A program made the position numbers and the translations under genes. Shown one piece after another: positions 1 to 64,000 of a DNA stretch of 64,000 bases (its first letter is position 1; each line of letters starts with the position of its first letter). Origin of the DNA: Spisula solida (lineage: Eukaryota; Mollusca; Bivalvia; Venerida; Mactridae). Under the pieces are notes generated by a model. That model made no database searches, was not told the DNA's origin, and saw nothing but the letters and a program-made list of their open reading frames with translations. The stretch spans positions 4,221,001 through 4,285,000 of the forward strand of contig OX365953.1 of NCBI GenBank assembly GCA_947247005.1, in the 5' to 3' direction.

Positions 1-253
1 ATTCTATAATATTCTGTTGGGAGACAATACATAATTTATATGTTATTGTTGGACCATAACATGTCAAGTAACGTATGATCCAGCCAATATCAATCATACT
101 ATCAGACTCATACTGACTGTCAATAACTGTTTCCTGTTCTGTTGTTGATGTGTTTAATTATTCCTTTCATGTGCATGAAGGTAATAAAAATCGACCAGGG
201 GAGGCAAAACTAGTCATGAGTTGTACCAAAATGTATTATCTATAATTTTTCAG
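1..253 (+). other. upstream region of tyrosinase copy A
   Basis: No coding signal is visible. This is the 5' flank of copy A. A run containing TTTCCTGTT at about 130-140 is also found upstream of copy C at about 54765, so part of the promoter may be shared. A TTTTTCAG at 246-253 just before the 5'UTR/start exon may be a splice acceptor for an upstream non-coding exon, or simply promoter-proximal sequence. No convincing TATA box was chosen. Confidence 0.3.
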
Positions 254-295
254 GATTGTGTTTTAGAAAGGATAATACTGTGAAGGAGTGTAGCA

Positions 296-301
296 ATGAA
301 G
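296..301 (+). CDS. copy A exon 1: two-codon start exon (Met-Lys)
   Basis: ATG AAG is followed directly by the strong donor GTATGT. It joins in frame (phase 0) to the signal-peptide exon at 2346, which has no Met at its own beginning. The same arrangement, with the shared leader GTGAAGGAGTG a few bases upstream, occurs at 54889 for copy C. That conservation is what decides this start. The exon probably extends 5' as UTR to about 254. It is far too short to be found by reading-frame length. Confidence 0.75.
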
Positions 302-3300
302 GTATGTTTAGACAAAAAATGAATCGTTTATAGCTCGTCGTAGATAAGTCTAGACTTAGACTTACCAATAAATTCACATGCATAATATAATCACTGCGCG
401 GTCGACTGACCGCTTGTTAGCAGTATCTATTTAAAGAGTACATGTATATCATCAAAAGTGAATATGTACAAAATTTAACAACATTGAACATCAAAAATGC
501 ATTTTATTTTCATTTTTAAATAATGTCTAGTGTTATCATCGGCGGACTATAATACTACTATTTATAGTAACAATAATGGTTTATTTATAGAAGCTACACA
601 GTTGCGCATGCCCAGACTTCCCTGTGAGCCTCTTCGAAGTTAGGATAATGTGAGAGTGACGTTTTATTTAATGTGTTCACTAAAGATTACAACCTTTGGG
701 AACAGGTAAAGTGAATGAATATTATGATATGTGCTAAACATTGAACTTATATATGTCTAGATAAGCCTTTATAAGTTGTAACCCTATACAGTAGTGTTCT
801 TATGCGACACTTTATTATTATCCTAACTGGACAGTTTTCTGTCCTATTTGTTGTCATCTTTTTGCAACATTTTAATGAATGACAAACGTTGTGTTCGTCA
901 TTATACATACTTAAACATGGTCTTAGTTGTAATTGGGTTTAACTTTTATTCCATGTCTTATCCATTTGAAATGTCATTGTAATAAGCATTGTTTAAAACA
1001 TATTAATTTTGTATTCGTTAATTTTTTGAAACATATTGGCTTGTTCAATTTGTGACGTGGATACAATTCGAAGTCATATATTGGCGTTTTTAGTACAAAT
1101 TCATCAATTCTATCTACATATGCCGCATTACCATATTTGTTTTTTTTTGCCATGATGTAGATGACATTGTTAGATGAATTTATACAACTGCATTCTGACG
1201 CATTATGTATATTTCAGTCATTTTTTTAGGAAATCCCACATGAGCTAATATATAAAAACAAAAACCTAAGTGTTCGGCAAGCAAATTTCATAAGCATAGT
1301 ATACCTGCGTGTATATACAATGGTAGCGTTACAGTCATGTGGTGTTGATGCAACAGAGTCGTCTGGGCAATCTTCATGGTTTGGTTTTGGCCTTAACGGT
1401 AGTTTAGTGTGGTTCGACAATATGTGCATACCTCGTTGCTCAAGTTGCTAAAACCCACATATGCGTTTGAGTAGTTCCAAGATGGTGCAGACTAAACGAG
1501 AACGAAAACAACCTAGCGTTAGTTCGACCAAAGTTGAACCACAGAAAAATTTGACCGTCTCTAGTTGAACTTTGGTAACCATGGTTAGCGTCAAAACCCA
1601 GTACTTATCTGTGGGACTTAAAACGAAATTACCCAAAACATGATAGCTTTTGAAGAAGAAGACGTTTATTTTACATTTCAGTAAGTCAAGGGCCCATGTG
1701 AATATACAACGCATACATTAATATATTAACAGACGTAACAACACGGCAATATTATCACAGAACGGTAATGTTAAGTCAGACAGGGAAGGAGCAATCAACA
1801 TAACCAGCCGAGCACAAACAAATATTAAAAACAAACAAAGCACAATGCCCAACTGAATCAACCGAGCACAGAAAACATAAAACACAATGCCTAACTGAAC
1901 AAGTAAAAGATCCGCACAAGTCAAAGCTGTCGAAAAGTAGAATTAATTAGTTTCAGCAACCGATATTGTGAATGCCCTAGCTGAATAGCCCAGCTCCAAC
2001 AATAAAACGGCTTCAATGACTAATTTTAGCTGTCAGCAATTGTAAAAGGTAGACAATTAACCAAAATGTCAAAAAGTGGAATTAATTAGTTTCAGCAATC
2101 AAAAAGTTGAATGCCCTAGCTGGATGACCTAGTTCTAACAGTTCCAACAGTAAAACGGATTCAATGCCTAGAGTTATCTGTAAGATATTCTACCAAGTAG
2201 ACAATTAACCAAGTTTCGAATAATGGTGAAATGTACAAAAAGACATATAATGTAACTTGTGACAAAGGTAGCCATAAAGACAACCTTGTTATATTAGTTG
2301 AGATGTTTTGTAGTATTCCCTTCCTTCTCTTTTTATTATTTACAGACTGTAGTATGGATGATAGTGGTGTTGATGACCATAGGTCAGCAAGCCATCGCTG
2401 ACGTCACACCCCTACAACCACTACCACGTGACTTACAGCGTAACTTCGATATCTGTAAACAGACAGGGGATCTTACCCAGAGTACTGGTAAGAATAATTA
2501 TACAACGTATACATGGTACCAATGTCAAATCATTAAGTACACTTGTACAAAGCGACGACCATATACAGGCTGTTTAATAATATATGTCCCCCATTACAAC
2601 CGAATGCCATGAGAAATGTTTGATCTCATATGACATTTTCATATACCAATGGAAAGCTAGCAGTTCAAAATTTTATTCAATATATCGTATGATCATGTTA
2701 CTATCAATGTAACCAAGGAAACAAGATTCATGCATGTAAATTAAAATTTGAAAAGGTTGAAATTGCACTAAATAATAACACATATGAGTCCTAATGTCAC
2801 AATTGGAACACATTTTCAATTACATAACCATATACTGTCATTATGGTACAGAAATTCAAGTTAATGCAAAGATAAACTAAACAAATAAAATAAAAAATAA
2901 AAATCTCTGTTTCCTATTTTTGAATATCTTAGTCATAATAAATATGAGTATGTGTTATTTTGTACTGTCTGTAAATGTATTGTTAATGATAATACAATGT
3001 AGTTAAATGTAAGTACTTGTATAGAACGTAACTGTGTAGGATTGTTTGGAATGCATGAAAGTTTGAACGAGAATGAGAGTGTGAGAAAGAAAACTTTAAA
3101 AACACTTTGAGTCCATTTTTATCATTATTGTTATGAACTAATATGCATGAATGTATTTCAAAGTAATAAAGGATGAGAAAAAACAACATATATTATGAAA
3201 CACCCTGTATACAGGACTAATACATACAACTACCAAATGATGTCTATTCGTAGGCGGAACAATAGCTTTCACTGGATATGATCCAAAACAAACTAAGATA

Positions 3301-6300
3301 TGTAACCTGACATAAAGATGCCAATTTCAAAGCCTTATCAAACTTCGTTGATATGCAGCAAAATAGCATGGACAAAAATAATTAAAGTTCAAAGAACAAA
3401 TAACGTGCCGCTCATAGTTGGTAATATGTGGTTCAAATTTAACGAATGGACCCATAGAACAGAAGGAAAGGACAATAACACTCCTGAAAATGTTTCCCAT
3501 ATTCGATTATGTCTTACAATTGCGACAGTTAAAAAACGAAAGGTAGATTTCAAATATTCGTTTCACAGATTTACTATTAATATGTTAAGGAGTTTAAATT
3601 GTGCTAACTTGTACATCTTTAACTAAACAAAATATGACAAACCGTCGGCTAAGACGAATTAGGTCGTAAGCACACAAATGTCATTGTTCACAAACATGAA
3701 GAAACTGTCTGAACACTTCTCTTTACTAGGGTAAACGAGCGTTTGGCTTGTTCATTTTGATCAACATGACCTAAGCCGAATTTCATGAGCGCCTTGTGAT
3801 GCAGATTTCAAATATGCATAAGTCTTATAAGGTCTTATTATTCCAAGGCGACGATGTAGTCTACGTAATTCTGGGACACCCATCTTATACTTTTTCATTC
3901 CGTTCATGATTGACGAAGACTTACACACGTCAGAAAAGTGAACATTAAAATCAAACTGAATAAATTATTCTAACATGACCGGCGATTGTGCCTATATATA
4001 CAAAGAACAAATCAAACGTCGTATATCGGCCGATATACAATGGAAATGACGTCACGTCGTTTTTATGACGTCATTCAGGTAAACAAGTAACGTAAACAAC
4101 ATAACACTGGCTTAATATATAATTCCGAGTTTAAATCATGTTAGAGTCGAAATAAAATATTCAAAAGCCGTTGTATACCGGCTGTTATACAATGGTTTGT
4201 CGTTCTGATGCTTGTTATTAACCACTCAGGCCTACGGCCTTTGTGGTTAATTACTACACGTCAGACCTCCTAACCATTGTAAAACGGCCGGTAAACAACT
4301 GTTTTTCATAGTTTATTTCTTAATTATACCTCTAAGGCTGATCTATGGTACGAACCATAAATTATGAAATGCATAATAACATTGATTTATTCACCATTTA
4401 TTCACCATTTATAAAAGAATTTAATATGAATTTGATAAATTGTAGTATTGCACAATACCGTTATGTCATTGTTGTTTTTGCTGAAAAAATGCACAAGGCG
4501 ATGACTAAGTTAAAATTGATATTGTGATTAGGTCCCGCTGTGTTATGTTGTAACAATGTGTTAAATTTGACAAGTAATTAATTACATAAAAAAGAAGCGC
4601 ATTAACTGTCCTGAAAATATAATTATAGATATTTCAAAGAGTTTTCAAATCAATGTCAGGAAAGTAAAACTAAGTTAAGAAGATAGCATAATGGTATAAT
4701 GTTGTTTTTTATAAAATATGAAATATAATAAATCACGATATCCTACTCCGAAAGCCTGCTGAGTCAGTCAGACAAACACACAAAACAGAAGAAAAAGCTA
4801 TCAGACGAGAACGAATCAAATGAACGAACACAAATACCAAAAACAACCAACAAAGCAACAATCACCAAAAACAGTGTACATGCCCTAACAGAAACAGTGT
4901 ACATGCCCTAACAGAAACAGTATACATGCCGTATCAGAAACAGTGTACATGCCGTAACAGAAACAGTGTACATGCCGTAACAGAAACAGTGTACATGCCC
5001 TAACAGAAACAGTATACATGCCGTATCAGAAACAGTGTACATGCCGTAACAGAAACAGTGTACATGCCCTAACAGAAACAGTGTACATGCCCTAACAGAA
5101 ACAGTGTACATGCCGTAACAGAAACAGTGTACATGCCCTAACAGAAACAGTGTACATGCCCTAACAGAAACAGTGTACATGCCCTAACAGAAACAGTGTA
5201 CATGCCGTATCAGAAACAGTGTACATGCCGTATCAGAAACAGTGTACATGCCCTAACAGAAACAGTGTACATGCCCTAACAGAAACAGTGTACATGCCCT
5301 AACAGAAACAGTGTACATGCCCTAACAGAAACAGTGTACATGCCGTATCAGAAACAGTGTACATGCCGTATCAGAAACAGTGTACATGCCCTAACAGAAA
5401 CAGTGTACATGCCGTATCAGAAACAGTGTACATGCCCTAACAGAAACAGTGTACACGCCCTATCAGAAACAGTGTACATGCCCTAACAGAAACAGTGTAC
5501 ATGCCCTAACAGAAACAGTGTACATGCCCTAACAGAAACAGTGTACATGCCGTATCAGAAACAGTGTACATGCCCTAACAGAAACAGTGTACACGCCCTA
5601 TCAGAAACAGTGTACATGCCCTAACAGAAACAGTGTACATGCCCTAACAGAAACAGTGCACATGCCCTAACAGAAACAGTGTACACGTCCTAACAGAAAC
5701 AGTGTACATGCCGTATCAGAAACAGTGTACATGCCGTATCAGAAACAGTGTAAACGCCCTAACCATTTAATGGTTTTCAATTTCAGGGCAACTTGTATTT
5801 TGGACATCGCTTCAGCAGTATGTATCAAAATTTGCACATAGAGAGCAACTGTCACCTGGAAATGCCGAATTGCTCAGTAGAACTGTATATGAAATCATGG
5901 AACCAATTATGAGAAACAATCACACGCGATATAAACAACAAGCGGAGATTCGAGTACGGAAGGAAGTTCGCGCCATGACGTTTACCGAGAGACGCAAATA
6001 CTTCAACGCTGTAAACAAAGCCAAGCACGATACAACAGTGAGTAATTACACGTATAATCCAGTTAGGATCTGGTGACAGTGACGTAGCCGTTTATGTGTA
6101 CCCAGAAGTTTATACCAATAATGAATAGGTAGTGCGAATATAGTTTGTTAGTTTAGCATTGAATTTATGGCTGCCTGTTTAAGCTTTTATAACTGGTTTT
6201 ACACCGTAATAGTGATCCCGACCACTGCGTCACTGTAATCTTACCCTGACTGGACTATATAATCTGTTTAAAAGTATGTAAACTTATCAAATGACTTTTT

Positions 6301-9300
6301 AAGGACTTTTTAGAACTGTTCAAAACTAGGACTTTCAGATTTTTGACAACTAAAACAAGGTTTTCAATGATTTAGTTTCATTTTCTCGTTTCATTTTGAG
6401 TTGGCGTTGTTCGGAGTAATTATGTTATATTTATTTTTCTTGCTTGGCTGATTCTGTAAAGTACTGCCTTCCCTTTCCGATGTTTCATTAACTTTTAATG
6501 CAAACTGTTATACGTCCTATCGGTTAGTACAGTAGGTCGAGCGTTCTAGACATGTTCGCTACTTGATTATGGTTCGCAAGGTTATTGGTGGGCAATAAAT
6601 GTTCCCCGAGTAGTGGGTGTCACATGTGGCGAAGTTTCTTGCGGGCAGGGAATTCAGTATTGGTTGTTAATTAACTGCAGGACCGTTGTTGAAAATACTA
6701 TGAAGTTATCGACGAGACAACAACGTAACATAATATTTTACAATGACCTTCCTGTTCCTCTTGTATCTATACCGTTCTTAATCTCGATATTCTTCTACTA
6801 TTTTTTAATATCGGTGGCTTAGAATATTTTGAGAAAACAAGAAATAACTGTCTGAGGACAACTCTTTACTTTTGGAAAAAACAAGGTCTTTAAACTTCGG
6901 TTTGGTCAACATGAAAATAGGCTCATGAGAAACGCCTTGAAATGCAGATTTCAAATATGCATGAGTCTTATAAGGTCGTGAGTAGCTAAATTAAGCGTTA
7001 AAACACCACTGTGACACTAAATCCAGAGAAATACTAGTACAATGTAATTCTAAATGATTTGACAATGTTCATAAAAATGACAGACTTATCAGTTATGCTA
7101 GTATGTATTGATGCATGTTTAGCCTACTTAACTATGTTAGTAGCACTGCTGATCTACCAATGTCAGGATAATATGACTCTGCCATGCCATGGGTGACTTC
7201 GCCATGATTTGAGTAGATCATCCATGGAAATTAATACTTATAGTACTTTATCACATGTTTGACTTCGTGGTAGCGTAATAAAGCCATTATTTATTTTTGA
7301 TAATACACCAGTGTAATAAAGCTATCACGCGACGTCATTCAAAGGATAGGCGACGTCGTCAAAACTGCGCGTTTATTATAGTGAAAAAATAAGTAGCTAT
7401 TTTATGTTTCGGCCGGAAAAGGCTAACATGCGATAAAAAGAACATTACATTTGTGACTTCCAACATTGAATGTATTAAACTCGTTGAAAAAATCGATAAA
7501 ATGCTCGACAGAGCCTCGCAATTTATTATTTTATTCAACTCGTTTAATAAATTCAATATGGAAAGAATATCCTCTATGTAAACATGCATGTTTTGTATAA
7601 TTTAAACAGCGTCTACAGCCGAATGTGTACGATGTGCTGGCAAGATTTCACACTGGAGATATTCTTGGGAGAGCACATTTTGGTCCAGCGTTTGCATCTT
7701 GGCACAGAATTTATTTATACATGTAAGATTAGGTGACGAGCTATAATTACACATTTTACCCATAACACATATTAGACTCAAGCGAACCATGTAACACACA
7801 GGCCCCGATCTCCGGTGGGATCTCAATTTGAGCTTAATCTCGTCTCAAATAGTGCCGTTTGTCTTTTTGATATTTTCCATTGACGGCTAGGCACAACATT
7901 TGCGCCACAATACAGAAACCCTTTTCTGAGTTTATCACAGTAAAATATCAAGGGCTTGAAAATCAGATTTATCTCGAATTCAGACACTGATTGTAGCAAA
8001 ATCTCGATTTGAGCTGAGATTTATACTTGAGATGGTGTGATGTGGTGCGATTCGAAAAGACCAAGTGCTGTAACAAGTCATTTATTATTAGCAAGCAAAG
8101 TCAAACTGTTATGGATACCCCATGTTTATACAAGCCAACTAGGCTACATATTTATTAAAGCCTCCTGACAATGTATATTGTTTCTTTTTCTTCTCAGCCG
8201 TCTTCTCTTGACCTTGCACGACCCTCTCGAGCATTGTCACCCCGTACTTCACTTCAGTGTAGTTATCATTCATAGTTACCTACCTTTATGGTCAACTATG
8301 CACGCAGTCGGGACACCTCGGACAATCTCTACGAATCATCTCTCGGGTGTAAATAGAACGTCGCCATTTGTTAACGTCTTTGGCCATGACGTCATCATGA
8401 CAGATTTAAAAAGTGCTTCAATGGAATACACGACAATCAAGCAAGCGCTGCGTAGCTGCGTGTTATGCTCAAGGAGTGTAGCGAAATTGTATTGTTTAAC
8501 CAATAAAACATCTTTTAATATTTCCGTTGCTGATAAGTTGCGGTCTATTTTCTTCGTCCCATTTTCTTCTGCGTCGGATTTAAGAAAGAAAGCTTCTGGA
8601 TTCATACGCTTGATACATCCGAGGTATTTTATCCCGTAAAAATGCCGTACGGACCGTTCCGATTGCTATGCACGCTGTCTTGAAATATATTTCAGTGGAG
8701 ATATGGGTGGTTTCTTCTGTGTCTGACTTTTTCATGGGTTGCTTGGCACTTTTTGTGAGGATTTCGACTGTCTGTGTGCTGCTGTATTTATAATTGTATT
8801 TGGTTTTATACTGAATGAGTGAGATTAATGCAAACTTATTTTAAGTCGATAGTGAAACAAGTTTTTACAACTTATATTAATCACTTTTGATACCTCATTC
8901 CTGATGTTATCTATCACCACGAGGGTATGAGAGAAAGTTTGTAGCCATTGTTAATGAATTTACTCCAGTGAGACTTATTACTCCTGATTTAGAATTAATT
9001 ACATTGTGGTTAGGCTTTATTACAAATGCTAATAATTTGTAATACAACCGTAATCTCGGACTGACAATCTTAGCTATTTCTATTACAGATACGAGACCGT
9101 TCTTAGACAGTGGTACGATTCAACAGTGACCGTCCCATATTGGGCATCAGTGTTAGACAACGAAATGGTTGATTCAACACAATCTGTAATTTGGAGCGAT
9201 TACTTCTATGGTAATGGAAATGGTATTGTCAACAGTGGACCATTCGCAGATTGGCCAGAACTGAATCCCGGAAGAGTTATCACACGAAACGTCGGCGCAG

Positions 9301-11523
9301 TTGATGGTTTGTTCTCGTATGAAGTAATCAGAATTATCCTTAACAACACTTGGAACTCAGAGATTCTCTTCCCAACTGGTCCGTTTGCAACTAATTTAGA
9401 GGAGCATCATGGCGGACCACACGTGTATGTAAGTGGTACAATGGGCGATTTACAAACTGCAGCTTTTGACCCCATGTTTTTCAGTCACCATGCGTTTGTT
9501 GACGAAATTTGGCAACGATTTAGGGACCAACAAGCTCAAGCCGGGATTAATCCAGAGACCGACTACCCGTATATACCAAATGATCCTAGATTCAGCCCAT
9601 TGCATGCCCCGAATGCGAGCGCAGGGTTTACAGAGGTTAGAGAAACAACAGTGTTTGGAATGCAGCTATCAGAGTTGACACAAAGTATAGGGTACTTGAA
9701 CCGTTTCTCGGAGATTATCCTCTATGAACCAGTGCCAGTTTGCCCATGTCATTCGCCGTACCTTTTCTGCGAAGGCGGTGTTTGTGTGTCAAGGACAATT
9801 ACGGAAATGGCTGGGACTATTTTTGCTCAAGATCTTGGTCTGAATGTATTGAACCGTCAACAAACTAATTCTTCGTCGACTAATGTAAGTTCAATGGCAG
9901 CTAAACCACGAGCGCAACCGCCAGTTCACCAGTATAAAGGTTGTCCAAGAACCACTTATATAAACGATGTAAAGACGAACTACTTGGGTCAAACACTGTC
10001 TACAACCGCCAATCAATGGGCATACATACCGGTCAAGGTTGTTTCAAAAAGACCGCCTGGTATGACACGTTATACGGCATACAATATGTATGACGACATT
10101 ATACCTTCGCAATCTCACAACGAATTAACAAGCAAGTGTTTACAGAAAGGATATAGTGGCTGTAAAAGGGATGGAGACGCTGTTGGTAAAATAAACATAG
10201 TTTCATATGGTATAAATCATTATGGATATTCAGAAGATTATATCGTTGTTGATAACAGGTTGGGTGTTTCTGAAGGTAATGGATATCTGGCAGTCAAGAA
10301 ACCAACTTTTTCCGAGGAGACCGAAGTCATTGTTGCTGCATTCGATGGTTGTGGTCGTGTTTGCAAACCGTTTTGTAATTCACCATATTGCGAAGATTTG
10401 AACACCAATTTCAATGGAGGGCTAAGTATCTCATCCAGGCTACCGAAGCAGTACTATAACACGTATGAAGAAGCTACATTGGGGGCATGGAAGTCGTCGC
10501 GATCGTACGGACCTAAATATCAAGAGGATATTGTTCCTATTACATTCTTCTGCGAATATGGTGATACGTGGATATGGGACAGATACGTACCCCCGCCATG
10601 GAACCCTCATGTCATGAGTGTAGGACCGACACCACTAATAAACCAGGCACCAGTACAAACCTATAATGCTGAACAAAGCTATGTAGACGCCTTACCAACA
10701 TATCATCAGGGAAATTTCGGGGATAAGTCATTATCTTGGTCTAAACACCAAGAGCAGTACCAACCTTCCATACAAGCTACAGGAAACCCAGCAGGTGGGA
10801 GTCAAAATATTCACCATGGACAAGTAGATAGTAAGTAACTTCACACCCAAGTATTTTATTAAGTCTAAGGACCTTTAAGATAACGATTTTTTGTTATGGT
10901 TCCGCAAACGGTGTCTGTCTTCTAAGTTTGGATTTATTTCAGCAAGTAAATAATGACATTTCTATTACATAGCTAAGTCTTTATTTATTTCAGCATGTAA
11001 ATAATAATAACATTACTATTACAAGCTAAGTTATGATATATTTCTGCAATTTAATAATAATGACATTTCTATTACATAGCTAAGTTTTGATTTATTCCAG
11101 CAAGTAAATGATAATGTCATTTCTACTACATAGCTAAGTTTTGATTTATTTCAGCATGTAAATAATAATAACATTACGTTTACTAAGCTAAGTTTTGACT
11201 TATTTCAAGAACATAAATAATGTAAATAAGACCAGAATAACAATTAGCAATAGAAACCAAAGACACAACGAAATATCACTCAGATGACATCGAACATACT
11301 AATAATCCACGGTAGGCATTACCAAATTATATATAGGCTAATATATTTTATACTTTCAGGCTGTCGTGTATCAACAGAGTGTGTAATAAACGTAGCTTGC
11401 AGGGGATGCTCTGATTTTGAGCACAAGACGTGTGTCGGAGGCGAGAGGATCGCCATATGCTTAAGTGGACAATTCTCAATAACGGCCTTGTCTGCCGCAT
11501 ATCGCAAACATTTTTACCATTAA
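296..11523 (+). CDS. tyrosinase copy A, secreted type-3 copper oxidase (six coding exons)
   Basis: Spliced CDS: 296-301, 2346-2487, 5787-6037, 7610-7722, 9089-10830, 11360-11523; 2418 bp, 805 residues. Tyrosinases hydroxylate tyrosine to DOPA and oxidise it to quinone; secreted molluscan members act in periostracum and shell maturation or in cross-linking adhesive proteins. A signal peptide (1-20, hydrophobic core then AIA) says secreted. CuA ligands are H147, H156 and H165 (H-x8-H ending in SWHR). CuB is H278-x3-H282 plus the HH pair 304-305 in a DP-x-FFSHHA-xx-D-xx-W motif. A CPC/CEGGVC cysteine cluster (about 389-403) leads to a conserved C-terminal domain, one degenerate 24-residue unit (713-736) and a six-cysteine end. 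All splice sites are GT-AG and the frame is open throughout. I see no broken residue, so it looks functional. Which tyrosinase subfamily it belongs to, and its tissue, cannot be told from sequence alone. Confidence 0.93.
638..832 (+). mobile_element. miniature inverted-repeat element, family M1, copy 1
   Basis: Ends are imperfect inverted repeats: AGTTAGGATAATGTGAGAGT at the left and its approximate complement ...TTATTATCCTAACTGGAC at the right. Relatives sit at 6058-6255 and 32034-32235, with the same internal landmarks (TAGCATTGAA or ACATTGAA, then AAGCCTTTATAA). About 195 bp, no coding capacity. Located in intron 1 of copy A; the other two are in intron 3 of A and intron 1 of B. Confidence 0.65.
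1735..2215 (-). repeat. LINE 3'UTR-related dispersed repeat (minus orientation)
   Basis: On the minus strand this reads through GCTCGGCTGGTT...CCTTCCCTGTCTGACTTAA, and its other half (TTCAGCTAGGGCATTC type phrases) matches the plus-strand copies at 33190, 44560 and 48590. The same end sequence lies in the 3' untranslated part of the LINE at 18468-20343, so these are probably 5'-truncated or SINE-like derivatives. No reading frame of note. Confidence 0.55.
2346..2487 (+). CDS. copy A exon 2: signal peptide and N terminus
   Basis: Bounded by TTTACAG and by GTAAGA. Encodes residues 3-49 plus one base of Gly50. The hydrophobic stretch VVWMIVVLMTIG then QQAIA is a classic signal peptide, with predicted cleavage between Ala and Asp. 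The mature N terminus is proline-rich (TPLQPLP) and carries one Cys. It aligns residue for residue with the copies at 33662 and 59092 apart from one extra Val. Confidence 0.9.
3644..3850 (-). mobile_element. miniature element, family M2, copy 1 (degenerate)
   Basis: Minus-strand relative of the element at 46847-47086. Shared landmarks are AACTGTCTGA, TGATCAACATGACC (there GACCAAACTGAAG on the opposite strand) and CATAAGTCTTATAAGGTC. The terminal motif GGCTAAGA is preserved at the left. Lies in intron 2 of copy A. Confidence 0.55.
4018..4290. repeat. palindrome-rich intronic segment
   Basis: Contains the palindrome GTATATCGGCCGATATAC near 4020, two TGACGTCA-type sites at about 4047 and 4066, and a hairpin at about 4219-4252 (TTAACCAC, GGCC, short loop, GGCC, GTGGTTAA). 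ATACAATGG or its complement recurs at 4035, 4188 and 4275. Probably a decayed inverted-repeat element; no family recognised. Confidence 0.4.
4872..5757. repeat. 23-bp minisatellite in intron 2 of copy A
   Basis: About 38 head-to-tail copies of CAGAAACAGTGTACATGCC followed by CTAA, GTAA or GTAT. The three variants are interspersed rather than blocked, and a longer composite unit containing ACACGCCCTATCAG recurs. The array ends about 30 bp before the exon 3 acceptor. Each CTAACAG unit resembles a branch point plus AG. It is not a CRISPR array, since there are no unique spacers. The long minus-strand reading frame through it is only a consequence of the period. Confidence 0.95.
5787..6037 (+). 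CDS. copy A exon 3: N-terminal helical segment
   Basis: Starts after TTTCAG, ends before GTGAGT; 251 bp, phase 1 in, phase 0 out. Encodes GQLVFWTSLQQYVSKFA and a basic segment rich in RKE, ending FNAVNKAKHDTT. The segment lies between the secretion signal and the CuA site. In copies B and C it contains RYKRQ, a furin-type cleavage context; here it reads RYKQQ. A 23-bp minisatellite ends about 30 bp before this exon's acceptor. Confidence 0.92.
6058..6255 (+). mobile_element. miniature inverted-repeat element, family M1, copy 2
   Basis: Begins CCAGTTAGGATCTGGTGACA and ends ...CGTCACTGTAATCTTACCCT then GACTGG. The ends are imperfect complements of each other (inner part ACAGTGACG). Starts about 20 bp after the exon 3 donor of copy A. 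Confidence 0.65.
6813..6980 (-). mobile_element. miniature element, family M2, copy 2
   Basis: Begins GGTGGCTTAGAATATTTTGA and reads through AACTGTCTGAGGACA, GGTTTGGTCAACATGA and GAGTCTTATAAGGTCG, the reverse complement of the copies at 30699 and 46847. The right terminus is missing or decayed. In intron 3 of copy A. Confidence 0.6.
7473..7551. repeat. hairpin-forming repeat upstream of exon 4
   Basis: Left arm TATTAAACTCGTTGAAAAAA, right arm ending CAACTCGTTTAATAAA: a stem of about 35 bp with mismatches around a short loop. A better preserved relative is at 21057-21135. It lies about 58 bp upstream of the exon 4 acceptor and might affect splicing. Confidence 0.55.
7610..7722 (+). CDS. copy A exon 4: CuA site
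   Basis: Acceptor TTTAAACAG, donor GTAAGA; 113 bp, phase 0 to 2. Holds the whole CuA site: RFH (H147), AHFGPAF (H156) and SWHRIYLY (H165). The spacing H-x8-H is that of the tyrosinase CuA signature. The exon is the same length in copy B (36119-36231). A small hairpin-forming repeat ends about 58 bp upstream of the acceptor. Confidence 0.93.
8305..8665 (-). mobile_element. nonautonomous DNA element with 9-bp target duplication, family M3, copy 1
   Basis: Ends CAGTCGG...CCGATTG. The 9-bp direct duplication CTATGCACG is exact at 8296-8304 and 8666-8674. 361 bp. On the minus strand an open stretch encodes about 89 residues from a Met (8605 down to 8336), conserved in part with the copies at 23571 and 24756 but frameshifted between them. 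Nine-base duplications suggest a Mutator-like or related origin; this is inference. In intron 4 of copy A. Confidence 0.85.
9089..10830 (+). CDS. copy A exon 5: CuB site and C-terminal domain
   Basis: Acceptor TATTACAG, donor GTAAGT; 1742 bp. Encodes the rest of the catalytic domain (YETVLRQWYD, then VPYWASVLD), the CuB His cluster EEHHGGPH and DPMFFSHHAFVDEIW. Next come the Cys cluster and a roughly 220-residue domain with many conserved Cys and aromatic residues (NIVSYGINHYGYSEDY and CEYGDTWIWD are landmarks). A proline-rich tail follows. At 10713-10784 one 24-residue unit beginning NFGDKSL matches the unit amplified in copy B, but lacks RGD and the AKP-Y-P motif. Confidence 0.94.
10915..11215. 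repeat. 54-bp tandem array in intron 5 of copy A
   Basis: Five to six diverged units of roughly 54-60 bp. Each contains TTTGATTTATTTCAGCA (or close) followed by AAATAATAATGACATT and TACATAGCTAAG. The pyrimidine-rich tract plus CAG in every unit looks like a 3' splice site, yet the real acceptor used by the conserved last exon is at 11359. Confidence 0.85.
11360..11523 (+). CDS. copy A exon 6: six-cysteine C terminus
   Basis: Acceptor TACTTTCAG; ends at TAA 11521-11523. Encodes a module with spacing C-x5-C-x5-C-x2-C-x7-C-x8-C, identical to copy B. Fold not recognised; three disulfides are likely in a secreted protein. No AATAAA or ATTAAA is visible in the 137 bp between the stop and a foldback fragment starting at 11661, so the 3' end may have been altered by insertion or may lie further downstream. 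Confidence 0.88.
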
Positions 11524-11660
11524 AAATACGCAAAGGTTATAGTTCAAGAGCTAAGGGACATTGATTTACAATTCTTTTCCGAATTTATAATTGTTATGAA
11601 TGGAAGGCATATAGCGTTCCTTTAACGAAAATTCATTTCTTACAAATGTTTCATGAGTTA

Positions 11661-11970
11661 TGCTACGGTCACAAAGCTCGTACGATATCCGTACGAATTT
11701 ACCAACTCGTACGAGTCCACAACGTTTGAAATCCTAACGGTATTTTTACATTCGTAGGGTCTGGTCACAGCTCGTACGGACCTCGTACGATTTATAGAGA
11801 TGCAATCGTACGATATCCGTACGGACATCGTAATATCCTTACGGACACCGTACGGGGCTCGCAAGGAGCCCGGCCGTACATCGCACGGTGCTCGTAGATC
11901 AATCAGAGCTCGCAGATAACTCGTACGGTGTCCGTACGGTGACCGCACGATGGCCGTACGGTGTCCGTGC
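11661..11970. mobile_element. CGTACG-rich element fragment
   Basis: Starts GCTACGGTCACA, which is the same terminus (inverted) as the right end of the foldback element at 13983-13994. It consists of closely packed CGTACGG/TCCGTACG motifs. It lacks a matching opposite end, so it is likely a truncated or rearranged copy. It begins 137 bp after the copy A stop codon. Confidence 0.6.
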
Positions 11971-12015
11971 GACAATAATGGATATATTCAGCGAATTTTA
12001 ATTAACAATTTTAAG

Positions 12016-13994
12016 ACCCTGGTCACATTGATCATACGAGCTCCGTGCGAGTCGAATTTTAGCAAGTTCGTACGGAGTCCGTACGGACATCGTAAACTCG
12101 TAAGGGCATCGTACGGATTTTTGTAACTCGTAGATGACTCGGGAGCTCGGTGAAAATGTTTCACCGATCTCCGAGTTGTCTACGAGCTCGTAGAGATTTT
12201 TTTAAGTAGAAAGCCCACAAGGAAGCTGTCCTAACCCATTTATGTATTATCATATTATGTAAGATGATTATAGAATGGTTGATGTTTCATGTCATGTTTA
12301 TATATGCAAGGAAAAATGCATAATTGGTTCTTGACAGATTCTGAAATTCAGCTAATTTCGCCATAACGTTTTGAATAGTACAATGGGTATATATGTGTCT
12401 CATGTGTACCACGCCAAATATATATTTTTACCAAAATAATTAAATGAATGCAGTAGAAATCCAAGGTTATACATATGTAGGTGCATAGACAATGGTTAAA
12501 TGTGTACTCATAAGTTCTGTGCACGAGAATCACGGATATAACAATTATCATACACTGAGCGTGTGCGGATCCAAATGGGGTGGTTCTGAGCCCTGGAATT
12601 GTGGTGAATTGTGGTCATGTAATACAATGAGAGGAGTACGTCTTGGTGGGAGTCTACTGGGTACCAACTTGGATAAAATATAGCTGGTCGGACCCCTCTC
12701 TAGCAAAAAATCCGAATCCATTCTCATACATGTATTGCCGGGTGCCTGGCAGAGTTGGGCCTACAGTTACCATTCGTGAACTAGCTGGCGTCTTACCAAA
12801 CGACTACATCAGTTATAACCTAACTTTCTCCGGGGTTCGGACTTTCGATCTCCCGCTTCCTATACGGACGCCAAAAGTACCCAGCCACGGTCGCAGTAAT
12901 ATGTCATGGATCAAAATCTGGTGCGTACCTACCTGGAGAAAGGTCGCTGGTCGGATATTACGATGATGATAATACGAGAATACGATGATGATAATACGAG
13001 AATACGATAGTATGATGATGATGATAGTAGAATACGATAATGATAATACAATAATAAGATGATGATAATACGAGAATACGATGATGATAATACGAGAATA
13101 CGATAGTATGATGATGATGATAGTAGAATACGATAATGATAATACAATAATAAGATGATGATAATACGAGAATACGATGATGATAATGCAATAGAACGAT
13201 GATGATAATTACGAGAAAACGATAATAATAATACGATAGCTCGATGATGATATTACGAGAATACGACTATGGTGACACGAGAATACGATAGTGATGATAT
13301 AAGAATACCATAATGATAATATAAAAATACGATATCGTTTTCATGAATTAATCAATGTTGTGTGTTTGCTGTTGGCAGAGTCTTTCTACCGGAACTTGGA
13401 TACATGATACAGTTGCAGTATCAACATAATAGCAGTGAATGTTATTGTGTGTACAACAATGTCATAGTGTGTACAACAATGTCATGTTTTATTACATGTA
13501 CATTCGAAATAAAGATATTAAAAGTCCTTGTAAAATGTTGTTATGCTCGAACAGTCTGTCTGTCTTTTAATGTTTCAATATTTTAATATACACCATACTC
13601 ATAACAATTCATTGTCACAAGTTAATCAGTTGAGATAATGTTCACTATCTACATTCTAATGGCGTCCCATGCGATGCAAAACCATGCAAATTTCCATATC
13701 CGTAAGGATATCGTACGATACTCGCACGAGTATTTCGTAGCTCGTGCGGTGTCCGCGCGAGCCTCGTGCGAGATAATTCAGACTTGAAAAATATCTACGA
13801 GCTCGTAGACAACTCGGGAGCTCGGTGAAACATTTTCACCAAGTCGCCGAGTCCTCTACGAGTCACGAAAATCCGTACGATGCTCGTACGAATTTCGATA
13901 TCCGTACGGGCTCCGTACGGACGCCGTGCGAGTTCGCCAAAATCAACTCGTACGGAGCTCGTAAGGAGCTCGTAGGGCAAATGTGACCGTAGCA
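12016..13994. mobile_element. foldback element with CGTACG-rich arms
   Basis: Left arm 12016-12200 and right arm 13790-13994 are inverted copies of about 190 bp. They start CTGGTCACAT and end ATGTGACCGTAGC. Each arm carries a nested hairpin, CGGTGAAA-ATG-TTTCACCG (or its variant), and the palindrome CTACGAGCTCGTAG. The interior holds a relatively GC-rich unrecognised segment (about 12560-12950), a triplet-like minisatellite (12958-13330) and more CGTACG motifs (13690-13770). No transposase seen. Confidence 0.75.
12958..13330. repeat. GAT/ATAC minisatellite
   Basis: Short units of the type CGATGATGATAATACGAGAATA are arranged in a higher-order repeat of roughly 120 bp. The block at about 12960-13056 is repeated almost exactly at about 13080-13180, then decays. 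Apparent proteins on the minus strand (YYHHRI repeats) are artefacts of the array. Confidence 0.9.
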
Positions 13995-13996
13995 TT

Positions 13997-15287
13997 ATTT
14001 AAAAATATTATCGTAAGAGCTTGATTCGTTTATTTCAACACGACTCCTATAAAAAATACCACATAAAACATGATATGAGACAGACCTGGTACTTGCAGTA
14101 TGTATTTTATGTTTTATATTTTATGAATTTTACAGATGGGTGGTCATATTGGATTTTTAGCGTTGTGACAGCAGATTTTTGTAAGACATTGGTTTTCGAC
14201 AATTGGACACTGTATGCTGTCCATTCATACCAATTAAAACTTTTGAAAAGAATGGTAAATAAACGACCCTCAGACTATTAGTTCATTTAAATGATACCAG
14301 AAAAAATAACACCTAAAGGGGACACGCCTATGCGAAGAAATCAGCTAGCTAAAAGAAAGGTACTCCGGTCAAATTGACGAATACATGTACTGAGAATTTA
14401 TGACGCTTGATTCAATATGTCATTTGTCATTCCACTTTTTCTAAGAACTAATCAAAAAGAATAAATGCAATGTGTCATACTACTTTTTCAACAACATTAA
14501 TTAAAAGTGTATTGCACTTGCTCGTAACAACATCATAATGTCCGAATACAGTAGGTGTCTTGAAACAAGTACAGTGGCATACATTTGTAAATATTAACGT
14601 ACAAACAATTTGCTTTGCGTCGTCTGTTCATGACCATAACGGCATCATGTGTCGGGCGAGTTTTTAGCCAAGCCGAATTTCGGTCAACCCTATTAATCTA
14701 AATTTTGTGTGTAGATCAGTTCGTAACTAGTGTATTTGTTCGGTACCTGGAAGATGTGAATATGGAATTGACAAAATGATTTGAAAATCATTTCATTTAA
14801 AAAAAAAATGTTGCTCATAAATGATCTATTTTGTTTTTATGATTTTTAAAATGAATCCGTAAGATTCTCAAACAGTCCAGTCTATAAAAAACATTAATAA
14901 AAGTGGAGATAAGAACTCCGGTTGCCAAGGAAGTAGTTTGGCCGCCATCTTGAATGTAGACATGTAGAAAAGTGGACAGCGTTTAATCTATTAAATAACT
15001 GATTTTACGATTAAAGTACTTGTTTAAAACAAGGAAAATGGTATTTTATACACATTATGAACGTAGGTGTACAATTAACTCAACTTCCGATGCTGATTTT
15101 CAACATTAACGCGTTCGGACCCAAAATTCGAACCTAAACAAATTGTCAACAATTTATTGTAAGTTGTAACTGAATCTGTCAATCATCAACAATGATCCTG
15201 TACTGGATGATCATGTTACTAATATTGTAGGACAACCGTCCATTACTGTTTTCAATAGATCTACATACCCGTAGCTACGCAGATAAT
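13997..15287. other. intergenic, nothing recognised
   Basis: AT-rich sequence without conserved exon, RNA gene or clear repeat. Short open frames (for example 14021-14281) show no recognisable protein. Confidence 0.5.
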
Positions 15288-15625
15288 AGAGAGGTTGCGA
15301 AAGTCAACGTGTAACGTGCACGTGTTCGCCCATACCATTTTTGTAGTTTCTACAAGTAACTACGTGAGACAGACGAAAATATAATGAGTACTACGTCACA
15401 CAGGTATGCGTACGCACGAGAAACCAAATAATTCATCACCGTGGTTTCATGGAGTTTATATAAACACTCAATATAGTTTCACGAAGAAATCGTGTTACAA
15501 CTGCAATGTGATGTTACACGCACCCGTTGTCTTTCGCAAATCGATTTTAATTGCAACGCGTACGTATACGTGTACGGGTAGCTACACGTACACGTAGCCG
15601 TACCCGTTCGCATCGCAACCTCTCT
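15288..15625. mobile_element. miniature inverted-repeat element
   Basis: Begins AGAGAGGTTGCGA and ends TCGCAACCTCTCT, flanked on both sides by AAT, a possible 3-bp target duplication. Interior is rich in ACGTGTACG-type palindromes near the right end (about 15560-15600). About 338 bp, no coding capacity. Confidence 0.75.
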
Positions 15626-17984
15626 AATATGAGAATTGACCCTAATGTGCATGCTTTTTGGAGGAAAATAATATAACATAGAACACTTTGGATATAGACC
15701 TGCCGTAGGTATATGATTTCAAGTCACATTTTGATAATCAATGTTGATTTGCAAAGCCACAGTCCCATGGTATATGAACCAGACCGTAGAAAGGAGTCCG
15801 TTTCCAAACCAAATGGCTACCGAGCGCTTGCTAGCGCTATGCTAGCACATCGCTTGCTTCAAAATAATTAAGCGCTATCAAGGGGACTAAGCAAAAATAT
15901 CATAGGCTACCAGCAAGCGGTCCTGGATAGCAGAATGTTGCACAGCAAAGGGCTTCCAATGCGGTCTGTTGCACAAGAAAGTGCTCAGTAGCACTAGACA
16001 GTGTGTGGCTTCCAAGTGACCACATGTGTGACGATGATCATTGTGTAAGTGTTGACGCTCAAAAATAGCGAGGGCACCAATGCTCCTGAGGCCAGTGAGG
16101 GACTCTGCATTTGTTATAACATGAAAAACATGTGTGAACGTTATAAAGCCTATTATAATATATAGCATCTGATTATCAATTTTGAATTGAACAATAGATT
16201 TTAAGTGCCAATTAGTTTATCGGGACCTAGAACAAAATTCGACATAACGAAAAACTTCTATACAAACTTGGAGATAGGTGGCCAGATTTCATATATAGAC
16301 AAAGAAGGGAAGCAATGGGGACTTAAAAGAAACTTCGACGAAACGGAAAATTCGACATAAGCGAGTTGGAGATAACGAGAGTTGACTGTATGAAAATAAC
16401 TTAATTAAAAAACAAGTACCACAAAGGGCGACATTTAAAACTTTTGCTCAGTATAACAAAAATAAAAAAAGTTAGACCAACACTTAAGTTCGTTTCTGAT
16501 CACAACGAAAAATATAAACAACGCAAAACATGACGCAACGTCTTATTCATGACATTTATGACGTTACACACATAACTCGTATTAATACTAATGTGTATCA
16601 GAATTACGACCGGGATGATTTCAATCTTTTGAAATCGGTTAATCTATGGTATTATATGAAATCGAACCGGTTAATTGGCCGCCATATTGAAAATGGTGTT
16701 TTCTTTCATGAGGACCATGGTATCCAGGTACTTTCAGCAGCAGAATTCATGTGTGTTTATTTTATCATTTGAGGTATACAGTACCAAAATAAGATTTTTA
16801 TGATAAATATGGAATAATGTATCACATGTTACCGAAACACACCCAGCTAGTTTGCTTGCTTATGTGTTGATCAACACATTCAGGCATATTGTTATCAAAG
16901 ATATATTGTATGGACACAGTTACATATAATTTAATGGCATTGTAGGGTGTGTAATGTTTTAGAACGATTAGCGGTTTTGCAAAATTGAAACCGGTTTCAC
17001 CTTGCAAATGAAGCGTATCAGATTAACCGAGTAATCGTCCTGGAAAAATCAGAATAAACAAAAACTATTTAAATTTTTGTTGGTTTTTTTCTGGCTATTT
17101 TTTAGGAGTTTCAGTCTGATTACAGTATTTTTGGAACAGAGTTCCCCCTTCCTTACCAATAACTCAAAACTTAGCATGGCACCTATGTTTTAATTGTATT
17201 TATTTTGTTTATTATATAATTTAATGTAATAATACAGAAAATTGAGAAAAACCTGTTGGAAAAGACATTCCCATTCGTCCTTAATGGTCAATTTTCCTTG
17301 GAGTTATTGCCCTTGACTTACTGATTTTTTTGTCCCCTGGCAGCAAGTCCTCTGTGCAATGATCAACTGGTAGAATTCATGAAACTTAAATAAATATGTA
17401 CACTGGTACTGTTATGATGCTCGTCAATGTATTTTATTGCTGAATTTTACTGATTACCCATACAGTAAGGCAGTGGATATTAATTCATAAAATTTGCTTT
17501 TGTTGCAGCAAATGAAAAGTAACTAATTTTCTCCTTTTACAATACCTACTCATTAATAACTTTATTAATTTATTATCTTTGGATGAATGAATCACCTACA
17601 CGTAGTTAGGCAATGCCTTAGTTCATATTAACTATATCTTATGATGGATCAGTGTATTTTTGCGTGCACATACAGCAGACAACTTATAACGGGAATATGC
17701 ATTAAATTACCGCTTTCATGGTAACTCTAATTGGTATATCATAATGAAGCTCACAGTACATTTTTATAGTTTTAAATTAGTCCATTTATATGTAAAGACG
17801 TCGTATGGGATGTACCAAAAACAGTCAGCGAAGCCCAATTATAGCGCATCCAAGATATAGTGATATTTACAAACATGAATTGGTTTGGTCAGCTGTTGCA
17901 AAATTGGTTATACAAATTACTGAACTGATTATAAACATGGTTGTATGAAAAATAATTGTGAATGGAGTATGTATATAATTAATT
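15626..17984. other. intergenic; one repeat fragment at about 16225-16395
   Basis: The fragment has TTCGACATAA and TTCGACGAAA phrases and ends GAGATAACGAGAGTTGACTG, resembling the terminus of a dispersed DNA element; no opposite end was found. GAGCGCTTGCTAGCGC-type palindromes occur near 15820-15835. Otherwise nothing recognised. Confidence 0.4.
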
Positions 17985-18385
17985 AAAGTCACATTATCTG
18001 TCCCGAAACGTTTTCCCGATCATCCAGTAAATAGACTAAATACTAAGAATTAGGATGTTTTCGCAAATGACCTATAATTGACGATAGAATGTCAGCCATA
18101 TCTGTCGAAATAGTATGCTAAAAATCACATTAAGTAAAATGTATGGGTGACAAAATACTAATTTAGCAAGAGTTGCTCCCCTTAGACTTTAAATTATACA
18201 TTTATTGTCTACATTTCGTTATTTTGTTTACAAATCAACTGGGTGCTTTAATTCGTTTTCTTCCATCTTATGGTGTTTTCACCTTTGGGGCTCAACTAAA
18301 GTTCTCAAAATGCATTATTCTGCAGATATGTTGCCAACTTATTGCTATTTGAAAATAGCCATTTAAGGCAAAATGGGACTTTAAA
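17985..18385 (-). mobile_element. dispersed element, family D, copy 1
   Basis: Reverse complement of 35414-35770. Shared landmarks are GTCACATTATCT, CGTTTTCCCGATCATCCAGT, AGTTGCTCCCCTTAGA and GCCATTTAAGGC. Roughly 400 bp, non-coding. A third, interrupted copy begins at 36738. Confidence 0.65.
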
Positions 18386-18467
18386 GAGTCAAGATCATTT
18401 TGGTACTTAATACTATAACGAGATTTAATGAATTAAATAAACATCTTACAGACTATTTATAGTACAT

Positions 18468-20343
18468 GTAAGTAAGTAAGTAACGACTTTATTTATAAAG
18501 AAAATGAAACAGTGTTAGTTGAACTTAACGATATAGGATACTCATGTATTGTTTAAAACGTTAACCTATAATTAAATAGCGTAGTATACATACAAAATCA
18601 ATAATCAACTGTGAACAAAAGTACTATTCAATATGTATATATATTGTATAGATACGATAATATTAAGTCAGACAGGGAAGGCATCACTCAGCTTAACCAA
18701 CCGGGCACAGCAAACATATAAGCGGCACAGACACTGTCCAACGTAAAAATCTAGCCACTACAAAAACACGGCATCCCGCCCCAAAAGTATGCCGCTTCAG
18801 TCAGTCAAACTAAAACGGAACGAGAGCCAGGTGACAAGAAAATAACCGAACATTACACACCACAAGGACAATCTACAACATATATATAGTGTACATGCAA
18901 TTTTGAAAGATACGAAGCAGCCTTGTGCTGGACTACGAAATTGCAGAATGGCACATACAAAATGAACAAAGTTTAACAAAAAGGCACAATGGCGAAATAT
19001 TTTTGTAGTTTGAACATTGAGATCCGAATGCATAGATTATTATAAAGTATTGTGTTCGAGATTCAAGAATTGTCTAATAAAAGAACATGTGTTCTCTGCC
19101 TGTCTAATATGTAATGGAATATCATTCCAAATAGATGCTCCTGAATAGGAAAAATAGTTCTTAAAGAATTCCATGTTTGGATGTGGTACAACCAACTCTT
19201 TATTCGTTGTTGATCTTAGTCCAGGATTAGCTTTTAATACAAATTTATCACTTAGATATTTTGGGACTTTATTTTGCATCGAGTTATACATTAAAACAGT
19301 TTTTTTATATGTTATTTTTTCATCAATTGTCATCCAATTTAGTTTAATGAAGAGTTCTTCTGATGGATGGTCATGCGGTTTATCCAGAATTACTCTAGCT
19401 GCCCTTTATTGAAAGTTGTAAAGTTTATCCCTGAGTTCTTTGGCACATGACCCCCAAATTGTACAGCAATAGTCGAGGTGGGGCAGGATATAAGCATTGA
19501 AGAAAAGTTTACGAGAATCTATATTAAGACAATGTTTGATGCGTAGTAGTAGGTATAGTAGAGAGTTAGATTTTTTAATAAAGAACATGACCAACTTGCC
19601 TTTTCCATGTTAGAGTTTGATCTACAAAGATACAAAGCAGCTTTTCTTCTTTTGAATTTGAAAGCACTTGGTTGTTAAGTATTATATTTGAATCATCATA
19701 TTCAGATATGTATTTTGATTTTTTGTGTGATGCAGCAACATACATAACTTTAGTTTTTTTGGGCATTTGGTATCATGGCATTCTGTGTGCACCAAGTTTC
19801 AGTGATGTTAACTTGCTCTTGTAGGGATGTGTTAACGTCGCTGAATGTGTTACCTGAAGCAGACAGTGTTGTGTCATCAGCGAACATGTCGATTTTGGTG
19901 TTATTATGTTGATAGAGGGGACGATCATTTATGTAGATAATGAAAAGTAAGGGTCCTAAAACGGATCATTGTGGAACTCCCGCATTTATACCCTTTGCAT
20001 CTGACAACTGACCTGATATGCTAACTTTTTGGAAACGGTCTGTTAAATATGATGAGAACCACCTAATTGTTTTAGGGCTTAGCTTATAACACTCCAATTT
20101 CTTGAGTAGTAGTTTATGGTTGATAAGGTCAAATGCTTTAGTTGGATCTAGGAACACAGTTTGAACAACTTCATGATCATTTATAGTGTCAATCCAATTG
20201 TCTATTATATTTGTGAGTGTTGTCTCACATGAGTGGAATTTTCGAAAACCCGATTGATGAATACTTATAAGATCATTTTTATCAATAAATATTTTTAAGT
20301 GATTTGAGACATGTCTTTCATATATTTTTGCGAATTCGCACAT
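18468..20343 (-). mobile_element. LINE remnant with reverse transcriptase, CR1/Jockey-like
   Basis: On the minus strand, from 20343 down, a frame encodes reverse-transcriptase residues with IHQSGFRKFHSCETTL, DPTKAFDLINHK and INAGVPQ. A stop at about 19965 follows. The frame resumes with GPLLFIIYIND and MFADDT (the catalytic box), then C-terminal pieces between 19766 and 19040 (PHLDYCCTIWG and WNDIPLHIR). The 3' end at about 18468-18485 is a short (TTAC)n tail. Stops and frameshifts make it a pseudogene. The 5' end is truncated: no endonuclease domain seen. Confidence 0.85.
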
Positions 20344-21056
20344 AAATATTAAAGTTACTCTATTTATATATGTGTGAAATAATAGAACAAATGTTTGTTT
20401 GGTTAAAGTGTACGTGAGTTGTTCAACTTATATTTAAACAAAAAACGTCGGAGTTTGCAATGCTAGCTTAATGCAATCGATATATCTCATCTCAATATTG
20501 AATGAAAATGTAATAGGTAATACATATAATCAATGTGTAATATATATGCAATATGGTTAGAACTATAAACGTTCAATTTGTAGATGGTGTTGTTTTTGGC
20601 TTTTTCAATATCACTTTGATGGTGTTGTTGTTGGCTTTTTCAATATAACTTTGAGTTTTGTACCTTAAAAAGACAGCTTATAACGCCGTGTACTCAAACT
20701 TTGATCATGATCTAACCGTAGTGCATATTTAATTTACAAATGATTGTATACGTTTCTTGGTAAACTACTTGACACCATTGGATAGGCGTTATTCGAACTC
20801 ATTGCGAAAATCCTGTAAATGGTGGATGTTCATATGATTTTGTTCAAATATAAGTTTAACACCTCTCGTATAACAAAATACTGTAGCGCACAGACAATAC
20901 AAAGCCACACAAAAACGACGGCAGCGCCTAGCCATCCACGCAAGAGTCAGACATAGAACGAACCATCCACATTCCCAAAAATGGATATTTCAAGCAAGCC
21001 TATATACTCACTCTGCAATGAATGACACGCTGTGGACTTCGAATTATGTGCATAAT
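20344..21056. other. intergenic with a small dispersed repeat
   Basis: The stretch at about 20880-21000 (accession-like phrases GCGCACAGACAATACAAAG and TTTCAAGCAAGCCTATATAC) has a relative at about 45425-45545. A short internal direct duplication, GATGGTGTTGTTTTTGGCTT, occurs at 20583 and 20619. Nothing else recognised. Confidence 0.4.
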
Positions 21057-21135
21057 TTATTAAACTCGACGAAAAATACAATATGACACTCGCCAAAGCC
21101 TCGTGTCATATCATTTTGTCCACTCGTTTAATAAA
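21057..21135. repeat. hairpin-forming repeat
   Basis: Left arm TTTATTAAACTCG...AATATGACACTCG; right arm CGTGTCATAT...CACTCGTTTAATAAA. Stem of about 35 bp with few mismatches. Relative of 7473-7551. Confidence 0.65.
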
Positions 21136-21584
21136 ACTCGTATGTAATGATCACTCATGCAAGATCCTCTATATAAAATGCATGTCACTATTAATTGTTT
21201 GACGTTTATTCTGAGTTTATGTTCCTGTTATGACAACATGTTCTAATTTACAACTACCTTTCTACCTGTCAACTGGATGTTGTCTGCATACGTATGGGAT
21301 ACCATACACAGCAATTATAACTGTGCAAAAAGGAGAATAGGTTACCAATTCAATTCAAATTTATAATCAAATCGCCACTATTGTGTCTTTGGCCTAATAT
21401 ACATGAACAAAAAAGAAACATGACAAATATACAAAGAACACCAAATACATGCAAATACAAGTACAGAGCAAATATTAAATGTGTACAATAAGAAACAGTT
21501 TAATAGTTCAAGACAGTTTTTCGTTCATTCCAAAACCTAACGAAAAATTGTCAGACGAACTAAGAAGAGTACCAGTATACTTTA

Positions 21585-22385
21585 AGCAGCCGCTTCTAGG
21601 CGAAGTCAATGACCGAAACAATCGTTATAATTACGTCAATTAATATAGTCATTAAACTATTACAGAATTTTTAGAATTCAAGTCAACAGAAAGCCGCTTC
21701 TAGGCGAAGTCGATTAGGACACTGTAATGATAACCGAAACAATCGTTATAATTACGTCAATTAATATAGTCATTAAACTATTACAGAATTTTTAGAATTC
21801 AAGTCAACAAAAAGCCGCTTCTAGGCGAAGTCAATTAGGCCACTGTAATGATAACCGAAACAATCGTTATAATTACGTCAATTAATATAGTCATTAAACT
21901 ATTACAGAATTTTTGGAATACAAGTCAACAAAAGGCCGCTTCTATGGGAAGTCGATTAGGATACTGTAATGATGACCGAAACAATCGTTATAATTACGTC
22001 AATTGATATAGTCATTAAACTATTACAGATTTTTAGAATTCCAGTCAACAGACAGCCGCTTCTAGGTAAAGTCGATTAGGACACTGTAATGATGACCGAA
22101 ACAATCGTTATAATTACGTCAATTAATATAGTCGTTAAACTATTACAGAATGTTTAGAATTCAAGTCAACAAAAAGCCGCTTCTAGGCGAAGTCAATTAG
22201 GACACTGTAATGATGACCGAAACAATCGTTATAATTACGTCAATTAATATAGTCATTAAACTATTACAGAATTTTTAGAATTCAAGTCAACAGAAAGCCG
22301 CTTCTAGGCGAAGTCGATATGGACACTGTTCATAATGATGACCTAATCAATCGTTATGATTACTTCAATGAATATCTTCATTAAA
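21585..22385. repeat. 121-bp tandem satellite
   Basis: About six and a half units of 121 bp beginning AGCCGCTTCTAGGCGAAGTC and containing CGAAACAATCGTTATAATTA then CGTCAATTAATATAGTC. The first unit has an internal deletion and the last is diverged. No coding capacity. Confidence 0.95.
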
Positions 22386-22639
22386 CTATTTCAAACGTTT
22401 TCCTGTATTAGTCTAAAGAATGCATGTGCAGGCCAACCTAGAACGGAAGCAGTATTTACCACAGGTCCTATGTAATTTGATAAAAGTTGATGTACATGTT
22501 TAAGATCTAACAAGAATGATTCCAGTAACATTCAGATTTCGACAGCAGCCCGGAGCGACAGTAAGACTACAGAAGAGCAATGGCAAACTTCATAGCCATA
22601 GTGTAATGCATTGATACATACACATTGATGTGCGCAGCC

Positions 22640-22760
22640 TGTTATCGGGGTTGGTGTGATAGTCGAGAGATCTAATGCGTATGCACTGCTTGCACATTGC
22701 TAGGAGATATAGGTTCGAATCCCGATGAAGACACACATATGTTCGCCATGTTTCAGCAGA
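22640..22760 (+). repeat. tRNA-derived SINE head (pol III box B)
   Basis: Contains the perfect box B GGTTCGAATCC at 22712-22722. CATTGCTAGG upstream of it also occurs in the element split at 24756. The T-arm does not pair properly and no full cloverleaf forms, so this is not a functional tRNA gene. Confidence 0.45.
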
Positions 22761-23316
22761 AAGCTTTCTGGCAAATAAAGGCTTTGCGCGGCATTTTAGA
22801 AAAGAAATTGTAAGTATTCAACTATAGGTGTTAACCTTTATTATCATAGCTATAGGAAATAATTTAAGAGATGCAATACTAAACAAGTGCTTTAAGGTCA
22901 AATATTTACATATGATTAATATGCTAATTAATCGTGGCAAATTAATTATATTAGACATGTTCTTGAATAAAAACTTGAAATATTAAGGCAAGCGAATGTT
23001 ACAATGTGCTGTATCATCAAATTTTGAAACTGCTTTTTCTGTTATAAATCATACGAGCACGTAAACGTGTGTACGTAATGCATAGTTACACTTTTGACAC
23101 ATCTTAAGTTAAGTTTTATATTAATAACTCATGTCACGTGCACAATGCATGCCAAATATATAACACATACAACAAATATAATGTTATAACTAAGCCTAGT
23201 AGTTTTCAAATGAGTTTTCACTTTACAAGGGTGATATTTATTGCGATTTCTACTTTCATTGTAGACATAATTTAAACATCGTGATAAATATACCAAAGTC
23301 GTCAACAAATACTAAA

Positions 23317-23468
23317 GTTCCGCTAATAGGACCACTACAATTATTTCGAAATCATGCAGATCTTTGCAATGTTGTGGTCACAAAGTATTAAATAAAGAAC
23401 GAAAAATGTCTGCTATTAAGACCGATTCGCTAATAAGACCATTTTTTGACTGGTTTTATTAGCGGAAC
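23317..23468. mobile_element. small inverted-repeat element
   Basis: Begins GTTCCGCTAATAGGACC and ends GGTTTTATTAGCGGAAC; the termini are inverted repeats of about 17 bp. The motif CGCTAATAAGACCAT is repeated internally at about 23430. 152 bp, non-coding. Confidence 0.7.
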
Positions 23469-23570
23469 ATCATTGTACATGTACTAACGGATCCCCATTG
23501 CTTGACGCTCAGCAGAGTAAGATCAAGGTAACTGTTGGTTTGCCCGGTGTAAGCATAATGTGACTCGGTA

Positions 23571-23918
23571 CAATCGGGACACCTCGGACTATCTCTACGA
23601 ATCATCTCTCGGGTGTAAATAGAACGTCGCCATTTTTCAACGTCTTTCGCCATGACGTCATCATGACAGATTTAAACAGTGCTTCGATGGAATACACGCC
23701 CACCAAGCAAGCGCTGCGTAGCTGCGTGTTATGCTCAATGAGTGTAGCGAAATTGTACTGTTTAATCAATAAAATATATTTTGATATTTCCGCTGCTGAT
23801 AAGTTACGGGCCTATTTTCATCTGCGTAGGATTTAAGAAAGATCGCTGCTGGATTCATACGCTTGATACATCCGAGGTATTTTATCCCGTAAAAATGCCG
23901 TACGGAACGTTCCGATTG
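23571..23918 (-). mobile_element. nonautonomous DNA element, 9-bp target duplication, family M3, copy 2
   Basis: Ends CAATCGG...CCGATTG. The 9-bp direct repeat GACTCGGTA is exact at 23562-23570 and 23919-23927. Same family as 8305-8665. On the minus strand a short frame encodes WRRSIYTREMIRRDSPRCPD, overlapping sequence conserved in the other copies. Confidence 0.88.
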
Positions 23919-24149
23919 GACTCGGTAGTCTCCATATGACCTGAAATACTATGGACCAGTGGGACTTTTAAACAATATTTACCCTCTGAATTTCTAGCCG
24001 CTGTGTAATTCTAAATGAATTATATAATATTTGTCTCTAAATATACTTAATATGTAAGTGTGTTACGAGCTGTGTTACTTGATGTGCCCCCTGATTATGC
24101 GTTTTTGTGCTTGTCGGAAGTGAACGGGACGCTTCCACACAATGGTACC

Positions 24150-24265
24150 TTAAATGATTAATCCGTCTTTTTGTCCACATGTCAACCCATTCCTGGTTTG
24201 TTACATTGCTACTGGTTGATTACGCAACCTTTAGGAGGATTCGAATCTCACTATAGGCGCACGCT
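24150..24265 (+). repeat. possible tRNA-derived repeat fragment
   Basis: Carries a box-B-like GGATTCGAATCTC at about 24238-24250, preceded by ACATTGCTAC, which resembles the SINE at 22640. No matching box A was confirmed. Low confidence. Confidence 0.3.
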
Positions 24266-24554
24266 ATTTCACAACAGCGCTTTTTATACCTTGTTAAATT
24301 GGTACTAAATATTGTTTTTTGGCTCACTTCCTAGTTTAATTAAGTGAATTTGTAAGCTATAATTGAAATTCATCAGTCTGCGTGCTGAGTGTGGCACTCA
24401 GATTCAATAATTACTTTTACACCTCATAAATAGTACAAAATGGCAAAGACAATGTATCAAATGTTATTTTCAACACCATTTAATTACCTTATACATTTTC
24501 CTTCTCTAAATTTGCACTCTAGGACAAATAATAGCTCATTATATTACATTTTCA

Positions 24555-24665
24555 ATACTTGAGTGTTGAGTGCTGAGTGCTGAGTGCTGAGTGCTGAGTG
24601 CTGAGTGTTAATTGCTGAGTGTTGAGTGTTGAGTGTTGAGTGCTGAGTGCTGAGTGTAAGTATTG
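24555..24665. repeat. 7-bp minisatellite (GAGTGCT)n
   Basis: About 15 units of TGAGTGC or TGAGTGT. Simple tandem array; the minus-strand frame through it (STQHSAL repeats) is an artefact. Confidence 0.9.
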
Positions 24666-24729
24666 GTTGTAATCCCTGCCCCTGGTGTGGAGCGGTGTAG
24701 CTTCATAGATACTTGATATGTTTGGGACT

Positions 24730-25145
24730 GTTACTATGGCCGAGTGGCATAATGGTAATCGGAACGGTCCGTACGGCATTTGTACGGGATAAAATACCTC
24801 GGATGTATCAAGCGGACGAATCCACCAGCTTTCTTACTTAAACCCTACGCAGGAAAATGGGCCGAAGAAAACAGACCGTAACTTGTCAGCAGCGGAAATA
24901 TCAAAAGCTTTTTTATTGTTTAAACAATACAATTTCGCTACACTCCTTGAGCATAACACGCAGCTGTAATGGGCGTGTATTCAATTGAAGCACTTTTTAA
25001 ATCTGGCATGATGACATCATGGCGAAAGAATTCAAACATGGCGATTTTCTATTTACACCCGAGAGATCATTCATTCAATATTGTCCGAGGTGTCCCGATT
25101 GGCATAATGGTTTTCGTACGTATCATTGCTAGGCGATGATACCGT
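24730..25145 (+). repeat. SINE with box A, split by a family M3 insertion
   Basis: TGGCCGAGTGG at about 24737-24747 is a perfect pol III box A. Removing the M3 element at 24756-25101 and one copy of its duplication joins this to GTTTTCGTACGTATCATTGC and TAGGCGATGATACC. CATTGCTAGG is shared with the SINE at 22640. The insertion therefore separates box A from the downstream part. Confidence 0.5.
24756..25101 (+). mobile_element. nonautonomous DNA element, 9-bp target duplication, family M3, copy 3
   Basis: Ends TAATCGG...CCGATTG. The 9-bp duplication GCATAATGG is exact at 24747-24755 and 25102-25110. Opposite in orientation to copies 1 and 2. It is about 840 bp from copy 2, which it faces as an inverted repeat. 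Two-base to multi-base differences and frameshifts break the conserved reading frame. Confidence 0.88.
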
Positions 25146-25199
25146 AGTACTAGTATACGGTTACAAATCGCACTTTAGGTGCGAACTATTTGTATACTA

Positions 25200-26080
25200 G
25201 ACTTGTTATCGTCGGCGAGCATTACTGTCTATAAAGTTATATTTACCATCATTATGTCAAACAACTTTATTATGAATTTCCGTCACAAGATTAATGAGAA
25301 TTTAATTCTTATGTCCACGTCTTTTGCTGCATAAAACATTTAATGAAATTAATTATAAAACTTATTAATTTCAGTTCATGAGTAAGTGTGCTTCAATTCA
25401 TAGGCAGTCAGCACGTACCCTATTTGGATCAAGCACTATCCTAGCCATATCAAAGTTTACTTTTGTTAACCTGTTTATGAAAGGCCGGTAACAACAAAAC
25501 AAATATTTTTTTCATAATCCTGTAAAATAACATCATTTGCCGTATTTTTTATTATTCACTCAGATGCAACGTTACGGACACCATTATGCAGTTTTACGTT
25601 GTACTTTCATGATACTGTAACATCACATATTTTCATGGGCAATAGATTTCGTGGATTTTGATAAAAAAACCTTTCCTTGGGGTCGTAAATTCGTGGATTA
25701 CAGAACGTAAAAGGGTGGGCGATAAAATATGAAGTTCTCTGTCCATACGCATACATGTATGACATATTACAAACATTAATCCCATCCCCGTCACATTATT
25801 GTAAAAACTACGCACAAGTGGACGACAAAATGCTCCAAGTTAGAGGTTCACGGATTTTTTCAAAAGTAATTTTTCTTTAAATTGGAATTTATTTGGCATT
25901 ATGATATACTAAACTTACCCTTGAACTATAACAATTAATATCAATAAAGTGAAATAAGTAAAGCATGTCAGCACTTTCATTGCAATTCTTGCTCGTTCAA
26001 AAAAACACAAACTGCCAAATGATTCTTCCTTAATTGAATATCCTTCTTACAACTCCAGTGAACAAACTCTTACTTATGAC
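25200..26080. other. intergenic, nothing recognised
   Basis: AT-rich, no conserved exon and no clear repeat seen. Confidence 0.4.
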
Positions 26081-26575
26081 TTACCTACTTAATTCTCTTA
26101 GTCCCCGGCGGGACATAAGGCTGCAAATTTCTCTCTCCTCTTGTGTCTGTTTTTGGCCATTCTCTGTGCTACTCCAAGTCATAGTCCCATCTCTGAGAGT
26201 TCTGTCACCATAGTTCCGCGCCAGGTTTTTTTTTGGCCGGCCAGGTTTCCTTTTTCCAGGTGGTGTCCATCGAAGAACAACCTTTGGTATTCGGGATGTG
26301 TCCATTCTCAAAGCATGACCTAGCCACCTTAGTATTCTCTGTTTGATTTTGGTATAGTGATGTTGTAGCAACCGGTCTTCTTGAATAGGTCTGTGTTCGT
26401 TATCTTGTTAGGCCAAAAGATTCGGCATATTTTACGCAGGCAACCATTATAAAATCCTTCTATTTTCTTCATGTCGCTTTGAATGACTCGCCACCACTCA
26501 GATACATATAGTAGAACAGATTTTACGTTGCTGTTGTAAAGTTTTAGTTTGGTCTTCATCGAGTATTGGTTACTT
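26081..26575 (-). mobile_element. RTE-like LINE fragment (3' end of reverse-transcriptase frame)
   Basis: Two overlapping minus-strand frames (26559-26329 and 26371-26081) encode the familiar C-terminal end of RTE-type reverse transcriptases: YNSNVKSVLLYVSEWWR, CLRKICRIFWPNKITN, RWLGHALRMD and PPGKRKPGRPKK. A frameshift separates them. The 5' part is absent. An AAGTAGGTAAGTCATAAGTA-like 3' tail lies below 26090 on the minus strand. Confidence 0.85.
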
Positions 26576-27235
26576 ACTTAGTATATGACCGAAAATGTAT
26601 ATCTGCAAGTGTTTGCTCCTTATACTATTGATTATGTTCTCAACAACAAACTTTAACTCTCAATGCCATGATTGATGACTTTGTTTGTGAACGAGCAAGA
26701 TTTGCAATAAAATTTCTCTCATGCTTCAATAAAGCATCTCTCTTAATTATTAGTCTTTGCCTAACATCATGAGTAAACACAGAACATCATAATGCAATGC
26801 TTACTGTATAATACAACTTACTTGAATTCAAAAAACGCGTTTGAAAGAAACAAACATGCACTCTCCCACGATAGATTAAACTCTACCCCTTGCATTGCAA
26901 TTCAAATTGATTACGTATTGATAATTCACAAGGTAAGAGATGTTCAGCTAACTTTGGTCTTCGGGTAGCAAACATCTGATTAAACAAAGGGGTCGACTCA
27001 AAGATAATTTACAACGAATCCATTGAATTTTAATAGCTGCCTAAGCTCGGCATGAAATACCATGGGTGTGGTTATTTTTATTAGTTGTGATATTTGCTAT
27101 GATTAGTGATAATGTTTTGCATAATTATGCAATTCAGTCACTTTAATCAGTGGAGGAAATTGCCCGATAGGGTAATTCGGTGATTCCCCAAATTACTAGC
27201 CCGATGGGGCAATTTTGCTGCGAAAATTGTCTGAT
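26576..27235. other. intergenic, nothing recognised
   Basis: A run of CCCGATGGGGCAATTTTG-type short palindromes occurs at about 27160-27240, next to the foldback element. Otherwise featureless. Confidence 0.4.
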
Positions 27236-27239
27236 CAGG

Positions 27240-27610
27240 CAATAGAAACGCCCACTTTGAAAAACTAACATGTGCATAAGGATAATTGACATGGCAATGA
27301 TCTGATTGCATATTTCTTAACACAAAAGGTTTATTCTAAAGTCCTACCGTACATAATTATTTTGAATTGTCTAGATTCTGAGATATTAAGTGTTTTATGT
27401 TCACTTTCCCGTGTTGACAACTTATTTTCCCAATCGGGAAATGAAATATATTTTGAATAATAGAAAGAAGCTTAATATCTCAGAATCGAGACAATGCAAA
27501 GGTGATTTGAACGGTAGGATTTTAGATATCGTACTCTTTGTGTTTAGATTATCGCTCCGTCAAATGTAATTATTCATAGGTTAGTTTTTCAAAAGTGTGC
27601 GTTTTTATTA
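27240..27610. mobile_element. foldback element
   Basis: Left arm starts AACGCCCACTTTGAAAAACT and the right arm ends AGTTTTTCAAAAGTGTGCGT. Inner parts also pair: GTCCTACCGT with ACGGTAGGA, and TCTGAGATATTAAG with CTTAATATCTCAGA. Nearly the whole length is an interrupted palindrome of about 370 bp. Confidence 0.8.
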
Positions 27611-27988
27611 GGCCGCATAATTAATGTACTTATATGCAAAGGATAATTATCTCGTTAGTGACGGTGACAGTTATATATAAAACACAGACTACTGCCCGCA
27701 TGTGCCGTTCCAGAAGGGGATCTGGGATCCAGACCCCCGATTTGTTTGAAACAAATGTGATTATATTATGTACATGTATATTGAGACGTTTTTGGTAAGG
27801 ACAACCCCCTGTGAAATAGTTGTTCCGCATTTGACAGTTTGATGGTATTGCTAGTCACGACAGGTATATATTGGCGCACGGAATCCCGTACAGATGTGAC
27901 TTTAATAAAGCCACAGCAGTCCGCAGCATGACACTATATTCTATAACAAAATTCAAAACAAACGAAACAAAAACAATTAAACTCTTAA

Positions 27989-28527
27989 AGGGGCTGCCTC
28001 ACAGATTGGGCTAAATATTTTGTATATCGTGATTTTCCAACCAAACCAAATATTGATGTAATAGAAAGCCACTGACGATTGCTTTATGAAATATTTGGTG
28101 CAAATAAGCAATTTTAACCACTCTCGATATCACCCACTGACTATTTTTCTCTTGAAAATAAGCGCAAAGATTCCTTCCAACATGCTTTGTGAATTATATA
28201 ATCCACACGTGATCGAACTGTAACATAAACAAACTACAGCGTAAACATCAGTGAGGTATTTGGTTTGTTTTTCGATTCATTTTCATCAAATGCGAACAAA
28301 TTTCAGGCAATTTAAGTGAAAGTAGTATTAATTATATAGGGTATTAATACCCTATAGAATTTTTGATGTAAACATACTAAATAACTACAAAATACCGAAG
28401 TTTCTCAAGATATTTTAGATGTCAGTGTGGTTGTTTATGGGATATACAGGCAACTATACCAAAATTATGCGAATGTTTGACAATTTTATTTTATTTTTGC
28501 AATACACCAATATGTGAGGCAGTCCCT
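27989..28527. mobile_element. TTAA-flanked miniature element
   Basis: Termini AGGGGCTGCCTCACAGATTG and CAATATGTGAGGCAGTCCCT are inverted repeats of about 20 bp. Both sides are flanked by TTAA (27985-27988 and 28528-28531), the target used by piggyBac and Kolobok transposases. 539 bp, no coding capacity. Confidence 0.85.
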
Positions 28528-28531
28528 TTAA

Positions 28532-30019
28532 ATACAGCTGGGGGCTTCCAAATTATATCATAACGTACTTAAATGATAGTACGCGATGCTTTATTTCATT
28601 GTTTAGTGACAAAATGAACAAACACATGGCAGATGCGGGCGGAACGAAACTGATTTGAATTTTTAAAGTTAGTTTTTAACTGTTTCTTTCGTTGTTAGAG
28701 TTATCCTTTAACTTTTAAGTTTAAACTAGTAGTCAGCGGCAGCTCAAATATCTACTACTTGGCAAACAATTGTTCACAGGTCTGAAAGAAAACGAAAATG
28801 ACATGTATTAGACCTAAGTTGAATAAAATGAACATTTATCAAAGTGTCAGAGAATTACAAGGGTCGTTCAATGTACACGTACCGGAACTTCCGTCGTTTC
28901 CTTAAAAAATTATACTCTCTTAAATTACACTGAATAAAATTTAGAGTAATTTTGTAATGTCTACACTAGTCGAATGTTCTAAGTGCACAATTTGGTAGGA
29001 ATTTTGGTAGGAAAAGTATTGTGATGTTTTACTCTGATGTTGAGAGATTAAATACTTGTAAATGATTAAGCATAGGTATTATAAAGTATCAAGATGCAAT
29101 TTTTTTTTATTAATTGTTAAAGTGCAATAGTAGTTCGGACATCATTTAGCAGAACTTAATGCACTTTCGAAGATGAAGTTTGACCAGCTCCACACAATAA
29201 AACTGATTCAATACCAAGTCGTGCTCTATTTGTAAAATGTTCGGTGTTAAGGCGATGTTGTACACAATCTCTAGCGCACATGACGTCTAACTGAATATGA
29301 CTTAACTTGACGTCTTATATTTAACATAAAATGGCAACAATTTTTTTTAAATAGAATCAATGCACGATGTGTTAATTGTAATGGCAGTATTGGTTTAATA
29401 GCAATATCGGATAAATATGATGACGTCAAGAATTTTGAATGTGCTTGTATGGTCTTACAATAATTTTTCACTTTTATGTGTTTATAACTATATGTGTCTT
29501 AATCGTAAAGAAAACAAATGGAAGAGCTATGTTCGTCTCCGACATAAGCGCGCACGTCAACTTGGGTTTTCTTCCTATTGTCGTGTATGAATGATTTTGA
29601 CATTGAAGTCATGATTTATATGGCTGCGACAAAGCCTTACCCAAGGATACATCACCGTTAAAATTAATTCTTATTTTAATGCTTATTTAGTTAAGTTATT
29701 CACGCTAAAAGGGTGTGTACTTGGAATATTTGTTGAGTGTACATACATTATGTCATGATTACTGCTTGTAATTCTGTAATCACGTAATACCGATATGTGC
29801 AACTGTAAGAAATTATGAAGACATAAATGAATTTGTGACTAACACGATATTATACATTTAACCTCCCTCGTGTGCATGTAAAATGTCCATTGGTAACACA
29901 TATGCATTCAATTGACGAAAGCTGCTATTTCTTACGACATATATGTCCCAACTGTCAACGATCTTTCAAAATTACTTAACCTGTGGCGAAAAAACATGCA
30001 TTAATTAATTATTAATATA
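28532..30019. other. intergenic, one solo transposon end
   Basis: CTAGTCGAATGTTCTAAGTG at about 28966 matches the terminal repeat of the Tc1-like element at 38802-40035, but no partner end was found. Otherwise AT-rich and featureless. Confidence 0.4.
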
Positions 30020-30559
30020 CGAGGTGTGTCCAAAAAGTTAGTAGACACTTGTGATAAAATGAAAACGATTTGTCACAATCTTTAAAGTAGCAGCCACCGT
30101 TATCAATGTTTTCGCCTGCCTCTGTCGAAATATATCAACCTTGGCACCATACCTTGTTTATACCTAATTGCTGCTTAAGTACCTGTAGCAGACCGTAGTG
30201 TTTGAATGGTTTGAACTGGTGTTTTGTCAAATGATACACACAATATAATGATAGTCTGTTGTTATTCGACGTCAAATGACGTCATTTTTGTTTACAATTA
30301 TTCCTCAGGTCCTTATGATAAAAGTTTATTTTTTCAACGTACATGTGTTCTATTGTAATGATACTTGGTGGACGTGACATCAATATAACCTCGTGGCACG
30401 TTGACAAACGTCAATATAACCACGATATAATTACACAATTGCCATGACATTATATCAAACGTACTAACTAATGAAATTGACCTGCGCCGCTTAGCAATTT
30501 GTCATGACGCCGGATATCTTTTAAATTGGGATGTGTACGAACTTTTTGGACACACCTCG
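30020..30559. mobile_element. mariner-type miniature element
   Basis: Perfect 20-bp terminal inverted repeats CGAGGTGTGTCCAAAAAGTT, extended imperfectly to about 28 bp, flanked by TA on both sides (30018-30019, 30560-30561). This is the signature of the Tc1/mariner group. 540 bp with no transposase frame. It ends 90 bp upstream of the candidate first exon of tyrosinase copy B. Confidence 0.9.
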
Positions 30560-30649
30560 TATGCATGAGTCTTACAAGAAAATGAAATTTAATTATTTCT
30601 TATTTCTTCCCATTGTGTTGTAGTGCGGGAGATAGTTCGGAGTCTAGTC

Positions 30650-30655
30650 ATGGAG
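30650..30655 (+). CDS. candidate first coding exon of tyrosinase copy B (Met-Glu)
   Basis: The stretch ATTGTGTTGTAG...GGAGTCTAGTC ATG GAG followed by GTTTGA aligns with the copy A leader ATTGTGTTTTAG...GGAGTGTAGCA ATG AAG followed by GTATGT. The phase (0) is right. The donor GTTTGA is weak and Glu is less usual than Lys near a signal peptide, so this is a candidate only. I found no ATGAAG followed by GT elsewhere between 26000 and 33600. Confidence 0.35.
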
Positions 30656-30698
30656 GTTTGATATGTCATAAAGCTGGATTATATAAAAAAAAACAATT

Positions 30699-30936
30699 GC
30701 AGGCTTAGAATGAGACGTGCGACTTACGACCTTATAAGACTCCTGCATATTTAGAATCTGCATAACATGGCGCTTCTTTTGAGCCTATATTCTTGAAAAT
30801 CGGAACATGTCATGTTGACCAAACTGAAGTCGAAACAGCTTTTTTTTCATAAATAAATTGTAGTTTTCAGACAGTTTGTTCTTGTTTTCTCAAAATATCA
30901 AGTTTGTGCTTACGACCATCTCATTCTAAGCCAGCG
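30699..30936 (+). mobile_element. miniature element, family M2, copy 3
   Basis: Ends GCAGGCTTAGAATGAGA and TCTCATTCTAAGCCAGC are inverted repeats. Interior landmarks: TACGACCTTATAAGACTC, GTTGACCAAACTGAAG, TTTTCTCAAAATAT. Within intron 1 of copy B if the candidate first exon is right. Confidence 0.8.
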
Positions 30937-31082
30937 AAATGTACATTATATATTATATATCTTGCAACATAAGTTTATTAAAAAAAATATTCGTCATAAT
31001 AAATGATTGTGTACGGTTTTAGTTAAAATAACAATTTTATTCTGTTACTAATTTTATCCAAATTTTAACCATTACCGGTAGG

Positions 31083-31085
<3 letters not shown>

Positions 31086-31123
<38 letters not shown>

Positions 31124-31125
31124 GG
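31086..31125. repeat. (TA)n microsatellite
   Basis: About 18-20 uninterrupted TA dinucleotides. Confidence 0.95.
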
Positions 31126-32033
31126 CCATAATAATGAGATAGGCGGGATACTTTTGTATAATCCATACGGTATCCCGATACACCGCTTCTTATTTCCGTT
31201 CTGTTGTCATAAGGCTCTGGCGGAACTGAAAATCGATGTAACTGCTCTGATGGAACTCAGATGTGATGGAACTAAGAATTGGTGTGTCGGTATAACTAAG
31301 TACATTATTCACAAAGTTGGATTAATCAAGTGCGCATGATTTATCAATGATATTTAAGTATAAAATTACCGGTATGCGTCATTTCTTTAGCGACCAATTT
31401 TTCACCAGGGTACTGTTTTCTCAAATCACTAACGATAATCGTAAACTTCCAGCCAAATTGGAATAATCTAAAATTGCAAATAAATACAAATTGTGTAAAA
31501 GGGATCTGCAATATTAACAAGGTTTTAGTTAATTTTCTCATACAATCCGTATCGATTCTTAATTTTTTTTTTTTGTTAGTTTCCATATGACTTTAATTTT
31601 TTTTTCTATATCTTATTCACAACAGGTTACAATAAACATAGTGTACATATATACTGTAAAATATGTAACAATATTATAATAATAAAGTTGTAAAGTTTAC
31701 AAATATTGCCAGTTTTGTTTTATATTTAAAGATATATTTTTCGATTCTTAATTTGTAGTTGTTACAGAATTATCAATTATTTAGAATTGAGCTCAAAATT
31801 TAGATTCCCGTAAGTGCTTTGATAAAACATTACCCAGTAGACTAATTTGACCCATACAAAATATTAAGATTCAGTTAAATCCAGAAATCGTCAACCGGTC
31901 ATTCGCAATAACCTGGTGCAAAGCAGTGATATGCAGTACTGTTGGCAAAGGTTTCTTATATGAAGACTCTCAAAGTTTCAATCATCGTCAGCAGCGAAAG
32001 GTGTTTTTATCAACAGAGACGATATGTTACAGT

Positions 32034-32235
32034 ACAGTTGGGATATGGTGAGAGTGACGTAGTCGTTTATGTGTAAACAAAATATTTTAATCATGGTCTG
32101 AACAGGTAGAGCGAAAATAGTACGTTAGTTTAGCATTGAAACTGTATAAGCCTTTATAATTGGTTTTACACCGTTATAGTACATGACTTTTGTATACTCA
32201 ACCGCTGCGTCACTCTATTCTAACCCTGACTGGAC
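32034..32235 (+). mobile_element. miniature inverted-repeat element, family M1, copy 3
   Basis: Begins ACAGTTGGGATATGGTGAGA and ends TATTCTAACCCTGACTGG. Strongly similar to 6058-6255 (GTGACGTAGTCGTTTATGTG; TTAGTTTAGCATTGAA; AATTGGTTTTACACCGT). Confidence 0.75.
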
Positions 32236-33189
32236 TATACATGTTTGGACAAATATACTATGATATTGCATATTTTGAATATTTTGATTAGAAATGTTCG
32301 TTTATGACACTTTTTGTCGACAAAATAGTTTTAAAAAATAGTTTAACTAGTAATTACAAGAACAAAAAATGATAATACTGGTAAGCCAATGATGTCTGGA
32401 ACGTCTATTTGACACAAAGGAGTTCGAAAGAAAGGATTGACTGCGAACATCCCAAGAAACAAACATTTTCAGCTTAATAAAACGGCTTAACCCTAAAATA
32501 TTTACGGATTTTAAAGATCCAATGCTAATTTCCTTGCACTCAAACAATAAATACCTTACTTTATTTTTTTGAAAAAAAAAGATATTACAAAAACTGTGGA
32601 TGTAAAGTTTTGCTTTAACATCAGCTTCATTCATGTCAAGCTTTGTAACATTTGGCACAAAGGTGACATCATGCATTGCGTCATTAAATGTGAGAGTCAG
32701 TGTATAGGCTTACTTGAGATATGCTTTTGGGGAATACGGATCTTACTTTCTGTTTCTGTCTCTTGTTGGGGTGTCTAGGCGCTGTAGTTTTGTATTACTT
32801 CAAACGATCTGGACATGTAAATAATTTAAAAGTATAAGGTATAAGCATTGTTAATAGCAATAATAAATTAAAATAGTTACATTACAAGAAAATACACATG
32901 ATTGATTCATAATGCACATGAACTGCGTTTAATTCATAATGTTTTTTAGAAAGACTTTGCAAAGCCTTATATTGTCACCCAATCTCTAGTTTTATGCATC
33001 TAGCAAAAAATGAAAATTTGCAACATAATTTATTCGTAGCTAGTGATTTCAAACTTTACTTAACGGATTACTTACACCAACATTGTTGAATTGTTGTTCA
33101 TACATTCTTAAGTCAGCATAATGCATGTACTTATTCTGAATCATTTTCAAGTTATTTGACTGGAGCTTTCAGCTTTTTATTGCCGATTG

Positions 33190-33440
33190 CCGATTTTTAG
33201 CTAAAACTAGGTATTTCAGCCGTTTTACTGTTGAGACCATGTCAATCAGCGTGGGCATTCAGTTTTGAGATTGCCGAAACTAGTTCATTTAACTTTTTGA
33301 CAGCTGGGACTTTGGCAAACCATTTCCTCGTTTGGTTGTGTGTTGGTCATTGTGTCTTGTATGTTTTTATGTAGTCTGTGCTCGGCTGGTTAAGTTGAAT
33401 GCTGCCTTCCCTGTCCGACTTAATATTATCTTTTTGAGCA
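33190..33440 (+). repeat. LINE 3'UTR-related dispersed repeat
   Basis: Runs from CTAAAACTAGGTATTTCAGC to GACTTAATATTATCTTTTTG. The same order of phrases is present at 44560-44815 and 48590-48835, and in reverse at 1735-2215. The last 55 bases match the 3' untranslated part of the minus-strand LINE at 18655-18720. Sits about 220 bp before exon 2 of copy B. Confidence 0.65.
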
Positions 33441-33661
33441 AATCACTGGAGCTTTACGAATACTTTTGGTGAATGAAGTTAACGATTAGACATATTCTGC
33501 ACGATTCAAACATGAACTACATTATCAATTAACCATTAGGACCGGTTTATTGTTAGATGCATGTATATCAATCGTATGTTGCAAAGGGGTTAAAACGAAC
33601 TAACGTTCCAAAAAATAAGAGTTATTGAGATCACATACCTGTTTTTTTGTTTTTTTTTCAG

Positions 33662-33800
33662 ACGGTATGGTTCATGGTGGTGTTGATGACCATTGGTCAG
33701 CAAGCCATCGCAGAAGTATCACCCCTCCAACCTCTACCACAGGACTTACAGCGATATTTGGATATATGCAAACAGACAGGGGATCTTACTCAAAACACAG
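33662..33800 (+). CDS. copy B exon 2: signal peptide exon
   Basis: Acceptor is a long T tract then CAG. Encodes TVWFMVVLMTIGQQAIA and the mature start EVSPLQPLP. The donor is GTCAGA, weaker than GTAAGT in copy C. The last nine exonic bases AAAACACAG plus the donor are part of the 37-bp minisatellite that follows. Confidence 0.88.
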
Positions 33801-36800
33801 GTCAGACTGTTTGTTTTGTTATACTATTAAAACACAGGTCAGACTGTTTGTTTTGTTATACTATCAAAACACAGGTCAGACTGTTTGTTTTGTTATATTA
33901 TCAAAACACAGGTCAGACTGTTTGTTTTGTTATACTATCAAAACACAGGTCAGACTGTTTGTTTTGTTATACTATCAAAACACAGGTCAGACTGTTTGTT
34001 TTGTTATACTATCAAAACACAGGTCAGACTGTTTGTTTTGTTATACTATCAAAACACAGGTCAGACTGTTTGTTTTGTTATACTATCAAAACACAGGTCA
34101 GACTGTTTGTTTTGTTATACTATCAAAACACAGGTCAGACTGTTTGTTTTGTTATATTATCAAAACGCCGGAATAACTGTTTGACGGTTACATTGTTATT
34201 AGTTGTTGAACTTGACCAAGAAGTTATTCCCTACTATCAGTATACCGCTGGCTTAGAATGAAAAGGTCGTTAGTTCTACTTACGACCTTATTAGAATCAT
34301 GCATATTTGAAATTTGATTTAATAACCTTGTAATTTAATTCAACTTTTTTAGCTATGCCTGTCCGACGACAATTAAAAATAAAGAGAGACGGAAGTCAAC
34401 GTCAATAATGTTAAACTTGCAATTGTGATATGATGCCAAACATGAACACGGCGGGCAACTGACAACTACTACACATTATAAATACGGATCAACCCCAGTT
34501 AATGTCAAAAAATAATATCTCAATCCCGAAACTCTAACTTGGATCACTCTGGTGACATTGTAGCGCGGTATAAACTATGGTAACCTGGCGTGTCGAACTA
34601 GGTGAAATATTCATACATTTAGAGCAGTGTCTAAATGATTGGAGAATGAAATAAAAATAAACAACTTAATTGTGTAATTTTTCAGGACAGCTTGTATTTT
34701 GGACATCACTTCAACAGTATGTATCAAAATTTGCACTGAGTGAGAAGATGGCACCTGATGACGCCGAGCTGCTTAGTAAAACTGTGTATGAAATAATGCA
34801 ACCAATTATGGGGAACAAGACCCGATATAAACGACAAGCGCCTCTTCGACTACGGAAGGAAATTCGTTCCATGACGTTAACTGAGAGGCGCAGCTACTTT
34901 AATGCTGTAAACGCTGCTAAAAACGACAGAGTAAGTGTACAACTGTATTGTATTAACACGTACAAAATGCACTATGAAATATGATGTATTAGCCCAACTT
35001 GGTTTAAGATAGACATGGTAGGTTTGGCTTGTGTAGTTGACATTGTGCTAAAATTCCTAGTATTTCTACCATATCATTGACTTTGATCACATTCTACACT
35101 CGTTGAAATGCTGTCAATTCCCATGAAAATAGTTTTGCTATTTACTAGTAATGTATTGTACGAATGACAATGACAAAATGGTGTTAACCAAGATTCAAAT
35201 AGTAAACTAAATGACAGTAGTGTTTTCATTTGATCTTTGTCTTCCCATATGTCCCTATTACTAGCATCAAAACAATTGCTATGAATCATGTTTACATGTT
35301 CTCACACTTTCATCAAGCGTATGTAACAGTAATTTCACCGATGTCAATTTCTTACCTGCATTTTGTGACCAACGACTGTCAATGTCAAACTCCCGAAATG
35401 AACTTGTTAAGAGTACACATATTAAAGTCCCATTATGCCTTAAATGGCTATTTTCAAAAAGCAATAAGTTGGCAACCTATTTGCAGAATAATGCATTGTG
35501 AGCGCTTTAGTTGAGTCCGAAAGGTGAAATACACCATAATATGGAAAAAAACGAAATAAAGCCTCCAGTTGATTTGTAAACAAAATAACGAAATGTAAAC
35601 AATAAATGCATAATTTAAAGTCTAAGGGGAGCAACTCTTGCAAAATTAGTATTTTGTCATCAATACATTTTACTAAATCTGATTGTTGGCATACTATTTC
35701 GACTTTTTGGTCTATTTACTGGATGATCGGGAAAAACGTTTTGGGAGAGATAATGTGACTTTAATAAGGCATTTGTTTGTCACTACAATGATTTGTAACA
35801 GCAAGGTATCAATGAGCTTATACAATGTATATTTTTGTTCTTGTATATGTACGACTGTATACAGTCTAATTCGTATGCACTGGCCGAGAGCTTAGAGCTT
35901 GCAGCTTGAGCATATTGTTTTAAGAATATATTTTTAAGCCTCTAGTATGTTTGTAAAACCCTGTACTGTAATATAAAAAAACGTCTGCAAATGACCTTAT
36001 GCCGAAGCATACATAATCGTACTTCAGTGTTTTGTGGTCATATTACATGTGATTAAGGGCTTGCTTGATTAGAGTATTAACTGTGGGTTATAAAACAGCG
36101 TTTTTCTAATTTTCACAGCGACTAAGGCCTAATGTGTATGATGTGATGGCACGATTTCATATAGGACGTAACATTGAGAGAGGGCACTTTGGTCCCGCGT
36201 TTCCATCTTGGCACAGGATTTACTTATACATGTAAGAACACTTCTTGTATTACCAGTGGTCTCCCATAGACGATTTTAAGGTTAATAAGGTTCACAAAAG
36301 GCATATCTTGGCCCCGTTATTTTCCTAAAAAAAATGCTTCTTTTTATAAATGTGTTCTATAATCCTAATAACTCAACACTACATGTGTAAACAATGAGCA
36401 TACATATCGCTATGTCATATGTTATCCGTTGACAAAACTTCAAAAAATATGTCATGTTTAGTCAAAAATGACGTTTATGGCCTTTTTACGACCATTTATG
36501 TTATAAAACCTTCTAAAAACACGATTGCAGTCTTGCTACACATTGGTATTTTTACATACTCAGTGTTTTACATGGTTTCATATATGTACCAGTGTTTCGG
36601 AAAGGTTTTTCGTCATGAAAAGCCATAAAATGGCTAAAAAGTAACATTGTTTGTTAAAACAGAACATATTTGCTTAATATTTACACAGAATACTTGTCGA
36701 CAGATTACAAGGAAATTTGAATATGTATGCTTAAAGCCACATAAGGCCTTAATATAACTGGCTATTGTCAAAGGCGATAACTAGGTAACCCAATTGAAGA

Positions 36801-39800
36801 GCCGTGGATTTTGAGCACTTTGGTTGAGTCACAAAGGTGGAAAGCACAATAAGATTAAAGAAAACGAAATACAACCTCCGTTGTTGGTTTGTATACAAAA
36901 TGATGAATTGTAAACAAAAAATGCACAATTTAAAATCTAAGGGAAGCAACTCTTAAGAATTAGCATTTTGTCATCCATACATTTTACTAAATGTGATTTT
37001 AGGCATACTATTTCGACAGATTCATGTAATATTCTGACGTCAATTATTAATCTCCCGCCACGAAATGGGGGGGATTATAGGAATGGTCTCAGCCAGTGCG
37101 TCCGTCCGCGTGTCCGTCCGTCCGTAACAAAATCGTGTCCGCTCTCTAACTTTTAAATGCCTTGGTCGAATTGCATGAAACTCATACCAAATGTGTTACT
37201 AATAAAGAAGACGTGCAGAACCCACATTCCAACCATGCCGGTTCAAGGTCAAGGTCACAATTCAAGGTCAAATGTTTGAATCTTACATTTCGTGTCCGTT
37301 CCATAACTTTTTAATGCCTGGACTGAATTACATGAAACTCATACCAAATAGGTAACTAATTAAGACGACGTGCAGAACCCATATCCCAACCATGCCGGTT
37401 CAAGGTCAAGGTCACAATTCAAGGGCAAAGGTTTGAATCTAACATTCGTGTCCGTTCCATAACTTTTAAATGCCTGAGCCGAATTGCATGAAACTCATAC
37501 CAAATGTGTAACTAATGATAACGACGTGCAGAACCTCCATTCCAACCATGCTGGTTTAAGGTCACAGTTCAAGGTCAAAAGTTTGCATCTTACATTTCCC
37601 ATCCGCTCCTTATTTTTTTAACGCTTGGGACACATTGCATGAACTCATAGCAAATGTGTAACTTATTGAACAATCTCATTGTTCATTAATACGGCGAGGA
37701 TTATAGCCGTCTTTTGGACTGCCTTGTTGGTCATTATAATATCATACTATCCGAATTCCTTGTAATAAGCTACCTACTCATGCTACTGGATGATTGGAAA
37801 AAAGGTCTTGGGAGAGATAATGTGGTTTTAATGTTTAGAAAGACAGTCATAGGTTATTAGAAATATATGACAGGTTTATAGGAACATGCATTTTTATTTT
37901 TTAACTAAACACAGGGCCAAATTAAGTCATAAATGAACCTTGTCCTTTGATTTTTATTACAAAGACATTCAAAAACACCGTATGCCCCTACTGATATTAC
38001 TACCTAGGTATATATATATACACTTATATCGTTTCGTCTCAATACGGTAGATACGGGGGTATATCCGAACGTAATGTCACTGAAGCTATTAAATCGTGCA
38101 CAAAGTAGGTACATGTATAACAACGCGATTTTACACAAAATTACATAAATCCTACATGAGCGTGAGAACAAAGATGATGAAAGTAGAACAAAGTTGATAA
38201 ATGGCTAAATTTGGCCCCGTGTGATTTCAAAATATAAATATGCATGCTCCTATTAATCCTTTCTATATTTCTAACATATCTACACTAGCTTTCAAAAATT
38301 TAAGTATATATATTTTAATAGTCCTGGTAATCTGCGGACAAATCCACTGCAATATGTCATATTTAGCAAAAATGGCATTTTTAACCATTTTCATGGCGAT
38401 TCATGATGTAAAACCTTCCGAAGAAGTATGATGACAGACTTGCTTCACTTTCAAATTTAGTCCAAACAAACTTTAAAGTAAAACACTAGTTATGTTATTA
38501 TTTCTTATTGTCCTCTAGATGGACACACAAGAAACTCTACACACAATGATCGCATTGTATAATGTCAAACTGCATTTACGGCGTCAGAAAAACACCGATC
38601 TTCTGGCTCTCTGTTGACATTGATTCGATCATTACCGTCCCGTAAAAACTTCAACATGTACCTCGCGGCGACATTACGTCGTTGGTGTATTTTAAATGCA
38701 TGCATAATTCAATTATGACAATCAGGTAATGCAGCACGTTTCATGTTAGTCGGAATTGAACTGATGTGCATTGTGATAGCGTTTTTATTCATATACACAT
38801 ATACACTTGACGAATGTTCTAAGTACACACTTTTAGAACTAGAATAAACCAGGAACATAATTACCTAAACTCATTAAAACTGTATAGATATCATATGTGG
38901 GTGATTGTCTTTAATACAGAAGAAGAAAAATCAAGATCTACGTAAAAATCATTGATACGTGACGAAAATGATAAATTACATTTTTCTCGTGCACACATCT
39001 CAAATATGTGTAAATTTGTTCAAAGCATTTAATACACGATCAACGTTCGACCCCCAAACATAAAGCCATACAATTATTTCGTATTATGTGACGTAAATGA
39101 CGATTGAGGAGTGCGCAAGTGCGATAGGAATGCTTGAAACCGGCATGTCAATAAGACGGGTAAGATTTAATCCATTAATTGTCTGTTTTGGGGTTCTTAA
39201 CTCATGCACATAATTATTATTATGGTTGCTGCATTTACTTCACGAAACAAATGCATGTTTATATTGACTCGATTAAAAATTGAGACGTCACATGACGTCA
39301 TTTATATTTAGTCGTTGAATGCGTCCAAACATGATTATGACAACATCAGACTGATAGTTGTATCACTTTAAGATCGTGAAATAAGGTGGAATCGTTGAAT
39401 TGAACAGAATATGTCCATTCATTTGTACGGAGCAATTTGAGTTTGAGCATGAGAGTAACTTTCAATAGGCATTTATCATCCGAATTACTACTACAGTTTA
39501 ACAAAACTCACTTTTTTCTATCAATCATGTCTTTTGTAAGATACGAACACATTCTCAACACATGGACTTTGATTTAATGCAATTTTTTAATGAGGTTGCA
39601 CGATGGAATGGCCGCCTTGTAGCCCGGACCTAAAACCGATAGAATACGTCTGCGATGAGTTTGGGCGTCGCATCCGAGCACGACGACAACACCAGACCGT
39701 ATAGGAACTCATAACGCACCCTTTACTTGAACTGAATGCACTCCCGCAGCAATTGGTACACATATGTATCAATTCAAAGCCTCAGAGATGTCAGGCTATC

Positions 39801-42800
39801 AACAGGGCAGACTGTGGTCATACACGATATTGATGTGCGACTTCGTTGTTTTAAGCAGTGAACTGAATGGTCGTTTTCTAATATGTTTTTATTATGTTTT
39901 AGAACGGTAATTAACTCAACGTGATAGAAAATAGTTTCCTGATTCCAATGGTATATTCGATTCACAGATAGGTCTAATATTTTTTCAGTTAAATGAAAAA
40001 TACGAAGTGTGTACTTAGAACATTCGACTAGTGTATAAGCAAGCGCACCAGCAAAATAGTGACATTACTTTTAAATATACTCACATAGATACCTCACACG
40101 GCGGTGGAATCAGTCCCTTAGATGTGAGGAGCAAACATTGAACAATTTGTAGTCAGTGACTACCAAAGATCTACACCTTGATTATACAATTAAATTTCGC
40201 CACATAATAATAACAGACTTACGTCATCTTGGAATTGTGCTCGTCTAATTTTCTATTTGGTTTTATATCGGAGAAGTGATTGTAACGTTGGTTATCAATG
40301 AAAAGACATTGAATGAAGGTTAACTTAACACTGTTTAAGACATTTAACACCAGGATGGTGCTATTTATAACTAAATAAATGCTAAAAACAGCGACATCAC
40401 CGATAAAATATCCATACTTATTTCTTTCACAGATACGAATCAGTTCTTCGAAATTGGTACGACCCATCAGTGACTGTTCCATATTGGGCATCAGTGTTAG
40501 ATGATGCAATGGTTGATTCAACACAATCTGTAATATGGAGCGACGGTTTCTTTGGTAATGGTAACGGTATAGTAAATCGAGGACCATTCTCCACCTGGCC
40601 TCAACTGACACCTGGTAGAGTTATTAGGCGTAACGTTGGTGCCGCTGGGGGCTTGTTTTCATATGCTAGAGTACGAAACATCCTTAGAAACAGTAGGAAT
40701 GCAGACATTCTTTTCCCGACCGCCACGGCTGGAAATAATTTGGAAGAACATCATGGAGGGCCGCACATATATGTCGGTGGTACTATGAGTGGTTTACAAA
40801 CGGCAGCTTTTGATCCCATATTTTTCAGTCACCATGCTTATATTGACTACATTTGGCAACAATTTAGAGATCAACAATTCGTTAACCCAGAGACCGACTA
40901 CCCGTATGACCCAAGTGATCCTAGGTTCAGTCGATTACATGCCCCTGATGCAAACGCAGGGTTTTCATCAGTTGGAGATACCACGTTTTTTGGAATGCAG
41001 TTATCAGCTTTGACCCAGAGAACAGGGTACTTGAATATTTTCTCGCAGATTATTCGCTATGAGCCATTGCCCGGATGTCCTTGTGATAGGCCGTACCTTT
41101 TCTGCGAACGAGGTGTCTGTGTGGCAAGGACGACTACGGAAATGGCAGGAACATTTTACGTTCAAGATCTTGGCTTAAGTTCATTCAATAGTCAACAAAA
41201 CAATTCGTTGACAGGTTCAATTATTTCAAAACCACCACCGCCGCCACCAGTTCACCAAAATGAGGGTTGTCCGAGAAACACATACATTCACGATGTGAAG
41301 ACGAACTATATGGGTCAGAATTCATTTTCAACTGTCAATCAGTGGGCATATATACCAATCAAGGTTGTATCCAAGAGACCGCCGGGTATGACACGTTACG
41401 AAACATACAGCCTGTATGACGATTATAGACCATGGCATGCGAACAACGAATTAACAAGCATGTGTTTACAGAAAGGATACAGTGGTTGTAAGAAGGATGA
41501 CGACGCAGTTGGTAAAATAAACATAGTATCATATGGTTTAAATTTTGATGGGTATGCAGAAGATTATATAATTGTTGACAACCGGTTGGGTGTTTCTGAG
41601 GGTAATGGATATCTGCCAGTTAAGAAACCAACTCGTTCAACAGAAACCGAAGTTATTATTGCTGCGTTCGATAGTTGTGGTCGTGTTTGTAAACCATATT
41701 GCAATTTACCATATTGCGAAGGTTTAAACAAAAATTTCAACGGAGCGTTAAGTATATCTTCCAGCCTACCAGAACGATATTATGACACGTACGAAGAAGC
41801 AATACTGGGTGTATGGAAGTCATCGAGATCGTACGGACCTAAATATGAAGACAATATTGTTCCTATTACATTTTTCTGCGAATATGGTGATACCTGGATA
41901 TGGGACCAATACGTCCCGCCGCCATGGAACCCTCCTGTGGTGAGTATAAAGCCGACACCGCCGCCATACCAAGAACCAGTACATACCTATAATACCAACC
42001 AGAACCATGTGAACGATTTACCAACTTATCCTCAGAGAAACCAAGGGGGTCAGTCATTAGCTAAACCTAATTATCCAGAACAGTACCGATCACCTACGCC
42101 AGATTCTTCTAACCGAGGGGATCAGTCATTAGCTAAACATAATTATCCAGAACAGTACCGAGCACCTACGCCAGATTCTTCTAACCGAGGGGATCAGTCA
42201 TTAGCTAAACCTAATTATCAAAAACAGTACCGAGCACCTACGGCAGACTTTTCTAACCGAGGGGATCAGTCATTAGCTAAACCTAATTATCCAGAACAGT
42301 ACCGAGCACCTACGCCAGATTCTTCTAACCGAGGGGATCAGTCATTAGCTAAACCTAATTATCCAAAACAGTACCGAGCACCTACGGCAGACTTTTCTAA
42401 CCGAGGGGATCAGTCATTAGCTAAACCTAATTATCCAGAACAGTACCGAGCACCTACGCCAGATTCTTCTAACCGAGGGGATCAGTCATTAGCTAAACCT
42501 AATTATCCAAAACAGTACCGAGCACCTACGGCAGACTTTTCTAACCGAGGGGATCAGTCATTAGCTAAACCTAATTATCCAGAACAGTACCGAGCACCTA
42601 CGCCAGATTCTTCTACGTCGAATTCAGCCTATCAAACTGGCGGAAATCAAAACAGGCCGCTTAACCCAGCAGATTGTAAGTAACTGTGTATATTGTTCAA
42701 TCAAAACACACACTTAGAGCCCTTTAAGTTGTATTGGTTTTCATCTGACTGGACTGTTGTGTAACTCGAGGTTTGGTTATGTTTGAATTGGTTTGGTATT

Positions 42801-43390
42801 GGATGGATGGAGGGGTGGGATGGAGAGCTAGGGGAATGGGATTAATGTGATTGGTTGGATGGATGAACACAAAACGTTCAGGCCCTCCTGTTATATTTTC
42901 ATTCACGTCTTCAAACAGCATATTTTCAGTTATATAAACCGAATGCATATAAGCAAATAGGGAATTATTGTGGCCTCTCACATTTCTGAATGATTATTAG
43001 CGTTTCTAAGTAGTGTTGTTTCCATTAGTCGATGTCATCGTTTATCATTTAAATAATATAACCAGTCCTACGTTTTATTTGTCTTACTATTAACCATTAT
43101 GGACATAAATATGTGTTTATACTATTATCTGACAATGATACATGCAACCACGTAAAACCTTTACTATGCCAACATGATTTGCGCGTGTTTTTAGTCACTT
43201 TGTCAGTAAAACACCGAATTATTTCATACTTTCAGGCTGTCAGGTATCACCAAACTGTCTGATTTACGTACCGTGTGAGGGATGCACCAATTTCGACAGT
43301 CAAAAATGCGAGGGAAGTAGTAAGACAGCCATATGTCTTCGGGGCCGATGGTCCGTAACCTATCGCAAACAGATTTACAGTAAAAAATGA
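33662..43390 (+). CDS. tyrosinase copy B with RGD / adhesive-type tandem repeats
   Basis: Spliced exons: 33662-33800, 34686-34930, 36119-36231, 40433-42675, 43236-43390, plus a two-codon start exon upstream (candidate 30650-30655); about 966 residues. Signal peptide as in copy A (AIA then EV). CuA ligands H144, H153, H162; CuB H275-x3-H279 and HH 301-302, all intact, so it should form DOPA and quinones outside the cell. RYKRQ at 95-99 fits a furin-type site. The catalytic domain, Cys cluster and C-terminal domain follow copy A closely by eye. Residues 704-895 are eight 24-residue repeats, units 2-8 with RGD, most with AKPNYP[EK]QYR; the last exon has the same six-Cys spacing as A. AATAAA lies at 43434. 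Likely a paralogue by tandem duplication; the tail suggests matrix or adhesive function, which is inference. Confidence 0.93.
33791..34170. repeat. 37-bp minisatellite spanning the exon 2 donor of copy B
   Basis: About ten units of AAAACACAGGTCAGACTG followed by TTTGTTTTGTTATACTATC. The first unit overlaps the end of exon 2, and each later unit recreates the exon end and its GT. Since 37 is not a multiple of three and the unit has no stop in any frame, all three frames stay open through the array. This explains the long repetitive hypothetical proteins here. Confidence 0.95.
34246..34330 (+). mobile_element. miniature element, family M2, copy 4 (truncated)
   Basis: Starts CGCTGGCTTAGAATGAAAAG and continues TACTTACGACCTTATTAGAA then CATGCATATTTGAAAT as in the full copies, then similarity is lost. 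Confidence 0.6.
34686..34930 (+). CDS. copy B exon 3: N-terminal helical segment
   Basis: Acceptor TTTTTCAG, donor GTAAGT; 245 bp, phase 1 to 0. Encodes GQLVFWTSLQQYVSKFA, then NKTRYKRQAPLRLRKEIRS and FNAVNAAKNDR. RYKR before Gln is the furin-type context. Two residues shorter than A and C. Confidence 0.93.
35414..35770 (+). mobile_element. dispersed element, family D, copy 2
   Basis: Begins near AAAGTCCCATTATGCCTTAA and ends ATAATGTGACTTTAAT. Terminal AAAGTCCC/GACTTTAA phrases and internal AGGGGAGCAACTCTTGC. Matches 17985-18385 in reverse. In intron 3 of copy B. Confidence 0.65.
36119..36231 (+). CDS. copy B exon 4: CuA site
   Basis: Acceptor TTTTCACAG, donor GTAAGA; 113 bp. Encodes RFH (H144), GHFGPAF (H153), SWHRIYLY (H162). 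Same length and phase as copy A exon 4. Confidence 0.94.
36280..36735. mobile_element. foldback element, family E, copy 1 (degenerate)
   Basis: Related along its length to 62892-63483: GGCCCCGTTATTTTCCT, TATGTCATGTTTAGTCAAAA, AAAACCTTCTAAAAACACGA, and mirrored GAAAGGTTTTTCGTCATGA. Intron 4 of copy B. Confidence 0.6.
36738..37850 (+). mobile_element. dispersed element, family D, copy 3, split by an insertion
   Basis: 36738-37028 matches the first part of the family (ATAAGGCCTTAATATAACTG, AAGGGAAGCAACTCTTAAG, GGCATACTATTTCGACA). The end (CTACTGGATGATTGGAAAAA then GGGAGAGATAATGTGGTTT) resumes only at about 37780. About 740 bp of the repeat described at 37040-37740 lies between. Confidence 0.6.
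37040..37740 (+). repeat. 160-bp tandem repeat rich in TCAAGGTCA
   Basis: Three to four units of about 160 bp with CGTGTCCGTTCCATAACTTT, GAATTGCATGAAACTCATAC and TTCAAGGTCAAGGTCAC. TCAAGGTCA is the core of NR5A/ERR-type nuclear receptor half-sites and occurs two to three times per unit. The left edge is a GTCCGTCCG-type stretch at 37098-37130. Most likely a transposon-derived segment; any regulatory role is inference. Confidence 0.75.
37850..38430. mobile_element. foldback element, family E, partial arms
   Basis: 37850-37962 matches the right end of family E (GGAACATGCATTTTTATTTT, CACAGGGCCAAATTAAGTCA). 38190-38428 matches the left half (GGCTAAATTTGGCCCCGTGT, ATATGTCATATTTAGCAAAA, GTAAAACCTTCCGAAGAAG). 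Unrelated sequence lies between. Confidence 0.55.
38802..40035 (+). mobile_element. decayed Tc1-like transposon in intron 4 of copy B
   Basis: Terminal inverted repeats TACACTTGACGAATGTTCTA and TAGAACATTCGACTAGTGTA, flanked by TA on both sides; 1234 bp. Remnants of one transposase are on the plus strand. About 39108-39172 encodes AIGMLETGMSIRRV, like the N-terminal helix-turn-helix of the family. 39609-39833 encodes WPPCSPDLKPIEYVCDEFGR, containing the last catalytic Glu of the DDE motif, and ends in GHTRY and a stop, as these transposases do. One internal stop and loss of the middle make it dead. Confidence 0.85.
39609..39833 (+). pseudogene. Tc1-like transposase C-terminal remnant
   Basis: 75 codons including one in-frame TAG after RRQHQTV, ending GHTRY-stop. 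SPDLKPIEY is the conserved block around the third catalytic acid. The N-terminal remnant is about 440 bp upstream, so the central catalytic region with the first two Asp is deleted or unrecognisable. Confidence 0.85.
40433..42675 (+). CDS. copy B exon 5: CuB, C-terminal domain and RGD repeat tail
   Basis: Acceptor TTTCTTTCACAG, donor GTAAGT; 2243 bp against 1742 in copy A. Encodes VPYWASVLDD, EEHHGGPH, DPIFFSHHAYIDYIW, the Cys cluster CPCDRPYLFCERGVC and a KPPPPPPVHQ linker. The domain with NIVSYGLNFDGYAEDY and CEYGDTWIWD follows. The repeat tail then runs 42039-42614. The frame is open throughout and reading-frame conserved with copy A outside the repeats. Confidence 0.95.
42039..42614 (+). 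repeat. eight in-frame 72-bp repeats (24 residues, RGD and AKPxYPxQYR)
   Basis: Units start N-R-G-D-Q-S-L-A-K-P and end in PTPDSS or PTADFS. Unit 1 has NQGG instead of NRGD; units 2-8 have RGD (seven in all). From unit 3 on, types with QYRAPTADFS and with QYRAPTPDSS alternate, so the recent unit of growth is a 144-bp dimer. Seven extra units (504 bp) account for the 501-bp difference from exon 5 of copy A. Confidence 0.97.
43236..43390 (+). CDS. copy B exon 6: six-cysteine C terminus
   Basis: Acceptor TACTTTCAG, stop TGA 43388-43390. Spacing C-x5-C-x5-C-x2-C-x7-C-x8-C as in copy A, preceded by one extra Cys made by the split codon. Ends in RKQIYSKK. Confidence 0.92.
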
Positions 43391-43433
43391 AACCAATATT
43401 GAATAATGCTTTGGAGTCTATATCACTGTTGAC

Positions 43434-43439
43434 AATAAA
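43434..43439 (+). promoter_or_regulatory. polyadenylation signal of copy B
   Basis: AATAAA 44 bases after the stop codon, followed by a T-rich stretch about 15-30 bases on (CTTAATTTCCTCTTT). Confidence 0.7.
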
Positions 43440-43444
43440 GTTTA

Positions 43445-44555
43445 TCAAAATGACTTAATTTCCTCTTTACTACTGTTTCCAACCGACGTTTCATAGCGTT
43501 TCTTTCAATCTGGTTACCCAACGAATGTCTGTATTTGATCGTGTACGGAAACTGACCGATTATCGCACAATGAACTAGGAAGCTTAATAGCGAAAGTAAA
43601 GGAATTCACAAGCAGTTCGTTGCAAAGTTGAAAGATTATAACCTTACTCAAAACATCATGAAAGTGACTATAATCCAACAGTTTTCGAAGTTTGAAAATC
43701 ACATTACCAGGTTGAAACAGAACCTGTTATAATATAGACTTTAGATTATTTACCATATTTAGAAATGAGATAAATATTAGCACAAGCTTAACGAAGGTTA
43801 TGGAAACGGAAACTGTCTTGGGGTATTTTAATAGTAATACATGCAAAGATTTCGAGTGTTAAAATCTTTAACCAGGGAACAAGCTGTTGTGAAACGGATT
43901 AATTGGGGAGTGTAAACACCATATAAAGTTGCCCGGGGAACATCAACATCCCGATGCGGGGTGTTTACAGTTTCGCAACTATACTCATCTCTATTGCCGT
44001 AAATCTTAAGTACTAACAATATCAAACAGTAAGATCTAGATCCAGGGGATGTGCGTGTGTATCAGATACATGAGCTTATTATGAGTATGTTCGTAAGGAT
44101 AAATGACAATGATCATCTGCAAAAATGAAATGATTATCAATATCTAAAATGTCATCAAGTGGTGAATTATAACATCCAAAATCATACGATTTACTTTCTG
44201 GTGACTGTCCTAGCATGAAATATCGTTTATAACCATACCGAAACTCATGCAGATCAGAGACAATATCGATAATATGTCTTAGTGTGGTAAATATAAAAAG
44301 AAAAACGAGTACTTCACAAACATCATTACAGGTCAACGTAGTACATTTATTCAACTAATCATAAGTAAATATGGCATTGTAATGGTTTTCATGCCAGAAA
44401 CGTAGGAGACTTCTGTATTGCTTGCAATTCTTAATGACTAGTTCATTACGTCATATCTCGATTTGTTCAATTACGTCATTTTACTAATTGAAAGTAGGTC
44501 ATACGACTATACGGGTCTTTCAACGTTTTAATACTGTTATTTAACTTTTGAGACT
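43445..44555. other. intergenic, nothing recognised
   Basis: Short AT-rich open frames only. No conserved exon or repeat recognised. Confidence 0.4.
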
Positions 44556-44559
44556 AAAG

Positions 44560-44815
44560 GCTGCTAAAACTATGTAGTTCAGCAGTTTTACTGTTGTAAC
44601 TAGGTCATTCAGCGTAGGCATTCCGCCTTTTGTTTGCTGAATCTTTTATACTGGGTCATTCAGCTAGTTATATTTATTATATTTTTCGACAGCTTGGACT
44701 TGGGCGAATCTGCGCTTGTTTAGTTGGGCATTGTGCTTTGTGTTTTTTAATGTTTTCTGTGCTCGGCTGGTTAAGTTGAGTGCTGCCTTCCATGTCTGAC
44801 TTAATAAAATCTTTT
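44560..44815 (+). repeat. LINE 3'UTR-related dispersed repeat
   Basis: AAACTATGTAGTTCAGCAGT through GTGCTCGGCTGGTTAAGTTG and GACTTAATAAAATCTTTTTG. Same order as 33190-33440 and 48590-48835. Confidence 0.65.
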
Positions 44816-45774
44816 TGTTACCTTCCTAAAGTTTTCACCACAAGGGCTATACTTTTTTCTGCGATACAATCACGAGGCAATGCAGTCCTGCACATCAGTG
44901 GCATTTTAATTGAAATGAGTTATATGACAGACCAAGTAACGACTATAGAACACGATACTTAATTGCAAGAGGTGGGTAAGACAAAGTACATCTCGCCTTT
45001 AAACATAAACCACGGTCACTCAAAAACGATGTAGATAACGCTTATGAGAATTTATTATCAAGAGTGTACAACATGATTTATCAACCCATGTCCATTTAAA
45101 ACATATCATGAGACGAGTTACATTAGTTCAGTAGTTAAACGATCTCAAATTTATTCGTCAGGAACAAGTTAACCGCAGTCGGATATAAACGAATGCATCA
45201 GTGTAGCAATCATTTACTATTACCTCACTTTCTGACAATATCCTAAATTCAAAAGCTATACAGTGCGTCATTCGTGATGGAGGGCTTATATAGGCATGCT
45301 TCAATTATCATTTTCGTGGTCCGGAGATAGTGCGTATCTATGTCTTGCATCAGTTGTTTGGTCACGCAGCCCCTTCTGTATGCTTTAATACCTGACGTAT
45401 TGATGTACATCAAATAATATAACGCACATACAATTCAAAGCACATAGAAAGACCAATACACTGACACAAGACACAGACACGCATCATCCGGAACCCAAAA
45501 AGGATACTTGAAACAAGCCTTTATACAATATACCGATCTCAACAATGAATGACAAGCAGCATGTTTTTTAATTTAGCATATTGTCATAAAGGGGATCATT
45601 GTAACTGTCTACTACACTGAAGTAAAAATCTCCAATCACGTTAACGAAGAAATAATTTAGCATCCAGAGTAGTCTGGAGAATGAAGATAATAAGACTTTC
45701 CACAACAGGTTATATTTTGCCCAAGGAAATGTGTATATACTCGTAGACTACATAGACTTTGTCAACGTAAAAAG

Positions 45775-46300
45775 AAAATGACAAGTCGGACAGGGGAGGC
45801 AACACGCTGCACAATCACATTACGTATCCCGCTTTATCGCTTCATCTGAGTTTCGACCGAGCGTTACATCGGTTTTCAGTTCCTTCAGAGCCATATGAAA
45901 ACTTAACAAGTCTCTGAGGAACTGAGAAGCGGTGTATCAGAATGTTTACCGTGACAAAAGACACAACAAACTTAGCAAGTATACACGGCACGAGGACAAC
46001 CACAGTAATGCGGCAGATACATGAAACTGAAGAGCTGCAACGCAACCTACTACAACAGTCTGTCATCCCAGTCAGTCATCCATAACCAGTGACATAGCCA
46101 GAAGACAGGAACGAACGATTTACAACACACCACAAGCACAGCATACATTACAACACCAAACTCAAACAGCAGGCCTTTTTGAAAGAAATAAAGCCGCCTT
46201 GTGTTAGACTTCTATAGTTGCAAAATACCGCGCACGACAATTTAACAAAAATGCAGTGACAATAATATTTTTGTACTTTTCTTTATTATTTTTATTCATA
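45775..46300 (-). mobile_element. LINE 3' untranslated fragment
   Basis: On the minus strand, matches the LINE remnant at 18655-19015: CCTCCCCTGTCCGACTT at one end, and TTAAATTGTC / ACTATAGAAGTCTAACACAA then GGCGGCTTT at the other. Coding sequence is absent. Confidence 0.5.
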
Positions 46301-46846
46301 AAGTGGACAATACATACATAAAAGAAAGAATACCATCTATAGTGATTCCACCTTGGTACGGACAGTGGCAAAATAATGTCACTGTGGGCATGAGGAGTGT
46401 TCCAACAAGCGGTTTATACTGAATGTGAAGATAAACGGGAAGCACATAAAATAGGTTGTAATGGCGTAGTAACAATCACTTACCTTCTGTCCCTATTCAA
46501 TTCAAGTAAGATAATTCAATAGTCATTTCCATAAAAACTAAATGCACATTCAGGAACAATGATCATGGAATATTACTCCCATTTAACAGAACAATTGTGA
46601 AAATATTAACATTATGCGTTCAACACAGACACATATTTTCATCGATGCTTTAAAATTGACATATACTTTTACATATGCCAATAATCAGTTACGTCACTAC
46701 ATATAGCAGCAAACATGTACTATATAGTCCGTGTCATAATAAGTAGTTCATGTCATGCTATCATTATCCACAAGGAATTGTCGCGTATTGATTGGTTGGC
46801 TATTTCGGCGGGAATAGACAGGTTTATATATGCGTCAATACATTTC

Positions 46847-47086
46847 GCTGGCTAAGAATTAGAAGTTACTACTTACGACATTATAAGACTCGTGTATATT
46901 TGAAATCTGTATCTCAAGGCGCTTCTTATGAGCATTTTGGGCATGAAAATCGTAAGTGGTCACGTTGACCAAACTGAAGTTTAAAAAGCTTGTTTTTTCA
47001 TAAGTTAAGAGTAGGTTTCAGACAGTTTTTGCTTGTTTTCTCAAAATATTGAGTTTGTACTTACAACCTTCTAATTCTAAGTCAGC
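46847..47086 (+). mobile_element. miniature element, family M2, copy 5
   Basis: Ends GCTGGCTAAGAATTAGAAG and CTTCTAATTCTAAGTCAGC are inverted repeats of 19 bp with one mismatch. Interior as in 30699-30936. The best preserved copy in the window. Confidence 0.8.
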
Positions 47087-47089
47087 GAT

Positions 47090-48585
47090 TTGTACATACT
47101 CAATATCATTTAAACTGTGGTTTGTCATGTTTCTTTTCTTTTTACTGCTTAGTTATGTACTCACCTTTTACCTACACATAACTCTGTATTATTATGAATT
47201 TTGTATACTCATATTTTATTAGGCGTATTGGAGTAGGAGAAGTTCTTTTAATAAGGTACTGTCCAAACAGCTAAAATTTAACCAATCGAATTAAAGTTTA
47301 TGGATTATATTGGTCTTCTTTTGCAACACGAACTTAAAGACCTATATTTGTCCTTCTTTATTTCTGGACCAGAACTTTATAGCAAAATATCAACAAATGT
47401 AAGCATCACTTAGATTGCCGTTATGGTAATTTTACATACATGTACAATCTCAGTCCATATAAGGTGGATGAAATTAACACGATTTACTCAAAAAAAGCAT
47501 GTGAAATATTCACAATTATTTAAAAAGCATACGGATACTCTCTAGCAGGGTGTTTTCCGGAAAAAATATCATAACGGCAATCTAATGGCTGCTTACATTT
47601 GTTGATATTTTTGAATATCTACTATCGTTGTGAAGTTACAAAGGGCAATAACTCTTCCAATATTATTCCAATATAGAGAGAGTTATATAACTTGCCATAA
47701 AATTGCGTATTGTTGTTGTGAGCTTATGTTGGAAGTTTGAAGTCAATACCTATAATGGTTTCAAGTTATTAAGAAAAAACTTGAAAAATGTGGACGGACG
47801 GACGGACGGACGGACAGACGGACAGGGTGATTACTATAGGGCACAAAAAAAAAATTCGCGGGGCCCTAATAACACATGGCTGCTCGGGTGACAGTAAATA
47901 ATACCAACCATTGAATAGACCTCGGGTGATTTAACTATTCTCGGGTAGGTATTATATACTATCACCCTCGCAGCCATCTGTTATTTACATAATAGGGTGC
48001 AATACTGGTAGATATCTTATAAATTAAAGACCACATGCTGAGAAAATATAGATACAATGTTGTTGGACCAGTGCCATAACCTAGGTCTTTAATGAATCGA
48101 GAGAATTGCTTCCCAGTCTTATCTCGGTAATTTACGGATTTTAATGGACTGTAAAATCGTCAAAAACATGTTCCAAACAAGCGTGGTAAGGTCGGGGTGC
48201 TTCCTGACCTACGCGATTCCACCACGACTCTACCATGTTAACAAAGATCCTCTCCCGTTTGACCACGACTGTTCCACGATTGGTCCCGATTTGGACCAAT
48301 TCAATATTGTAGTAGAAGCGGGGCCCAAGGGTGAACGCCCCATTATAACCTGGGATTACTAATTATTTATGGTGGGTCATTCGGCTTGGGGGCATTCGGC
48401 TTATTAGAGCTGGATCGTTATACTGGCGCGCTTGGCATATTCAGGCGTGCCGTCTGACTGACCAGTACGTTGGGCTTGTTGAAACTGGGTTATCCGGCTG
48501 GGCGTTGAACTTTTATATTGCTGAAACTAGGGCATTTAGCTGAAACCTTGACATTGAGCTTTTTTATTCTTTTTCTACTTTTTAG
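47090..48585. other. intergenic with a (GGAC)n tract
   Basis: 47790-47826 is GGACGGACGGACGGACGGAC-type sequence followed by AGGGTGATTACTATAGGGC. It resembles the tail of a dispersed element also seen at 56610-56685. The rest, including a short frame at 48144-48362, has no recognised match. Confidence 0.4.
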
Positions 48586-48589
48586 AACT

Positions 48590-48835
48590 TCTGACAGCTA
48601 AAACTAGGTATTACAGCCATTTTACTGTTGAAACTAGATCATTCAGCTTGGGCATTTATTTTTTGGATTTGTGAAACTGTTTCTTTTAGAATTTCGACAG
48701 TTTGAACATGGGAGGATCATAACTTGTATAGTTGGGGCAGGGCATTGTGCCTTGTATGTTTTTATGTTTCTGTGCTCGGCTGGTTAAGCTGAGTGTTACC
48801 TTCCCTGTCTGACTTAAATATTATCTTCTTGTAAT
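48590..48835 (+). repeat. LINE 3'UTR-related dispersed repeat
   Basis: GCTAAAACTAGGTATTACAG to GACTTAAATATTATCTTCTT. The best full-length partner of 33190-33440. Confidence 0.65.
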
Positions 48836-50234
48836 TATCTCCCTTTCTATAATTTTAAGATTACATTTTGTCCAGAGCATAACTCAAAAACTATTTGAGA
48901 TATTGACCACAAGCACATGGTGTTGTCAATTTAAAAAACCTTATGTATTAGTATGAAAAAAAATCCGAGTACCATCTTAAATACCAGAAGGTCGCTCAGC
49001 TGACATATTTTCAAGCAACAAAAGTAGAAATATTCACGTATCGATTTTACCGGTACCCCGACTACGCGTTCTGATACGCTTACGCGCCGGGAACCAAACA
49101 CTTTGAACACAATTGCTCGGCGCTATTTATACAGTCCGCCAAAACTTGTTGACAGTTGAGGACGGTTGATTAATGTTTACGAATCAAAAATACAAAGTTT
49201 TTATCCATATTCTATCCTAATTGTGTTAAAAAAACTATTCAATTTATTGACTTGAAACGTATTAGTAGATTGCATCTAGGAGAAGTGCTGTGACTAAGAA
49301 ACTTAACTCAAGCTGGTACCATTATTGAATTATTTCCATTTAACCAAATCAGTTATGATATTTCCCTTGAAGTTATTTCTTAATATTTTCTTTCTATTAA
49401 ACTCTGCACGTTCCATCATTTTATTCATTATCTCTATTTATTTAATTTCCCTAACATATTTTCCTTCTGTTATATCTAGTCCTGTTTCTATAAAACATCG
49501 GTTAGTTACAAACATATATAGCGGGGATGGCCATGTGAACATGGCTCTTGTTTCATTTTAAATTCGTTTTATTAATATAACTGTTTTGATTAGTCCAAAG
49601 GGTAAAAGCAATATATGTCGAACACACTTGAACTTGATCAAAAATCGTTTTTGAACAAAAAAATGTAACGGAATGCCTAATTTTTTCCCGGAGTTAAATT
49701 ATGCATATATACTCAGTAACTTTTCTAAGTCCACACGTATATTTTTGATGATAACTTAGTCAATCATGTAGATATCACAATGACATTTGGCTAAAACATG
49801 CGTGGGTTATCGCTGTGGAGAATTGACCATAAAAATCGAGTTTGCTATACATTTACTGAATGAAAACAATCTGAACATATCAACTAAAGAAGGTTAAGTC
49901 ACAAATACAGATTTTGATATCTTAGATGACCATCGTGTAGTCTGATTTTTCTACTGGCAGTCACAGACGAAACTCGGAAGCATGGGTAAGTGAATTAACT
50001 CGTTGAATTTTACTGTCTGGACGCTTTTAGTGGTAGCACGTCTCTGAAGTAGCCCGATTTTACGTCATAACGCCACTTGAATTACAAACTCTCTCGCAAC
50101 CAGCATTGTACAACAGACAAACAATAAGTTTACCTATAATAAAACACTCATAGGCATGGATACGTTGTAAATCAATCAGTCGGTGATGTTTTTTCTGACA
50201 TCGTCTGACGTATAACTGTGATATTAGTTATACG

Positions 50235-51762
50235 TCGGTGCTTGCCCACATATTCAGCTTATCTCTTGAAAGCGGCCTTGTACCAAGCGATTGGAAAAAA
50301 GCCACAGTAGCCCCTGTTTTTAAAAAGGGTCTCAAATCAAAACCTAGTAATTACCGCCCAATTTCCCTTACCTGCATAGCCTCTAAACTCCTTGAACATA
50401 TTGTTGTCTCCAACCTCATGACCTACTTTGACGAACATAAACTCCTCAGTGAGTTTCAGCATGGTTTCAGATCAGGTCACAGCTGTGAGACCCAACTAAT
50501 TAACTTTACTAAGGACTTGTTCAATAACACCGAACAGGGCAAACAGACAGATGTTGCCGTCATGGACTTCTCCAAGGCATTCGATAAAGTCGATCACAGT
50601 AAACTAATACACAAACTGGAATGCCTTGGAGTTAATCCCCAAATCACCGGCTGGGTCAAATCCTTTCTGTCAAATAGATCCCAGAAAGTTGCCGTCGACG
50701 GTCAACTTTCCAGCGAGCTCCCGGTACTATCCGGAGTACCGCAGGGATCCGTCCTGGGACCTTGTCTATTCTTGGCCTACATTAATGACCTGCCCGACTC
50801 TGTCAAGTCCAATGCAAGAATGTTTGCAGACGACACTATTATATATCTCACAATAAACTCCATGTCAGACAGCCTATCCCTTCAGCAAGACCTTGCCAGC
50901 CTTGAAGTCTGGGGAAAAACCTGGTCCATGGAGTTTAACCCGGACAAATGTGAGATACTACGCATCTCCAGAAAGAAACAACCGACGACTTTCCCTTACA
51001 AACTCCACAACACTGAACTAAAAACTTGTGACGAAGCAAAATATTTAGGTGTAACAATATCAAAAGATTTAAATTGGTCTAAACACATTAATAATGTAAC
51101 ATCTAAAGCAACCTCCTCTCTCCGCTTCATACAACGTAACGTAAAACCAAAAAGTAAAAATTGCTGCTTACAACACATACGTCCGACCACAACTTGAATA
51201 CAGTTCTAGTATCTGGCATCCCTGGCAAAAAAATCTTTCTAACAAAATCGAAAAAGTCCAAAGGTCCGCAGCCAGGTATGTAATGAATGACTACCACTAC
51301 ACCAGCAGTGTAACACAGATGTTAAATTCTCTTGAATGGAAAACCCTCCAACATAGACGATCCATCAACTCTCTCCTAATGTTTTATAAAATAAGGGCCC
51401 AAACAGTTGCAGTCGATTCATCTCATCTTATTCCAACCAGAAATCTCAATTACCTAATCCCTCAATCTCACACCCAATACTTCTCTAACTCCTTCTTCCC
51501 TAGGACTATCCGACTTTGGAACTCCCTCCCAACCTTGGTCAAATCCAGCCCCAGCCTAGATGTCTTTAGAGACCGGCTGGCGGCTGTAGAACTGTAAATG
51601 AACTGTCTATTTTAACTGTAACATACTGTATTTTATCTTTTACACTTTTAACACTTGTAACATACATATTTCTTTAATAACTGTTTTTCTCTGACAGCGC
51701 CACCCTGTAATAGTCGGCAATCGACGGTTGGGTGTATGATGTAGATGTAGATGTAGATGTAA
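50235..51762 (+). mobile_element. 5'-truncated LINE with reverse transcriptase (CR1/Jockey-like)
   Basis: Plus-strand frame from about 50238. It has VAPVFKKG, NYRPISLTCIASKLLE, FQHGFRSGHSCETQL, DFSKAFDKVDHSKL, SGVPQGSVLGP (catalytic-region block) and MFADDT (catalytic Asp pair), then the thumb. The frame is broken at about 51157 by one extra A in an A run. It resumes as YVRPQLEYSSSIWHPW and continues to a stop at 51595-51597. The 3' end is a (GATGTA)n tail at about 51738-51762. No endonuclease domain or 5' part remains. Its higher GC than the neighbourhood and nearly open frame indicate a young insertion. Confidence 0.92.
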
Positions 51763-51764
51763 AA

Positions 51765-54235
51765 TGTTTTTCATACGTGGCGAATCTTTAGACATAATTC
51801 GTAAGTGTTTTGAACAAATTCCGGGGATGGGTAACTGTGTGGAGGCAGCAAACACATTTACACACGTGTGTCTCTGATCGGATCGGGGAAACCACGTGTC
51901 ATACGGCCAGTTTATCATTATTATCTATTATATTATCTGCCACGTACACACTTCACTTGAGAAATTTTGTCGCGTCACTGTCTATAATAAAAAGGTTATT
52001 AATCAATGAAAATGAGGACTTAGCCAATGTGTAAAGTATAACTTCAAATACAATTAAGAAGGCGACTGGAAAGGAAGGCGGTATATGCATGTAAATAATC
52101 AAGTCGCTTACAAATTTTGACTGACATCTGATGATCCCCTTAATTTTAAGAGATGTTTAAATTTATGCAAACGTCCTACACGTACTTCAGAGACACAATA
52201 AATAGATCAATGTAGGAAACGCAGATTAACCATCACACGCATCAACTGTCATACATTTGATCGTGACTGCATCTTGGCATAGGGCGTGTCTCATTTGGTT
52301 GTACAAACAACTACTGATAGCGCAATATAATCGTATACTTATGTTATTGGACTTAATTGTGCATGCACCTACTAAAAAAGTGTACACTTTGAAATGAAAG
52401 GAGTATAATTAATAAGCATGTAGTTGGTATAAAGCACAGGGAGATTTTATATGCATACTTTCGCTATATAATTATATCCTTCAATTAAATTTTTAAAAAT
52501 TAGGTTATACTCATTGAAAAACGGAAAGCACACGTTTTATATCAAGAAAAACATAATATGAACTAATGCACAGCATATTTTTAGTGGACTATGTCAGTTG
52601 TCCTACATTATTCGTAACATGCTTATCTAGTACTGGATTTTTTGGTGATGCATAACTTCACAAAAAATTGTTTGGTTACGAAGTTACGAATCTGGAGCAA
52701 GCCGTTTCCAAAAGGCGCTACCGAGCGCTTTCCTACGTCTATGCAACCCATCGAAGCGGTTCGTTGCACAAGAAAGCGCTCGATAGCGGTTTGATACGAA
52801 ATATTGGGTACAAAGTAACGAAAGACGATACAAACCTGCTATCGTTTGTCAGTCCGAATGAAAATTTGTCAGCCCGATCAAAATGAAAATATATCTGTCT
52901 GTGGATAATACACGTTTTTCAATTTGTTTAATTCTAGGTCTATCATTCAGGGGTAACTAATTTAAAAATGAATAATTAGATATAAACACAGATAACAACT
53001 GATTTCAAATAGGCCTTATTTGATATTTTACCTTTTTTTAATGGGTTGCATGAGCATACCAGATAGTACTTTTGTTCAAAAGAAAAGGCTATTTTCATTT
53101 CAATTAATCATATTACGATTAAATATCAAACATCTTTAATCTTAATCACCTTTTTTGTTAAATAAACCCTGCAAATCGTCACAACATAAAAGAGATTTAG
53201 ACGGAAAATTACGGGTTTTATTGTATCCAATAACGACAACAACAACATTTAATTAGTTTTCTCGACCTTTATCCCGCGAATATTTTTTGACGATTTTGGA
53301 GGGATTTTTTATTATATCTCGGCGAGGAATTACGAAAATGCATTTGTTTTACTTTCTTTACAATAACCTACAACTACGATGTGGATTATCACCGTCCGGT
53401 CCAGATACATGTACGTAAATACCCGAAACGGACTTTAATTAATTGTATTGCAAACTTTGCGATGGGAAATAACCGAAACATGTGTCTTTTTTATTAGATT
53501 TTCTTTAGAATGGTTGATATTTCGCGCATATGAACGATTCCCGCTCGACTTACTTCGTTATCTTAGAGTAATCATGTGTCTCATAACAGTTTGTAGCATC
53601 GTTTATGCACTGAAAATGTTAAAATTTCCTTCCGAAGCGGGCAAAAAATGGCTGCCGTTTTTGTGTCCAAACATTTAGGAAATAGCCCTTCGCATATAAA
53701 AGATTGGTTGCATATAGCAACCATGGAAGACTGATAATTATTATCTTTTCTTTTCTAGACAGGGGCCTACGCTAGTTTTTGGAATATTTTTAAACATCAT
53801 TAAAAAATAAAAGAAAATTTATGAGCTGCCGAATATCGCATTTTAATTTTTTTTGTTATTCTATTGGCAGCCATTTTCTAGTATCTTTGCTTCAGTGCGG
53901 GATTTTAACACAAATTTTTTGATCCATTAGTGAATTCAAACTCTGACCAAATCACGTGACATGTGTTATCGTAAACCGGATCTTATCCGTTGGGCTTCGC
54001 CCAACGTATAGTCCGCTATAACCAAGTCCACTATATCAATGTTTGTAATGGCATTCACACGACAAACTCAGTATCTAGAGTGACTAGACGAATTCTTTTT
54101 AAACAAATTAAAGATAAAGCACGACCAACTTCTTGTTGGTTTTCTTCCACAATAATTGTTAAAGTTATCCACTATTATTATGTAAAAATGTACTAACAAT
54201 TCAGTTATAAATTTGTATACCAAAGAACTTACTTC
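51765..54235. other. intergenic, nothing recognised
   Basis: A perfect short hairpin CGTTGGG-CTTCG-CCCAACG lies at 53988-54006. Palindromic GCGCT motifs at about 52718-52780 lie in a short open frame (52668-52886) with no recognised product. Confidence 0.4.
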
Positions 54236-54239
54236 AAGA

Positions 54240-54785
54240 AACTATCACGAAATTTTGAATTTAGACCAAAGGCATTACTTGTAGAGTAATGTTGAATAAC
54301 GTTGATCAAATACAATAACCGTCAAGTGTAAACGTTTTTTGTTACATAAAATGTCGTGAGTTTTAAAGCATCGGGGACTTACACACGATGCTTTTTCAAG
54401 ACTCGGGTTGATCCTAACTGTCAACAACACACTAAACACTATTACATGTAACATTCCATTTCCTGTTGAAACTCACTTCAAGATACCAAAGGTGTCGCAT
54501 TGATGATGAGGCGATTTTTAACACATTATTAATCTAACTCATGAATCGTGAACATTTCATGTTCAGTTGAACAGAATAGAGTTCATATCGAATGTATAGT
54601 AAAGTTGAATTAGGTTGATCAAAAACATTAATAGTCAAGTTTAAATGTGTTTTTTTTGTTACATAAACATGTCGGAAGTTTAAAAGGATCGTCCGCTTGA
54701 CATACGATGCTATTTCAAAACTTAGATTGACCCTGTCAACGTCACTATATACGCCACCAATTTCCTGTTGCAGGTTTCATAAATT
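54240..54785. repeat. diverged direct duplication upstream of copy C
   Basis: Two blocks, about 54295-54480 and 54605-54785. They share the order GTTGATCAAA, GTCAAGT, TTTTTTGTTACATAAA, ATGTCG, ACGATGCT, TTGATCCT or TTGACCCT, and TTTCCTGTTG. The second block ends about 105 bp before the start exon of copy C, so it may contain promoter sequence. Confidence 0.6.
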
Positions 54786-54888
54786 AACTTTTATTTTTTG
54801 GGTGAGTCACGAGCAAGAAATATAGTAATGTCTGCACATTGCAATATTTACAGTGTGTTTCATATCGTGAAGGAGTGAAATAGAACAA

Positions 54889-54894
54889 ATGAAG
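54889..54894 (+). CDS. copy C exon 1: two-codon start exon (Met-Lys)
   Basis: ATG AAG then donor GTAGGT, preceded by CGTGAAGGAGTG, the same leader as in copy A at about 280-290. A possible acceptor TTTACAG ends at 54853, matching TTTTCAG at 253 in copy A. Confidence 0.75.
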
Positions 54895-57800
54895 GTAGGT
54901 TTCGACACAAGAAGATGTATTACTTTTTATAATTAATATTTTATTTCATTTATTTTGTTAGTTTTTTTCACAGAGTTCAGCTGGTAGATGATAAGTTAGC
55001 TGTCGGTCTTCATCATGTTTTGCGTAGAATATATAACAAACATGAAACATTAAAAATATCTAAAAGCTATATCCTGCCAATGATTATTTTTGAAATTTAT
55101 TTTATTTTGTGATCATATGGACTAGAACATACGTAATAAGAACATGTATCATTGTCATGAAAAATTGTTTTTTTGTTTACGTGAACACAAATGATCGCAA
55201 ATGGGCATAGTTAATTTTTCATTCACACTCGTAACTAAAGATTGGTTGGCAAATCATAGGAACTATGACAGCACCGACTCACCGGTATAAGTAGGAGTGG
55301 GCCGATGCATCGAAATATCGATGCATTGCGATTCCGAGTGTCCCGATAGTATAGATCGATAGTAAAAGTCTCGATCCAATAACTATCACCGATAGTTAGC
55401 TCAGCAATCGATAGTTACGATAGTTTCCTTTTTATAAATAAAGATTATTATTAATTTTAAACAACTTTCGTTTTCGTTAAAAAACTAATTGTAAACAAGA
55501 GCCATGATCACATGGCCATCCCCCGCCGTATATGATTGCCACTTATTGGTCTAAATAGAAACAAAACTAGATATAAAAAGAAAGAGAAAATAAATAAAGA
55601 GTTAATTAATGAAATGGAACCAGGCAGAGTTCAATAGAAGTTAAATGTTTTGGTCGATTACCCCCATAATTGCAATTTGTCGAAAAAATGTGAGCACCAT
55701 AGTGACAAAAATGTCTATAAAATCATCAAATTTAATTTTTTTTAAATGAAATGATTTCCCATGTGCCTAATAGTTATATTAATAAAACAAAATCAATCAC
55801 AAGCAGAATATGCTATATAAGATTGTTATGTTCATATAATTATATTACCAAAATTTTGTGAGTTGTTTCATTCTACAATATATATAATGTCTAAATTCCT
55901 GAATAAAACTTGAATCAATGGGCGTATATTACTTTCAATTACCCAAACATTTTTTATACTGATATACACATACTTAGACTGAATAAAATACAGGTTCACC
56001 TTGAAATTATCAAGATATAACATTTTGTATGACCCCACCCACCATATTTCATACTTTAACGATAAAAAAATTCCTATAATGTAAAATAATTTTTTTTTAA
56101 ATATTTTCCACCATATAACAGTATAAATGCACGATTAAATACAAAGTATTACATAAACACTTAAAAACGAAAAAAAAACGTTTTTATACTGTTATACACA
56201 TACTTAGACTGAATAAAATACAGGTTCACCTTGAAATTATCAAGATATAACATTTTGTATGACCCCACCCACCATATTTCATACTTTAACGATAAAAAAA
56301 TTCCTATAATGTAAAAAAATTTTTTTTAAATAGTTTCCACCATATAACAGTATAAATGCACGATTAAATACAAAGTATTACATAAACACTTAAAAACAAT
56401 ATAAAAAAATGGTCCCAGTAGGGTTTGAACCCACGACCCTCAGGAATTTGTCAAAATTATTTCCAAATTAAACAAAGGGAGATAATTTCAAAACTAGGCC
56501 GTATAGAGTTATGGTTCTTGGTCACTGCACTTCCCCTAGTTGCCATCTATTCACACACCAAGTTTCAAGTCAATACCTCAAAGTTTAAGAGTTATGCTCC
56601 GAACAAGATATGGGACGGACGGACGGGCGGACGGACGGACGGACAGACGGACGGACGGACGGACGGAAGGACAAACGGACGCATACTATTGCTATATACC
56701 TTCGCCTTCGGCGGGGGATAATAACCACACGCACTAGAACAGCCACAAATTGGCACAATGGACCAATATCGCCTCAATTTTATCAATCTATTTATGTCAA
56801 ATTCATTTTAAATCATTTCCACAAATAGTAGATATGTTGTACAACAAAGTGATATCTTACACAGTGCAAATTTCCTTTTACAAGTTAATCTCTGGTTTTC
56901 TAATCTTGGCAATAACTTTTGCAATAGTATCGCAATAGTTTCCAGCAATACAATAGTATCGCAATATTACTTTCAGCAATAGCAATAGTATTGAAATAGT
57001 CAAAATTTGACTCAATAGTCATCCCGATGTATAAGGCAACATTTGAACAAGACTAATTAATATTTCAAGTTCCGTATTATTGCAAGACAAGTAGTAACAA
57101 AGCTATATTCAGCAAATATAAATGACTAGTATATTTATGCATGCGTAACAAAAATATAATTACAACAATAAAATAAAACAGCCTTTAAAATAAATGAATC
57201 GTTTTATATGAGCTACCGATTTTCTAAACGCATAAGGCATTGTATTTCATATTTCGCCAAACGCATGTCACTACATCACTTTCCGTCTCCCATAAGTACG
57301 TTTAACGTCATCCTCTGTCGAAGTCAAAAAAGTTGCATTGCATATTATCTAAAGACAAATACTTGCCGCTTGTTCGTCAGATACACAGAAAAACTTGTTT
57401 CTGTGGGACATTATATTTTTTAAGTTCAAGCGTCACCTAAAGCATGAATATTATGTGTAGTGACTGTCTAACATAATATTCAAGATATAAACATGTTATA
57501 CTTGTAACAAATCCTATACTGAACAGTTAGATATCATATTGGTGTTTTTTTTATTTTAAAAATAAGAGGCTTATTCATGTGAAATGAACTTCATGAAGCA
57601 TAGAACGGCCAAATTGAATGCGATTTAAGATCGTTCGTGGTCTCATTAGATGCAAAAAAAGTATTAGTCGCTTTGACGAGTATTTTCACGATATTCAAAA
57701 TAAGTGTATACGCACCCATAAAATACCTTGCATGGCTTCATAATAATCACTCCGAATTAGTAAAATGTTTTAAGTCAAAACGACAAGACGCAAGTCGATT

Positions 57801-60800
57801 TAGAGCAAAACACCTGTTAACTTGTGACCTTTCTACGCGTCCGTAAGCTTCATTATTTTGACGTTTTACAAATATGGAACACGACAAACACCAAACGCGT
57901 TTTTCCTGAGTGACTTTTTTCGTGTTCGTCGTTTCCTCTTCACCTTTTCCTCTTCACCTTTTTCAAAATGACAGTGCGTTACATGTAATTACTCCTCGTG
58001 TGTTTTTGTTATTCTACCGTAAAATGTTTTGACTGATTAAAATGAATGAAAGACGGATAATAACGAATGCGCAAATAAAAATATTTAAACGATATTATCT
58101 AAGTTTTCATTTAGTGTTTTGATCGCCTTGTTTTGAATTTATATTTTTGCAAAACTCATGCTGGTAGGACAGTATGGCATGTGAAATGTTGCAAAATTGT
58201 ATAAAAGAAATATTTGTTTAATAAAAAAATATTTATTCTTAAAATATATCTATATCGTAAAAATGTATAATATATTTGTTTAATAAAAATATATTTATTC
58301 TTAAAATATATTTATCTGATTAAGATATTGATTGATCAAAAATTGTTGATATATAAAGAAATAAGTTAAATAAATGTTTTTTCATCAATCAATACTTTTA
58401 TGAATAAATATTGTTTACCTAAATAAATTCTAACCGCATAAATATATCTTAGGAAAAATATACTTTATGTTGAACAATTATTTTTTGTAGAATTGAACAA
58501 TTATTTTGGTGTTCAACAAATAGTTCTTTTATACAACTTTGCAACACTCCACACGCCATAGGAGAGATACGCTTGATTTTATAGTAGTTTCTTGGGATTT
58601 TAACATTACGCAGTTTTTGTATTCCCTGTGTTTCTTTCTTGAAAAAGAAGCGTCGATTTATAATCTTTACTACATTGTTTAAAATGATGTATATCTATAT
58701 CATAATCAATTTGTTCTTAATTTATCCGTACATTTAGCTCAATGGTAATTTCGTTCCAGACTGCTTATATTTATTACCAAACTTCATTGCATGCTGTTTG
58801 TTACAAAAATGTATTAATGCCACTTTAAAATGTTCCATAATTGAAAAGAGTAATCATAATGAGACAAAATACAACATAAATTGAGATCATATCTGGAATG
58901 TTAAGGAATCTACAACTCTTTTTTGTTAAGGCTCTGTTTAAAACTTGTCGTGACTTTTGTGTGGCGTCGTAAATGCCATGCAAGCGTCATTCGACGTATA
59001 CCACATGATAAGAATACTATCGGTCTGGCATAAAACAAACAATATATTTCATAGTTCTTAGTCCTACTTTCTTATTGGCGTGTTGTTTCAGACGGTATGG
59101 TTCATAGCGGTGTTGATGACCATTGGTCAGCAAGCCATCGCAGAAGTAACACCACTTCAACCTCTACCACCGGAGTTACAGCGATATTTGGATATTTGCA
59201 AACAGTCGGGGGATCTTACACAGAATACTGGTAAGTTGTCATGGGACATAATTATATCCAAAAAAATTATAGAATAAACGAAATTAACCATTATGTCGAT
59301 TAATATTTAAACATTTCCCATATCATTATATATCAATGGGGATAACGTATAGAACGGAAGTGATACCCCTGACGGTTTTTCGAGTGTAAATTTCGTCGCT
59401 TCGGTAAGTAAATCTTGATTTTTCTTTGTTTTGTAAGACGCTTTCAATGAAATCACCTAGCCCACCGTACCCGGCCCTATCGATACTTGCAGACCCAAGC
59501 CAATTTTCCCTTCAAATACCTGTGATTAAGGAGAACATTCGATTCTAGTGCGGTTTTGGTTACTGCACCCCTGACGACCCGTCTACATTTTTGTCCAATT
59601 TCTGCCGATTTGCATGGTGTGTTGCTGTTTTATGGGGCCCACTTCGTTGTTTACCTTATTCTAGGTATGCATTTTGCAAAATTAGTTCGATGCAGTCAGG
59701 TTATGAGGCAGAATAGACGAAAGAACTACTATGATACCCCTGACGGTTGCTGTCCCTAACTGATACCCCTGACGCCTCAAAATACTATAATGTTGTAATA
59801 CGAGACGGTCGGCTCTGTACATGTTCAACCACTAAAAAATCAAGATTCTAATCAATACAGTTATTGCGTAAATACATTAAGAACTTGATAAACAATTCCA
59901 ATAGACAAAAACAGTTGCATACATAGCTTTGGAATCGTTCTACACGTTATCCCCATTGTATATGTATCATGTTATACAAATATTATTTATATAAAGATAT
60001 CCTTACGTAAATGTCGGTTGAGTGTATCATGCATGTTGATGCGAGTCGGATGTTATGGTGTATCTCTATCCGTTGTCAATATGTATGCGTTTGGAGTTGA
60101 TTTTATCCCAATATATGCATGTGTCTCTTTCATTTACTTTAGTCTTGATATTTTCGGTGAAAGTTTGTGATATTTAAGAGTGTTTTATTTAACATATGTA
60201 ATACTGCGGATTTTGTAGACAACCCGAAACATACGTATGTATTACTTAGTACCAAGCAATATTTTAATGTCGCTTCCCTGGTCTATTCTTTTTTATTGTT
60301 TGGCTGACAATCTTAAACAGGGTTACCCTTCGCTGAAATCTGTCTTAAAATCTTTGTTGTATGAATAAGCAAGTCTTTCCATCCACAATTAAACTGGATC
60401 CATGATATAAAGTAAATGTCTTGAATGTGTATAAGAATTAATTATAAACACAGTTTGAACAATCAGAAACTTGGTTTTGTCACTAACCATGGTCGCCTTA
60501 GGCCAGAGTTCTTTTATTTTACGTTAATCAGACCCTCCTGTCCAATTTTTGGCATCTTCAAATAAAACATAATTGCATGAAATTGTGGAGAGTTTTTATT
60601 GTAATTTATGCACATTGTTTTATTATTTTATCATTCTATTTATGATAAACTGGTATAGTGCTTGTTTACTTTTGTTTTCATTCACAACTGTACGACAGGT
60701 ACCTGTATCATTGAAAAAAAATTCTACAGGAATCTATTTTAGAAAACCTTCAGTTGTTAGTTCGCTTTCTGATCTGCGACATGTTGAAACTAATCAACGC

Positions 60801-63800
60801 AAATATGGGTTTTGGCGCCTGAAGGAATCAGACATACGCAGAGCTAGACCAGAGTCTGAGACTATTGTTAGCACTAAACCCCAGTCAGGTACAGCATGTC
60901 CTATCCAACATGTCAAGATTAATGGATTATGTTGGCTATTCAACGAAAAATTAACTGCTTGATATGGACAACATGTATTATCCGACATTTAGTGTATGTA
61001 CGTACAATAAAATAGATTTCATATAATGTTTATCAGACTACCAAGGTGAATATCATATAAGTATATAGTAAGACATTTATCAGTGGATTACATGCAGTAA
61101 CTCTCTGCATCAAAACAGTGATAATAACAAACTGATATTTTACTGCAGTGAAAATAACATTTTAATATGTTTTATGTATACAGTAAATTATTTCAAGTGA
61201 TGTAAATATCAATGCTCATGACAAGAAATAATTGGAAATGAAATTCTGGCGAGAGTTTATTGATTAATTTATGTCTCTAATGGACATGTACGAACTGAAA
61301 CAAGCTGAAACTGACAAATTAAACTGAATAAACGGATTATGTCGAGGGGTTTTCTCAGAGGATTATTAGACATATCCAATTGACGGACTTTATGCACAAG
61401 TTAAACAAAGCACAGGTGACCGCATTGTTTTTATCATTTAGTATTTGATATAATTAAAGGCTATCAATATCCTATATATAACATTTTGTGGTAAATGTAC
61501 TCTGAAGTAAGAAAAAGAACTTGCCTTTTCGGTATCAAAATTATATTGTATGTATAAAGCACCCAGTAAAAGTATATTTTTCTGACATTCGTTAGCTGTT
61601 ACACTCGCTTGTTAGTATTTGAAAAAAATAGATTTCAGAAAAGTAAGGTTATTAAAAAAGTGAGGAATGAAAAAGCTAGGTTTCAGAAAAGCTAGGTTTT
61701 TAAAAAAATTTAGGTTTGTAAAAAAGTTAGGTATTTAAAAAAGTTAGTTATTTAAAAAGTAAGGATTTTAAAAAGTTAGGTTTTAAAAAAAGTTAGGTTT
61801 TTAAAAAAAAATAGCTTTTTAAAAAAGCTAGATGTTTTTAAAAAGTTAGGTTTTAAAAAAGTTAGGTTTTGCAAAAAAGTTTTTAAGTTAGGTTTTAAAA
61901 AAAGTTGGGTTTACAAAACTTTTCTTTTTTAAATAATTAACTTTTTTTTAAAAAGCTATTTTTTTAAATCCTAACTTTTCTGAAACCTTAGTTTTTTTAA
62001 AAACCTAACTTTTGTTCAAATCATAACTTTTTTAAAAACCTAGCTTTTCTGAGATCTAACTTTTTTCATATCCTAACAAGCGAGTGAAAAGCTGTCGAAT
62101 GTCAAACAATAGACTTTAACTGGGTGCTTTTTACATACAATAGAATTTTAATACCGAAGCTGCGTGTGTGTATAAGACACTTAGTTACATGGATAAGTCT
62201 AATTTTCTTTTGAGACGACCCTCTTGTTAATCCGTTTATCAGGTTAATTATTCAGTTTCAGTTTAAGCTCGTACACGTCTAAAATGCTTACTTGCGTTTG
62301 TTATAAAGTTTAAATAATATAAATGTCACTCAGTTTATTACGGAAAGTGATTCTTTCTAGTTAACGATTTAATTATTTTAATTATTGCCCTTTACGTAAA
62401 TGTAAGGTATGACCGTGTATTTGTTTGTATGTATATATTAATTTATTCAATCCCACATCTATAATTACAACATGTCATTCTAAAACAATACAAGTTCACT
62501 AGAGTATTAAATATTGTGCATATGTGCACTATTAAGACGACTGTTATGAATAAATTATCTTCGTACTGGGAGAGATATCACCAAGACATTTATGTCAACG
62601 TCCGTAAACTGAAAGTTAAAACATTGTACAACGCAAAATATAATGACACTTAGGTGAATTGCCAGACACTTACAAACACGTCATGTAAAAGTACCCCTTG
62701 ACAGGTGTTCTATTGTTCAACTGAATCTTGAATGTTAAATAAGTGAACTGAATTAAATACATCTTTACACTGAATTAAAAGTTTCGTGATAAACTGTTTA
62801 GTTCATTCACCATCGTTCATAAGGAGTTAGACTAAATGCAACACGGAAGTGGGTGAAAGAAAAGCTCAGTCCTTAGCGGGAACTGTTTAAAGGACAAGAT
62901 TCATTTGTGGCTTAATTTGGCCCTGAGTTTTATCGAAAAATAGAAATGCACCTTCCTATAAATCTGTCCAATGTTTCTAATAGCCTAACATTGTCTTTCA
63001 AAAAATTAGGCATACTTTTCTAAATTTCCCTCGTAATATGTCGACAAATCTACTTGAAATAGGTTAAGTTTACCAAAAAATGTCCTTTTTAGCCATTTTC
63101 GTGGCTTTTTATGACGTAAAACCTTCCCAAAAACCACGATGGCACTCTTTCGACACTTTGATATTTTGTACATATATAAAGATTTGCAGAACACTGGTTA
63201 TGTGAAAATATAAAAGTGTCGCAAGAGTGCCATCGTGGTTTTTGGGGGAGCATTTACGTCGTTAATAGTCGTGAAAATGGCCATTTTGGGCTAAACATGA
63301 CATATACGTCATATTCTTGGCAGTTTTGTCAACAAATTACAAGGGAAATTGGGATATGTATGCTTATTTTTTACACAGGAAATGTTAAGTTATTTGAATT
63401 ATAGGACAGATAATAGGAACATGCATTTTTATTTTTTGAAAAATCACAGGGCCAAATTTAGCCATAAGTGAACTTTGTCCTTTATTATCGAACTCTGCTA
63501 GCACAATGAAAGCTTCGGTAAAATATAAAAGTATACGTCAAGTGTGTGCCACCAGATAGCCATAAGTTCAATAGAAATAAATGAGTTTTTTTGTGTTTTA
63601 TTAAATATGGTAAATATTTCCTCTTGAGTATTTCATCTACGAGTATTATTACATTGATTTCAGGACACCTGGGGTAGGAGAAAAAGAAACAATGAAATCA
63701 ACTAATGTACCAAGTGGTTTACTTTTCAGGGCAACTTGTATTTTGGACATCGCTTCAACAGTATGTATCGAAATTTTCCCATAGAGAGCAACTGTCACCT

Positions 63801-64000
63801 GAAAACGCCGAGCTGCTCAGTAGAACTGTATATGAAATCATGAAACCAATTATGGGAAACAATCAAACGCGATATAAACGACAAGCAGACATTCGAACAA
63901 GGAGGGAAATTCGTGCCTTGACCTCAACTGAGAGAAGCGACTACTTCAACGCCGTAAACGCCGCTAAGAATGATACAGTTGTAAGTAATTTTAACTGTAA
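54889..64000 (+). CDS. tyrosinase copy C, 5' part (gene continues beyond the window)
   Basis: Exons 54889-54894 (Met-Lys), 59092-59230 and 63730-63980; the last donor GTAAGT at 63981 shows the gene continues. The 132 residues visible give the signal peptide TVWFIAVLMTIGQQAIA, the mature start EVTPLQPLPPELQ, and the helical segment with RYKRQADIRTRREIR ending FNAVNAAKNDTV. Splice phases equal those of A and B. No copper site lies within the window, so catalytic competence cannot be judged; all visible sequence is intact. It is nearer to A in exon 3 (HREQLSP is shared) but shares RYKRQ with B. Confidence 0.9.
55951..56405. repeat. two-copy tandem duplication of 230 bp
   Basis: 55951-56180 and 56181-56405 are nearly identical (TTTTTATACTGATATACACA against TTTTTATACTGTTATACACA). 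Only a few substitutions and A/T-run length changes separate them, so the duplication is recent. Confidence 0.9.
56410..56700 (-). repeat. dispersed element with box-B-like sequence and (GGAC)n tract
   Basis: The minus strand at about 56415-56440 reads GTGGGTTCAAACCCTACTGG, containing a pol III box-B-like GGTTCAAACC. On the plus strand, TTTCAAGTCAATACCTCAAA precedes the GGACGGAC tract at 56614-56685. The same phrase-plus-tract association occurs at 47735-47826. Likely a SINE-type element; no cloverleaf. Confidence 0.4.
59092..59230 (+). CDS. copy C exon 2: signal peptide exon
   Basis: Acceptor TTGTTTCAG, donor GTAAGT; 139 bp like copy B. Encodes TVWFIAVLMTIGQQAIA then EVTPLQPLP and ICKQSGDLTQNT. 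Confidence 0.92.
59334..59958. mobile_element. inverted-repeat element in intron 2 of copy C
   Basis: Ends CAATGGGGATAACGTATAGA and TCTACACGTTATCCCCATTG, inverted repeats of about 24 bp with one mismatch. Flanked by TATAT on both sides (59329-59333, 59959-59963). Contains GATACCCCTGACG at about 59361, 59734 and 59761 and a variant at about 59567. 625 bp; no recognised protein. Confidence 0.8.
60573..60962 (+). other. unassigned 129-codon open frame in intron 2 of copy C
   Basis: A hydrophobic start followed by a polar, coding-looking half (60700-60960) with KKNSTGIYFRKPSVVSSL and RRARPESETI. No domain recognised and no homologue in the other copies' introns. Could be a chance frame, a decayed mobile-element piece or an exon of something nested. 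I lean to chance or remnant. Confidence 0.2.
61280..62280. mobile_element. 1-kb interrupted palindrome with GTTAGGTTTTAAAA core
   Basis: Outer arms: ACATGTACGAACTGAAACAA at about 61284 pairs with the region ending CTCGTACACGT at about 62277. Middle: TTGTATGTATAAAGCACCCA at 61546 pairs with TGGGTGCTTTTTACATACAA at about 62120. Inner: CACTCGCTTGTTAG pairs with CTAACAAGCGAGTG. The core is a tandem array of GTTAGGTTTTAAAAAA units (61640-61910), inverted as CCTAACTTTT units after 61960. Confidence 0.8.
62892..63483. mobile_element. foldback element, family E, complete copy
   Basis: Nearly the whole 590 bp folds back. AAGGACAAGATTCATTTGTG at the left pairs with CATAAGTGAACTTTGTCCTT at the right. 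The centre has ACCACGATGGCACTCTTTCG opposite AAGAGTGCCATCGTGGT, with a loop of about 60 bases. Degenerate relatives lie in intron 4 of copy B. Ends about 250 bp before exon 3 of copy C. Confidence 0.85.
63730..63980 (+). CDS. copy C exon 3: N-terminal helical segment
   Basis: Acceptor ACTTTTCAG, donor GTAAGT; 251 bp like copy A. Encodes GQLVFWTSLQQYVSKFS through NQTRYKRQADIRTRREIRA to NAAKNDTV. Confidence 0.92.

Follow-up and report, generated by a model that had tools for sequence, protein, structure and literature searches.

The 64,000-nucleotide stretch of Spisula solida DNA analysed here (the window) contains a tandem series of paralogous genes with predicted tyrosinase domains, at least three in number and designated copies A, B, and C, all on the forward strand. 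Exons were located by comparing the 64-kb window with itself, followed by a check of splice sites, and the resulting gene models rest on genomic signals and conservation. In copy A, exons 1 to 4 (296-301, 2346-2487, 5787-6037, and 7610-7722) are supported by GT/AG splice sites and an open product. Exon 5 (9089-10830) is the paralogue of exon 5 in copy B and, at the corresponding position, likewise has a GTAAGT donor at its end, and the last exon (11360-11523), encoding a Cys-rich C-terminal module, is placed by splice signals and conservation. GT and AG are present at all five introns of copy A, and the open product comprises 805 residues. It starts with MKTVVWMIVVLMTIGQQAIA, which is signal-peptide-like as judged by eye, and the products of the copies are probably secreted.

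Copy B follows the same plan. Self-comparison and splice sites define exon 2 (33662-33800), which covers the N-terminus together with the larger part of the putative signal peptide, and exon 3 (34686-34930), while exon 4 (36119-36231), additionally supported by alignment, carries the CuA site (FH ... GHFG ... SWHR). Exon 5 (40433-42675) ends at a GTAAGT donor, and the last exon (43236-43390), with an AG acceptor and a stop codon at 43388-43390, encodes the Cys-rich C-terminal module. From exon 2 onwards the product comprises 964 residues, and the boundaries that were checked have GT and AG. A search for exon 1 of copy B in 11501-33662 did not find it and gave only weak candidates: the one near 25729 (E=0.004) lacks a proper donor at the matching spot, and the one near 30650 is a weak match (E=0.095). 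Copy C is partial (54889-63980): exon 1 lies at about 54889, exon 2 at 59092-59230, and exon 3 at about 63730-63980, where the gene is cut by the window end. Reverse transcriptase ORFs (RVT_1) are located between the tyrosinase copies, one on the forward strand at 50199-51194 (E=5.5e-41) and one on the reverse strand at 19969-20427 (E=5e-10).

The tyrosinase domain PF00264 is the only Pfam family detected in copy B up to E=1 (E=2.2e-29), scoring 103.8 bits in copy B and 98.4 bits in copy A against a curated cut-off of 22.6. The nearest solved sequences are tyrosinases and hemocyanins. Summed over their many units, hemocyanins come first, whereas for a single stretch the tyrosinase 8hpi reaches 81 bits, compared with at most 37 bits per hemocyanin unit among the alignments shown. 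The CuA residues FH/GHFG/SWHR align with the histidines of hemocyanin u152237 domain 4, and the CuB residues HGGPH/SHHA with those of u47375 domain 8. In the clearer unit alignments, His is thus found at the six positions which we take to be the copper ligands of the tyrosinase domain, although other unit alignments place the CuB GGPH differently. Asn after HisB1 is linked to monophenolase activity in tyrosinases. In copies A and B this residue is Gly, and in the clearer hemocyanin unit alignments (e.g., u47375 domain 8) it is Asn. Because of this Gly, the ability of the copy B enzyme to convert Tyr to DOPA appears uncertain.

Exon 5 of copy B encodes, in this order, the CuB half of the tyrosinase domain, a Cys-bearing stretch, a middle domain, a Pro-rich stretch, and an array of repeats. 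Copy B shares with type-3 copper proteins (PF00264) the Pfam match, His at the ligand positions, and the WHR and HHA..D signatures. It differs from them in the extra conserved middle domain, the eight-unit spacer formed by the array, the Cys-rich C-terminal module, and the Gly after HisB1. In NCBIfam, exon 5 yielded three families, all far below cut-off, namely two tyrosinase-type models and one collagen-like adhesin. The adhesin match (E=1.5e-5, 23.7 bits with a cut-off of 500) spans the Pro-rich stretch and the array and is probably due to low complexity. A scan of viral_contigs, a collection of viruses rather than animals, gave 27 stretches matching the exon 5 pattern, none of which was confirmed. 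AlphaFold2 modelling of exon 5 (747 residues, two-row alignment) gave a mean pLDDT of 27.0 and no usable model.

The middle domain (41268-41939), which follows the tyrosinase domain and precedes the Pro-rich stretch, is about 78-79% identical between copies A and B. No Pfam family scored above cut-off, and a PDB sequence search returned seven matches, none convincing (best E=0.12). Among collections without animals, genome_contigs gave 65 stretches, none confirmed, and a scan of plasmids, which says nothing on animals, gave no match. The AlphaFold2 prediction (224 residues, two-row alignment) had a mean pLDDT of 29.3 and was likewise not usable. A tblastn search with the C-terminal module of copy A matched that of copy B with 44% identity across 52 aligned positions (E=3e-12), and the two modules have six Cys in common, as judged by eye. 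Pfam searches with the last exons found no family above cut-off, and a PDB sequence search with the last exon of copy B gave no matches.

The array at 42039-42614 consists of eight 72-bp units, each encoding 24 residues in frame. Tandem Repeats Finder reports a period of 72, 8.0 copies, and 93% matches for 42039-42615 (score 1035), so that the repeat is far beyond chance. Its frame is that of a 758-residue stop-to-stop ORF (40407-42683). RGD is present in seven of the eight units (units 2-8), and unit 1 has QGG in its place. The pattern A-K-P-x-Y-P-x-x-Y-R, in the form AKPNYP[EK]QYR, occurs in six units (1 and 4-8), the exceptions being unit 2 with AKH and unit 3 with YQ. In total, the array comprises 192 residues with a pI of 9.35 and a GRAVY of -1.68, including 16 Tyr, 11 Lys, and 27 Pro, and the segment is probably disordered. 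At the DNA level, units 4, 6, and 8 are identical, as are units 5 and 7, and two 144-bp blocks are identical in sequence. These identities point to a recent expansion by copying of 144-bp blocks. Searches with the array found no Pfam family above cut-off and nothing useful in PDB (one match, a ribonuclease, E=0.05), and a 21-base array pattern had no matches in the virus collection viral_contigs, which does not cover animals.

An earlier sequence-only reading had described eight in-frame 24-residue repeats, seven of them with RGD and most with AKPNYPEQYR or AKPNYPKQYR, and this description agrees with Tandem Repeats Finder and the translation. It had further regarded the repeats as the tail of a tyrosinase covalently joined to them. 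The continuity of the copy B tyrosinase with the RGD- and Tyr-bearing repeats is upheld by the single exon, the PF00264 match, and the aligned histidines. The repeats thus belong to the same chain as the tyrosinase domain, but they are not C-terminal in the gene model, as the Cys-rich exon at 43236-43390 follows. The in-frame TAA that closes the ORF is part of the donor GTAAGTAA in copy B and also in copy A. Because the stop of the ORF would lie in an intron and a conserved last exon is common to both copies, the array is most likely internal.

The origin of the repeats can be traced by comparison with copy A, which contains a single predicted cognate of a copy B unit, NFGDKSLSWSKHQEQYQ (10713-10763, forward strand), where copy B has unit 1. 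Starting at the conserved YVPPPWNP and continuing to QY, the tails of the two copies can be aligned gap-free. Each of the five distinct B units has its best alignment with one and the same run of 17 residues in the A tail, always in one register (scores 33-42); 7 or 8 of these 17 residues are identical, as are 34-35 of 51 nucleotides (17 codons). In the fixed register, none of 20,000 shuffles reached the alignment score of any of the five distinct units. When the whole A tail was shuffled, none of 2000 shuffles reached the best unit's score of 42, the margin being narrow (maximum 41). BLAST finds the place of the cognate at E=0.024. From such a single segment, the expansion to eight units is, on the evidence of the identical blocks, recent in its last steps.

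Neither of the two motifs is found in the copy A cognate. Of the mussel-like positions A, K, P, Y, P, Y, and R it has one of seven, the last Tyr, and it contains GD without the preceding R. The codons at the RGD site are TTC GGG GAT in copy A, CAA GGG GGT in unit 1, and CGA GGG GAT in units 2-8. The seven RGDs are probably the result of one change in copy B that was then spread by duplication, and counting them as seven separate pieces of evidence was rejected, the units being copies. Because the cognate has one of the seven motif residues, the mussel-like decapeptide is most likely convergent. The caution in the sequence-only reading that the resemblance could be of this kind is accordingly favoured by the absence of the motif from copy A. 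With two copies compared, the motif may also have been lost in copy A rather than gained in copy B.

Mussel foot protein 1 consists of long tandem runs of its decapeptide, AKPSYPPTYK, carries DOPA in the repeats, and is expressed in the foot gland. In six of the eight copy B units, six of ten residues per decapeptide are identical to it. Long tandem runs are absent from the array, which has one decapeptide per 24 residues and a Tyr density of 2 per 24 residues compared with 2 per 10. A catalytic domain in the same chain and a paralogue whose cognate lacks the motif set copy B further apart. At least six of ten matches to AKPSYPPTYK occur in a shuffled unit with P=0.002 (200,000 shuffles, one preset motif), a value that overstates the true significance, as the mussel decapeptide was selected post hoc. 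With all rotations of the decapeptide permitted, six or more matches were reached in 219 of 20,000 shuffles (0.011). For RGD in a shuffled unit, P is 0.008. As copies of one another, the units provide roughly one instance of each motif as evidence rather than six or seven. RGD is the cell-binding motif of extracellular matrix proteins. The tripeptide as such is what seven of the eight copy B units have in common with these proteins; they differ in that no integrin-binding fold is known in the array and in that RGD probably spread by copying.

Selection was estimated from the comparison of copies A and B. The dN/dS ratio is 0.15 for the CuA-CuB region, 0.17 for the middle domain, 0.23 for both the N-terminus and the post-tyrosinase stretch, and 0.27 for the C-terminal module, where a dS of 1.39 makes the estimate rough. 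These ratios indicate that the flanking domains are under purifying selection. The Pro-rich stretch as far as unit 1 is less constrained, with a ratio of 0.42. Over the 17 cognate codons, copy A compared with units 1, 4, and 5 (three of the eight units) gives a pN of 0.27-0.30 and a pS of 0.47-0.51, and the 17 codons before the cognate give 0.22 and 0.51, respectively. Within the array, eight of nine variable columns are nonsynonymous and one is synonymous, with 75% nonsynonymous expected for random changes. The repeat sequence shows no sign of constraint at these small numbers and may be free to drift.

The explanation considered best, to which we give about an even chance of being correct, is that copy B encodes a tandemly duplicated, probably secreted type-3 copper enzyme whose internal spacer has grown from one to eight units. 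This basic, Pro/Tyr/Gln-rich spacer would lie between the conserved second (middle) domain and the Cys-rich C-terminal module. It would have grown by in-frame tandem duplication of a single segment like that of copy A, the 144-bp blocks being copied last. A longer spacer might extend the reach of the catalytic part while the Cys-rich end is fixed in the extracellular matrix. Its Tyr and Lys residues would be open to quinone cross-linking, and the enzyme might in this way become anchored in the material that it hardens. Cell binding through RGD may be an additional property, though the explanation works without it. The main rival is a neutral coding minisatellite, that is, an in-frame repeat that has grown in a tolerant linker, does nothing specific, and would vary in unit number between individuals. 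We consider this plausible but less probable than the functional spacer. It accounts for the nonsynonymous columns, which are about as frequent as for random change, and for the recent identical 144-bp blocks, and it suits a locus that readily forms tandem arrays, as seen from intron 2, where copies A and B carry minisatellites that differ from each other. The frame is kept without stops in all eight units, which speaks against neutrality, although a 72-bp unit preserves the frame by itself; the constraint on the flanking domains suggests that the insertion is at least tolerated.

The sequence-only reading had proposed that catalyst and adhesive are combined in one protein, the repeat Tyr being oxidised to DOPA by the enzyme and the repeats attaching to matrix or, via RGD, to cells. 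Seven units with RGD, six with the mussel-like decapeptide, its 6/10 identity to AKPSYPPTYK at P=0.002 for one motif, and an enzyme domain in the same chain are in line with this proposal. The motif was chosen afterwards, however, and P rises to 0.011 with rotations. The copy A cognate with one of seven motif residues and no RGD, the internal position of the array in the gene model, the Gly after HisB1 in both copies, which makes tyrosine hydroxylation doubtful, and the low Tyr density compared with the decapeptide also argue against it, and we regard it as unlikely. We would similarly expect little from a self-anchoring type-3 copper oxidase whose own quinone-cross-linkable RGD repeats, lying between the catalytic part and the Cys-rich end, glue it into the matrix that it hardens, the decapeptide having arisen independently within the enzyme in this lineage. 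For copy B, self-cross-linking or integrin binding is possible. If a mussel foot protein gene had become joined to a tyrosinase and given rise to the repeats, the similarity of the decapeptide, which is local only, would be explained. Such a descent was rejected as highly improbable in view of the single-copy cognate in copy A. Because this cognate is collinear with its flanks and lacks the motif, the tyrosinase most likely contained the segment first and the mussel-like look came later.

If the repeats of the enlarged spacer do cross-link, copy B would combine an enzyme and a substrate-like scaffold in one chain, with copy A as an unexpanded natural control. One could then also follow how a mussel-like motif originates by substitution and is multiplied as units are duplicated in tandem. 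A neutral array would be an ordinary coding minisatellite and a reason for caution about motifs in repeats, as seven RGDs can represent one event. The spacer of copy C, which lies past the window end, would tell whether the expansion is confined to copy B.

Tandem repeats also occur elsewhere in these genes. A further minisatellite, with a 23-bp unit and about 39 copies, occupies 4869-5763 in intron 2 of copy A and ends 23 bases before exon 3. In copy B, a 37-bp minisatellite (33790-34166) starts just inside the 3' end of exon 2, whose final bases and splice donor (CACAG|GTCAGA) it repeats ten times. One frame is open throughout this minisatellite (ORF 33629-34261), so that splicing from a later donor could lengthen the product.
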